Of a stretch of DNA of 40,371 bases, positions 1 through 40,371 are shown one piece after another. The stretch comes from Alcanivorax sp. S71-1-4. Its GTDB lineage: Bacteria > Pseudomonadota > Gammaproteobacteria > Pseudomonadales > Alcanivoracaceae. A program made the translations under genes and the position numbers. Numbering within the stretch: the first letter of the stretch is position 1; each line of letters starts with the position of its first letter. The stretch covers positions 1 to 40,371 of the forward strand of contig NZ_AQOR01000034.1 of NCBI RefSeq assembly GCF_009846755.1, in the 5' to 3' direction. The notes below the pieces were generated by a model, which was not told where the DNA came from, did no database searches, and was given only the letters and a program-made list of their open reading frames with translations.

Positions 1-13
1 GGCTCTACCCACC

Positions 14-3000
14 CTACTCCACATCTGGAGATGGCTTCCGCCGCAAAATTCGTCTTGTTTTTTCACCGAACTTCGTGCCCAGCAACAACATGCAGGGTGT
101 CAGCAACAGGGTCAGGGCCGAGGCAAACGTCAGGCCACCGGCAATAGCGCTGGAGAGTTGTGTCCACCACTGTGTCGAGGGCGCACCGAAACCCAGGCTC
201 GGTTCCAGCAGGTTGATATTGACACTGAACACCATCGGCAACAGCCCGAGCACCGTGGTGCCGGCGGTGAGCAACACCGGACGCAGGCGCAGGCAGCCGG
301 ATTCCAGTGCCGCCTCGGCGGGCGCCATGCCCGCCGCACGCAGTTCGTTATAAGTATCGATCAGCACGATATTGTTGTTCACCACGATGCCGGCCAGGGC
401 AATGATACCCATGCCCACCATCACCACGCCGAAAGGCTGGCTGTTGATCAGCAGGCCAAGCAGGATACCGGCGGTGGAAAACACGATGGCGCTGAGCACC
501 AGCATGGCCTGGTAAATGCTGTTGAACTGGGTCACCAGGATCAACGCCATCAGGAACAGCGCAACGAAAAACGCCATCACCAGAAACTGGCCTGTTTCTG
601 CCTGGTCTGCCTGTTCGCCGGCAAAATTCAGCATCACCCCTTCGGGCAGGTCTTCCAGTGCCGGGCGCAGGGCACGGATACGGTCATCAAGCTGGAAGCC
701 CGGCGCCAGGTCCGCTTTCAGGGTAATCGCCCGGCGTCCATCCACCCGGTGCAGCACACCCACCTTGGGCGCCGCATCGCGGGTCACGAACTGGCTGATC
801 GGCACCTGACCGCGTTCGGTGTTCAGCGTGATGCGCTCGAGCTGGTCCAGGCTGCGCCAGTCCTGCGGCAGACGCACGCGGATGTCGACTTCGTCCAGCG
901 CATCCACCGGGCGGTAGGTCGCCAGCAGCAGGCCGGTGGTCACCATCTGCACCGCACTGCCGATGCTGGTCACGTCGGCGCCAAACCGCGCGGCGGCTTC
1001 GCGGTCGACTTTCATGCGCCATTCAACACCGGGCAGGCTGCGGTCGTCTTCAATGCCGACGAAACCGCCGAGGCGTTCCATTTCTTCACGCAGGCGTGTT
1101 ACGGCCTGGTCCGCCACCAGCGGATCGCGGGCACTGATTTCAAGCTGGAATGGCTTGCCGCCGCTGGGCCCCTGATCCTGTTCCTGGAATTCGAGGACAA
1201 CGCCCGGAATATCCTGCGTGCGCGCGCTCATTTCATCCAGCACGGCGCGCGCCGGACGGCGCTCGTCCCAGTCGATCAGCTGGAACTGCAGCACACCGAT
1301 CACATCCGGGCCAAGCTGGCCCGACGGCGCTGCAAACGAGCGTGCATAAAGCGCCTTGACCTCGCTCATGCCACTGAGACGGGCCTCGACCTGTTTCACG
1401 ACGGCATCTTTTTCCTGCACCGAGTAATCGCCCCGTGCGCGCACCAGCAGTTGCGCTGACTCTGGCTCCACTTCCGGGAAAAATTCCACGCCGTGGTTGA
1501 AGCGTCCATAGGCCATGTACACCAGCACGACCAGGGCCAGGGCAACGACCAGTGTCCAGCCCGGCGCGTTCAAGAGCCGCCCGAGCACACGCCGGTAGGC
1601 ACGCCCCCCGGCGCTGACCGGCGCATCACCCCGGCCCTGTTTTGCGCTAAGCACCGTGCCCAGCGTCGGCAGGAACACCAGCGCCATCGCCAGCGACGCC
1701 ACCAGACACAGGATCACGGTGGCCGGCAGGTATTTCATGAACTCACCCACCACACCGGGCCAGAACAGCAACGGCACGAATACGGCGATGGTCGTCGCCG
1801 TGGAAGAAATCACCGGCCATGCCATCCGCTGCGCTGCCCCTGCCCAGGCCTCGCGTGGCGACTGCCCTTCCGACAGATGCCGGTCGGCCAGCTCCGCCAC
1901 CACGATGGCACCGTCCACCAGCATGCCGGCCACCAGGATCAGCGAGAACAGCACCACAATATTGAGCGTGAAGCCGAGCGCCCACACCAGCAGAATGCCG
2001 GTGAGAAACGCACCGGGGATGGTCAGCCCCACCATCATTGCCGGGCGCAGCCCCATGGCGGCAATGATCACGATCAGCACCATCACCACGGCGGTGGCGA
2101 CGTTGTTCAGCAGCTCGGACAACAGATCATCCACCTGCGAGGACTGATCCATGATCACATCCACTTCCAGGCCTTCTGGGAACAGTGGCGCTGCCTGTTC
2201 AAGCAGCGCCTTCACCGCATCGATCGTGTTGATGATGTTGGCGCCGGCCCGTTTGGAAATTTCCAGCACCACGGCGGGCTGGTCGTTGATGCGGGCGTAG
2301 CCCTGCGGGTCCTTGAAAGTGCGGCGGATATTGGCCACGTCGGCAAAGGTGACGACTTTGTCGCCTTCCACTTTCACCGGAATCGACAGCACGTCTTCCA
2401 GGTTCTCGATCACGCCGGGCACTTTCAGTGCCATCCGGCCCGCACCGGTGTCCAGGCTGCCGGCGGCCACGAGCCGGTTATTGCGTGAGATCAGGTTGAA
2501 CAGCGTATCGAAATTCAGGCCGTAGCTTTCCAGCACCAGCGGGTCCACGACGATTTCCAGCAGGTCTTCGCGTTCACCGCCGATTTCCACCTCCAGCACA
2601 TCGGGAATGCCCTCAATGGCTTCACGCAGCTCGCGCGCGGTCATCAGCAGTTCCACCTCGGACAACGGGCCGGACAACCCCACGGACAGCACCGGGAACT
2701 GCGACACGTTCACTTCCATCACCCGTGGTTCATCGGCCTCATCGGGAATTTCCGCCCGCGCGATGTCGACGCGCTCACGCACATCCGCCAGCGCCTGCTT
2801 CGGATCAAAACCGGCGTCGAATTCCAGCGTGATGGACGCGTAGCCCTCACCGGATTGCGCGGTCATTTTTTTCACGCCCTGGATAGCGCGCAGTTCCTGT
2901 TCCATCGGCCGCACCAGCAGCCGTTCACCGTCTTCCGGGCTGACGCCCTCCAGCGTCAGCGACACATAGATCATCGGAATGGTGACGTCCGGGTTGGCTT

Positions 3001-3106
3001 CTTTCGGAATCGCCTGGTAGGCCGTCAGGCCAGCCAGCAGCAGGAACAGCAGCAACAGCAATGTGGTGCGCGTACGATCCAGCGCCGCGTTGATCAGTGT
3101 CTGCAT
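14..3106 (-). CDS. RND-family efflux transporter permease (AcrB-like)
   Basis: This is a 1030-residue inner-membrane pump of the resistance-nodulation-division superfamily, full length for the family, which exports substrates from the periplasm or membrane using the proton gradient. The first membrane helix lies at about residues 14-32, followed by the KEANPDVTIP-type start of the first periplasmic domain. The TM4 segment reads GMLVDGAIVVAE and keeps only one of the two acidic residues found in AcrB (D407/D408). The TM10 segment reads AGIVVNNNIVLID, so the AcrB K940 position is Asn. That combination occurs in other RND branches and does not by itself suggest inactivity. The ATG lies 2 bases after the adaptor stop codon, so the two genes are surely cotranscribed. 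No TolC-type outer-membrane gene is nearby, so a shared one elsewhere is likely. The substrate cannot be told. Confidence 0.95.
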   Translation of the reverse strand: MQTLINAALDRTRTTLLLLLFLLLAGLTAYQAIPKEANPDVTIPMIYVSLTLEGVSPEDGERLLVRPMEQELRAIQGVKKMTAQSGEGYASITLEFDAGFDPKQALADVRERVDIARAEIPDEADEPRVMEVNVSQFPVLSVGLSGPLSEVELLMTARELREAIEGIPDVLEVEIGGEREDLLEIVVDPLVLESYGLNFDTLFNLISRNNRLVAAGSLDTGAGRMALKVPGVIENLEDVLSIPVKVEGDKVVTFADVANIRRTFKDPQGYARINDQPAVVLEISKRAGANIINTIDAVKALLEQAAPLFPEGLEVDVIMDQSSQVDDLLSELLNNVATAVVMVLIVIIAAMGLRPAMMVGLTIPGAFLTGILLVWALGFTLNIVVLFSLILVAGMLVDGAIVVAELADRHLSEGQSPREAWAGAAQRMAWPVISSTATTIAVFVPLLFWPGVVGEFMKYLPATVILCLVASLAMALVFLPTLGTVLSAKQGRGDAPVSAGGRAYRRVLGRLLNAPGWTLVVALALVVLVYMAYGRFNHGVEFFPEVEPESAQLLVRARGDYSVQEKDAVVKQVEARLSGMSEVKALYARSFAAPSGQLGPDVIGVLQFQLIDWDERRPARAVLDEMSARTQDIPGVVLEFQEQDQGPSGGKPFQLEISARDPLVADQAVTRLREEMERLGGFVGIEDDRSLPGVEWRMKVDREAAARFGADVTSIGSAVQMVTTGLLLATYRPVDALDEVDIRVRLPQDWRSLDQLERITLNTERGQVPISQFVTRDAAPKVGVLHRVDGRRAITLKADLAPGFQLDDRIRALRPALEDLPEGVMLNFAGEQADQAETGQFLVMAFFVALFLMALILVTQFNSIYQAMLVLSAIVFSTAGILLGLLINSQPFGVVMVGMGIIALAGIVVNNNIVLIDTYNELRAAGMAPAEAALESGCLRLRPVLLTAGTTVLGLLPMVFSVNINLLEPSLGFGAPSTQWWTQLSSAIAGGLTFASALTLLLTPCMLLLGTKFGEKTRRILRRKPSPDVE

Positions 3107-3108
3107 AA

Positions 3109-4242
3109 TCAGGGCGCTTCCGTTTCGGCGGACGGCGCGGCGTTCGCCCGGTCATCATCCTGGGCGTCCTCCTGGGCAGACACCGCTTCCACTTTCGCGC
3201 CCGGCTCGACAAAGCCGCCGCCAAGAGAGATCAGCCGCAGCGTCTCGGGCAGGCCGGCCACCCAGGCACCGCTGCTGTTGGCGCTGAGCAGACGCACCGG
3301 GCCGAACCGGACCTGGTCGTTGTCGTCCAGGTATTTCACACCCATGCGGCCCGCGTCGTTGAGCACCAGCAAGGCCGGCGACACCCGATGCGCCGGTTCA
3401 GGTGGCAGGGCAATGTCCAGGGTCGCACTGGCGCCGGCAAGACGCCGGTGCTCGGGGTTCGGCACGGTCACCTCGACCCGGTAGCTGCGGGTGTTTTCAT
3501 CCGCGCGGCTGGCGACGAAATTGACCTCGCCGGTCATGTCAGTGCCATCCAGCAAGGTCACTTTTACGGACTGTCCGACCGCGAGTTGCAGCACTTCGCG
3601 CTGCCCCACCCAGGCACTGGCCCGCAACGTGGCGTCATCCACCAGATGCGCGTAATTGTCACCGACCTGAAGAAAATCGCCCGGCTCGGCGTCCAGGCGG
3701 TTGATCACGCCGGCAAACGGCGCCACCGGGCGCGTGTAGCCCAGCCGCTGCCGCAACGCGGCTTCGTCCGCCCGGGCCTCGGCCACAGACGCTTTCAGCC
3801 GCAGCAGTTCATTGCCCGACACCAGTTGCCGGCCATGCAGTTTTTCCGCGCCATCCAGTTCGGCCTGGCGCGCTGCCAGCTCTGCCTCACTGCGGGCCAG
3901 TTGCGCTGGCAGGTCTTCCCGGTCGATCTCCAGCAGCACCGCCCCGCTGGCAACCCGGTCGCCCTCTTCCACCCGGCGGCGCAGGACCTGGCCAGCAACG
4001 CGCGCGCGCAATTCGACTTCACGCCAGGGTAACAACTGCCCCTGAGCACGGATCGACGCGGCATGCGGCTGGGCGTGACGGGTCACTACCTCGACGCGCG
4101 GCAGCGACGCCTCGCGCCCGGCCTGCGCCTCGGGCGCCTCGGCACGGAAGGTCTGCCGATCTCCCAGCAACAACCACAGCAACATCAGGACGGTGAGCAC
4201 CACCGCCAGCAGTACGGAACGGGACGGAACACGAGAAGGCAT
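3109..4242 (-). CDS. RND efflux periplasmic adaptor (HlyD/MFP family)
   Basis: This 377-residue membrane-fusion protein should bridge the RND pump encoded just downstream to an outer-membrane channel. An uncleaved N-terminal anchor helix lies at about residues 8-26 (VLLAVVLTVLMLLWLLLG). It is followed by the split biotinyl-lipoyl-like domain (REVELRARVAGQVL near residue 75 and APFAGVINRLDAEPGDF near 175), a short alpha-helical hairpin rich in Ala, Glu and Arg (about 108-165), then beta-barrel and membrane-proximal domains. The short hairpin is usual for adaptors of this size. The ATG is preceded by a weak CAGGA. The gene is first of a two-gene operon and its leader carries two CAAAC/GTTTG palindromes that could be regulator sites. 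Confidence 0.95.
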   Translation of the reverse strand: MPSRVPSRSVLLAVVLTVLMLLWLLLGDRQTFRAEAPEAQAGREASLPRVEVVTRHAQPHAASIRAQGQLLPWREVELRARVAGQVLRRRVEEGDRVASGAVLLEIDREDLPAQLARSEAELAARQAELDGAEKLHGRQLVSGNELLRLKASVAEARADEAALRQRLGYTRPVAPFAGVINRLDAEPGDFLQVGDNYAHLVDDATLRASAWVGQREVLQLAVGQSVKVTLLDGTDMTGEVNFVASRADENTRSYRVEVTVPNPEHRRLAGASATLDIALPPEPAHRVSPALLVLNDAGRMGVKYLDDNDQVRFGPVRLLSANSSGAWVAGLPETLRLISLGGGFVEPGAKVEAVSAQEDAQDDDRANAAPSAETEAP

Positions 4243-4287
4243 GCCGGGTATCCTGGGCCATCAAACGAGGGATGCAGCGACGCAAAT

Positions 4288-4384
4288 CAAACGTCTGTTT
4301 GTTATCAGATGTGAGCCACGGTAGCCAGCCCACCGGACGCGATGCAAGCAAAGATTACAGGCGCAGACAAACAGGGGATGTTTG
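4288..4384. promoter_or_regulatory. Two CAAAC...GTTTG palindromes upstream of the efflux operon
   Basis: The 151-base gap between the kinase stop codon and the adaptor start holds two inverted repeats: CAAAC-N4-GTTTG at 4288-4301 and CAAACA-N5-TGTTTG at 4368-4384. Their left ends are 80 bases apart. They sit where the promoter of the adaptor/RND operon must lie, so they are candidate sites for the adjacent response regulator or another repressor. Neither match to a named regulator was established, and the second palindrome ends 10 bases from the kinase stop codon. Confidence 0.35.
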
Positions 4385-4393
4385 TATTGGTGC

Positions 4394-5731
4394 TCACGTC
4401 ACGGCGGGCAGGCACAGGTGCACCCTCAGCCCCGGGGCGCCGTTTTCTGCCCACAGGCTGCCCCCCTGGCGCACAACCGCGCGGCGCGCAATGCTCAGGC
4501 CCAGACCGAACCCGCTGCCCTGCTCGCGTGCGGTGTCCAGCCGCACGAAGGGCTCGAAGATCCGCGTCAGTGCCTCCGGGGCCACACCGGGGCCCTGGTC
4601 CGCCACCGTCAGATGCCACATCCCGCCCTCGCAGTGGCCCTCCAGGCTTACCTCGCCTTCCGGCGGCGAGTGACGTACCGCATTGCGTACCAGATTCTCC
4701 AGGGTGCGCGCGAGATCGTTCACGTGGGCGCGCACCCGTGCGTCCTCCGGCAGCCGATTGGGGAAACGCGACACCGGCCAGCCGGCTTCGAAGGCCACAT
4801 TTTCCACCACCAGATCCCACATCGGTCCGAGTGTGACCGGCTCCGTCGCCGACACCGGCTGCACCATGTCGTGCCAGGCCAGTTCCAGCGTGTCGTCGAC
4901 CAGCGCACTCATCAACGCCAGCTCGCGCGCTACCCGCTCGCGCAGCGCGTCCTCGGACAACTGGCCATCCAGCGCGACGCTCAGGCGGCTCAGCGGCGTG
5001 CGCAATTCGTGCGACATATCGTGCAGCAGTTGCCGCTGGGCGCCGAGCACCCCGGCGACCCGTTCGGCCATCAGATTGAAACTTTCAGCCACCTGGCCGA
5101 ACTCATCACGCCGGGCCGCCAGCTCTGGCGCGACCCGCGCCTGCGGATCGTCACGAAAGCGCAACACCTGGGCCTCCAGCGCACGCAGCGGCCGCATGAG
5201 CTGCCGGTACACCAGCACCCCCAGCAACAACGCCAACAACGCCGGCAGCACGCCCATCAACAGGGCGCGCCAGAAGGGAATCACCCGGCCAGGAAAGAAC
5301 CGGGGCGGCAACTGCATCACCAGCCGGCCGGCCTCTGGTGCCTCCGGGAACGGAATGCCGATATAGGGCATCTCCACCGAGCGCAGGCTCATCCGATAAT
5401 TGAGCTCACGCTGAAAACGCAGCCCGGCACGCTGCTGCTCCGTCAAAGGCACGCTGGTCAGCGAGACGCCGTGCTGGTCCACCAGCATGGCGTCGCCGGG
5501 TTCGCGCGCCTGGAGTGAGGACAACCACTGGCGCATGGCGTCATCGCCGCCGCGCCAGGCCTGCTCGGCTTCGGCGGCATAGCCGCTGAGGGTGGTTTTC
5601 GCCTCCGTGCCCAGCCTCAGTGCCCGCTCGCCCACCTGTGTGGTCAGGTGCCAGCTCAACCACACCACCAGCACCGCGCTCAGGCAGAGCACGGCGGACA
5701 AGCGCCACAACAGGGAATAACGACCCGGCAT
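4394..5731 (-). CDS. Sensor histidine kinase (OmpR-partner class)
   Basis: This 445-residue membrane kinase senses a periplasmic signal and phosphorylates the response regulator encoded just upstream. It has a first membrane helix at about residues 9-29, a periplasmic domain of about 120 residues, a second helix at about 152-176, a HAMP linker, and a HisKA motif HDMSHELRTPLSRL with the phospho-accepting His near residue 241. The HATPase_c boxes are visible: NLVRNAVRHSP (N), VADQGPGV (G1) and GSGFGLGLSIARRA (G2). I chose the ATG at 5731, which overlaps the regulator TGA by one base (TGATG) and implies translational coupling. A TTG one codon earlier is the alternative. The downstream RND operon is the obvious target. 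The ligand is unknown. Confidence 0.95.
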   Translation of the reverse strand: MPGRYSLLWRLSAVLCLSAVLVVWLSWHLTTQVGERALRLGTEAKTTLSGYAAEAEQAWRGGDDAMRQWLSSLQAREPGDAMLVDQHGVSLTSVPLTEQQRAGLRFQRELNYRMSLRSVEMPYIGIPFPEAPEAGRLVMQLPPRFFPGRVIPFWRALLMGVLPALLALLLGVLVYRQLMRPLRALEAQVLRFRDDPQARVAPELAARRDEFGQVAESFNLMAERVAGVLGAQRQLLHDMSHELRTPLSRLSVALDGQLSEDALRERVARELALMSALVDDTLELAWHDMVQPVSATEPVTLGPMWDLVVENVAFEAGWPVSRFPNRLPEDARVRAHVNDLARTLENLVRNAVRHSPPEGEVSLEGHCEGGMWHLTVADQGPGVAPEALTRIFEPFVRLDTAREQGSGFGLGLSIARRAVVRQGGSLWAENGAPGLRVHLCLPAVT

Positions 5732-6462
5732 CAAAGCAGCTCGGAGGCCAGCATATAACCCTGCCCCCAGACCGTGCGCAGCAGCTGCGCACTGCCGCCG
5801 GCCGCGCGCAGCTTGCGGCGCAGGTGGCTCACATGCAGGTCCAGCGCACGATCATGACGCCCGAAGCTGCGATGGAGAATGGCCTGGTACAGGTAGGGTT
5901 TGCTGAGCACCTGGCCGCGGTGCTGGCAGAGCGCGTCCAGCAGGCGGAACTCGGTTTCCGTCAACGCCAGCGGGCAGCCATCGTATTCCGCCGTTTCGTT
6001 GTCATGGTTCAGCGCCAGCCCCCCGTACCGGGTGCTGGCCTGCTGCCCCTCAGGCGGGACATGCCAACGGCGACGCTCCAGCCGCACCCGGCGCAGGATC
6101 GCATCCACCCGCACCGACAGCTCAGCCAGGCTGAAAGGCTTGGGCAGGTAGTCATCCGCGCCACTGGACAGGCCGGCGATACGATCCTGCTCGTCTCCGA
6201 GCGCCGACAGCAGCATCACCGGCACCCCATCCTGCTCACGCAACGCCGCCAGCAGGGACAGGCCATCCAGGCCCGGTAACAGGATATCCAGCAGCACCAG
6301 ATCAAACCCGCCGCCCCGCGCGGCGTCCAAACCCTCGTCTCCACGCCGGCACAGCGTGACCAGATGCCCCTGCCCAGCCAGATGGTGCTGCACACGTTCG
6401 CCCAACAGCGGATCGTCCTCGATCAGCAGCAGGCGGGCAGGCATCAGGGCGGGAGCGTTCAT
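5731..6462 (-). CDS. OmpR/PhoB-family response regulator
   Basis: This DNA-binding response regulator of about 243 residues is the partner of the kinase downstream. The receiver domain shows the acidic pair in LLIEDD, the phosphorylatable Asp in LVLLDILLPG (about residue 59), the switch Ser in MLLSA (about 86) and the conserved Lys in YLPKPF (about 108). A winged-helix output domain follows (DLHVSHLRRKLRAAGG and TVWGQGYML). The start is uncertain: I chose the ATG at 6462 (MNAPAL), which leaves about ten residues before the first beta strand. ATG codons at 6444, 6468 and 6492 are in frame and none has a convincing ribosome binding site. A Fur-box-like sequence lies just upstream of the earliest start, so control by iron is possible but unproven. 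Confidence 0.93.
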   Translation of the reverse strand: MNAPALMPARLLLIEDDPLLGERVQHHLAGQGHLVTLCRRGDEGLDAARGGGFDLVLLDILLPGLDGLSLLAALREQDGVPVMLLSALGDEQDRIAGLSSGADDYLPKPFSLAELSVRVDAILRRVRLERRRWHVPPEGQQASTRYGGLALNHDNETAEYDGCPLALTETEFRLLDALCQHRGQVLSKPYLYQAILHRSFGRHDRALDLHVSHLRRKLRAAGGSAQLLRTVWGQGYMLASELL

Positions 6463-6496
6463 GGGCATGTTGGACAGCGAGGGAAACGGCATTAAT

Positions 6497-6515
6497 AGTA
6501 CGCATTATCATTCTC
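6497..6515. promoter_or_regulatory. Fur-box-like sequence before the two-component operon
   Basis: Read on the minus strand, the segment begins GAGAATGATAATGCG. It matches the classical 19-base Fur box at 13 positions by eye, 11 of them in the first 12. It lies directly upstream of the response regulator. The second half matches poorly, so this is a weak candidate. Confidence 0.25.
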
Positions 6516-6560
6516 ACAATCCACGCTCGCCCTCCCTGTACACTGACCGCCTCGTCACAA

Positions 6561-6587
6561 AATCGATTAACGGTCCGACTATCGATA
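6561..6587. promoter_or_regulatory. Paired ATCGAT palindromes, upstream of the DUF6351 gene
   Basis: AATCGATT (6561-6568) and TATCGATA (6580-6587) have ATCGAT cores at 6562-6567 and 6581-6586, centre to centre 19 bases, about two helical turns. The same pair at the same spacing occurs before the MFS gene at 8986-9015. They lie 108-134 bases upstream of the DUF6351 ATG, a reasonable operator position. Confidence 0.4.
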
Positions 6588-6694
6588 ATCTAGACTCCGT
6601 TATCGTCGTGCCAGAAAGGCGCCCGACACGCTGCAACAACCCAACAATAAATAACAGGCCGTCGCCCCTCAGAGACGGTCACGGGAGACTTCTG

Positions 6695-8941
6695 ATGTCC
6701 ATGCTGTCCACACGCACCGGCACGGCGCTGCGATACGCCGGTTGTGCCATTCTGTTCGCTTCATTGACCGCCTGCGGCGGCAGCTCCAGCAGCCACCGGG
6801 GCGGCCCCGCGGGCGGCGTCACCGGCCTGAGCACCCTGTCCACAGCCCCCGGCATGGTGTCCGGCGGGGATGTGCTCATGGAAATCCAGCTATCCGACCC
6901 CGCCGCCGCCGAACGGGTCGCTGTCATGCTCAACGGCACGGATATCACCGACGCCTTTGCGCTGCGTGCCGATGGCCGCTACACCGGCCTGGTCACCGGG
7001 CTTGTCGAAGGCGACAACACCCTCAGCGCCGGTGGCCACAGCCTGACCGTGAAGAACCATCCCCGCAGCGGTCCGATTTTTTCAGGCCCTCACCTGGCTC
7101 CCTGGGTCTGTGCGCAACCCACTGCCACCAGCGTCACCGTCACCAACCCCGAGAACGACTGGGAAGCGAACGCCACATCGCGAATCAGCGGCCTGGACCA
7201 GGCCACGGATGAACACTGCAATGCCCCCGCGAGCCTCAGCTACTATTACCAGCCCACCAGTGCCGCCAGCGATTGCAGCTTCGCCATCTCCGGCGCCAAC
7301 GCCTGCTTCGTGCCCTTTGACACCGCCAACCCGCCTGCCGACGCAGACGTGGCCGAATTCACCAATGATCGCGGCGACACCGTGCGCAGCATCATCGCCG
7401 TGGAGACCGGCACACTGAACCGGGGCATGTACTCCCTGGTGGTGTTCCATGATCCCGCCGCTGCGCACCACCCGGCAGACCCGCAAAAAGGCTGGAACAA
7501 CAAGCTGCTGTTCAATTTCGGCGGTGGCGCCGGCGGCAGCCGTTTCCAGACGCCACCGGATAGCCCGTTCTTTAATCAGGGCGCCCTGCGGCGCGGCTTC
7601 ATGCTGGCCAAGTCGTCACTGAACGATCACCGCACCAATTCCAACCACGCCCTGGCAGCGGAAACCGTGCTGATGCTCAAAGAGCACATCACAGAGCAGT
7701 ATGGCGAAATCCGCTACACCATCGGCAGCGGCGGTTCCGGCGGCGCCATCATGCAGCTGACCATGGCCTCGTCCTACCCCGGCCTGCTTGACGGCGTGCT
7801 GCCCACCCAGATCTATGCCGACGCGCTGACCAACTCGCTGGAAATCTTCGACTGCGGCATTCTCACCGACAACTATGTCACCCTCCCCGGCGGTGCCCTG
7901 ACGCAGGCGGAACGGCTGGCCATCACCGGCCACGCACAAGCTACCCAGTGCCTGGCCTGGAACGGCGCCTTCCTGCCGCTGGGCATTCCCAGCCTCCCCA
8001 GCAACTGCGGCAGCGGCTTCCCGGCAGCGATCACCTACGACCCCGTCACCAACCCGCAGGGTGTGCGCTGTTCCCATGCCGAGCACAACCGCAATCTGCT
8101 CGGCCGTTACCTGGACAATGGCGTCCACATCACCGAATACCCGCAGGACAACGAAGGCGTGCAATACGGCCTGAAGGCCCTGCAGGACGGGACCATTGAT
8201 GCCGAGCGCTTCGTGCACCTCAACGAGCACATCGGCTACTACGATGCCGACCAGAACTGGGTACCAGGCCCCGGCCGCGCCATCAGCTCCGACGTGGCAC
8301 TGGAAAACGCCTACCGCAGCGGCATGGTCACGGGCAGCCCCCACCTGGCGAACGTGCCGATCATTGATGTGCGAGGCCAGGAAGGCGCGGTGGACATCCA
8401 TCTCAACTGGCGTGCGCTGGCACTGCGCGACCGTCTGGAACGGGCACAGGGCCATCACGACAACGCGGTGATCTGGGCGTATGTCGGCGCCAACCCGTCG
8501 AACGAGGCCTTGCTGCTGATGGACACCTGGCTCAGTGCCATCGAGGCCGACGACAGTGACACCCGCCGGGCGGAAAAAGTCGCGGCCAATAAACCCGCCG
8601 AAGCGGTAGACCGCTGCCTGGACGACGGCACCGATGTCGGCCTGTTCAGCAACGAATGTCCGGTAAAATTCGGCGAGTCACCGCGCCAGGTGGCCGGCGG
8701 CCCGGTCGCCGAGGACATCCTCAAGTGCAGCCTGAAGCCACTGGATTTCGGCAGCGCCGACTATGACGGCATCACCTTTACCACCGACCAGCAAGCACGC
8801 CTGGAAACCGTGTTTGCCACCGGCGTCTGCGACTGGACCCAACCCGGCGTCCAGCAACAGAGTACACCGGCCTGGATGAGCTTCGCCGAAGGCCCCGGTG
8901 GCGAGCCGCTGGATGTCCCCTGGATCCATCGCCCTCATTGA
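6695..8941 (+). CDS. DUF6351-family lipoprotein, alpha/beta-hydrolase-like
   Basis: This 748-residue exported lipoprotein has a signal peptide ending in a lipobox LTAC followed by GGSSSS, so it is probably anchored in the outer membrane. The start at 6695 is set by GGGAGA seven bases upstream; an open frame extends further upstream but lacks a ribosome site and would bury the signal peptide. An N-terminal beta-rich region (about 50-130) precedes a hydrolase-like core with NFGGGAGG (about 270) and a nucleophile-elbow-like GSGGSGGAI with Ser near residue 348. DUF6351 proteins are related to tannase and polyhydroxyalkanoate-type hydrolases. The substrate is unknown; an ester or oligomer hydrolase is the best guess. 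A strong hairpin follows the stop codon. It may share regulation with the MFS gene downstream through the ATCGAT palindromes. Confidence 0.85.
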   Translation: MSMLSTRTGTALRYAGCAILFASLTACGGSSSSHRGGPAGGVTGLSTLSTAPGMVSGGDVLMEIQLSDPAAAERVAVMLNGTDITDAFALRADGRYTGLVTGLVEGDNTLSAGGHSLTVKNHPRSGPIFSGPHLAPWVCAQPTATSVTVTNPENDWEANATSRISGLDQATDEHCNAPASLSYYYQPTSAASDCSFAISGANACFVPFDTANPPADADVAEFTNDRGDTVRSIIAVETGTLNRGMYSLVVFHDPAAAHHPADPQKGWNNKLLFNFGGGAGGSRFQTPPDSPFFNQGALRRGFMLAKSSLNDHRTNSNHALAAETVLMLKEHITEQYGEIRYTIGSGGSGGAIMQLTMASSYPGLLDGVLPTQIYADALTNSLEIFDCGILTDNYVTLPGGALTQAERLAITGHAQATQCLAWNGAFLPLGIPSLPSNCGSGFPAAITYDPVTNPQGVRCSHAEHNRNLLGRYLDNGVHITEYPQDNEGVQYGLKALQDGTIDAERFVHLNEHIGYYDADQNWVPGPGRAISSDVALENAYRSGMVTGSPHLANVPIIDVRGQEGAVDIHLNWRALALRDRLERAQGHHDNAVIWAYVGANPSNEALLLMDTWLSAIEADDSDTRRAEKVAANKPAEAVDRCLDDGTDVGLFSNECPVKFGESPRQVAGGPVAEDILKCSLKPLDFGSADYDGITFTTDQQARLETVFATGVCDWTQPGVQQQSTPAWMSFAEGPGGEPLDVPWIHRPH

Positions 8942-8946
8942 TCGCC

Positions 8947-8977
8947 GCGCCGGCCCGCCGAGAAAGCGGGCCGGCGC
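8947..8977. terminator. GC-rich hairpin after the DUF6351 gene
   Basis: There is a perfect 12-bp stem, GCGCCGGCCCGC (8947-8958) with GCGGGCCGGCGC (8966-8977), and a 7-base loop, starting five bases after the stop codon. No T run follows, so it may act as a processing stop or a weak terminator. Confidence 0.65.
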
Positions 8978-8985
8978 AACCTCTC

Positions 8986-9015
8986 AATTATCGATAATTT
9001 GATTTTATATCGATA
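8986..9015. promoter_or_regulatory. Paired ATCGAT palindromes, upstream of the MFS gene
   Basis: AATTATCGATAATT (8986-8999) is a perfect 14-base palindrome. TATCGATA (9008-9015) lies inside a TTTTATATCGATAAAA stretch. The cores at 8990-8995 and 9009-9014 are 19 bases apart, exactly as in the pair at 6561-6587. The pair lies 71-100 bases before the MFS ATG, which fits an operator. Confidence 0.45.
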
Positions 9016-9085
9016 AAACCACATCATCCCGCAGGCCCCTGTCGTCGCGCCCCGTTTGCCGGCGCGTTCTTCTCTGGAGAGCCTG

Positions 9086-10273
9086 ATGCGCACCATATCC
9101 CCACCCGCCCCCGAACGCCTGCTGGCCATGCTCTGCTTCAGCACCTTTCTGGGCTTCCTCACGGTCGGCCTGCCGTTGCCGGTGATTTCACTCTACGTGC
9201 ATGAACAACTCGGATTCGGCAGCGTGCTGGTCGGCACCGCCGTCGGCATCCAGTTTCTGTCGACGCTGCTGACGCGCGGCTATGCCGGACGGATCGCCGA
9301 CACGCAGGGGCCCAGGCCCGCCATGATCAACGGGCTGTGGCTATGTGCCCTGTCCGGCCTGCTGTACATCGCCACCGACTGGCTGCCGCTGTCCGCCGAA
9401 GGCCGCCTCGGCGTCATGATCATCGGCCGGCTGATACTCGGCTACGGCCAGAGCCTGCTGGTCGCCGGCATGCTCGGCTGGGGCATCGGTACCGTCGGCG
9501 GCGCGCGTTCCGGCAAGGTCATGGCGTGGACCGGCATGGCCATCTACGGCGCCATGGCACTGGGCGCACCGCTGGGTCTGTGGCTGTATCGGCAGGTGGA
9601 CCTGGCCCTGGTGGGCCTGCTGGTGGGCCTGTTACCCGCACTCGGCGTGCTGCTGGTGCGGAATATTCCGACCGTGCCCGTCACTGCCGGCGAACGCCGC
9701 TCATTCATCCGTGTGTTGGGCAGCATCTGGCAACCCGGCATGGGGCTGGCGCTGCAGGGGGTGGGCTTTGCCGCCATCGGCGCCTTTATCAGCCTGCATT
9801 TCGTTCACGAAGGCTGGGCCGGTGCGGGCCTGGCGCTGACCTGCTTTGGCTTGTCGTTCGCGCTGGTGCGGGTGTTTTTCGGCCATCTGCCAGACAAACT
9901 CGGCGGCCCGCGCGTGGCCGTGGTGGCCCTGATGGTGGAAGCCGCTGGGCTGTTCGTGCTGTACCTGGCCCCGAGCGCGCCCTGGGCACTGGCCGGCGCC
10001 GCCATCACCGGGCTGGGCAGTTCACTGATTTTCCCTTCGCTGGGGCTGGTGGTGGTGAGCCGGGTCGAACCGCAGATGCGCGCCACCGCACTGGGCGGTT
10101 ATGCCGCATTCCAGGATGTGGCCTATGGGCTGACCGGCCCACTGGCCGGCTTGATGGTAGGCGCCTACGGTTATGCCTCCGCGTTTCTGCTTGGTGCGAT
10201 CGCCGCCCTGATTGCGTTGGTGATCGCATTGCAATTGAGCTGGGTGTACGGGAAACGCACGGCGACATGCTGA
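9086..10273 (+). CDS. MFS transporter (YhhS/YfcJ-like)
   Basis: This 395-residue, 12-helix major facilitator transporter sits in the inner membrane. It carries the opening FLGFLTVGLPLPVISLYVHEQLGFG, split here only by reading: TVGLPLPVIS near residue 28, then STLLTRGYAGRIADTQGPR, the MFS loop 2-3 signature (about 70-88). The pattern resembles the YhhS/YfcJ branch, whose substrates are poorly known and may include drugs or sugars. The start at 9086 follows GGAGAG. An in-frame ATG 30 bases earlier lacks such a site. A pair of ATCGAT palindromes precedes the gene and matches the pair before the DUF6351 gene, suggesting one regulator for both. Confidence 0.92.
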   Translation: MRTISPPAPERLLAMLCFSTFLGFLTVGLPLPVISLYVHEQLGFGSVLVGTAVGIQFLSTLLTRGYAGRIADTQGPRPAMINGLWLCALSGLLYIATDWLPLSAEGRLGVMIIGRLILGYGQSLLVAGMLGWGIGTVGGARSGKVMAWTGMAIYGAMALGAPLGLWLYRQVDLALVGLLVGLLPALGVLLVRNIPTVPVTAGERRSFIRVLGSIWQPGMGLALQGVGFAAIGAFISLHFVHEGWAGAGLALTCFGLSFALVRVFFGHLPDKLGGPRVAVVALMVEAAGLFVLYLAPSAPWALAGAAITGLGSSLIFPSLGLVVVSRVEPQMRATALGGYAAFQDVAYGLTGPLAGLMVGAYGYASAFLLGAIAALIALVIALQLSWVYGKRTATC

Positions 10274-10628
10274 GGGAAACGCCGTGATAACCAGACACGG
10301 CAGGATTCACACTGGGATTCACGCTCAGCCTGGGCAAGTGTACGGCAACCAGGCGAGCATTCATTGCGCCGCAGATTGTGCTGCAAAATATTCAAACGTC
10401 GATGCGCGCCTGGTAATGACGACTTTTTTCAAAGCCCGATTCAAAATCACCGCCGCATTCGCCCCGAGAGCCAATATCTGACAAGCAATTGGGCGGATCG
10501 CCTGCATCCGCTGACGACAATGGCGCGCTTGCGGTAATGTCGCTGGCTGACAGCGGCAAACGTTGCCACATGTCATGCTGTGTCCGAACCGATGCCAGGG
10601 AAGGCATGGGTATGGCACGGAGCCCGAC
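10274..10628. other. Intergenic region before the Rpn gene, no gene seen
   Basis: These 355 bases have several short open frames without ribosome sites and no convincing protein. No strong terminator was found for the MFS gene. The promoter of the Rpn gene should lie here. Confidence 0.4.
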
Positions 10629-11654
10629 ATGGAGGACCACGATACCGGCTGTCGCCTGCTGTTTTCTCACCCGGAAATGGTCCGCGACCTGCTCACCGGC
10701 TTTGTGCCGGAGAGCTGGGTGGCGGAACTGGACCTGGACACACTGGAGAAGGTCAGCGGCAGCTATGTCACCGATGACCTGCGCAGCCGCTGCGACGATG
10801 TGATCTGGCGCGTCCGCTGGGGTGAGGAATGGATTTATCTCTACCTGCTGCTGGAATTCCAGTCCACCGTGGACCCGTATATGGCCGTGCGCATCATGGC
10901 CTATGTCGCCCTGCTCTATCAGGACCTGATCCGCGCCGGGCAACTGGGCGAGACCGGCTACCTGCCTCCGGTCGTGCCCGTGGTGCTCTACAACGGCCGG
11001 CCTCGCTGGCAGGCGCCGACGGATATCCAGGCGCTGATCTTCCCGGTCACTGGTGAACTGGCACGCTATCAGCCCAGGCTGCACTACCTGCTGCTGGACG
11101 AAGGCCGCTTCGAGGAACAGGCTCTGGCGCCGCTGCAGAATCTCGTCGCGGCCCTGTTCCGGTTGGAGAACAGCCGGGACGCGGCGGCTATTCAGCAGGT
11201 CTTGCGGCATCTGATAGACTGGCTACACGCACCGCAGCAGGCGGGTTTGCGCCGGAGTTTCACGGAATGGCTCAGGCGGGTACTGTTGCCGAGCCGATTG
11301 CCGGATATCACCATACCGGCCATGCAGGAATTGCAGGAGGTGGATGACATGCTCGCTGAACGGGTGAAGGAATGGTACGCAGAGTACGAACGGAAGGGCC
11401 TGCAGGCCGGGATGGAGAAAGGTCTGGAGAAAGGCCTGGAAGAAGGCCTGGAAAAAGGCTTGGAGAAAGGCCGCAGCGACGAGGCGCGCCGTATTCTGTC
11501 GCGATTGATGACACGGCGCTTCAATGAACTGTCACCCGCCGTTGAAGCGCGCCTTGAGGCCGCCTCGCTGGAACAGCTTGAACTGTGGGTCGACCGGATT
11601 CTTGATGCGTCATCGCCAGAAGATTTGTTTGGCCAGGCGCCTCCAGCCGGTTAA
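10629..11654 (+). CDS. Rpn-family recombination-promoting nuclease / transposase_31-like
   Basis: This 341-residue protein of the Rpn (YhgA-like, PD-(D/E)XK) family has an N-terminal nuclease domain: DDVIWRVRW with the acidic pair (about 58) and YLLLEFQS, in which Glu-Phe-Gln forms the E-x-Q element (about 80), fit the fold. The C-terminal part (about 240-341) is charged and contains five tandem xLEKG units (about 262-281). The start at 10629 has GGAG six bases upstream. Known Rpn proteins cleave DNA, promote RecA-independent recombination and act in phage defence. Several rpn genes also make a small protein from an internal start that restrains the nuclease. A strong candidate for such a start is present at 11349. 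The gene stands alone. Confidence 0.9.
   Translation: MEDHDTGCRLLFSHPEMVRDLLTGFVPESWVAELDLDTLEKVSGSYVTDDLRSRCDDVIWRVRWGEEWIYLYLLLEFQSTVDPYMAVRIMAYVALLYQDLIRAGQLGETGYLPPVVPVVLYNGRPRWQAPTDIQALIFPVTGELARYQPRLHYLLLDEGRFEEQALAPLQNLVAALFRLENSRDAAAIQQVLRHLIDWLHAPQQAGLRRSFTEWLRRVLLPSRLPDITIPAMQELQEVDDMLAERVKEWYAEYERKGLQAGMEKGLEKGLEEGLEKGLEKGRSDEARRILSRLMTRRFNELSPAVEARLEAASLEQLELWVDRILDASSPEDLFGQAPPAG
11349..11654 (+). CDS. Possible internal-start small Rpn protein (RpnS-like)
   Basis: Inside the Rpn gene, a full Shine-Dalgarno AGGAGGT lies at 11335-11341, seven bases before an in-frame ATG at codon 241. It would give a 101-residue protein (beginning MLAERVKEWYAEYERKG) made of the C-terminal domain only, including the GLEK repeats. 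It is a better ribosome site than that of the full-length gene. Intragenic RpnS proteins that inhibit the full-length toxin are known from enteric rpn genes. Whether this one is made is inference from the site alone. Confidence 0.45.
   Translation: MLAERVKEWYAEYERKGLQAGMEKGLEKGLEEGLEKGLEKGRSDEARRILSRLMTRRFNELSPAVEARLEAASLEQLELWVDRILDASSPEDLFGQAPPAG
11412..11471 (+). repeat. Five tandem 12-bp units encoding (M/L)EKG
   Basis: Five consecutive 12-base units of the form CTGGAGAAAGGC (first unit ATG, last unit TTG) encode M/L-E-K/E-K/E-G repeats in the C-terminal helix of the Rpn protein. The units are near identical, so copy number could vary by slippage without changing frame. Confidence 0.85.
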
Positions 11655-11796
11655 CCGGGCCGCATGACTTACCCGCAAAATGGCCACCCACGGACCTGTG
11701 AAAATTTGCAGGGCGCGTGTTTATGTTGGTAGAACATCGCAGTGCAGCGGTATCCGGCAACCATGCAGAATGGCTCCCCTCGGTAAGGGAAAGCCA

Positions 11797-11823
11797 GCAG
11801 GCCTTCGCACACTGAAGGCCTGC
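11797..11823. terminator. Bidirectional hairpin between Rpn and phospholipase genes
   Basis: There is a perfect 10-bp stem, GCAGGCCTTC with GAAGGCCTGC, and a 7-base loop, between two convergent genes (stop codons at 11654 and 11849). Only a short T stretch follows on the minus strand. It probably serves the minus-strand gene. Confidence 0.55.
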
Positions 11824-11848
11824 CGGTCTCAATCCTTACACATCAATC

Positions 11849-13495
11849 TCAATCCCAGCTCCACCGCTGCGACTTGCCACCGTGGAACGTCCACAAGTGC
11901 GCACGCTGGCCATTGCCCCACAACGGGTCTTTGATATCCAGCGCCCGGTGCGGTGCGTGCGCTGGCCTGAAGGAATTGCTCGCGCCCCGCGTCCAGACCT
12001 GATTGTCACCATTGTGGCAAGGCCAGAGCACCACACGCGTACCTTCGCTGGTGCCGCCGCCGGACACATCCGCACATTTGTCCGGCGCGGATTTCGCCCG
12101 CAGACGGCCTTGTGGATCGTGCCACCAGAGCTGGCTGTCGGCACCGTGGCAACTCCAGTGATGGATTTCCGTGCCATCTGCCGTGCTGCGGTCTTCCAGA
12201 TCCAGGCAACGGCCATGATCATTGCGCAGCTTGCGCCAGACCGGCTGGGCCGGCGGTTCAGGCGGTTGCACGACCGGATAATTCACCGGCAACCATTCCC
12301 CTTCGCTGGCCAGGTCGCTGTAGTTCAGCCATACCACCGTGGCGCCGGCGGAATCCCGTGCCTCTTTCAGTTTCTGGTTGCTGAAACCGTTGCGTGGCAC
12401 CTGGAACTGATACGTGCTGCCGAACTCCGCCGTGCAGGTTGCTGCAGCCTGCGCCCAGGGCACCGACGCAGCAGTCACAGACCAGCTGCCATCGTCCGCC
12501 TGGCAGGCGGCGCGGCGTGACTGGCCGCAGTTCACGTCGTTGAAGCGGCCGTCGGCACGCTGCTCGGCACAGTGTTCGTTGCCTCCCGAATTATTCGGTT
12601 CATTCTCGCCCCAGCTCCATACAGCCGCGGCAAGACGGCTGTCGAACGGCACCAGATGATCCAGGCCCACAATACCCAGATTGCATTGCATCGCCTCGGC
12701 CATGCGCTGCGGCGTCGTCGGTGGAGGCGGGTTGCCGAACGCGGCGCTCAGGTTGGTGCCGTCTTCATAAATCCGTACAAGATTGGTTTGCACGAACTGC
12801 TGCGTCCTCCCGCTGATGGTGCACAACGGATAAGACGCGAAGCTGTCGTTGCCAGTGGGGAAGCCGTAATTGAACACCGTCTGCGCCCAACGGGTGGTGC
12901 TGCAATCACCGCCGACCAACAACACTTGCTTGCCATCATTCACCATATCGGCACGGGTGATGTCCATCGGCAACGTGCGGCAGGAACCCGGCCGATAAAT
13001 GCGATCGCCCAGGTGCAGATCAAGAATGTCGACAGCACGGTCATGTTCGCTGTCCACATGCTCCTCGATGTAAATCAGAATGACCTGATCGTTGTTTTCG
13101 GGCCGCTCAAGCCAGGTGGCAATTTCCTTGATACCGTCCTCGAAATGACGGTCAAAGGTGGAGCAGCCTGTGTGGTCGCTGGTGCCATGGCACAGGATCA
13201 GTTTGCTGTAGGCCCAGTGCACATCCAGCTCCAGCGCGCGAACACCGAGATCCAGCTGGTCCACCACGCTGACCTGATGATTCGGGTCCCAGTAGCTGCC
13301 GAGATTCTGATACGCCACCGAGTTGTAGCTGTTGTGCGTGTACTGGAAGCTGGTCTGCCCCAGCGGCTCACCCATTTCCAGCGTACGCTGATGTGCAAGC
13401 GCCTCATAGTTCCAGCTATTGCGAAAATCCTCCACCGGCGTGGCGAAGGCTGCCGTGCTCAACAGGCACAGCATGGGAAAGGTCCGTCTGCTCAT
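11849..13495 (-). CDS. Secreted PI-PLC-X phosphodiesterase with C-type-lectin-like and ricin-B domains
   Basis: This 548-residue exported protein has a signal peptide cut near residue 19. Residues about 45-300 form a PLC-X barrel of the calcium-dependent type: YTHNSY (His54-Asn55), RALELDVHW (Glu89, Asp91), LCHG (His103) and VILIYIEEHV. All match the catalytic and metal-binding positions of eukaryote-type PLC. Residues about 295-400 look like a C-type-lectin-like domain (VWSWGENEPNNSGGNEHC). Residues about 415-548 are a ricin-B trefoil with QxW elements SQLWW, NQVWT and SQRWSW. A Pro-rich linker (VQPPEPPAQP) joins the last two. It likely cleaves a phosphoinositol or glycerophospho lipid outside the cell while binding glycans. 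The start ATG has a weak CAGGGG upstream. Confidence 0.9.
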   Translation of the reverse strand: MSRRTFPMLCLLSTAAFATPVEDFRNSWNYEALAHQRTLEMGEPLGQTSFQYTHNSYNSVAYQNLGSYWDPNHQVSVVDQLDLGVRALELDVHWAYSKLILCHGTSDHTGCSTFDRHFEDGIKEIATWLERPENNDQVILIYIEEHVDSEHDRAVDILDLHLGDRIYRPGSCRTLPMDITRADMVNDGKQVLLVGGDCSTTRWAQTVFNYGFPTGNDSFASYPLCTISGRTQQFVQTNLVRIYEDGTNLSAAFGNPPPPTTPQRMAEAMQCNLGIVGLDHLVPFDSRLAAAVWSWGENEPNNSGGNEHCAEQRADGRFNDVNCGQSRRAACQADDGSWSVTAASVPWAQAAATCTAEFGSTYQFQVPRNGFSNQKLKEARDSAGATVVWLNYSDLASEGEWLPVNYPVVQPPEPPAQPVWRKLRNDHGRCLDLEDRSTADGTEIHHWSCHGADSQLWWHDPQGRLRAKSAPDKCADVSGGGTSEGTRVVLWPCHNGDNQVWTRGASNSFRPAHAPHRALDIKDPLWGNGQRAHLWTFHGGKSQRWSWD

Positions 13496-13677
13496 CCCGA
13501 AAACCCCTGGTTGTTATGGTTATCACTGTCGGGCAAAGGTATTTGCCCGTGGTCATGCCAGACCCGGGAGACATACGGCGGGATTGTTTCCGAGACACTG
13601 CAGGCGGGGTTTATTTAGGCGGTTTAAACGGGCCGGGTCAAGTTTATGGCACCAACGTACATCATGGCGTTGCGCCA

Positions 13678-14181
13678 TCAATCCCCATCACATACGCCGT
13701 TTATCGCCTCACGGACCAGGCTGCCAGGTGACACGTCATGTGCCCGCAAGACACCCGGGCTGACTTCGAGCGCCGACTGGTACGGGTGCGGTGTCTGATA
13801 AGGCGGACACTCTCGTGCTGGCACACCGACACAAGGTGCCATTTTCTTGATGTCCACCACTTCGCCGGCTGCGCTGATAAACGCGACTTCCAGTGCGAAG
13901 GGCACGTTGAACATCCAGAATCCATATTTGGGCGTGGCTTCGCCCGGATAGCGGAACAGCATGCCCGTATCCGGCGCCAGCCGCTCGCGCCCCATCAGCC
14001 CGCGCTGGCGCTGTGTTTCGGTGGACGCCACTTCAACGGAGAGTGGCTCGGCAGCATCTCCCAGGCATAGCAATGCCGTCCCAAATACCACCTCTGCGCC
14101 CGTTGGCTCATCAGCGGCAGAACAGCCCAGTGCCCCCAGCATCAACAGCCCACACAGCAACCATTCTCCCGTTCTGTTCAT
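13678..14181 (-). CDS. DUF192-family lipoprotein
   Basis: This 167-residue protein has a lipoprotein signal peptide (LGALGC) and a DUF192 domain over about residues 45-155: the RQRGLMGRERL motif and the GFWMFNVPFALEVAFI segment are typical, as is the late ALEVSPG. DUF192 proteins are small beta-barrel-like domains of unknown role, found in many proteobacteria and archaea. The ATG at 14181 has AAGAGAG upstream; a TTG six codons earlier is less likely. It lies on the same strand as the phospholipase but 182 bases upstream of it, and is divergent from the oxidoreductase gene. Confidence 0.88.
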   Translation of the reverse strand: MNRTGEWLLCGLLMLGALGCSAADEPTGAEVVFGTALLCLGDAAEPLSVEVASTETQRQRGLMGRERLAPDTGMLFRYPGEATPKYGFWMFNVPFALEVAFISAAGEVVDIKKMAPCVGVPARECPPYQTPHPYQSALEVSPGVLRAHDVSPGSLVREAINGVCDGD

Positions 14182-14260
14182 ATCGCCCACTCTCTTCAAC
14201 GCATCAACGCCGATTCACTATACAATCACCGCTTCCCCCTGAGCAGCCCGCGAGCCCGCC

Positions 14261-15226
14261 ATGCACGCTCTGCAATTCACTGCCACTGGCGATCTGCGCC
14301 ATCTTGCCTTGGTTGATCTGCCCCGCCCCGTCCCAGCCGCCGGTGACGTACTGATCCGTGTCGACGCGGCCGGCCTCAACCCCAGCGACGTAAAAAACGT
14401 GCTCGGCCGCTTCCCCTACACCACCTTGCCGCGTGTGCCGGGGCGGGACGTGGCCGGAACTGTCGAGGCAGGCCCGGCTGAATTGATCGGCAGAGCCGTC
14501 TGGGCCACCGGCAGGGAGCCCGGCTTTACACGCGATGGCAGCCATGCGGAATGGCTGTGCCTGCCCGCCGGTGGCGTGGCGCTCAAACCGGCGTCACTGA
14601 GCTTCGCCCAGGCTGCGGCATGTGGCGTGCCCTACACCACCGCGTGGGATGGCCTGCGCCGGGCCGGCCTGGACGAAAACCAACAGGTGCTGGTGATAGG
14701 CGCCAACGGCGCCGTCGGCCGTGCCGCCATCGGACTGGCCAGGGCTTCAGGCGCCGCCGTGCTTGCCGCCGTGCGCGACAAGGGGAAACAACGACAACTG
14801 GAAGCAGAGGGGTATTCCTGCCTGATGCTGGACAACCCGGACACGCTGGCCGAACAGGTGGCACAACATTTCCCTGAGGGTGCAGATATTATCTTCGACA
14901 CCACCGGCTTCTGGCTTGCACCGGCCGTGGCCGCGCTGAACCGGTTTGGTCGTCTCGTCGTCATTGCCGCACCCGCCAATGGCATGGCGGAACTGCCGCT
15001 GCTCGCGCTCTATCGCAAAGGCGCCAGCATAGTGGGTGCCAATTCACTCCTCTATGGCTGTGAAGACTGCGCAGAAATGTTGCGGGAGATCGGTGCGCTG
15101 TTCGACAGCCACGCGTTGCCGCTGCCCACCCCACCCACCGAGGCAGCACTGGATGAAGGCCTGGCCAGCTATGCGCGCATCAACGCGGGCAGCAGCGAGA
15201 AGGTCGTGCTGCGTCCCGCGCGATAA
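14261..15226 (+). CDS. Medium-chain NAD(P)H:quinone-oxidoreductase-like protein
   Basis: This 321-residue MDR-superfamily enzyme is of the zinc-free quinone reductase type. A GroES-like N-terminal fold (AGLNPSDVKNVLG near residue 38, VPGRDVAGTVEAG near 59) precedes a Rossmann domain with VLVIGANGAVGRAAIGLA (about 146-163), which fits NAD(P) binding. No cluster of zinc-binding cysteines is seen. The family reduces quinones or enones with NADPH. The true substrate is unknown. No good ribosome site is visible before the ATG; the length and N-terminus agree with the family. It is divergent from the DUF192 gene and converges on the YegP gene with one base between stop codons. Confidence 0.92.
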   Translation: MHALQFTATGDLRHLALVDLPRPVPAAGDVLIRVDAAGLNPSDVKNVLGRFPYTTLPRVPGRDVAGTVEAGPAELIGRAVWATGREPGFTRDGSHAEWLCLPAGGVALKPASLSFAQAAACGVPYTTAWDGLRRAGLDENQQVLVIGANGAVGRAAIGLARASGAAVLAAVRDKGKQRQLEAEGYSCLMLDNPDTLAEQVAQHFPEGADIIFDTTGFWLAPAVAALNRFGRLVVIAAPANGMAELPLLALYRKGASIVGANSLLYGCEDCAEMLREIGALFDSHALPLPTPPTEAALDEGLASYARINAGSSEKVVLRPAR

Positions 15227-15227
15227 A

Positions 15228-15578
15228 TCAGCCGGCCTGCTTGCCTTCGGTGAAATCCTTCACCGTCGTCGAGCCACCATTGCTCTTCACTGATGCGATA
15301 CCGGCATCCCGGGACTGATCACTCGCGTACATCTGGCTGGTGCCGATCACCTGATGGTTGGCCGCCTTCAGATTGAAATAGGCCTTGCCATTACTGGCCG
15401 TCTTGCGCTCATAGCGCTCGTCTGCACCACAATTGGCCTGCACAGAAGCGATACCGTTTTCTGCACTGCTACGGGCGCGGTACAGCTCGCTGGTCAGAAT
15501 GGTTTCTGCGTTACCGGCTTTCAGAACAAACCGGAATTGCCCGTCACTGCTTTTATGTAGTTCATACCAACCGGCCAT
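15228..15578 (-). CDS. yegP: YegP-family (DUF1508) protein
   Basis: This 116-residue protein is made of two tandem DUF1508 repeats: GWYELHKSSDGQFRFVLKAGN with SELYRARSSAENGIASV, then AYFNLKAANHQ with SQMYASDQSRDAGIASV. The size and duplication match Escherichia coli YegP. The role is unknown; no signal peptide or membrane segment is present, so it is likely cytosolic. AAGGAG lies upstream of the ATG. It converges on the oxidoreductase gene. Confidence 0.9.
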   Translation of the reverse strand: MAGWYELHKSSDGQFRFVLKAGNAETILTSELYRARSSAENGIASVQANCGADERYERKTASNGKAYFNLKAANHQVIGTSQMYASDQSRDAGIASVKSNGGSTTVKDFTEGKQAG

Positions 15579-15999
15579 TATCCGCTCCTTGGCTGATCAG
15601 GGACGTGAGTGAGTGCGGCCGGCACCAGGCACGGCCTGAGACGATACTGGCGCTACACCCCCGAGAGGCACAGTGCGATTCCGGTGTCCGGTTGTTACGG
15701 TCAACAGGCGGCGTGTAACCCGGGTTGCGCAAAGATGAGGCGGAGGGCACTGATATGGCGCAGCGTCCTTGCCGACGGCCTCGGGCACTTTGAACAATAG
15801 GCCATTAAAAACAGAGAGTTGAGAAACCAAGCCGCGCATCGGCCAGGCCGCCAGACATCTTCCCAAATAAATGCGAATATGCCAATATTGCCAATGACTT
15901 GTTGCGCATTGTCTTCATGAAAGCGCCCTGGCAAACCACAGGGCGGCCCATTATCGCCGGCCACCACATCGTCTTGCCGGCGCAATCAGGAGAAACCTC
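15579..15999. other. Intergenic region, no convincing gene
   Basis: These 421 bases lie between the YegP start and the antitoxin-like gene. The short frames lack ribosome sites. A 7-bp hairpin (CGCCCTG with CAGGGCG, 15924-15945) lies about 55 bases before the next ATG. No partner toxin could be found here. Confidence 0.4.
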
Positions 16000-16296
16000 A
16001 TGATCACGTTCCAGCCAGGTGCCCCGTACGAATACGATCCCACCGAAGCACTGCGCCATCCCTATGGCACCGCCCGCTACCTGAATGATGCCTTCGCCAC
16101 CCGTGACATTGATTACATCCTGAAAGCCGTCGGGCGCGCCTTTCAGGCCCAGAATCCGGAAGCGCTGGTGTGGCAAAGCGGCCAGACCACAGGCCAGCTG
16201 CGCAACAGCTTCCTGCGTGACAAAAACCCGCCATTCAAAAGTGTGATTGCGTTGCTCTATAGCCTGGGTGTGGAGTTTTCCTGCAAGGAAGTCTGA
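16000..16296 (+). CDS. Orphan HigA-like addiction-module antidote protein
   Basis: This 98-residue protein resembles the 'probable addiction module antidote' family: YDPTEALRHPYGTARYLNDAF followed by an HTH of the lambda-repressor type over about residues 40-95. The reading is split here into TARYLNDAFATRDIDYILKA and, near the end, SVIALLYSLGVEF. AGGAGA lies seven bases before the ATG. Normally such a protein binds a RelE/HigB-type toxin encoded just upstream. Here no toxin gene is seen on either side, so it may be a solitary regulator or a remnant. It could also be a plain Xre-like DNA-binding protein. Confidence 0.72.
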   Translation: MITFQPGAPYEYDPTEALRHPYGTARYLNDAFATRDIDYILKAVGRAFQAQNPEALVWQSGQTTGQLRNSFLRDKNPPFKSVIALLYSLGVEFSCKEV

Positions 16297-16478
16297 CGCC
16301 CTTTCCTCTCGCTACCTCGCAGGGGGCGCCGCGCGCCCCACTGCGGATTTGAGCAACCGCTCACAATTCTGGCCCGATAATTGCTCCGTCCCTGATGATC
16401 GTCTGGGGGGACGTCCTTGTGGCCGGCCGGCGCCTGTGTACTGCGTCGCCAGGACCACGATGAGTCGAGGAGCAAGGC

Positions 16479-17510
16479 ATGCAGGACAATACCATCCTGG
16501 ATCTCGCCTATGACATCTCGCGCATGACCAGCGAGAAAGTCGGCGCCATTGAAACCATCATGCAGACCACCCGCCTCCTGGCGCTGAATGCCCGCATAGA
16601 AGCTGCGCGGGCAGGCACGGCCGGTGCAGCCTTCAGTGTGGTGGCGGAGGAAATTGCCAGTGTATCGGCCCAGATCAACAGCATAGCGTCAGAGTTTCGG
16701 ACAGGTGTTGCGAGCCATACCCGGCAAATCGAAGAAGCCGGGAAAAGCATGCTGATTGATTTCCGCGGCCAGAGGCTGATGGATCTGGCGTTGAACGCCA
16801 TCGAGATCATTGACCGAAATCTGTACGAGCGGTCTTGCGATGTGAGGTGGTGGGCTACGGACAGCGCCGTGGTCGCCGCCGCGGAAGCGCCTGCAGAGCG
16901 CGCCCTGCAGCAGCACGCCGGGGCCCGTCTGGCCACCATCCTGCGCTCCTATACCGTTTACCTTGATCTCTGGATAGTGGACGTTCAGGGACGCGTCATC
17001 AGCACAGGCAGGCCAGACCGATACCCTGACGCGATCGGAATGGATGTGTCCGGCACTGACTGGTTCAACGCTGCTCTGTCGACGCGTACCGGGGATGACT
17101 TCGCCGTGGCGGACGTGAGCATCAATGCTGCGCTTCACGACGCACCGGTTGCTACCTATGCAACGGCCATCAGGGCTGCCGGCCGAACCGATGGCAAACC
17201 GACAGGCGTGCTGGGGATATTCTTTGATTGGGCACCACAGGCCCAGGCAGTGATGAGTTCAGTTCTGCTGGCCGCCGACAACCAGAGCCAGGCTTACATC
17301 CTCGATGCCAAAGCGCGCGTTATCGCCGGCTCGCATCTAGAGCACGCGTTATACACGCCATACCCTTTGCGCACCGAGGAGAAAAGCAGCGGGTTCTATA
17401 TCAACGATCAGAGCCTCGTTGCATTTGCGCTGACGCCAGGCTACGAGACGTACGCCGGCATGGGCTGGTACGGCGTGATTGAAACGCCGGTCAGAGGCCA
17501 GGCTGGTTAG
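16479..17510 (+). CDS. Cytosolic MCP-signalling / Cache-domain protein
   Basis: This 343-residue protein has no signal peptide or membrane helix. Residues about 15-90 match one arm of a methyl-accepting chemotaxis signalling hairpin, with the hallmark LLALNARIEAARAG and FSVVAEEI. A linker with DVRWWATDSAVV (about 121-132) leads to a Cache-like sensor domain (about 150-335) containing YTVYLDLWIVDVQGRV, GDDFAVADVSIN, GVLGIFFDWAPQ and TPGYETYAGMGWYGVI. The signalling part precedes the sensor, the reverse of classical receptors, and it is too short for a full hairpin. It may bind a soluble metabolite and feed a chemotaxis-like pathway. GAGGAG lies six bases before the ATG. Its stop codon overlaps that of the convergent gene by 4 bases. 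Confidence 0.87.
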   Translation: MQDNTILDLAYDISRMTSEKVGAIETIMQTTRLLALNARIEAARAGTAGAAFSVVAEEIASVSAQINSIASEFRTGVASHTRQIEEAGKSMLIDFRGQRLMDLALNAIEIIDRNLYERSCDVRWWATDSAVVAAAEAPAERALQQHAGARLATILRSYTVYLDLWIVDVQGRVISTGRPDRYPDAIGMDVSGTDWFNAALSTRTGDDFAVADVSINAALHDAPVATYATAIRAAGRTDGKPTGVLGIFFDWAPQAQAVMSSVLLAADNQSQAYILDAKARVIAGSHLEHALYTPYPLRTEEKSSGFYINDQSLVAFALTPGYETYAGMGWYGVIETPVRGQAG

Positions 17511-18343
17511 GGGTCATCTGCATCTTCGGGGTAATTGAAGTAGAAGCTGGTGCCGTCGCTGCGTCGTATCAGTACGGAAGCTTTCATCGTTGTCCGAAAG
17601 GATTTTAGTGCCAGATCATCACCTTCCTGAGCACCTACATTGTATCCATTAACAGAAACGATAATATCACCAGGTTTTGCTCCTGTAGCCTCCAGCATCT
17701 GAGGGGAAAATCGCTCACCAATCACATACCCAGCCGCTGAGCCTTCACTCACAGGATAAATATCATAAGTAGAAAATATACGCATTCTTTCGCGAATATC
17801 CTTCGTGTCGCTGAGAATGTCCCCCCCCCTGACTCCGGCGCTAACAACGCTCGGCTCATCTGCATCTTCACCAGAAAGCGGCGCCATATAAACCCTGAAA
17901 TCCCCCTCTCTACCACTTATTACGACATGATCAGAATGAATGTTCTTGATGTAGTATTCATCAATTACAACCTGCCCAATACCGTATCGATAAGCGCCGT
18001 ATCCATCGACGAGAACCACAGCAGAAGCTATATCTTTATCGTGTGTTTCGAACAAAGCAATGGCAGAAAAGTCATATCTCGCAGGAGAATTATGAATTCT
18101 ATCTTTCTCAGGTCCATCTTCATGAAATCTTACTTCTGACACGCCAATTGATTCCAAATTAACATTACTCTCCTCCATAAATTCAACTTCCTCGATGTCC
18201 GATTTTATCTCCCCCCCCGCATTGAGGCTCTTGGTTAGCAGCGATGTATTTCCCCCTTCCAGCATCGCTTGCCGGAACCAAAAAAGAGAAGAAACCACTA
18301 ACAGCAGCATAATCATCGAACCGAAAAATGCTTTTTTTCTCAT
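17507..18343 (-). CDS. Orphan GspC-like protein (type II secretion HR + PDZ)
   Basis: This 278-residue protein has one N-terminal membrane anchor (FGSMIMLLLVVSSLFWF, about 8-24), an acidic linker, an HR-like domain (about 92-160: IALFETHDKDIASAVVLVDG, YGIGQVV, HSDHVVISG) and a C-terminal PDZ domain (about 200-270: GYVIGERFSPQMLEATGAK, then PGDIIVSVNGYNVG). This is the layout of GspC, which links the inner-membrane secretion platform to the secretin and helps choose substrates. No other gsp genes are nearby. The ATG at 18343 was chosen because the earlier start is TTG. The coding strand has G runs of 9 and 8 bases. It is divergent from the FKBP/DsbC operon, and a similar gene lies at 28940-29749. 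Confidence 0.75.
   Translation of the reverse strand: MRKKAFFGSMIMLLLVVSSLFWFRQAMLEGGNTSLLTKSLNAGGEIKSDIEEVEFMEESNVNLESIGVSEVRFHEDGPEKDRIHNSPARYDFSAIALFETHDKDIASAVVLVDGYGAYRYGIGQVVIDEYYIKNIHSDHVVISGREGDFRVYMAPLSGEDADEPSVVSAGVRGGDILSDTKDIRERMRIFSTYDIYPVSEGSAAGYVIGERFSPQMLEATGAKPGDIIVSVNGYNVGAQEGDDLALKSFRTTMKASVLIRRSDGTSFYFNYPEDADDP
17821..17829. repeat. C9 homopolymer inside the GspC-like gene
   Basis: Nine C on the plus strand are G9 on the coding strand and encode part of AGVRGGDIL. A run this long is prone to slippage. It is in frame in this sequence. Confidence 0.9.
18211..18218. repeat. C8 homopolymer inside the GspC-like gene
   Basis: Eight C on the plus strand are G8 on the coding strand, near residue 43 just after the membrane anchor (LNAGGEIKSD). 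A slip here would remove both the HR and PDZ domains. Confidence 0.9.
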
Positions 18344-18493
18344 CACCCACACCAAGGAATCAAATTAATATCAGACACCAGACTCAACCATAGTAACACT
18401 CTAAAATGCAAATGTAGCCAAAGGTAACTTTCATAACTTATGCTCAACCACGCGTCAAAGACCAGGTGATATGCCACGCTGCAATCACCAAAA

Positions 18494-18512
18494 TGATCTC
18501 AAATTGAAATTA
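18494..18512. promoter_or_regulatory. Operator-like TGATCTCA-N3-TGAAATTA
   Basis: This imperfect inverted repeat in the divergent GspC-like/FKBP intergenic region closely resembles the perfect repeat TGATTTCA-N3-TGAAATCA at 20169-20187 before the PraB-like gene, with the same 3-base spacer. It lies 30 bases before the FKBP ATG. Confidence 0.4.
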
Positions 18513-18541
18513 GAACAATATACTGAAAGAGAGGACAAGAA

Positions 18542-19255
18542 ATGAAGCACTTAACTATAATTTTTTCCATACTTTCTATTGCTGGTTGTGCATCAACCGC
18601 TCCAAAAGAAATCGATGTCACCTCCATTGGAGATGTGGCTTCCTACTCCTTCGGCGTAGAAGCAGGCAGCACAGTTAAAGCTGGCCTTGAAGATAAGTAC
18701 ATCGACAAAGATCTATTCCTCCTAGGAATAAGTGATGCAATAAAATCGAATGAACTCCGATACAACTTAACTGATGAGGAAATCTCAGCAGCACGTACTG
18801 AGCATGAAAGCTGGGCTGCCAACAAAAAAGAACAAGATGCTCTCATTGCAGGAGAGAAAAATGCTCAGGAAGGCGCAACCTTCATTGAATCTTACAGCTC
18901 CCGAGGAAATGTCCATCAGCTAGACAGTGGCATTTTGTATACCATATTGGATAGCGGAAGTGGCACCTCACACCCTACTGTAGATAATCACGTAAAGGTT
19001 CACTACGAAGGCCGATTTATTGATGGAACGGTCTTTGACAGCTCCATCGAGAGGGAAGAACCTGTCTCAGTTGATCTCGAGCGAGTGATCGAAGGCTGGC
19101 GGGAAGCCATCACACATATGTCAGAGGGCGAAAAATGGGAGGTGGTTATTCCCTCCCGATTAGCGTACGGCTCCCAAGGTCGCCCACCAGCGATTGAGCC
19201 AAACCAGACTTTAATCTTCCAGATTGAGTTGATTGAAATTTCAGATGAAGGGTGA
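18542..19255 (+). CDS. FKBP-type peptidyl-prolyl isomerase lipoprotein
   Basis: This 237-residue protein has a short lipoprotein signal peptide (SIAGC), an N-terminal helical dimerisation domain of the FkpA/Mip type (about 30-110) and an FKBP domain (about 140-235). The core motifs VKVHYEGRFIDGTVFDSS, VIEGWREAITHM and IPSRLAYGSQG are intact, so isomerase activity is expected. It acts in the periplasm as a prolyl isomerase and chaperone. AGAGAGGA lies upstream of the ATG. The gene is first of a two-gene operon with the DsbC-like gene (5 bases apart) and divergent from the GspC-like gene. Its context suggests service to a particular exported client. Confidence 0.93.
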   Translation: MKHLTIIFSILSIAGCASTAPKEIDVTSIGDVASYSFGVEAGSTVKAGLEDKYIDKDLFLLGISDAIKSNELRYNLTDEEISAARTEHESWAANKKEQDALIAGEKNAQEGATFIESYSSRGNVHQLDSGILYTILDSGSGTSHPTVDNHVKVHYEGRFIDGTVFDSSIEREEPVSVDLERVIEGWREAITHMSEGEKWEVVIPSRLAYGSQGRPPAIEPNQTLIFQIELIEISDEG

Positions 19256-19260
19256 TTCCG

Positions 19261-19992
19261 ATGTCCATATCCAAAGGCATACTGTTAACCCTGCTTTCTT
19301 TATGCGCGCTTTACTCTCATGCCGATGGCACGGCAAGCAACTCGCAACTAATTGAAAAAATTGAAAATTTATACCCAAATATGTCTGTAACAAACATCCG
19401 CTCGACGCCTTTGGGCAACATATTGGAAGTGGAAATAAATGGCAGCCAAATAATCTACTCATCCCAGAATGGAGATTATATATTTACCGGTCAGTTGGTA
19501 GATATCTCTAAAGGTACAAGTAACAATCTGACGGAGCAGCGCCAGCAGGAGATCCGTGGCGCCTTGTTGTCAGATATGAATGCTCGTACCTTTATTACCT
19601 TTCCGTCGCAGGGCGAATCCATCGGTGAAATCTTTGTATTTACCGACACCAGTTGCGCCTACTGTCAAAACTTCCACAAGCAGATTGAAGCTATCAATGA
19701 AAGAGGGATTACTGTCCATTATATAGCTTTTCCGCGTAGCGGTCTGAACACCCCCGCAGCCCAACTAATGGAACAGGTGTGGTGTTCGCCGGATCCCAGA
19801 GCAGCGCTGACAGAAGCCAAACTTAATGGCAGGGTCAGCCAAAATATCATACCCTGCCAGGCCCCAGTTGCTGAACAGTTTAAAGCCGGCCTTAAGATGG
19901 GCGTACATGGCACGCCGTATATCTTGACTGAGAGTGGCGAAAATCTAGGAGGCTACCTTTCTACAGAAGATCTAGTTTCTCATTTCAAATAG
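19261..19992 (+). CDS. DsbC-like periplasmic disulfide isomerase
   Basis: This 243-residue exported protein has a signal peptide of about 21 residues, an N-terminal dimerisation region (about 28-95) and a thioredoxin-like domain with active site SCAYC (Cys132, Cys135) and cis-Pro motif GTPYI (Pro219). A second cysteine pair (175 and 199) matches the structural disulfide of DsbC. DsbC rearranges wrong disulfide bonds and is kept reduced by DsbD. The ATG at 19261 with AAGGGTG upstream was preferred over GTG at 19252. The CAYC dipeptide differs from the usual CGYC and may shift redox potential. A PraB-like protein with six cysteines follows 450 bases on and is a plausible client. Confidence 0.9.
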   Translation: MSISKGILLTLLSLCALYSHADGTASNSQLIEKIENLYPNMSVTNIRSTPLGNILEVEINGSQIIYSSQNGDYIFTGQLVDISKGTSNNLTEQRQQEIRGALLSDMNARTFITFPSQGESIGEIFVFTDTSCAYCQNFHKQIEAINERGITVHYIAFPRSGLNTPAAQLMEQVWCSPDPRAALTEAKLNGRVSQNIIPCQAPVAEQFKAGLKMGVHGTPYILTESGENLGGYLSTEDLVSHFK

Positions 19993-19998
19993 AAAATA

Positions 19999-20033
19999 TC
20001 CTATAAGCAGGACTTGAGGTCCTGCTTATAGGA
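19999..20033 (+). terminator. 15-bp perfect inverted repeat after the DsbC-like gene
   Basis: TCCTATAAGCAGGAC pairs perfectly with GTCCTGCTTATAGGA over a 5-base loop, starting six bases after the stop codon. No clear T run follows, but the stem is strong enough to end or stabilise the FKBP/DsbC transcript. Confidence 0.7.
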
Positions 20034-20135
20034 AATTTCAGCACTAAAGTAACAACCCCGTTCCATGCCGATCGCGCCCGCACAGCAGAGCCAGTATTTG
20101 TAAAACAAAACACAACTCAATTACAACAATCAATT

Positions 20136-20187
20136 TGATCTCAACTGTAATTTTTTTAAATGAAAACCTGATTTCAAACTGAAATCA
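20136..20187. promoter_or_regulatory. Operator-like repeats TGATCTCA and TGATTTCA-N3-TGAAATCA
   Basis: A perfect 8-bp inverted repeat with 3-base spacer lies at 20169-20187. A half site TGATCTCAA lies at 20136-20144. The same half site, TGATCTCAA, starts the repeat before the FKBP gene at 18494. A shared regulator for the PraB-like gene and the folding operon is therefore possible. Confidence 0.4.
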
Positions 20188-20379
20188 AAAATACAAGCCA
20201 ATCCCGATAAACCATGCAAAAATCCCGGAAAAACATTGAAGTACATGAACATCTGCCATGGAAGTAAAATCAAAATATCATAATGCACCCACTTATAGTA
20301 GACGATTGTTTTACCGATCAGAAAAACACAATTTACCAATACCGGGTTGTTCCCAAAGCCAGTAAGCATTCATTCTTCA

Positions 20380-20407
20380 TCTCGCGCTCGCATTTCGCGG
20401 CGCGAGA
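20380..20407 (+). other. Leader hairpin of the PraB-like gene
   Basis: An 8-bp stem, TCTCGCGC with GCGCGAGA, and a 12-base loop lies 23 bases before the Shine-Dalgarno. In a very long AT-rich leader it could protect the 5' end of an abundant mRNA. Confidence 0.4.
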
Positions 20408-20440
20408 ATCACAACAAACAAACGATTAATGGAGATAATC

Positions 20441-20980
20441 ATGAAAGCGATTTCTAAAGGTCTTCTGGGTGCAGCTCTCCTGGCCACATTCGGTATCAGC
20501 CAAGCTAGCCCGATCTACTACACCGTAAACGGTGGTGCTACTCAGCAACTGGACGCAGCAGCAATTACCGATACCTTCAGCGGTTCCACTGTTCTGACTT
20601 CTGGTATTTGCAGCCTGAACTGTACTCTGTCTGCCACCGGCACTTTGAGCGACGATGGCACGAACGTAAGCCTCGCTGTTACCAGCGCTAGCGTTACCGG
20701 CGGCTTCCTGTGCGGTGGCGTGACACTGTCTGGCTTCCCTTGGACCGACAGTATTGCGCACGCTAGCGTACCAACCGGCAACCCTCTGCCGGACGTTGAC
20801 TTCACCCTGACGGGCGTTAACGTCAACTCCCTGTGCGGCAGCTGCAGCGATGAGATCGACGTAACTTTCCGCTCCACAGGTGGCGGCCAGTTCGTATTTG
20901 CCGATACCATTGAGCCGAACGGTTCCTGCTCTGTAACGGGCAACCTGACCAGCAGCAACTACTATACTGCATGGCACTAA
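20441..20980 (+). CDS. PraB-like secreted protein, paralog A
   Basis: This 179-residue exported protein has a signal peptide cut after ISQAS (about residue 22) and an all-beta mature part with six cysteines in the pattern SGICSLNC, FLCGG, LCGSC, GSCSVTG. The TGTLSDDG, VSLAVTSASVTGG and SGFPW blocks recall the PraA/PraB 'activator of alkane oxidation' family of Pseudomonas, secreted proteins that help growth on alkanes and surface attachment. That link is by eye. GGAGAT lies upstream of the ATG at 20441; an ATG four codons earlier is less likely. Codons are strongly biased (GGT, CTG, GTA, AAC), which suggests high expression. Paralogs lie at 34185, 35273 and 37030, and a distant one at 28062. 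Confidence 0.8.
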   Translation: MKAISKGLLGAALLATFGISQASPIYYTVNGGATQQLDAAAITDTFSGSTVLTSGICSLNCTLSATGTLSDDGTNVSLAVTSASVTGGFLCGGVTLSGFPWTDSIAHASVPTGNPLPDVDFTLTGVNVNSLCGSCSDEIDVTFRSTGGGQFVFADTIEPNGSCSVTGNLTSSNYYTAWH

Positions 20981-21024
20981 GACTTAGTTCCCGGTTCATA
21001 ATATTCGGGAACTGAGATGAGAAG

Positions 21025-21058
21025 CAAAGAGGCGCCCGAAAGGTCGCCTCTTTGTTTT
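21025..21058 (+). terminator. Rho-independent terminator of PraB-like A
   Basis: A 10-bp stem, CAAAGAGGCG with CGCCTCTTTG, is followed by TTTT. A second hairpin, AGTTCCCG with CGGGAACT (20986-21014), precedes it. Confidence 0.9.
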
Positions 21059-21128
21059 AACCTAAATTGATCGAAGCCTAATTGTAAACATCCCTGCTTT
21101 AGTTGCACCGTTGAGTAGAGATTTCCGT

Positions 21129-22120
21129 CTATTGGTGTTTCGCCAAGTATTCCCATGGTGTGAGGTCTTGCAATGAATCGTGGGGACGCTCGTCGTTGTA
21201 TTCGGCCATCCGCGATTCGGTCAGTTACCGAACCTCATTGAGATTCCGGAATGACATACATATTGAGGATCCCGTCCCGGTAAGTCCGATTAAAGCGTTC
21301 CACTTAGGATTTCTGAGTCGACCCGACTTGATAAACTCCAGCAAGATACCGTGTTATTCGGCCCAGTCTGCCAGGGCCATGGAGATAAACTCCGGGCCTT
21401 TATCCATTCGCAACCTGGCGGGATAGCCGCTAGGAAATGATACATTCCAGAGCCCGAATAAGCCTTGGGGCCGGTAAATTCAGGTCGATCTCGATGGCCA
21501 GCGCCTCCCGGTTAAAATCATCGACCACATTGAACTTCCGAAACGGTCGGCCACAGAACAGGCTGCCGCTCATGAAGTCCATGGAGCAGCAGTGGTTGCC
21601 GGTGGCGGGAACAGCCAATGGCTCAGGATGTCTCGTCGGAAGCCTCTTCTTGCCCCGTCGCCACTTGCTCAAGGTAAGGGCGCTGTACAAACAGTGTACC
21701 CGCTTGTGATTCCATCCATGACCCCAGCGCCGCAGCACTTTGAACAGTTACTGAATCCGTAGGCGAGATAGCGTTAAGCTGCGATCTGAAGCGCTGCAAT
21801 CACTGGTTCATCCCGGGAAGTATACGGCCGATACCGGTACACAGAGCCACTGATGCCAGCGATTCGACAGGCTCTGCGGATGCTGACGCCGTGAGCATGC
21901 TTAAGTCGGCGGTTTTCCTCTTCAAGCTCCTTGAGGCGCTTCACATCAGAAGCCCCATGCCGCCGTACTTAGCTTTCCAGCTGTAGTAGGTCGCATCAGA
22001 GCTGCCGTACCCCCGGCAGACTTCCTTGACCAGACGACCGCCCTCGACCTCCTTCAGGATATTGACGATCTGTGACTCGCTGTACCGTGATTTCTTTATG
22101 TCGTTCTCCGCTAGCGTCAT
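21129..22120 (-). mobile_element. Decayed IS3-family element
   Basis: On the minus strand an orfA begins at 22120 (MTLAENDIKKSRYSESQIV), with HTH text up to KYGGM. The text then runs in shifted frames through DVKRLKELEEENRRLK directly into HGVSIRRACRIAGISGSVYR, which normally starts orfB, so about 100 bases of the orfA end and orfB start are missing. The integrase core SMDFMSGSLFCGRPFRKFNV and VVDDFNREALAIEIDL is readable at 21430-21738. It ends by stop, and the tail YNDERPHDSLQDLTPWEYLA is in another frame, ending at 21129. Several frameshifts make it non-functional. No terminal repeats or target duplication could be defined. Confidence 0.85.
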
Positions 22121-22184
22121 TGTAGGCCGGAGAACTCTAATTACGCACACATTGCTTGTAGGGAATGGTTACAATCTACAGATC

Positions 22185-22212
22185 AAAAAAAAGAGCCTCA
22201 TATCGAGGCTCT
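22185..22212 (-). terminator. Rho-independent terminator of the FadL/Ig-like operon
   Basis: On the minus strand AGAGCCTC pairs with GAGGCTCT over a 5-base loop and is followed by a run of eight T. It lies 24 bases after the stop codon of the Ig-like lipoprotein. Confidence 0.92.
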
Positions 22213-22235
22213 CTCATGAAAGTCAAGAAACAATA

Positions 22236-25200
22236 TTACTTTATAATCTCAGAAAAATAATCAACCCGACTTCCTTCAGAAGGAATTTTTATCGAAGTAT
22301 AAGCTAAAGGTGCCTCTAAATTGAACATGGCTGCGTACAACTTCAGGCCAAAACTGAATTCAATATCATTTGAGTTAAGCATGGAAATCTTCATCGTACC
22401 GTCATCATTAAATTCAACCTTACCCTCCAGTTCCAGCGTTATCGGAACACTGACCATATCATGATGGGTGGATGAAATACCCGGCACCCCCATAAGCGCC
22501 TCGCCAATCAAAGTAACCCGTTGCTGTAGGTCAATAGCATCAACATAGACTTCAACCTCTGTTGAAATATGTGGTTCACCATTAACGTCCTTGATTAGCG
22601 CAGTAATAGGTTTACTACGAGGACAGGTCGAACCTGAAAGAACGTCCTCAACGCAAAGCGGATCATCTTTAGCATATCTCATGCGCATAACTTGTGGACC
22701 TGAATCCAGGCCGAGAACACAGTTCCCGCCGTTGCAAGCCAGCATTGGAGCATGTATTAAAACTGCCGTAGACATAATTTGCCCTGGCCATATTTTCACC
22801 TCTACCCCGCCAAGAGTCTGATTGAACTCCCCAATTTCAGTAACCAAGTCACTGGTAAGGTATGTGAACTTAGATTCAGGGCACACCGATTTCTGATACG
22901 GGGGCATTGAAGAAATACCATTCTCAAAGGCACACCCAATAGACACCATTGGGACCATATATGGCCCAAAGGTAAACTCTCCACCGCCAAATAGCTTCGC
23001 ACTATTAGCGGGCGGAAGAACACCATCAGGATCGACACATCCTACATCACCCACGGCGCAACCATTAGGGTCCAAAGGCTGATTTTCTGCACCTTCTTCT
23101 TCAACCGTATATTTCAGATAAGCGTTTCTAAGGAAGTAATAGTCCGCCTGGTAATCTACGTCCTTATTACTATCATGAACCATGTTTGCATTCGTATCAG
23201 AGGAAGGGGCTTTCAGTATCTGAAGCACCTCATTTGACTCATCCGTGGCAACAAAGTACTGAGTCAAAGGCATCCCGCCACCATCTGGAGAGTTTGGATC
23301 TTGAAAAACGATATCCATAGTAAAGGGCGTCTGAACACTCAACTCGTGCAGTTGAGTTTGAATCGGCAACCCTGACTCATCACATATTGACGAAGTGCCG
23401 TCACATGAGGCAGAAGGTGAATGTCTATCGCCGTTAGAACCCAGCGTATAGCTATAATATTCACCCTCAACCCAAGGCTCTGATGGGTAAAAAGTGATCT
23501 TATTGCCATCGACACTAATATTACCTTCCACATTTCCCTGAGCAGCTCCACTAGCATCGACTCTATGGACCTGGAAAGACCCTCCGAGAGAAACACTTTG
23601 CGGATCTATATTCTTGGTGAATATTGCTACAATTGGTCTATTGCCCGGCAATTCTGGAAGAGGAAGAACATCATCCGGAAGCTTATGTGGCGTACTAAAT
23701 ATCGAGTTCCCGTCAGGCGTTTCTCCACGCCGATACTCTTCTGATAGATAGCCCTGGCAACGACCAGTAAATCCTTGTGACAAATCTATAGAGGATGTAT
23801 CTATAACGCACGGGAACCCAGGATAAACCGTCGTTAACATTGGCGAGCGCACGACTACACCAACCTCACCGCGGTATTCCTCTATAGGCGGAATGTTTGC
23901 ACGGCTCCGCTCGAACTCATCTGCAGTTGTAACAATAGCGGGAAGCTCAAATTGATAGACCGTATCTGAACTTGTGGCGTTGCCTGATAAATCACGGATA
24001 CCTTGCTTCAAAGTTAATGTATAAACATATGAAGCGACTGAGTTTATCGATTCCTGAACGCTAGCCTTGAAAGAGTTTTTGGGCTTTATAATTACTGACG
24101 ATCCTTTAGCAACAATGCTTGCTTCGACTGCAACACCGTTCTCCTCAAGGAGGATTAGATCTAGCGCAGATTTGGAATCTATCGGCTCATCAAACTGAAC
24201 TATCACAGGATCTGTGGTTCTGAACCCAGTCACATTGTCGCCAGGAATCCAGCTCTGGACTACCGGAGGCATGTTGTCTGCCACCGTCGTTGGTGGATTA
24301 TCCTGGTCTTCAAATGCCTTCATATAGAAGCTCAAGATACCGGCGGCACGTTCAGATCCAAGAACGTCTGGCTCCACAACACCAACTGCATTGATCACCA
24401 TACGACCATCTTCGACGATAGAAGTACCGACCAATTCAATATGCAGAAGATCTTGGGTGATCGCCCCGTTGGCTTGAGGTGCTTCTGTAGATACTGAGAC
24501 ATCCATGAAAAGGCGAACTTGACGCGGCGCATCGTCAGCATTGCTATACGGATTTGGAAGGAGATATCCGCTGGCGTCGGAGATAAAATCCATACGCACT
24601 TTTCCAGAATCGAATCCGGCTGGAACCGCACCATTGATGAGTACTTCAATGGATGCGCCTTCTATCAGAGATCCACGCTTTACTCGGAAGGGTGTAGCAT
24701 CAGGGAAGTTAGGCACAAATGCCAGTTCAGCGGCAACGATGCCGCTCGCCTGGGTAGCGGTTTCTTCTCCAAGAAGCAGTGATGCCATTGGCACAAGGTT
24801 AATTGGCATGCCCGTCAGCGGAGAAAGCTCGCCAGTGTCCGCCACATCCTGCACCATGGCAACTCTCTCGCCAGTCGTTGGCGAAGTGCTGTCTTGCGGC
24901 GTCACTTTAATACTGACGGCCAGTTCCCCTCCGGGATTACCAAAACCACCACCCGGCAATGAATCACCGTAGATGCTTGTTACAGCAGAGGTCATGTTAA
25001 GCGAATACTCGGCCCCGGGCGTCAGGTCTTCTACCGGGTCGATGGTCATGTAGTTGCCGCTAACGAGAAGATGGGCGTCAACCAGACCTTGCGGGCCAAT
25101 AAGCTGGACGGAGTCATTCGCTCCCTCACCATACTTTACTGAGCTACGCTCAAGAGGCTGACTGAATTGCACGCGGAAGCTTGAGAAGTCGAGAACTTGA

Positions 25201-25679
25201 TAATTCTCACCGTCCGGTATCATTCGGCTAATTTCGAAAGCATCTTCAGCCACCTGGCTCTTCGGTCCTTCATAAAGCCCTCGGGTGGTGAAGCGAAGAC
25301 TACGAGCCGGGGAAGCTCCTTTCTCAAGCGCAATTTCTGGGACTTGCACCAGATACTCTGTCCGCGGCTTAAGCTTTTTGTTTGGCGTAATGATCAAACC
25401 ACGCTTGCCATCCACCCATTCCATATCAAAATCGGAAACGATAGGCCCGCCCACTTCACGCAGCACTATGCCTGGCGAAGTCTCCATAACTGGGCTGGAG
25501 AAACGCAGGACCACCGGCGAAGGCACCGGCACCTGCTGCTGATTATCATCAGGGAAAGAGTACACCAGACTTTGCTTCCGGCTTTCCCAATCCTGCTGCT
25601 GTTCCGTCGCCACATCATCCTTGTCCCCACCACACGCGGCCAGGGAAACGATGCAGGCTGCCATGATTATTCTTTTCAT
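22236..25679 (-). CDS. Large Ig-like-domain (Big_5/SbsA) lipoprotein
   Basis: This 1147-residue lipoprotein has its lipobox at SLAAC, followed by GGDKDD. It shows several bacterial Ig-like modules: about 30-125 (QVPVPSPVVLRFSSPV ... RTEYLVQVP), about 150-250 (FRVQFSQPLE ... GAEYSLNM), about 465-585 (DPVIVQFDEPIDSKSAL) and about 690-780 (PIVAIFTKNIDPQSVSL). The later part has cysteine pairs and no family I can name. The ATG at 25679 has a perfect AGGAGG four bases upstream; an earlier in-frame start was rejected. It follows the FadL-like gene (59 bases apart) and shares its terminator. It may be a surface or periplasmic partner of that channel. Operons of a FadL-like channel with a second protein serve alkane uptake (aupAB) in Marinobacter; whether this is the same type is untested. 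Confidence 0.82.
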   Translation of the reverse strand: MKRIIMAACIVSLAACGGDKDDVATEQQQDWESRKQSLVYSFPDDNQQQVPVPSPVVLRFSSPVMETSPGIVLREVGGPIVSDFDMEWVDGKRGLIITPNKKLKPRTEYLVQVPEIALEKGASPARSLRFTTRGLYEGPKSQVAEDAFEISRMIPDGENYQVLDFSSFRVQFSQPLERSSVKYGEGANDSVQLIGPQGLVDAHLLVSGNYMTIDPVEDLTPGAEYSLNMTSAVTSIYGDSLPGGGFGNPGGELAVSIKVTPQDSTSPTTGERVAMVQDVADTGELSPLTGMPINLVPMASLLLGEETATQASGIVAAELAFVPNFPDATPFRVKRGSLIEGASIEVLINGAVPAGFDSGKVRMDFISDASGYLLPNPYSNADDAPRQVRLFMDVSVSTEAPQANGAITQDLLHIELVGTSIVEDGRMVINAVGVVEPDVLGSERAAGILSFYMKAFEDQDNPPTTVADNMPPVVQSWIPGDNVTGFRTTDPVIVQFDEPIDSKSALDLILLEENGVAVEASIVAKGSSVIIKPKNSFKASVQESINSVASYVYTLTLKQGIRDLSGNATSSDTVYQFELPAIVTTADEFERSRANIPPIEEYRGEVGVVVRSPMLTTVYPGFPCVIDTSSIDLSQGFTGRCQGYLSEEYRRGETPDGNSIFSTPHKLPDDVLPLPELPGNRPIVAIFTKNIDPQSVSLGGSFQVHRVDASGAAQGNVEGNISVDGNKITFYPSEPWVEGEYYSYTLGSNGDRHSPSASCDGTSSICDESGLPIQTQLHELSVQTPFTMDIVFQDPNSPDGGGMPLTQYFVATDESNEVLQILKAPSSDTNANMVHDSNKDVDYQADYYFLRNAYLKYTVEEEGAENQPLDPNGCAVGDVGCVDPDGVLPPANSAKLFGGGEFTFGPYMVPMVSIGCAFENGISSMPPYQKSVCPESKFTYLTSDLVTEIGEFNQTLGGVEVKIWPGQIMSTAVLIHAPMLACNGGNCVLGLDSGPQVMRMRYAKDDPLCVEDVLSGSTCPRSKPITALIKDVNGEPHISTEVEVYVDAIDLQQRVTLIGEALMGVPGISSTHHDMVSVPITLELEGKVEFNDDGTMKISMLNSNDIEFSFGLKLYAAMFNLEAPLAYTSIKIPSEGSRVDYFSEIIK

Positions 25680-25738
25680 GTTGCCTCCTGGTAAACCTCT
25701 ACTTAAACGCTCTTTCATATCCATAAAGAACGTCCGGC

Positions 25739-27043
25739 TCAGAATTTAAGCGTCACTGACGCGGCGAAGACATGTACTTCACCATCGGTTTCCACTTCAC
25801 CGTAGACGCCCGGCGGGGTCAGCGGATTGGTGGAGGTCAGCTCGTAAGTCTTGTTATCCAGTTGCTGATATTGGTAACCCAGATCCATGCGGACGGGGTA
25901 TGCCAGCAGCGGCATTTTTGGAATCACAGCGCTCATGCCCAGGCCCACTACCCAGCGGTCTGCATCCAGGTAGTTCACGTCCAGGCTGCGTTTGCCTTCG
26001 ATCGGGGTCTCTTCCCAGGCAACACCACCGGTGAAGGTGAAGTGATCGCCCGCCGGGATTTCCACACCGATGCGCGGGATGAAGATATCCTTGAAGTTGG
26101 CGTTGGCCTGATCCTTGATGGTGTCGTCACGCAGTTCGCGCTCCAGACGGGACCATGCCTGATATTCGCCGGTCACACCCAGTCGCCAGGTGCCGAAGTC
26201 ATACTTTACGCCGACCGTGGTGATTTCAGGCTGGAAGGAATCCAGGGTTTTGATGGCCAGATTCAGGCCTGGTGCCGGGATAGTGCCCGGAACAATCACA
26301 TTGGAGCTCACCTTGGTGCGGGTGTTGGAATAGGCGCGGTAGGAAATCGCAGTTTCCAGGTTGTCCATCCAGCAGCTGGCACGGCTACAGAAGGTTTCAC
26401 CCCAGTTGATGTTCACGCCCAGGATGGGGCGAAACTTGGGTGCAGCGGACACATTCAGGGATTCCTGGCTGGTCACGCCGCCCAGGGTGGAGCGCGTGTT
26501 CAGGGTGGCGTCGGCGTGCAGGGTCACACGCAGCGCGAAGCCCACATCAATACCGCGCCAGACGCTGGTGCCGGCACCGGCGGTCAGAAAGAGAGGCTGA
26601 CGGCCGTAGGTGAAGTACTGGCCGTAGTCCGACGTCTCGGAGGAAAATGCCATCATCTCCTGGGCAAATTTCTCAACACCGACCATCAGGCCGAAGTACA
26701 GCGGGTGTTCCAGCGTGGAGATAGAGCTGAGATCGGTCTTCAGGCCCAGCTGCAGTTGCTGCGACGGATCGTTCATGATGGTGGAGCCGTTCGCCTGCAG
26801 GTCGTGATCGGCGTGGAAGATGCCGCCAGTCAGTTCGCCGCGCGGGTCTTTCGCCAGGTTGGCCGGGTTGTAGTACACCGCCGAGATCTGGGAGTTGAAG
26901 ATCGACAACGCCTGGGCAGAAGCAATGTCGTTGGGTAGCAGGCCATAAGTGGACGGCGAGTTCCCCATGTTGGCGGACGCTGAACCGAAAGTAAGTAGCG
27001 CACAGCTGGCAACTGCAAGGGAGCCAAATGATTTGAGCTTCAT
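25739..27043 (-). CDS. OmpP1/FadL-family outer-membrane channel
   Basis: This 434-residue outer-membrane beta barrel has a signal peptide cut near SASA (about 24), the FadL-family N-terminal plug region with the NPA motif (VYYNPANLAKDP, about 57-68), and a C-terminal strand ending in Phe (VTLKF), the usual BAM signal. The family carries long-chain fatty acids, alkanes or aromatics across the outer membrane. AAGGAGA lies seven bases before the ATG. It is first in an operon with the Ig-like lipoprotein. Given the PraB-like proteins nearby, a hydrocarbon or fatty-acid substrate is likely, but this is inference. Confidence 0.93.
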   Translation of the reverse strand: MKLKSFGSLAVASCALLTFGSASANMGNSPSTYGLLPNDIASAQALSIFNSQISAVYYNPANLAKDPRGELTGGIFHADHDLQANGSTIMNDPSQQLQLGLKTDLSSISTLEHPLYFGLMVGVEKFAQEMMAFSSETSDYGQYFTYGRQPLFLTAGAGTSVWRGIDVGFALRVTLHADATLNTRSTLGGVTSQESLNVSAAPKFRPILGVNINWGETFCSRASCWMDNLETAISYRAYSNTRTKVSSNVIVPGTIPAPGLNLAIKTLDSFQPEITTVGVKYDFGTWRLGVTGEYQAWSRLERELRDDTIKDQANANFKDIFIPRIGVEIPAGDHFTFTGGVAWEETPIEGKRSLDVNYLDADRWVVGLGMSAVIPKMPLLAYPVRMDLGYQYQQLDNKTYELTSTNPLTPPGVYGEVETDGEVHVFAASVTLKF

Positions 27044-28061
27044 GCTATCTCCTTAGTTTTTATTCATATAAGGCACTCTGCGGAGTGCTTTAATCTGCTT
27101 ATCACGGGCCATCCTGAACCGAAGCTCAGCCGATTTATCCTTCAGCAGAAACGCATAACGACGCCCTGGAGCGCCTCATGCCGATCCGGTATTGATCCGG
27201 TCAATGGCAAGTCACCACCGTTTCAATAGAAGGATGATCACCGTCCTGCATTTATTTCCGGCACAATCGCTCTTGTATCAACCCCAATTCCTACGCGCAC
27301 AGGTCTCGGGCTGGCGATCATTTCCCTGTTCTGTCATGCCGGTGTAGCCAGTTATTCACATTGCATCTTATTGATTTATATAAAGAACAATGTGATTTAT
27401 CCATCACGTTTTGTGATGGAATTACCAGAAGGGTAGTCACTCAGTGTACAAACGAAAACAAACGAAAATGAAAAGCTGGTTTTCTCGATGCAACAGGTGG
27501 CGCCAAGTATATGGCGATGATATTTTTGTTTATATGGTATCAATTAAATATCATCCCATTCCGAAATGAATTGACGTTAAAATGACATCACTCAAAAGAC
27601 AGCATTCTGCCTGCGCACATGACCGGCATAACCACATCCGCTCATGCCTCAGGAAAACATATCAAAGCATATATAAAAGGCAGTAGCCATTTCGGGCCCA
27701 CCACACCAAGGCATCCCCAGGCTAGGGAGGGGCTCGTCAAATCTCGTCTTAAAGTAACCAATTCGCTTTACAGGTACATAGGGAGCGCCTCCAGCCGCTA
27801 CCAGGCAGCACGCTGCGTCCACAATTAGAATAAGCACAAAAAGCTTCTGAAAGAAGAAACTCCCAAAATAACAAGTCAAGATAATAACCGCAGCTTTAGC
27901 TATCCAATGTATCAAAAAGACCTTGGAATGGAATCATTCCTTTATTTTAAGGAAGCGCAGCATTTACCAATAAACCATTTAAAACCCCATAAAAACAAAA
28001 AACAATAATAAGGCGCATATTGCGCGACAGAAGCATTTAATACCATTCCAAGGAGACAAAC
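27044..28061. other. 1-kb intergenic region between FadL and PraB-like genes
   Basis: No convincing gene was found. An open frame on the minus strand (27649-27915) would encode two hydrophobic segments, but it starts with TTG and has no ribosome site. A GGAATG-N4-CATTCC inverted repeat lies at 27925-27940, upstream of the plus-strand gene at 28062. The rest is AT-rich promoter-like DNA. Confidence 0.5.
27400..27420. promoter_or_regulatory. Operator-like palindrome TCCATCAC-N5-GTGATGGA
   Basis: This perfect 8-bp inverted repeat with spacer GTTTT lies about 360 bases upstream of the FadL-like gene, in AT-rich DNA. Position and symmetry suggest a regulator site. The distance is long, so a different transcript is possible. 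Confidence 0.35.
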
Positions 28062-28880
28062 ATGAGCTTAAGGATAAAGCTGATCTTCGGCACTCTACTT
28101 GCCTGCCTGCTGAACATGACAGCCTGGCAAGCCAATGCGTCTTTTACCGTACACTACAAGCCGGACTTGTTCGGCGGCTGGCAGAGTATTCCCGGCGTCC
28201 CCCAGGAGCCCTTCCCCCTGTCATACCAGGAAGCTGTCCAGCGTGATTTCTACTTCATCTTTGACAGCTTCTACCCGATCAAGGGCAGTACTGCCTGGGC
28301 AGGTGACCTGGTGGACTTTTCATCTCCACTACTTGGATTGCGGTGCCGGCTACAGATCGGCGGCTACCTGTGGCAAGAAGGTAAGCAGCCCAAAGTGATG
28401 CATTTTACCGTCACGCATCACCGCATCGACAAGCCGTCTCCCCCTGGCTTCCCGCAACCCAGCCAGCTTTGCATGCAGCTGCCACCGGCCGTGGTGCTGG
28501 CCTTCAACAACGGCCTGCCCATTGGCGCGCCCTGGGCAGGTGCATGGACCACAGTCGCCACACCGGCCATGGTCAATGCCGGTGCATTTGCGAACATATT
28601 CAATAATGTTCAGGTGACAATGGCTGGCGCTAACTGCGCCGCAGCGCCAGGCAATGGAGGGCAGCTGCCTTATCAATACAATGAAAATCCGCCCGGCGTC
28701 CGGGCCACCATAGACCTGAACGGAATGATCATGCCGCCAGGTCCTGGCAACTGCAATATTTTTGGACGGCTATACTCAATCTGGGAAAAGGCTCAGATCT
28801 TTGACCCGAACCACACTCCGAGTGCGCCCAATCCAAGCCCGCTTTCCAGAGGCGTGATCGATGAGATCACAAATCCATAA
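28062..28880 (+). CDS. Exported protein, diverged PraB-like (paralog E)
   Basis: This 272-residue exported protein has a signal peptide cut near ANAS (about 27). I do not recognise it at first sight, but its C-terminal two thirds follow the same order of landmarks as the PraB-like proteins: LRCRLQIGGYLW, then TVTHHRI, then LCMQLP, a PW segment, FNNVQVTMAGANC, and finally GPGNCNIFGRLYS, which resembles NGSCSVTGNLTSSNYY. Four mature cysteines are kept. AAGGAGA lies upstream of the ATG. It converges on the second GspC-like gene, with a shared terminator hairpin. The homology is by eye and would need a profile search. Confidence 0.7.
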   Translation: MSLRIKLIFGTLLACLLNMTAWQANASFTVHYKPDLFGGWQSIPGVPQEPFPLSYQEAVQRDFYFIFDSFYPIKGSTAWAGDLVDFSSPLLGLRCRLQIGGYLWQEGKQPKVMHFTVTHHRIDKPSPPGFPQPSQLCMQLPPAVVLAFNNGLPIGAPWAGAWTTVATPAMVNAGAFANIFNNVQVTMAGANCAAAPGNGGQLPYQYNENPPGVRATIDLNGMIMPPGPGNCNIFGRLYSIWEKAQIFDPNHTPSAPNPSPLSRGVIDEITNP

Positions 28881-28896
28881 CTGAACAAAAGACGAG

Positions 28897-28922
28897 CCAG
28901 GGCACGTTTTCTCGTGCCCTGG
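28897..28922. terminator. Bidirectional terminator between PraB-like E and GspC-like 2
   Basis: A perfect 10-bp stem, CCAGGGCACG with CGTGCCCTGG, and a 6-base loop lies between convergent genes. Short T runs occur on both strands. Confidence 0.85.
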
Positions 28923-28939
28923 TTTGCCTGAGCCATGAA

Positions 28940-29749
28940 TCAACCGCCCTGCCTCTGTGCACCCAGGATGTCTTCTGGATAATAAATCACGAACTCTTCC
29001 CCATCACGGCTGATCACTATCGAAGCTTTCTGGGTAGTCTGGAATGAAATCCATGCAAGATAGTCGCTATTGTCTTCGCCTACCGGATAACCGTTGACTG
29101 AAACCAGCACATCACCGGGCCTCACACCTGTGTTTTTCGCGGCGTCCTCGGGAAATTTATCACCCACAATATACCCGGATGGCATTGAGTCACTGACGGG
29201 GTACAGATCAAAGTGCTTCAGAATGTTCTGCTTTTTCTGCTCGGCTTCACTCAGCGGCACACTGAGGACAGCCCTCTCATCCTCACTTTCGGGCAGCGCC
29301 GCAGATGCCGCGCTCAACGGTTCAAGATGGAATACCTCCATGCTTTCACCTTCTCTCACCAGTATCCTGTCCGGCAAAATGGCGGCCAATACTCTCGTCC
29401 GGTCTATCTGGTCCCCCACATGGTATCTGTATGCACCAATCTCAGGGTGCAGAACCACCGCCGACGCCCGGGCCTGATCGTAGGTCTGGAATAAGGCCAG
29501 GAGACGGAGCGGCGAGCCGGGCTTTGGTAGAGGGCTAGCCAGCTCAGGCAGGTTAGATGACGGTAATTTCGCGGCGGGTGCTTTTTCAACGAGAGGGAAT
29601 AAACTATCAGAAATTATGCTTTTCTCTTCATTATCAGGGGCCTCAGTAGCCCCTTCCCCTTTTCCCTCATCTGGATGCCTGTTTTCCAGCATCACAAATG
29701 AGACGAGAGACAGACAGAAGGCAATGATAACGGCACCCGATACCTTCAT
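28940..29749 (-). CDS. Orphan GspC-like protein 2 (HR + PDZ)
   Basis: This 269-residue paralog of the protein at 17507-18343 has an N-terminal anchor (AVIIAFCLSLVSFVML, about 6-21), an acidic and Pro-rich linker, an HR domain (about 82-145: LRLLALFQTYDQARASAVVL, YRYHVGDQI, LAAILPDRILVREGE) and a PDZ domain (about 190-262: SGYIVGDKFPEDAAKNTG, VRPGDVLVSVNGYPVG). These match GspC closely. No other secretion gene is nearby. Unlike its paralog it has no homopolymer runs. The ATG at 29749 has only a weak AGAG upstream. It converges on the PraB-like gene E, mirroring the first locus. Confidence 0.78.
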   Translation of the reverse strand: MKVSGAVIIAFCLSLVSFVMLENRHPDEGKGEGATEAPDNEEKSIISDSLFPLVEKAPAAKLPSSNLPELASPLPKPGSPLRLLALFQTYDQARASAVVLHPEIGAYRYHVGDQIDRTRVLAAILPDRILVREGESMEVFHLEPLSAASAALPESEDERAVLSVPLSEAEQKKQNILKHFDLYPVSDSMPSGYIVGDKFPEDAAKNTGVRPGDVLVSVNGYPVGEDNSDYLAWISFQTTQKASIVISRDGEEFVIYYPEDILGAQRQGG

Positions 29750-29787
29750 GGCTCTATTACGTCGTGTATGTTCATTTGATCAACAAA

Positions 29788-29994
29788 TTACCGGCCTTGT
29801 AGGCTGCCCGATATACTCTCAAATGGAAACACTATCAGGAAGGACTTTTTCACATGCTGTAATGCTTCCTTTTTGGCATCCAATTTACACATTAATGAAG
29901 CACGTCTCACGGCCCTCCCGGACTTGCTCGCCAGAAACCGCCGGATCTCTGCCCTGAGAACCTCATCAAGACGCTCGCAGAACGCCATAGGCAT
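29788..29994 (-). CDS. Possible small helical protein upstream of GspC-like 2
   Basis: This 68-residue open frame (MPMAFCERLDEVLRAEIRRF...) is rich in Arg, Lys and Glu and predicted helical by eye. It ends 38 bases before the GspC-like ATG on the same strand, so an operon is possible. No good ribosome site is seen and the family is not recognised. Confidence 0.28.
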   Translation of the reverse strand: MPMAFCERLDEVLRAEIRRFLASKSGRAVRRASLMCKLDAKKEALQHVKKSFLIVFPFESISGSLQGR

Positions 29995-30088
29995 CTCAAA
30001 TTGCCATCAGCACAATATTTCATCTCCGGGGTTGTATATTTTCGCCATCTCCTTAACATATCTATCGCAAACAGACAGGGTCAAGCTT

Positions 30089-30298
30089 ATGACAGAGAAA
30101 AACCCGAAAGACCAGATAACACCCGATCTCTCGGTAGACGAGGTCAAGGACAAAATTCGCTCTCAATTGGGCCCCACAGCGAACGCCTTTCTCCTGGAGA
30201 TAGAGAAAGGCATGGCGTCCGGTGTGATACAGGGGAATGAGCTTGACCAGTTGATCGCGGCCCTGGAGCAGTTGTCAGACACTTCGCAGGCTCACTGA
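30089..30298 (+). CDS. Small hypothetical acidic protein
   Basis: This 69-residue protein (MTEKNPKDQITPDLSVDEVK...) is acidic and helical, without cysteine, signal peptide or membrane segment. I do not recognise a family. The ATG has a weak AGGG about nine bases upstream; the longer upstream frame has no better start. It stands alone and its end overlaps a doubtful open frame on the other strand. Confidence 0.5.
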   Translation: MTEKNPKDQITPDLSVDEVKDKIRSQLGPTANAFLLEIEKGMASGVIQGNELDQLIAALEQLSDTSQAH

Positions 30299-30450
30299 AG
30301 CGCCTCATAAGTGTCTGCTCGAGAACCAGGCCGTAACGACAATGAAGAGGCATCGGCCCAGCACTGAGTGGGGTCGATGTCTCCATATTTGTCTTTGTCG
30401 TATCCAGTAACGCTATTCGATGGCGGCCCCTGCTTATATCGGCACGTCAT
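30292..30450 (-). CDS. Doubtful small open frame after the antitoxin gene
   Basis: This is a 52-residue frame (MTCRYKQGPPSNSVTGYDK...). Its text looks more protein-like than a shadow, but there is no ribosome site and no recognised family. It might be the remnant of a third gene in the toxin-antitoxin transcript. Confidence 0.2.
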   Translation of the reverse strand: MTCRYKQGPPSNSVTGYDKDKYGDIDPTQCWADASSLSLRPGSRADTYEALQ

Positions 30451-30494
30451 CACATAGGCCGGCGTCTTTTTGCGAGTTGGCGTCGCGGCCAGTA

Positions 30495-30824
30495 TCAGTT
30501 TATATCCAGCATGTCTGGGCTGATGCCCAAGGCGGATGCAATCCTGGCCCGGGTTCCGGCGCGCGGACGCCTGGCTTTTTCTTGCTGCGCATAGGCGGCC
30601 TGGGTAATACCAATACGCTCGGCCACCTCCGCCTGAGTAAGCCCCAGATGACGACGCCATGCGGCAGCGGGAGAGAGTTCATCAACGAGCACATAGCCCG
30701 CCACTTCGTGCGGGATCAGATCTTCACGTGGGTGGGTGGAGACATAGTCCTGATAGGGGATGACCACGAAAGCGGGTTTGCCGTCGGGACCATTAATGAC
30801 CTGGACATCAGTATGTGCGTTCAT
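30495..30824 (-). CDS. Xre-type antitoxin (RelB/HigA-like role)
   Basis: This 109-residue protein has an N-terminal segment of the type found in Phd-like or toxin-binding parts (VQVINGPDGKPAFVVIPYQDY, read in two pieces near residues 7-28) and a C-terminal lambda-repressor-type HTH (about 60-105: LTQAEVAERIGITQAAYAQQ). It should neutralise the toxin encoded immediately upstream and repress their promoter. Its ATG lies 17 bases inside the toxin gene, in another frame, so translation is coupled. Toxin-before-antitoxin order is typical of higBA-like modules. Confidence 0.86.
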   Translation of the reverse strand: MNAHTDVQVINGPDGKPAFVVIPYQDYVSTHPREDLIPHEVAGYVLVDELSPAAAWRRHLGLTQAEVAERIGITQAAYAQQEKARRPRAGTRARIASALGISPDMLDIN

Positions 30825-31062
30825 CGCGCTTTCTCACCTCTTCGATGCTGACAACCTTGATGGCTCCGTCCCAATCAAACAGAACCCGGTAGTTACCGAC
30901 CCTGAGTCGGTAGCCATACAGGTGATTCTTGAGGGCCTTTACATTTTTGACCCCAGGCATCTTTGACAGGGTAGTGACCGCCTGGAACACCTTGACGCGG
31001 TCAAGGCCATGAAGCCTACCTGCCTGTTTCATGGCCCTTCGGGACCATTTGACTTCGTTCAT
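30808..31062 (-). CDS. RelE/ParE-superfamily toxin
   Basis: This 84-residue protein has the RelE fold signature: VKWSRRAMKQAGRL at the start, KNVKALKNHLYGYRLRVGNY RVLFDWD (read as LYGYRLRVGNYRVLFDW) and a final beta strand VVSIEEVRKR. Such toxins usually cleave mRNA on ribosomes. The start at 31062 has GAGG upstream. The promoter region is AT-rich, with TTGACT and TATTAT on the minus strand and an AAGTC...GACTT inverted repeat near 31088-31106 that may be the antitoxin operator. Confidence 0.88.
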   Translation of the reverse strand: MNEVKWSRRAMKQAGRLHGLDRVKVFQAVTTLSKMPGVKNVKALKNHLYGYRLRVGNYRVLFDWDGAIKVVSIEEVRKRDERTY

Positions 31063-31414
31063 GGGCGGCCTCAACTGGCAAAATAATAAGTCAATTAATA
31101 AGACTTAACAAGAAAATTGTAGGATAATAGCGAAAAATACTTATACTCTCTGGCTTAAGGCTCTACTTTTGGCGGCCTCACTCCCTCACCGAGGGACCAC
31201 CCACGCGGGTGATCGGGCAAAACAGTTGCCCTGGCGCTCGTCGAGCAGCTGGAGATTACAGCACCAAACCGGGCACCAGCCCCGTGAGCAAGCCATATTG
31301 GGCATACGAAGGGGACGCACAAATACACGCCCAAAGCACGTGTATCGCACTCTGCAGATACAATGGCCAATGCAGAGCTCGCAAGGAGTTGGAACCGATG
31401 GCGGCGAGGTCGTA

Positions 31415-31519
31415 TCGTCTCATGTGATGCTCATAACCAGATTAGCCAAACAACGCTGATATCAGGTATAGGAAATATATGATTCTCCGTGTAAGCGTTT
31501 TGCCAATCGGTGGCCGTCC
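31415..31519 (-). mobile_element. RAYT remnant 1 (5' leader only)
   Basis: This keeps the leader seen in the other RAYT copies (ATATCAGGTATAGGAAATAT, then GTGTAAGCG) and the end GCCAATCGGTGGCCGTCC at 31502-31519. The transposase is lost. It lies 50 bases before the TrmY ATG. The remaining DNA from 31063 to 31414 holds the toxin promoter and no other gene. Confidence 0.65.
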
Positions 31520-31569
31520 TTGCTCTCGCTTCGGCTATAATCCAACCGCCTTCCGACAGAGTGACCACC

Positions 31570-32166
31570 ATGCGTACCTTCGTGCTCCGCGCTCGCGCCG
31601 CGCCCACCGACAGCCAGGCGTTACTGGCCAATGTTGGCGGCGACGCTCACACGGAAATTCTGGCTCATACATTGATGAACAGCCTGTTCGTGGCGCAGTC
31701 CCACCGGGACGATGTGATCGTGCATCTGGTGCTGGAAAGCACCCGTGACTTTTCTCGTACCATCACCTTTACCTCAACCGATATGCAGCATATCGGCGGC
31801 TTCCACGAGCGGGCGCTGCTGGCCAAGGTGGCCAGGGCGCTGGATGTGTCGCAAGGCATGGACAAGGAGCAGGAGCGAGCTGTGGAACCGGGTATCCAGG
31901 TGCGGACAATCAGCTTTGAAAGGCTGGTGAAAGAGCTGGCGGAGAACCATCAACTTTATGTCATGGACAGGAAAGGTACTCCGGTTCGCTCGATGGATTT
32001 TGCCGCCAACCCCTGCTTCCTGCTTACCGACCATATTCCCATGCCCAAAAAGACCTTTGGCAGCCTGGCGCGACTGGGGGCTGAAAAGATCAGTCTGGGG
32101 CCTACCATGTTGTTTGCGTCGCAGTGTGTGGTGCTGATTCATAATGAGCTGGATCTGGCGGGCTGA
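31570..32166 (+). CDS. trmY: TrmY/DUF358-family SPOUT methyltransferase
   Basis: This 198-residue protein has the DUF358 (COG1901) pattern: start MRTFVLRARAAPTDS, HTEILAHTLMNSLFVAQSHR, and a C-terminal knot region CFLLTDHIPMPKKTF, SLGPTMLFASQCVVLIHNEL. In archaea TrmY makes N1-methylpseudouridine at tRNA position 54 using S-adenosylmethionine. Bacterial members are scattered and their target is unsettled, since bacterial tRNAs usually carry m5U54. The gene is alone between a toxin-antitoxin pair and VapBC, next to mobile debris, which suggests horizontal gain. The ribosome site is weak. Length agrees with the family. Confidence 0.9.
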   Translation: MRTFVLRARAAPTDSQALLANVGGDAHTEILAHTLMNSLFVAQSHRDDVIVHLVLESTRDFSRTITFTSTDMQHIGGFHERALLAKVARALDVSQGMDKEQERAVEPGIQVRTISFERLVKELAENHQLYVMDRKGTPVRSMDFAANPCFLLTDHIPMPKKTFGSLARLGAEKISLGPTMLFASQCVVLIHNELDLAG

Positions 32167-32518
32167 CTTGATTGCGTTCAGAGGATCATACGCCTGAGCG
32201 TGTGAGCATTGACGACAGACTGATCACCCAGCGCTCTCGTAATAGGCCTTAGTATTAACACCAAGACCAAGTGCGAGCCAGTGACTGCCTCTTGCCGGCC
32301 TCCCCACGGCAATAGCCAAGTTCTTAAGCCTTTCTTTCCGGAAAAATCAGTAGCTGCTTTGCCTACTATTTTTCGTACGCTCTGAACACTGTAATTTTTA
32401 CTTATAACGCAAAAACAGAGCGCCCAAACAACCTATTACTTCACCATAGTTCAATAATGATCCAAAGTGCACTATTCAGATATTCGTCGACAATCCTTTT
32501 GGGTGGCTTCTTTCAGGC
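32167..32518. other. Intergenic region, nothing convincing
   Basis: These 352 bases lie between the TrmY and VapC stop codons. No gene, strong hairpin or repeat was identified. Confidence 0.4.
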
Positions 32519-32881
32519 TCAATGATATCCATAACCAAGCCGCTGCGCCGCAGCGTTTAAACACTTGTCACGCGTCCAAAGCCGAACGCCATCGGACAGC
32601 CTCGCTGCCGCCAGCAGATGCATGTCTATGTATCCTAGCCCCTGACCCATCAAGGCGTGGTGTTCAATCATAAAAAGCACCTCATCGTCTGTAGCCACAC
32701 GAGCAGACGACAAGTTCCTCATCAACGCCAGAATTGTCGTGCGTTGTTGCAGGTTTCCACACGCCAGCTCCCCGCGTATGAACGGGTGCATGCATACCTC
32801 TGCTCTATCCAGCAAGACAGCAAGGTGCTCGTTGCCGGAGCGCAAATGATCAATCCATATTGATGTGTCCGCGAGGATCAC
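32519..32881 (-). CDS. vapC: VapC-like PIN-domain toxin
   Basis: This 120-residue PIN ribonuclease has the acidic residues expected for metal binding: ILADTSIWIDHLR (Asp near 5), FIRGELACG (Glu near 38), GYIDMHLLAAA (Asp near 85) and a late LWTRDKCL (Asp near 104). VapC proteins cleave tRNA or rRNA. The start is GTG at 32881, two bases after the VapB stop codon. It is cotranscribed with VapB. Confidence 0.9.
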   Translation of the reverse strand: MILADTSIWIDHLRSGNEHLAVLLDRAEVCMHPFIRGELACGNLQQRTTILALMRNLSSARVATDDEVLFMIEHHALMGQGLGYIDMHLLAAARLSDGVRLWTRDKCLNAAAQRLGYGYH

Positions 32882-32883
32882 CG

Positions 32884-33075
32884 TTACTCTGCCCTATTGC
32901 GGGGAACGTCATCCAACTGAGGCTCAGTGCCTCCCAACTTTGCCAGTCGGCGGGCGCTTTCTCTCTGAATCAATGCAGCCAACCCCTCACGAACCAGTGC
33001 GGCTCGCTCGGAAACTCCCGTAACCCGCTGGGCTTCGGCCAGTAACTCGTCGTCAATATTCATTGTGGTGCGCAT
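32884..33075 (-). CDS. vapB: VapB-like ribbon-helix-helix antitoxin
   Basis: This 63-residue protein starts MRTTMNIDDELLAEAQR with a ribbon-helix-helix fold, then GVSERAALVREGLAALI, and a C-terminal toxin-binding tail. It binds DNA as a dimer and blocks VapC. GGAGAT lies upstream of the ATG at 33075. The gene precedes vapC as usual. The 300 bases upstream hold its promoter and no gene. Confidence 0.88.
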   Translation of the reverse strand: MRTTMNIDDELLAEAQRVTGVSERAALVREGLAALIQRESARRLAKLGGTEPQLDDVPRNRAE

Positions 33076-33332
33076 GCTGATCTCCAATCATGCAATCATA
33101 GAGGCATCATACTCACCATCATTTGATGACTCAATTGCCGCATATTGTCTAGCCCGACTCACCTTAAAACCTTTTATAAATCAGCATATTAATACCCCAG
33201 AACGAAGATGCCGTTAACCGGGTAGCTCCCACTCCTTGCTCCGGAAAAACCTGCGTTCCGTCCGTAACCATTGGGTATTACTTGAGCTCCCCGCGACCAA
33301 CTCGCGATTCTGCCGGATTGTGTAAGCCAGAT

Positions 33333-33733
33333 ATCCGAAGTTGTCTGGTGCAAATCAGTGCCGTTCCCGGCTAATCAATTCGCCTGGTCCGCGTGGATGC
33401 GGACTACCCGATGATAATGGTTCGACATAACGGCATAAGCGCAGAGATCAATAGCGAATACCTCCGACAGCAACGCCAGCCGTTCTATCACCCAGGCACG
33501 ACGAAGTTCAAATGGTCGGCCACTAAGAGGATCTTCACCACACAAAAAGCTTCGACGAACACAGCGGCCAATGCAGTGGTAGTAAGGGGTGGATTCTAGC
33601 GATACCTGCTGGTTGCGGGGGCGGGTCATGACTTCCTCCTTGAAGTTCATCACCAGATTAACCAAGCGAAATGATATCAGGTGGAGGAAATAGCTGATTC
33701 TAGTGTAAGCCTTTCGCTAATCAGTGCCTGTCC
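33333..33733 (-). mobile_element. RAYT unit 2 with truncated transposase
   Basis: The unit ends with GCTAATCAGTGCCTGTCC (33716-33733) on one side and a related sequence GCAAATCAGTGCCGTTCC near 33352 on the other, in direct orientation. Inside, an 84-residue RAYT frame (33375-33629) reads [24 protein letters not shown] ... (read in parts) and contains the HUH motif in SNHYHRVV, then stops. The catalytic Tyr region is missing, so it cannot act alone. The copy at 38019-38405 has nearly the same limits. Confidence 0.75.
33375..33629 (-). pseudogene. REP-associated tyrosine transposase fragment
   Basis: This is an N-terminal 84-residue piece of a Y1-type RAYT. It begins [18 protein letters not shown] and keeps the metal-binding HYH (about residue 75), but lacks the C-terminal helix with the nucleophilic Tyr. 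The parent family nicks REP sequences and moves single strands. The full length would be 150 to 240 residues. Confidence 0.8.
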
Positions 33734-33958
33734 CTGTTTTGTGTTTTGCTCTCATGCCGCCAAACTTACTCTTCCAGAGGTAATAGCTGGCCTCCGAAAA
33801 ACCATGCTTGCGGCATAGCTCCTTGACGGGCAGCCCTGCCTCCGCCTGACGCAGGAAACCGATGATCTGCTCCTCGGTGAATCGCTTCTTCATGTCTAAT
33901 CTCCTCGTAGTGGGTATTGGACTCCAAAGTCAGGTGCTACTCAAACAGGGGGGACGTC
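33734..33958 (-). mobile_element. IS3-family orfA fragment, cut by RAYT unit 2
   Basis: A minus-strand orfA starts at 33893 (MKKRFTEEQIIGFLRQAEAG, then LPVKELCRKHGFSEASYYLW, KSKFGGM) and is lost right after KFGGM, where the RAYT unit end begins. Its upstream end (33894-33958) reaches a G run and then RAYT remnant 3, so the IS itself appears to have landed in an older RAYT copy. It is a different IS3 from that at 21129-22120. Confidence 0.82.
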
Positions 33959-34114
33959 GGTAATAAGAGGTTGATCCAGCGCTATCTGATGACTTCGCGA
34001 TCTGGTCATGACTTCTTCCTTGAAGCTTATGGCCAGATTAAAAGAATCTGATGGATATCAGGTATAGGAAATATCTGACTTGGGTGTAAGCCTTTTGCTA
34101 ATCGGTGGCTGTCT
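33959..34114 (-). mobile_element. RAYT remnant 3 (leader and first codons)
   Basis: It shows the shared start region (GGTCATGACTTCTTCCTTGA, ATG complement at 34007-34009), the leader with GATATCAGGTATAGGAAATA and the end GCTAATCGGTGGCTGTCT (34097-34114). The rest of the transposase is missing at the IS3 boundary. Confidence 0.72.
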
Positions 34115-34184
34115 CTGTTTGCTCCTTTATAGGGAAGTAGGCTTCTCAACAGCCTCCTTCCCTTTTTCCCATGAACTTCTAAAT

Positions 34185-34718
34185 TTAGTTCCAGAATTCA
34201 TAGTAATTGGAACTTGACATCTCCCCTTTTAAAGAACACGTTCCATTTGGTGCAATAGGGCCATCAAAGGAAAAATAGCCCCCGTCCTCGGCATGGAAAT
34301 ATATATCCATCTGGTCGCTACATACTCCACATAATGAGCTTTGCTCGATACCACTCACTGTAAATGCTATAGGCGAGTCATTAACAGAAATTGGAGTGGG
34401 CACACTTCCACTCCAGGCAGTCGGACTGAATGTCAGAGTACTGCAGAAAAAATTTCCGCCGGAGACAGGAGAAGAGAACAGGAAACTAGTGACTCCATTT
34501 GAGTCTTCGCTTATTGAAACATCTGCTGACAAAGCACAATCAACAGTACAAAAGCCATTTCGCCACGTATAAGTACCGCTGAAATGATCATAAATTGGCG
34601 TGACATCAAGTTGCTCCGAAGCACCACCGTTAACGTTGTAGTAAAGAGGCCCAGATGCACTGGCACCCCCAGAGAAAGCCATGCCAATGAAAACCATTAT
34701 CAGGTTATTCAACTTCAT
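34185..34718 (-). CDS. PraB-like secreted protein, paralog B
   Basis: This 177-residue exported protein has a signal peptide cut near SASA (about 19) and six mature cysteines in the order of paralog A: NGFCTVDC, NFFCST, LCGVC, GTCSLKG. It shares LYYNVNGGASEQLDVTPI at its mature start and ends SSSNYYEFW. GGAG lies upstream of the ATG at 34718. Codon use is ordinary, unlike paralog A, so it is probably expressed less. A GGGAAG/CTTCCC imperfect hairpin lies downstream at 34133-34163. RAYT remnants flank it on both sides. Confidence 0.78.
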   Translation of the reverse strand: MKLNNLIMVFIGMAFSGGASASGPLYYNVNGGASEQLDVTPIYDHFSGTYTWRNGFCTVDCALSADVSISEDSNGVTSFLFSSPVSGGNFFCSTLTFSPTAWSGSVPTPISVNDSPIAFTVSGIEQSSLCGVCSDQMDIYFHAEDGGYFSFDGPIAPNGTCSLKGEMSSSNYYEFWN

Positions 34719-35064
34719 TCTTCTCTCCATGATTAATATCAATATCCATCAAGTAGCAAATATCAGTAGACGAACTAGAAACCGTTAACAAACGGTTTCT
34801 AGGACGCCGCGCAAATTTGCCCCCGCAAAGTACGGTAGCAATCAAGCATGATCTACCCTAATAAATTAAAAGCTAGATTTACTAATTTTCCATCAATCAA
34901 AGAAAATTACTCATTTACCACCATCGTTCACAAGATGATCCCTCAGACTTTCCGTCAGGATCTGACACCAGAAAGACATCGTAACGACATCAAATGCAAT
35001 CCGACCAGGGCCCACGCAACAGTTCGCACGCTCAAAGCCCGCAGGACATGCTCAACACCCGAAA
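34719..35064. other. Region upstream of PraB-like B
   Basis: No gene is supported here. It holds the leader of paralog B with a strong hairpin at 34775-34802. An open frame at 34848-35138 on the plus strand has no ribosome site and runs into RAYT remnant 4. Confidence 0.45.
34775..34802 (-). other. 12-bp perfect hairpin in the leader of PraB-like B
   Basis: CTAGAAACCGTT pairs with AACGGTTTCTAG over a 4-base loop, 57 bases before the ATG. It may be a leader stabiliser, like the hairpin at 20380-20407, or an operator. Confidence 0.5.
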
Positions 35065-35235
35065 GAGGTTGCGGAGAATGCAGTATTAATAAGAGTTGGA
35101 TTCCAGCTATACTTACTGGCTGCGGAGTCCGGTCATGACTTCCTCCTTGAAGTGCATAACCAGATCACCTATACAAGGTGCCATCAAGTATAGAAAATAT
35201 CTGATTCGGGTGTAAGCCAATCGTCAGTCTGTGGC
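35065..35235 (-). mobile_element. RAYT remnant 4
   Basis: It shows the common start region (GGTCATGACTTCCTCCTTGA, ATG complement 35134-35136), the leader with ATCAAGTATAGAAAATATCT and a degenerate end near 35217-35235. Only the first few codons of the transposase are recognisable. Confidence 0.65.
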
Positions 35236-35272
35236 CGCGATTTTCATTCAACTTTATGTGACTTAGATTTAT

Positions 35273-35815
35273 TTAATAGTGCAAAATAGCATACGAATGG
35301 TTGACACTAATCACCTGCGCCTTTATGTAACATGCGCCTATCGAATCATCAATTTCGAAGCCTGAAATGCTATTATTATACAGAAATTCTAAAGCGCCAC
35401 TTGCCATACAATTTGGTGCCTGGACTGTGACGATGGAGACAGGGAAAGGTACATCAATATTCGGGCTAAAGGGTGTGGGAAGGCTAGTATGGTCGGCTGT
35501 TCCAGACCAGTTATAGCCACCCAATGAAACAAGATTACAGAGAAAGGATCCTGATACACTTGAATTTGTTATTATTAAAGTAGTAGTAGAGATTCCATCA
35601 TCAACGATCTCAGCATCAAATTGCCAGTTGCAGTTTATGGAAGTTACGCCTCCAACGATTTCTATCATTCCTGCGAAAGAGTCAGATATCGGATTGCCAT
35701 CTAAAAATACCGGACTCCCATTGTCTACTGATACTCTAACCTGAGAGCTTGCCAGACTCATGTTGTGTGCACCAAGAATAATAACCGCCAGTATAATCTT
35801 GAATATTACTTTCAT
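35273..35815 (-). CDS. PraB-like secreted protein, paralog C (diverged)
   Basis: This 180-residue exported protein has a signal peptide cut near LASS (about 24). It keeps the family outline, VRVSVDNGSPVFLDGNPI (mature start), SFAGMIEI, SINCNW, SSVSGSFLCNLVSLGGYNWSG (read in parts), but has only four cysteines. It lacks the first cysteine of the first pair and one of the CGxC pair, so at least one disulfide is lost. It may be drifting or specialised. GGAG lies twelve bases before the ATG. It is flanked by RAYT remnants. Confidence 0.72.
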   Translation of the reverse strand: MKVIFKIILAVIILGAHNMSLASSQVRVSVDNGSPVFLDGNPISDSFAGMIEIVGGVTSINCNWQFDAEIVDDGISTTTLIITNSSVSGSFLCNLVSLGGYNWSGTADHTSLPTPFSPNIDVPFPVSIVTVQAPNCMASGALEFLYNNSISGFEIDDSIGACYIKAQVISVNHSYAILHY

Positions 35816-36183
35816 CTCTATTTCTCCATTCTAATTTGTATTACTTTTTTGATTCGTTCTGGATATCTTTCCAGAAGATTATTGTGAGTGCTGCCGCGTG
35901 GATCAATGGGTGTTAAGTAAATTAAGACTTTACTTAGTGAGAGATATCATCGTGACTATACAAAGCCATAATGGAAAGACGCTCTGCCTCCTATCTCTCA
36001 AGCCCAAATCAGCAATAGACAGGGATAGGCACGATAAAAATAGAAAAAAGAAATGATAGGCATCGAGTAGCATTGAATTTTCCTTCCCACAAATGCCCGC
36101 TGCAGCAATCTTCCTCATTAGCGCGCCGCGCTATGCATTCATTCGGGCAGCGCATAAACCAACTCAGGTCACAGAGCCGCTCG
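35816..36183. other. Leader of PraB-like C and unassigned DNA
   Basis: The promoter of paralog C should lie here. The short open frames lack support, and the part from about 36150 may belong to RAYT remnant 5. Confidence 0.4.
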
Positions 36184-36673
36184 CGCCATTTGGCTACTAT
36201 TGCTGTGCCCTGACAGCAGTGGCCTCGTCCGGCGCCCGGCCCGCCAACCAGTTATGCACAATAAGCGGTCCGGCAAATACCTTCATCCACCGGCTCGCTA
36301 CCTCGCCGCATCCGAGCCCCAAGCCAGCTCTGCATTGATACGAACCGCCGGGTCGTAGTGGCTGGGCATGACCGGAACACGCCCACATCAATCGCGGATA
36401 TCTCCGTGAGCAATGCAAGCCGCTCCCACCACCCAGGCCAGACGATGCTCGAAGATCTGCCGCTGAGAAGGTCTTCACCACATAGAAAGGCACGCCGAAC
36501 ACAGCGGCCGATGGAGTGGCAATAAGAGGTTGATTCCAGCGATACCTGCTGGCTTCGCGGTCTGGTCGTGACTTCCTCCTTGAAGTTTATGACCAGACTA
36601 AGGGAGCTATTTGACACCAGGCATAGAAAATCGCTGAGTTGGGTGTAAACCTTTTGCTAATCGGTGGCTGTCC
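36184..36673 (-). pseudogene. RAYT remnant 5, longest, frameshifted
   Basis: The N-terminal part is readable as [20 protein letters not shown] ... [16 protein letters not shown] in one frame. A later part in another frame reads [21 protein letters not shown], which matches the RAYT region after the HUH motif. The HUH histidines are lost (PATTTRR in place of NHYH) and the start codon is ACG. The end GCTAATCGGTGGCTGTCC is intact at 36656-36673. It shows that the parent RAYT was longer than the truncated units. Confidence 0.75.
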
Positions 36674-37029
36674 TAGTTTATTTTTCTAGTGTAAATCAAA
36701 CCAGCCTTAGATATCCCCATCAACGAGTAGAGGCAAACCAACATCAAGAATAGAAATTTTCATAACACGACACAATAGATTGGGTATCTTATTACTAATC
36801 AACCACTTTCTCTTCCACCGCTAGCTAGGCATTAGCGCCTCAAATTTACCTTTACTCAAAAAAAATTGCTCAATACCAGTTCCACCACCTCACCCAAGAT
36901 CAATACTCCAGATTTCCGCAATGAAGAAAAGCATGATTTACTATTATCTGTTGATCCGAGAAGATTAATAAACAACGATATTATCTCCCAAAACACAAAC
37001 CAAATGGCAAAATCAACATGGAGATTAAA
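36674..37029. other. AT-rich leader of PraB-like D
   Basis: No gene is seen in these 356 bases. They should hold the promoter of paralog D. No hairpin or operator matching that of paralog A was found. Confidence 0.45.
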
Positions 37030-37563
37030 ATGAAATCAATGTCAAAAATCTTACTCGGCATTTCCGTACTTTCAGCCTTCAATTTAAGTCATGCGTCTTC
37101 ATCAATCTATTATGACGTGAATGGCGGTTCTCCACAGCAACTTGATGTAACACCTCTGAACGACACATTCACCGGAACAACCAACTTAACCTCAGGCTTC
37201 TGTAGTCTTAACTGCACGTTAAGCGCCACAGGAACTCTTACTGATGATCTTGGTATTACCACCTTGTCAGTTACATCAGCGAGCGTTTCTGGAAGCCTCC
37301 TATGCGGCAGTGTATCGCTCACGGGATTCCCATGGACAGGTTCAGTTGCACACCCAGTCATAGTGACATCAAACCCAACAACTTTCGCTCTTACGGGCGT
37401 AAACGTCTCTTCCATCTGTGGTACTTGTAGCGACCAAATTGATGTTCAGCTTGACACTTCGAACGGTGGTAGCTTTGTATTCAACGGGCCAATTACTCCC
37501 ACAGGGAGCTGCTCAGTTACTGGTTCTCTTACAAGCCCCAATTACTATACATTCTGGCACTGA
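37030..37563 (+). CDS. PraB-like secreted protein, paralog D
   Basis: This 177-residue exported protein has a signal peptide cut near SHAS (about 21) and is the closest paralog of A: it shares IYYDVNGGSPQQLDVTPLND, SGFCSLNCTLSATGTL, VTSASVSGSLLCGSVSLTGF (read in parts), CGTCSDQIDV and a C-terminal NYYTFWH. All six cysteines are kept. GGAG lies upstream of the ATG at 37030; an ATG four codons earlier overlaps that site and is less likely. Codon use is ordinary. A clear terminator follows. It is flanked by RAYT remnants. Confidence 0.82.
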   Translation: MKSMSKILLGISVLSAFNLSHASSSIYYDVNGGSPQQLDVTPLNDTFTGTTNLTSGFCSLNCTLSATGTLTDDLGITTLSVTSASVSGSLLCGSVSLTGFPWTGSVAHPVIVTSNPTTFALTGVNVSSICGTCSDQIDVQLDTSNGGSFVFNGPITPTGSCSVTGSLTSPNYYTFWH

Positions 37564-37613
37564 TACTTCGGAGTGCTTATTACAGATACCACTGCATTAA
37601 AATAACTTACTAG

Positions 37614-37644
37614 GGCCAGAAGCTGTCTGCTGGCCTCTTTTTTT
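37614..37644 (+). terminator. Rho-independent terminator of PraB-like D
   Basis: GGCCAG pairs with CTGGCC over a 10-base loop and is followed by a run of seven T, about 50 bases after the stop codon. Confidence 0.85.
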
Positions 37645-37904
37645 AACACGTAAAACGATATCTTATTAGAGGAGGCATATTCTTCCCCCATTTTCCACAG
37701 CAACTAGAGTGAGAATCGGACCATCACAGCTAACTTCTGTGCGCAGTGATGCTTCCCAACGCCATACTTAGACTCACACTGCTGCACATCAGTACTGAAA
37801 ACCCGGAAAGCAACCGAACCTTTTCAATTGACTCAAGCAGCTGTCGCACGGTCCGCTAGCAGTCAGATATAGGAGGTGTTGTGGCTTGCTGGGCTGGGCG
37901 TACT
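37645..37904. other. Unassigned DNA after PraB-like D
   Basis: No gene, repeat or hairpin was identified in this stretch. Confidence 0.35.
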
Positions 37905-37970
37905 ACAGTGCAGTGGCAGTAAGAAGATAGATTATTCCAGCAATATCTTCTTACCGCGGATCTGGATCAT
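37905..37970 (-). mobile_element. RAYT fragment 6
   Basis: A short piece (CAGTGGCAGTAAG ... GATTATTCCAGCAATATC) resembles the first codons of the other RAYT copies. It lies just outside RAYT unit 7. Confidence 0.45.
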
Positions 37971-38018
37971 CGCTATTCAGTGCATGTCTTTGTCATGTCT
38001 GTGTCATGGACCAAACCT

Positions 38019-38405
38019 CCGAAGCTGCCCGGTGCTAATCAGTGCCTGTACCTGCTTATTCTGTGTGGATGCGGACTACCAGATGATAATGGTTCGGCAT
38101 AACGGCATAAGCGCAGAGATCAATAGCGAATACCTTCGAAAGCAACGCCAGCCGTTCTATCACCCAGGAACGACGATGTTCAATTGATCCGCCACTGAGA
38201 GGATCATTACCACACAGGAAGGCCCGACGAACACAGCGGCCAAGGCAGTGGTAGTAAGGGGTTGATTCCAGCAATATCTGCTAGTTGCGGGGTCGGGTCA
38301 TGACTTCCTCCTTGAAGCGCATCACCAGATTAACCAAAGAAAATGATATCAAGTAGAGGAAATCACTGATTCCTGTGTAGGACATTCGCTAAACGGTGGC
38401 TGTCC
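38019..38405 (-). mobile_element. RAYT unit 7 with truncated transposase
   Basis: It matches unit 2 over nearly its whole length, with end GCTAAACGGTGGCTGTCC (38388-38405) and inner end GCTAATCAGTGCCTGTAC near 38036. The transposase begins at 38301 but meets TAG at codon 7. The remainder ([18 protein letters not shown] ... [14 protein letters not shown]) keeps the HUH motif and stops at 38056. It is cut at the same place as unit 2. Confidence 0.75.
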
Positions 38406-38546
38406 CTTTTTTTTCCGTCAGGTCCTTGCCTTCACGCAGGGCTTTGAGTGCGGCTTCCATGTCGAAGCCAGGAAAGGTTGGACTGGTCATATGTCACCTC
38501 GTTGCTGAACAGATTAACGGGGTGACACAGAATTTTGAACAGTACC
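38406..38546 (-). mobile_element. IS256-family transposase fragment, cut by RAYT unit 7
   Basis: A minus-strand frame starts at 38490 (MTSPTFPGFDMEAALKALRE, then GKDLTEK), the typical start of IS256-type transposases, and is lost at the RAYT end. The likely IS end (GTGACACAGAATTTTGAACA, read near 38522) precedes it. Confidence 0.75.
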
Positions 38547-38646
38547 GACACTGAACCCGGAAAAAGAGCTACCCATGGACCAAGCGGCTTAGCATGAAAA
38601 CAGTGACAACTATCTTGAAAAACAACGATGGTTGTCACTGATTATC

Positions 38647-40227
38647 CTAGGTCTTCTTAAACTGTTTTCCTGTATTCAATGCCTTCCCCAACCCATAAAA
38701 TATCTCATATTGACAATCTGTTTTAACTCTGGGGTTTATGTTGGATACGCTTCTATCCCGAAAACACCAAAAAAAGTATGGCCTACCTTCTTCCACTTGC
38801 TCTATGCAAAAAATAATATTCAGCTCATAGAGAAACTGTAAAAATTCGGCGTCGTTGCCCAAAAAAACAGGTCTTTTAATAGAGTTTCTGTCTAAAAAAT
38901 CTAGATAATTCGAAAAGCATTGCTTATATTCAAAATAGGAAAATGAATAATCCCCCTTCAAAAACTCAAAAAATTTCAAAAATGTTTCGTAATCACTTTC
39001 AGAATAGTAAAAAGAAAGATGATCCTTTACTTCGCCCAAAAGATACTCGGAATATCTTCGCCTAAACTGGACATCCCTGAAATCATCCTCTATAAAGTAA
39101 TTTCTACTTCGACCATGTTCAATATGAAGTTCTCTTAGCAAATTCAACATGGTTACAATATCTCGAGGGCGGAAGTATGAGAATCGCAAGAAAGATATAA
39201 ATGAGTGTTCCTTTTTTCCTTGGACATCAACAGTATATGGGAAGTAATCTTCCCAATAATTGTCATTTTTGCTACCGGGCTGGCCTAAAGAAAGCAACCT
39301 ATTTGGTAATTTATACAGCTCAGAGTTTTGGAAGCGTTCATATGGTATGCGCCAATCCAAGAAAACAGAATTGTCTCTAATTCTATTGTTTGCATTTTGG
39401 AGCCCTATGGAGTTAAAAATGTCAGGCCTTAGAAGAATAACTACCTTAATGCGCCCTCTGGAATCTTTGATCGGGGCAAAAAAATCGTTATTAAGACTCC
39501 AAACCGCATTTGCCAAACCTTTCACACACTCTAGGTAATCAGGATAATCAATGCCAGACGGACGCAAATCAATTCCGTCAACAAAAAGCGTATGATTCTT
39601 CTCAAGCTTTAAGGATTTAATTGCTTCTTCAAATCTTCTATGTATATAAAGAAGGTTTGTCTGATATTTTTGCTCAGTGAATTTTACTGTCTTTGCTGTC
39701 ATGCCTTCTGCAGCCGCACATTCCGCTATCAAATTGGCAGACGCCGAAGAATGTTCCACAAACTCCATAGCATTCATAATTTCTGGAGAGAATGCTCCAT
39801 CATAGTATTCATCTATAGCATTATTAACAGCTCTAAACCGAACAAACCTGTTCAAAAAACTGTCCTGGCCCTCTGTTTCATAAATTTTCTTTGATATAAG
39901 AAGCAGAAGAATAACCTTCCATATATTCGTATAATCGGAAAGGCTCAGATTTTTTTGCTGCTTAAGGGTGACAAATTTTTGATACTCGGTTTCACGAATA
40001 TAATTCAGCGACGACAAGGTATTGCAATAAAAGTTATTCGATAACCAAACAGCGTAAGCTGTTTTCCCAGTCCCTTTATCTCCAATCAAGAAGTAATTCT
40101 GAGGGAGCATTATTTCATCAAGCTTGCTATTTTTTATAAACAATCTATTGAAATCATCTTTGTTTTCTCTTCGCCTGTAATTAACAGCGTCATTAAAACC
40201 AAGCTTAAGATCTCTAATTGGAAGCAT
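38647..40227 (-). CDS. P-loop ATPase, Sll1717-type
   Basis: This 526-residue protein has Walker A GDKGTGKT (residues 49-56), a Walker B-like LFVDGID (214-220), a probable sensor strand RIKVVILLRPDIF (about 262-274) and the FRPRDIVTMLNLLRE segment (about 353-367) typical of Sll1717/FunZ-like ATPases. The rest is helical and rich in aromatic residues. There is no signal peptide, so it is cytosolic. The family is often found in variable and defence-type islands, and its role is not established. GAGAGGGG lies upstream of the ATG. The gene is strikingly AT-rich compared with the left part of the window, which points to horizontal gain. No partner gene is visible before the window ends. Confidence 0.8.
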   Translation of the reverse strand: MLPIRDLKLGFNDAVNYRRRENKDDFNRLFIKNSKLDEIMLPQNYFLIGDKGTGKTAYAVWLSNNFYCNTLSSLNYIRETEYQKFVTLKQQKNLSLSDYTNIWKVILLLLISKKIYETEGQDSFLNRFVRFRAVNNAIDEYYDGAFSPEIMNAMEFVEHSSASANLIAECAAAEGMTAKTVKFTEQKYQTNLLYIHRRFEEAIKSLKLEKNHTLFVDGIDLRPSGIDYPDYLECVKGLANAVWSLNNDFFAPIKDSRGRIKVVILLRPDIFNSIGLQNANNRIRDNSVFLDWRIPYERFQNSELYKLPNRLLSLGQPGSKNDNYWEDYFPYTVDVQGKKEHSFISFLRFSYFRPRDIVTMLNLLRELHIEHGRSRNYFIEDDFRDVQFRRRYSEYLLGEVKDHLSFYYSESDYETFLKFFEFLKGDYSFSYFEYKQCFSNYLDFLDRNSIKRPVFLGNDAEFLQFLYELNIIFCIEQVEEGRPYFFWCFRDRSVSNINPRVKTDCQYEIFYGLGKALNTGKQFKKT

Positions 40228-40362
40228 TTATCCCCTCTCATTTTTTATTTTATACTAAAACATGAGCTCAAATTAATGATACGCTTGAATTTATAATATA
40301 CTATTACGATGTGAGTTTCCAATTCAAGAGCAATAAGCGATAAAAGAGATGTGTGCCCGACG

Positions 40363-40371
40363 CCCCCCCCC
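40363..40371. repeat. C run at the right edge
   Basis: The window ends in nine C. It may be a contig end at a homopolymer or a biological run. It lies about 135 bases upstream of the ATPase start. Confidence 0.6.

Follow-up and report, generated by a model that had tools for sequence, protein, structure and literature searches.

Substrate choice by the type II secretion system is an unsettled matter, with GspC among the leading candidates for determining some of it (PMC12369372). What, then, might two GspC-like genes be doing away from the genome's own secretion locus, beside small exported proteins? The window considered here (the whole stretch of 40,371 nucleotides that was analysed, from Alcanivorax sp. 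S71-1-4, contig NZ_AQOR01000034.1) holds two such genes, each with an anchor, an HR and a PDZ domain, where the original prediction had placed them. The features that bear on the question are:

17507..18355, minus strand: orphan GspC-like protein B (TM, HR, PDZ; from TIGR01713, model, fold search and orphan clade), with two possible starts, ATG at 18343 or TTG at 18355
18494..18511, plus strand: weak copy of a repeated promoter site, 3 mismatches, between gspC-like B and fkbp
18542..19255, plus strand: FKBP prolyl isomerase (FKBP_C 103 bits, FKBP_N 54 bits), lipobox LSIAGC read from the sequence
19252..19992, plus strand: DsbC-like disulfide isomerase, the genome's second DsbC (DsbC_N 57.7 bits)
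20169..20186, plus strand: copy of the promoter site, 2 mismatches, upstream of praB1
20429..20980, likely start 20441, plus strand: PraB-family exported protein praB1, 6 Cys (NF041561/NF041562)
22236..25724, minus strand: AupB-like lipoprotein with Big_5 Ig-like domains, 1162 aa, after aupA (PF13205 125 bits; HMM)
25739..27043, minus strand: AupA-like outer-membrane alkane uptake protein (NF041571 535 bits, cut-off 840)
28062..28880, plus strand: exported protein, tentative distant PraB relative (hhalign), convergent with gspC-like A
28940..29749, minus strand: orphan GspC-like protein A (TM, HR, PDZ; PF11356 and TIGR01713)
34185..34742, minus strand: PraB-family protein, 6 Cys (HMM 185 bits, this row being in the HMM's own training set)
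35273..35815, minus strand: PraB-family protein, 4 Cys (NF041562 17.4 bits in an own-genome search; HMM 182 bits)
37018..37563, plus strand: PraB-family protein, 6 Cys (NF041562 24.9 bits; HMM 211 bits)

GspC-like proteins and the secretion complement

Profiles and structural model agree with the original prediction in giving both proteins a GspC fold rather than a place outside the family, at scores under equivalog level for both and under Pfam level also for 17507. Against Pfam T2SSC (PF11356, cut-off 27), 28940–29749 stands above the cut-off at 33.6 bits and 17507 beneath it at 13.6 bits; against TIGR01713, they reach only 46.5 bits and 36.5 bits (E=3.9e-9 for 17507) where the curated equivalog cut-off is 101.6, and for this reason the two are, judged by their sequences, GspC paralogues and not GspC equivalogs. 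In the AlphaFold model of the 17507 protein (mean pLDDT 71.8), PDZ and HR-like beta domains accompany a transmembrane helix, the N-terminal inner-membrane helix being predicted at residues 4–29; an N-terminal hydrophobic stretch is also visible in the rows of alignment A1. Foldseek returned no match to this model at E 0.001 and ranked an RseP PDZ first, with the EpsC PDZ (2i6v) at rank 13 (TMt 0.67) and the HR of ETEC GspC (3oss_C) at rank 16 (TMt 0.83, rmsd 2.3, E 7.6e-3). PDZ profiles match the GspC-like C-termini under Pfam cut-offs, and OutC and EpsC are among the profile matches.

In their TM helix, HR and PDZ, and in models that resemble 3oss_C and 2i6v, these proteins are like the GspC/EpsC/OutC clamp. 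Unlike it, they do not stand beside gspD, they score beneath equivalog level, and the FKBP-type orphans are without the W-LFG stretch preceding the HR in canonical GspC. Ala133 and Val141 of the ETEC GspC HR make hydrophobic contacts to the N0 domain of GspD (PMC3169554); in an alignment read by eye, with uncertain column mapping, the Val141-like column is V in FKBP-type orphans and the Ala133-like column is Phe in orphans and in most canonical family rows.

Across the whole genome, the T2SSC model has two above-cut-off matches, namely 28940 and the canonical gspC, which is on a different contig, and both GspC-like genes lie away from the gspC–gspD locus. That no further secretion gene accompanies the pair had been anticipated: of the 39 ORFs called in the window, 20 were scanned with Pfam and showed no other secretion gene, and an HMM search of all window ORFs of at least 70 aa detected no GspD. 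Nor did GspD appear in the stretches around 23 orphan GspC rows, canonical GspC rows being defined by adjacency to GspD. Sixteen of the 17 orphan-bearing genomes were searched further: GspL is single in all 16 and GspD occurs once above cut-off in 15, the sixteenth having it split between contigs, whilst lower-scoring secretin matches look like PilQ or Tad proteins.

XphA is the GspC partner in the XphA/XqhA pair. In Pseudomonas aeruginosa, XphA/XqhA (PaQa) constitutes an alternative GspC–GspD subunit of the Xcp system, one that hybridises with the main machinery and responds to the environment (PMC6567927). The genes described here are similarly outside the main locus; unlike XphA/XqhA, which brings its own secretin in XqhA, they supply GspC without a secretin, in the company of FKBP, DsbC and putative cargo, and each genome has a single GspD. 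No account of orphan GspC in Alcanivorax was found among the titles and abstract openings that the literature searches listed.

Putative cargo, foldases and alkane-uptake genes

The original prediction gave each GspC-like gene a small exported neighbour of one and the same family. At the first locus this stands: 20429–20980 is homologous to PraA/PraB by HMM (E 1.4e-8 and 7.9e-8) and, at 34.4 bits against NF041561 and 32.1 bits against NF041562 (curated cut-offs 150 and 120), profile searching makes it a PraA/PraB homologue and not an equivalog. At the second, 28062–28880 is a tentative relative only. It has zero matches to Pfam or NCBIfam families, and its treatment as an ordinary PraB was rejected, with no HMM match and weak profile support. 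Because hhalign against the PraB alignment gives it a probability of just 45% (E=2.2e-4) and it is present in 2 of 390 genomes of the order, the placement of 28062 and 20441 in one family is plausible, not firm.

N-termini in the PraB alignment resemble signal peptides, and the PraB model is confident and all-beta (pLDDT 86.9). Nothing in the PDB matches that model at E<=0.001, the best being DynF (6ubl, E 0.041) and then LolA-like proteins, and no function was therefore read from the fold. Like Pseudomonas PraA/PraB (PMC4542665), to which they are homologous by HMM, the family members are small, exported-looking and cysteine-containing; unlike them, they score far under the equivalog cut-offs and come in several copies. 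In the accessible text on the Pseudomonas cluster, alkB, praA, praB and ompP1 are named together and no GspC is named (PMC4542665).

Clear Pfam matches confirm the FKBP and DsbC-like genes proposed to lie between the 17507 gene and 20441. The wider claim, that the exported proteins have foldases of their own, fits the 17507 locus, with its second DsbC and Cys-richer PraB, but not the 28940 locus, where none is adjacent in this genome. The source genome's other DsbC was matched outside the island that these genes share (at C5); a DsbC outside the island occurs in 16 of 16 genomes, and an island copy in ten. PraB proteins mostly have 6–10 Cys beside DsbC versus 2–6 at loci without it, and some copies have 10. 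AupB has 7–15 Cys, a number that does not track DsbC presence, and DsbC as a foldase for AupB was rejected on that ground.

The AupA/AupB pair between the two GspC-like loci had been overlooked, and its presence in the island points to alkane assimilation as the biology concerned, in place of a generic surface protein. The NF041571 match of 25739–27043 spans nearly the whole model, whose curated cut-off of 840 bits is passed in 12 of 390 order genomes. The 22236–25724 protein carries a lipobox and has no NCBIfam name; it is labelled AupB because it follows aupA and resembles the AupB-like proteins that accompany aupA at other loci. The order, aupA then aupB, and the families by HMM are those of the Marinobacter AupA/AupB operon (PMC5989066). 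Among full-length rows, AupB proteins of GspC/PraB loci are the longer, measuring 1128–1259 aa where others have 983–1120 aa, with one exception of 1241. The presumed Marinobacter stretches (L108–L112) are without GspC, PraB, FKBP or DsbC.

Conservation across genomes and a shared promoter site

An alignment-query search of genome contigs yielded 31 loci, a single-protein query having given none. Within a 10-kb radius, counted with neighbour HMMs built from these same loci and over rows of which L147 repeats L050 and two are fragments, PraB is found near 20 of 23 orphan GspC rows versus 0 of 22 canonical rows, AupB near 21, FKBP near 15 and DsbC near 14 of the 23 (each 0/22 for canonical rows). 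The neighbour conservation on which the original prediction relied is, for PraB, upheld. Two full-length orphans, L056 and L133, have neither PraB nor AupB nearby. In ten loci from two genera, gspC is divergent from fkbp-dsbC-praB with 97–223 bp between, and gene order and divergent orientation are retained among orphans that are ~30–40% identical.

By genome, orphan GspC occurs in 17 of 57, with PraB in all 17 of these versus 1 of the 40 others. AupA is present in 18 of 18 family genomes examined; in eight of these both orphan GspC and PraB are absent, and PraB is therefore favoured over AupAB as the partner. In the stretches read at aupAB loci of other families, presumed Marinobacter included, there was no GspC, PraB, FKBP or DsbC, so alkane uptake does not depend on these genes in general. 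All positives for orphan GspC are confined to two genera of one family and hence represent few independent events. FKBP-type orphans form a clade with L057 (support 100/100), and all 19 orphan rows in the tree fall on one side of a branch with support 55/48, several branches being long; two separate recruitments of GspC were also considered, and that support leaves a single origin neither shown nor rejected. A class-wide search with the orphan alignment matched 7 of 369 genomes at E<=1e-15, strongly only in the window's own; of the other six, four were inspected: GspC adjoins GspD in two of them, and the HMMs scored neither gene in the remaining two.

The neighbourhood also shares a repeated promoter site, TGATATC-N4-TGATATC. 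With <=2 mismatches, ten sites were found in several relatives versus 0.06 expected by shuffling: five gspC/fkbp, two praB and three aupA. The site was first spotted by eye in gspC/fkbp intergenic regions, such that the five matches there are in-sample and those at praB and aupA are not. Allowing <=3 mismatches weakens the contrast (19 in 25.6 kb upstream versus 21 in 471 kb elsewhere). The window has zero copies with <=1 mismatch. Nine occur elsewhere in the genome, both strands counted, and sites there sit near assorted genes. A regulator for the site was looked for and none was found.

Competing explanations and a possible exchangeable adaptor

We consider the chances about even that these proteins act as alternative GspC subunits which, docked on the housekeeping secretin, send out PraB-like proteins in folded, disulfide-bonded form for growth on alkanes. 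The observations behind this reading are the domains, the neighbourhood, PraB co-occurrence, one GspL and one GspD locus, the second DsbC and the promoter site in several relatives; from them we infer docking on GspD, substrate recognition, export and the alkane role. Below-cut-off GspC scores, loss of W-LFG, L056 and L133 without partners, and the weak promoter site of the window are counted against it.

The same neighbourhood could be read as one in which the GspC-like proteins no longer take part in type II secretion and have become inner-membrane scaffolds of AupA–AupB, using HR or PDZ to reach across the periplasm and bind the Ig-like AupB. The nearness of AupB to 21 of 23 orphan rows would suit such a role, as would the promoter site at aupA in three loci, the missing W-LFG stretch of FKBP-type orphans and the occurrence of large AupB (1128–1259 aa, full-length rows) in the same two genera. 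We nonetheless regard it as unlikely: eight family genomes have AupA and no orphan GspC, aupAB of other families has no nearby GspC (L108–L120), orphan GspC tracks PraB instead, and FKBP and DsbC adjoin praB, not aupAB. Should the clamp still work in type II secretion, its cargo might be AupB itself, a large Ig-like lipoprotein delivered to the surface like pullulanase. The EpsC PDZ relies on the VesB Ig-fold, and in PulA and PelI, too, Ig-like/Fn3 domains matter (PMC12369372); AupB carries both Big_5 domains and a lipobox. Marinobacter AupB was, however, mostly in the inner-membrane fraction (PMC5989066), the large-AupB stretches L131 and L134–L136 are without GspC though those genomes carry one elsewhere, and the Cys number of AupB does not track DsbC, all of which makes AupB a very unlikely cargo.

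A mobile AT-rich island might by itself link these genes, the GspC-like proteins being duplicates with no functional tie to PraB. Window GC does fall from 57–67% before 18 kb to 35–54% after, and 12 of 23 orphan rows, versus 1 of 22 canonical rows, have RAYT-like transposase genes inside the 10-kb radius; yet order and divergent orientation kept between orphans ~30–40% identical, and a shared promoter site far over shuffled expectation, render this account highly improbable.

On the preferred reading, that of export through the housekeeping secretin, both gene products would serve as alternative GspC subunits in the sole type II secretion system of the cell, the helix tethering each to the inner membrane with the remainder in the periplasm. 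The HR would dock on N0 of the single housekeeping GspD, replacing the normal GspC or mixed with it, and the PDZ would recruit PraB-family proteins; for one known substrate, VesB, the PDZ of EpsC is needed in full (PMC12369372). PraB-family proteins would pass the inner membrane via their signal peptides, be folded by the lipid-anchored FKBP, have their disulfides corrected by the island DsbC and be exported to the surface or medium. There, like Pseudomonas PraA/PraB, they may handle or solubilise alkanes for the adjoining AupA/AupB; growth on hexadecane is slow in a praA mutant (PMC4542665). The core of the original prediction, a housekeeping system adapted by an alternative GspC to a dedicated protein with foldases, is supported in part: it keeps its conserved PraB neighbours, its GspC fold and the foldases at 17507, having missed the alkane link. 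More tentatively, and at somewhat short of an even chance, the clamp may be exchangeable and substrate-specific, a single regulon switched on by alkanes through the shared promoter site swapping GspC and adding a lipid-anchored prolyl isomerase, a second disulfide isomerase and several disulfide-bonded PraBs, with the effect of retooling the sole type II system for an alkane-solubilising layer that feeds AupA/AupB.

Natural GspC paralogues beside a probable cargo, in cells with single-copy GspL and GspD, would allow substrate choice to be probed directly by removal or swap of one gene. A protein secreted by the type II system, of uncertain identity, is essential for the alkane biofilm growth of Marinobacter (PMC5989066), and the PraB family offers candidates for such exported proteins in alkane growth. 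Extra copies of GspC, set by alkane-uptake genes, foldases and small cysteine-containing exported proteins, suggest an exchangeable export adaptor.

GspC identity and genome setting of the orphans

The genome spans 4.18 Mb and carries its canonical gspC on contig C25, adjoining gspD (profile search of the genome), whilst two further GspC-like genes, both orphans away from gspD, lie on contig C28, which is the window itself:

17507-18343, reverse strand, orphan GspC-like gene B
28940-29749, reverse strand, orphan GspC-like gene A

Against Pfam T2SSC, gene A scores above the cut-off and gene B under it; both match the GspC equivalog model, again under its cut-off, and they are filed here as GspC paralogues, not equivalogs. 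In the predicted structure of the gene B product a helix is joined by HR-like and PDZ domains, for which Foldseek returned ETEC GspC HR (TMt 0.83) and EpsC PDZ (TMt 0.67), with no match at E<=0.001. A tree built from 41 GspC-like proteins placed orphans of the kind adjoining fkbp in one clade (support 100/100, locus L057 included); these are missing the W-LFG stretch found ahead of HR in canonical GspC, which is kept in L044, L063 and L065.

Between genes B and A lie fkbp (18542-19255), dsbC (19252-19992), praB1 (20429-20980), aupB (22236-25724) and aupA (25739-27043), with three more praB relatives at 34-38 kb. GC content, 57-67% before 18 kb, falls to 35-54% over 18000-40371, and the alkane region therefore looks like an acquired island. 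The same cassette occurs in named relatives Alcanivorax and Alloalcanivorax, and in the closest closed genome (G006, which we take to resemble Isoalcanivorax pacificus) GspC-A is 93% identical. By eye, transposase-like fragments are visible in the praB1/aupB gap (21430-22150), and longer transposase-like ORFs stand at the matching position in L040 and L050. A secreted-looking protein at 11849-13495 combines PI-PLC-X, C-type lectin and ricin-type lectin domains.

Conserved neighbours and phyletic distribution

Neighbourhoods were scored in 38 stretches around GspC-like matches (part of the match list) and in a further 40, most of which were AupA surroundings or flanks, using neighbour HMMs built from these same loci, with canonical GspC defined by GspD within 100 bp. 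PraB lay within 10 kb of 20 of 23 orphan rows and of none of 22 canonical ones, so the pairing with PraB first noted in the window is conserved in other genomes; the 23 include one duplicate (L147, of L050) and two fragments (L043:6024 and L130:16155), L130 having been fetched on account of AupA. Within the same distance of the orphan rows were AupB (21/23), AupA (13/23), FKBP (15/23) and DsbC (14/23), each 0/22 around canonical GspC. The exceptions are L056 and L133, with neither PraB nor AupB within 10 kb, and L130, without PraB, where the contig ends. At ten loci (window B, L040, L042, L043, L046, L048, L050, L052, L054, L059) gspC is divergent from fkbp-dsbC-praB, with a spacing of 97-223 bp. 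Six named full-cassette loci (L148-L153) match already counted contigs in length and are taken to add names but no further cases; L159, from an Alcanivorax MAG, is new, in the order PraB, GspC, PraB, AupB, AupA, AupA. A REP-associated tyrosine (RAYT-like) transposase gene, presumptively so named on reading its sequence, was within 10 kb of 12/23 orphan rows versus 1/22 canonical, and adjoins orphan gspC at:

L042:11049-11738
L043:8413-9072
L048:9762-10451
L054:9055-9750
L065:9458-10189
L068:10543-11274

From the match listing and fetched loci, orphan GspC was present in 17 of 57 genomes, seven of genus g1 and ten of g3 (G024 counted from fragments at contig ends only); the other 40 had at most one GspC-sized match each besides protease-sized frames, contexts being read for part of them. 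As all positives fall in two genera, they represent few independent events. PraB was found in 18/57, namely the 17 orphan-bearing genomes plus G033, with a weaker match (61.9 bits). The main rival explanation, that orphan GspC is a scaffold for AupAB, keeps some probability from the occurrence of the large AupB in the same genera. It is weakened by the phyletic result: AupA was present in 18/18 family genomes of the AupA search, eight of which lack both orphan GspC and PraB (G007, G010, G013, G018, G021, G023, G025, G027), and HMM scoring found no GspC, PraB, FKBP or DsbC in aupAB stretches of other families (L108-L120) or of genera g2, g5 and g8 (L121-L125, L138-L140). Orphan GspC thus tracks PraB, not AupAB.

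Foldases, cysteines and a tandem promoter site

DsbC is encoded outside the island in 16/16 genomes searched, taken as the housekeeping copy, and in the island as well in ten of the 16, with two island copies in G006. The window's genome yielded no third strong match to DsbC, perhaps owing to contig ends. PraB has 4-10 cysteines (mostly 6 or 10) in stretches with DsbC and 2-6 at loci without it, the 2 being a short fragment. L144 and L146 also show rows with 10 Cys, duplicates of L048 and L054 genes whose DsbC lies beyond the L144/L146 stretches. Full-length AupB rows have 7-15 cysteines, with no relation to DsbC presence. The predicted PraB structure (20429-20980) is confident and all-beta, with no close PDB match; its weak best matches (E 0.04-0.1) include the hydrophobe-handling folds DynF and LolA. 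The window FKBP (18542-19255) scores 113.8, above the curated cut-off of 100 for NCBIfam BamJ, and under the cut-offs of both FKBP subfamily models. In G006 a second fkbp-dsbC-RAYT set (L041:13532-15919) lies about 9 kb from GspC-A.

A tandem site, TGATATC-N4-TGATATC, was first spotted by eye between gspC and fkbp. Allowing <=2 mismatches, 26 cassette-type stretches held 10 copies in 25.6 kb of upstream sequence (before gspC/fkbp, praB and aupA genes) versus 2 in their other 471 kb; shuffled upstream stretches gave a mean of 0.06 and a maximum of 1 (200 rounds). No copy lay in 380 kb of canonical T2SS stretches, and the ordinary aupAB stretches had one upstream copy and one in the remainder. 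The window's own copies, at 2 and 3 mismatches, are weak; with one mismatch allowed, none of the nine matches in its genome falls inside the window. Sites also occur upstream of an ordinary aupA (L124:11888) and at other places, 3-12 per genome in six genomes (both strands counted; reversed-pattern control 0), some of them (among L202-L212) close to lipoproteins that resemble AupB or Big_5 proteins (judged by HMM for L203 and by eye for L209), which hints at a wider regulon.

One secretion machine and a proposed alternative clamp

Searches covering 16 of the 17 orphan-bearing genomes found one GspL in each and one GspD above cut-off in 15, GspD being split between contigs in the remaining one; the lower-scoring secretin matches seem to be PilQ and Tad proteins. 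PDZ-dependent choice of substrate is established for EpsC/VesB (PMC12369372), and P. aeruginosa encodes an alternative GspC-GspD subunit outside its main cluster (PMC6567927). That subunit, XphA/XqhA, is a known precedent, whereas here GspC stands alone, with a candidate cargo and two foldases; a lone GspC with these and a shared promoter site was not seen among the papers listed by the literature searches.

We favour reading orphan GspC as an alternative clamp for alkane growth, with PraB as candidate cargo. Published leads agree: a T2SS-secreted protein of no assigned identity is essential for Marinobacter biofilm growth on alkanes (PMC5989066), xcpR is required for Acinetobacter to degrade dodecane (a reference title in PMC7477861), and both PraA and PraB are linked to alkanes and exert solubilising effects, a praA mutant growing slowly on hexadecane (PMC4542665). 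Orphan GspC would then act as an alternative clamp in the housekeeping type II system, and may give that system another substrate range for growth on alkanes.
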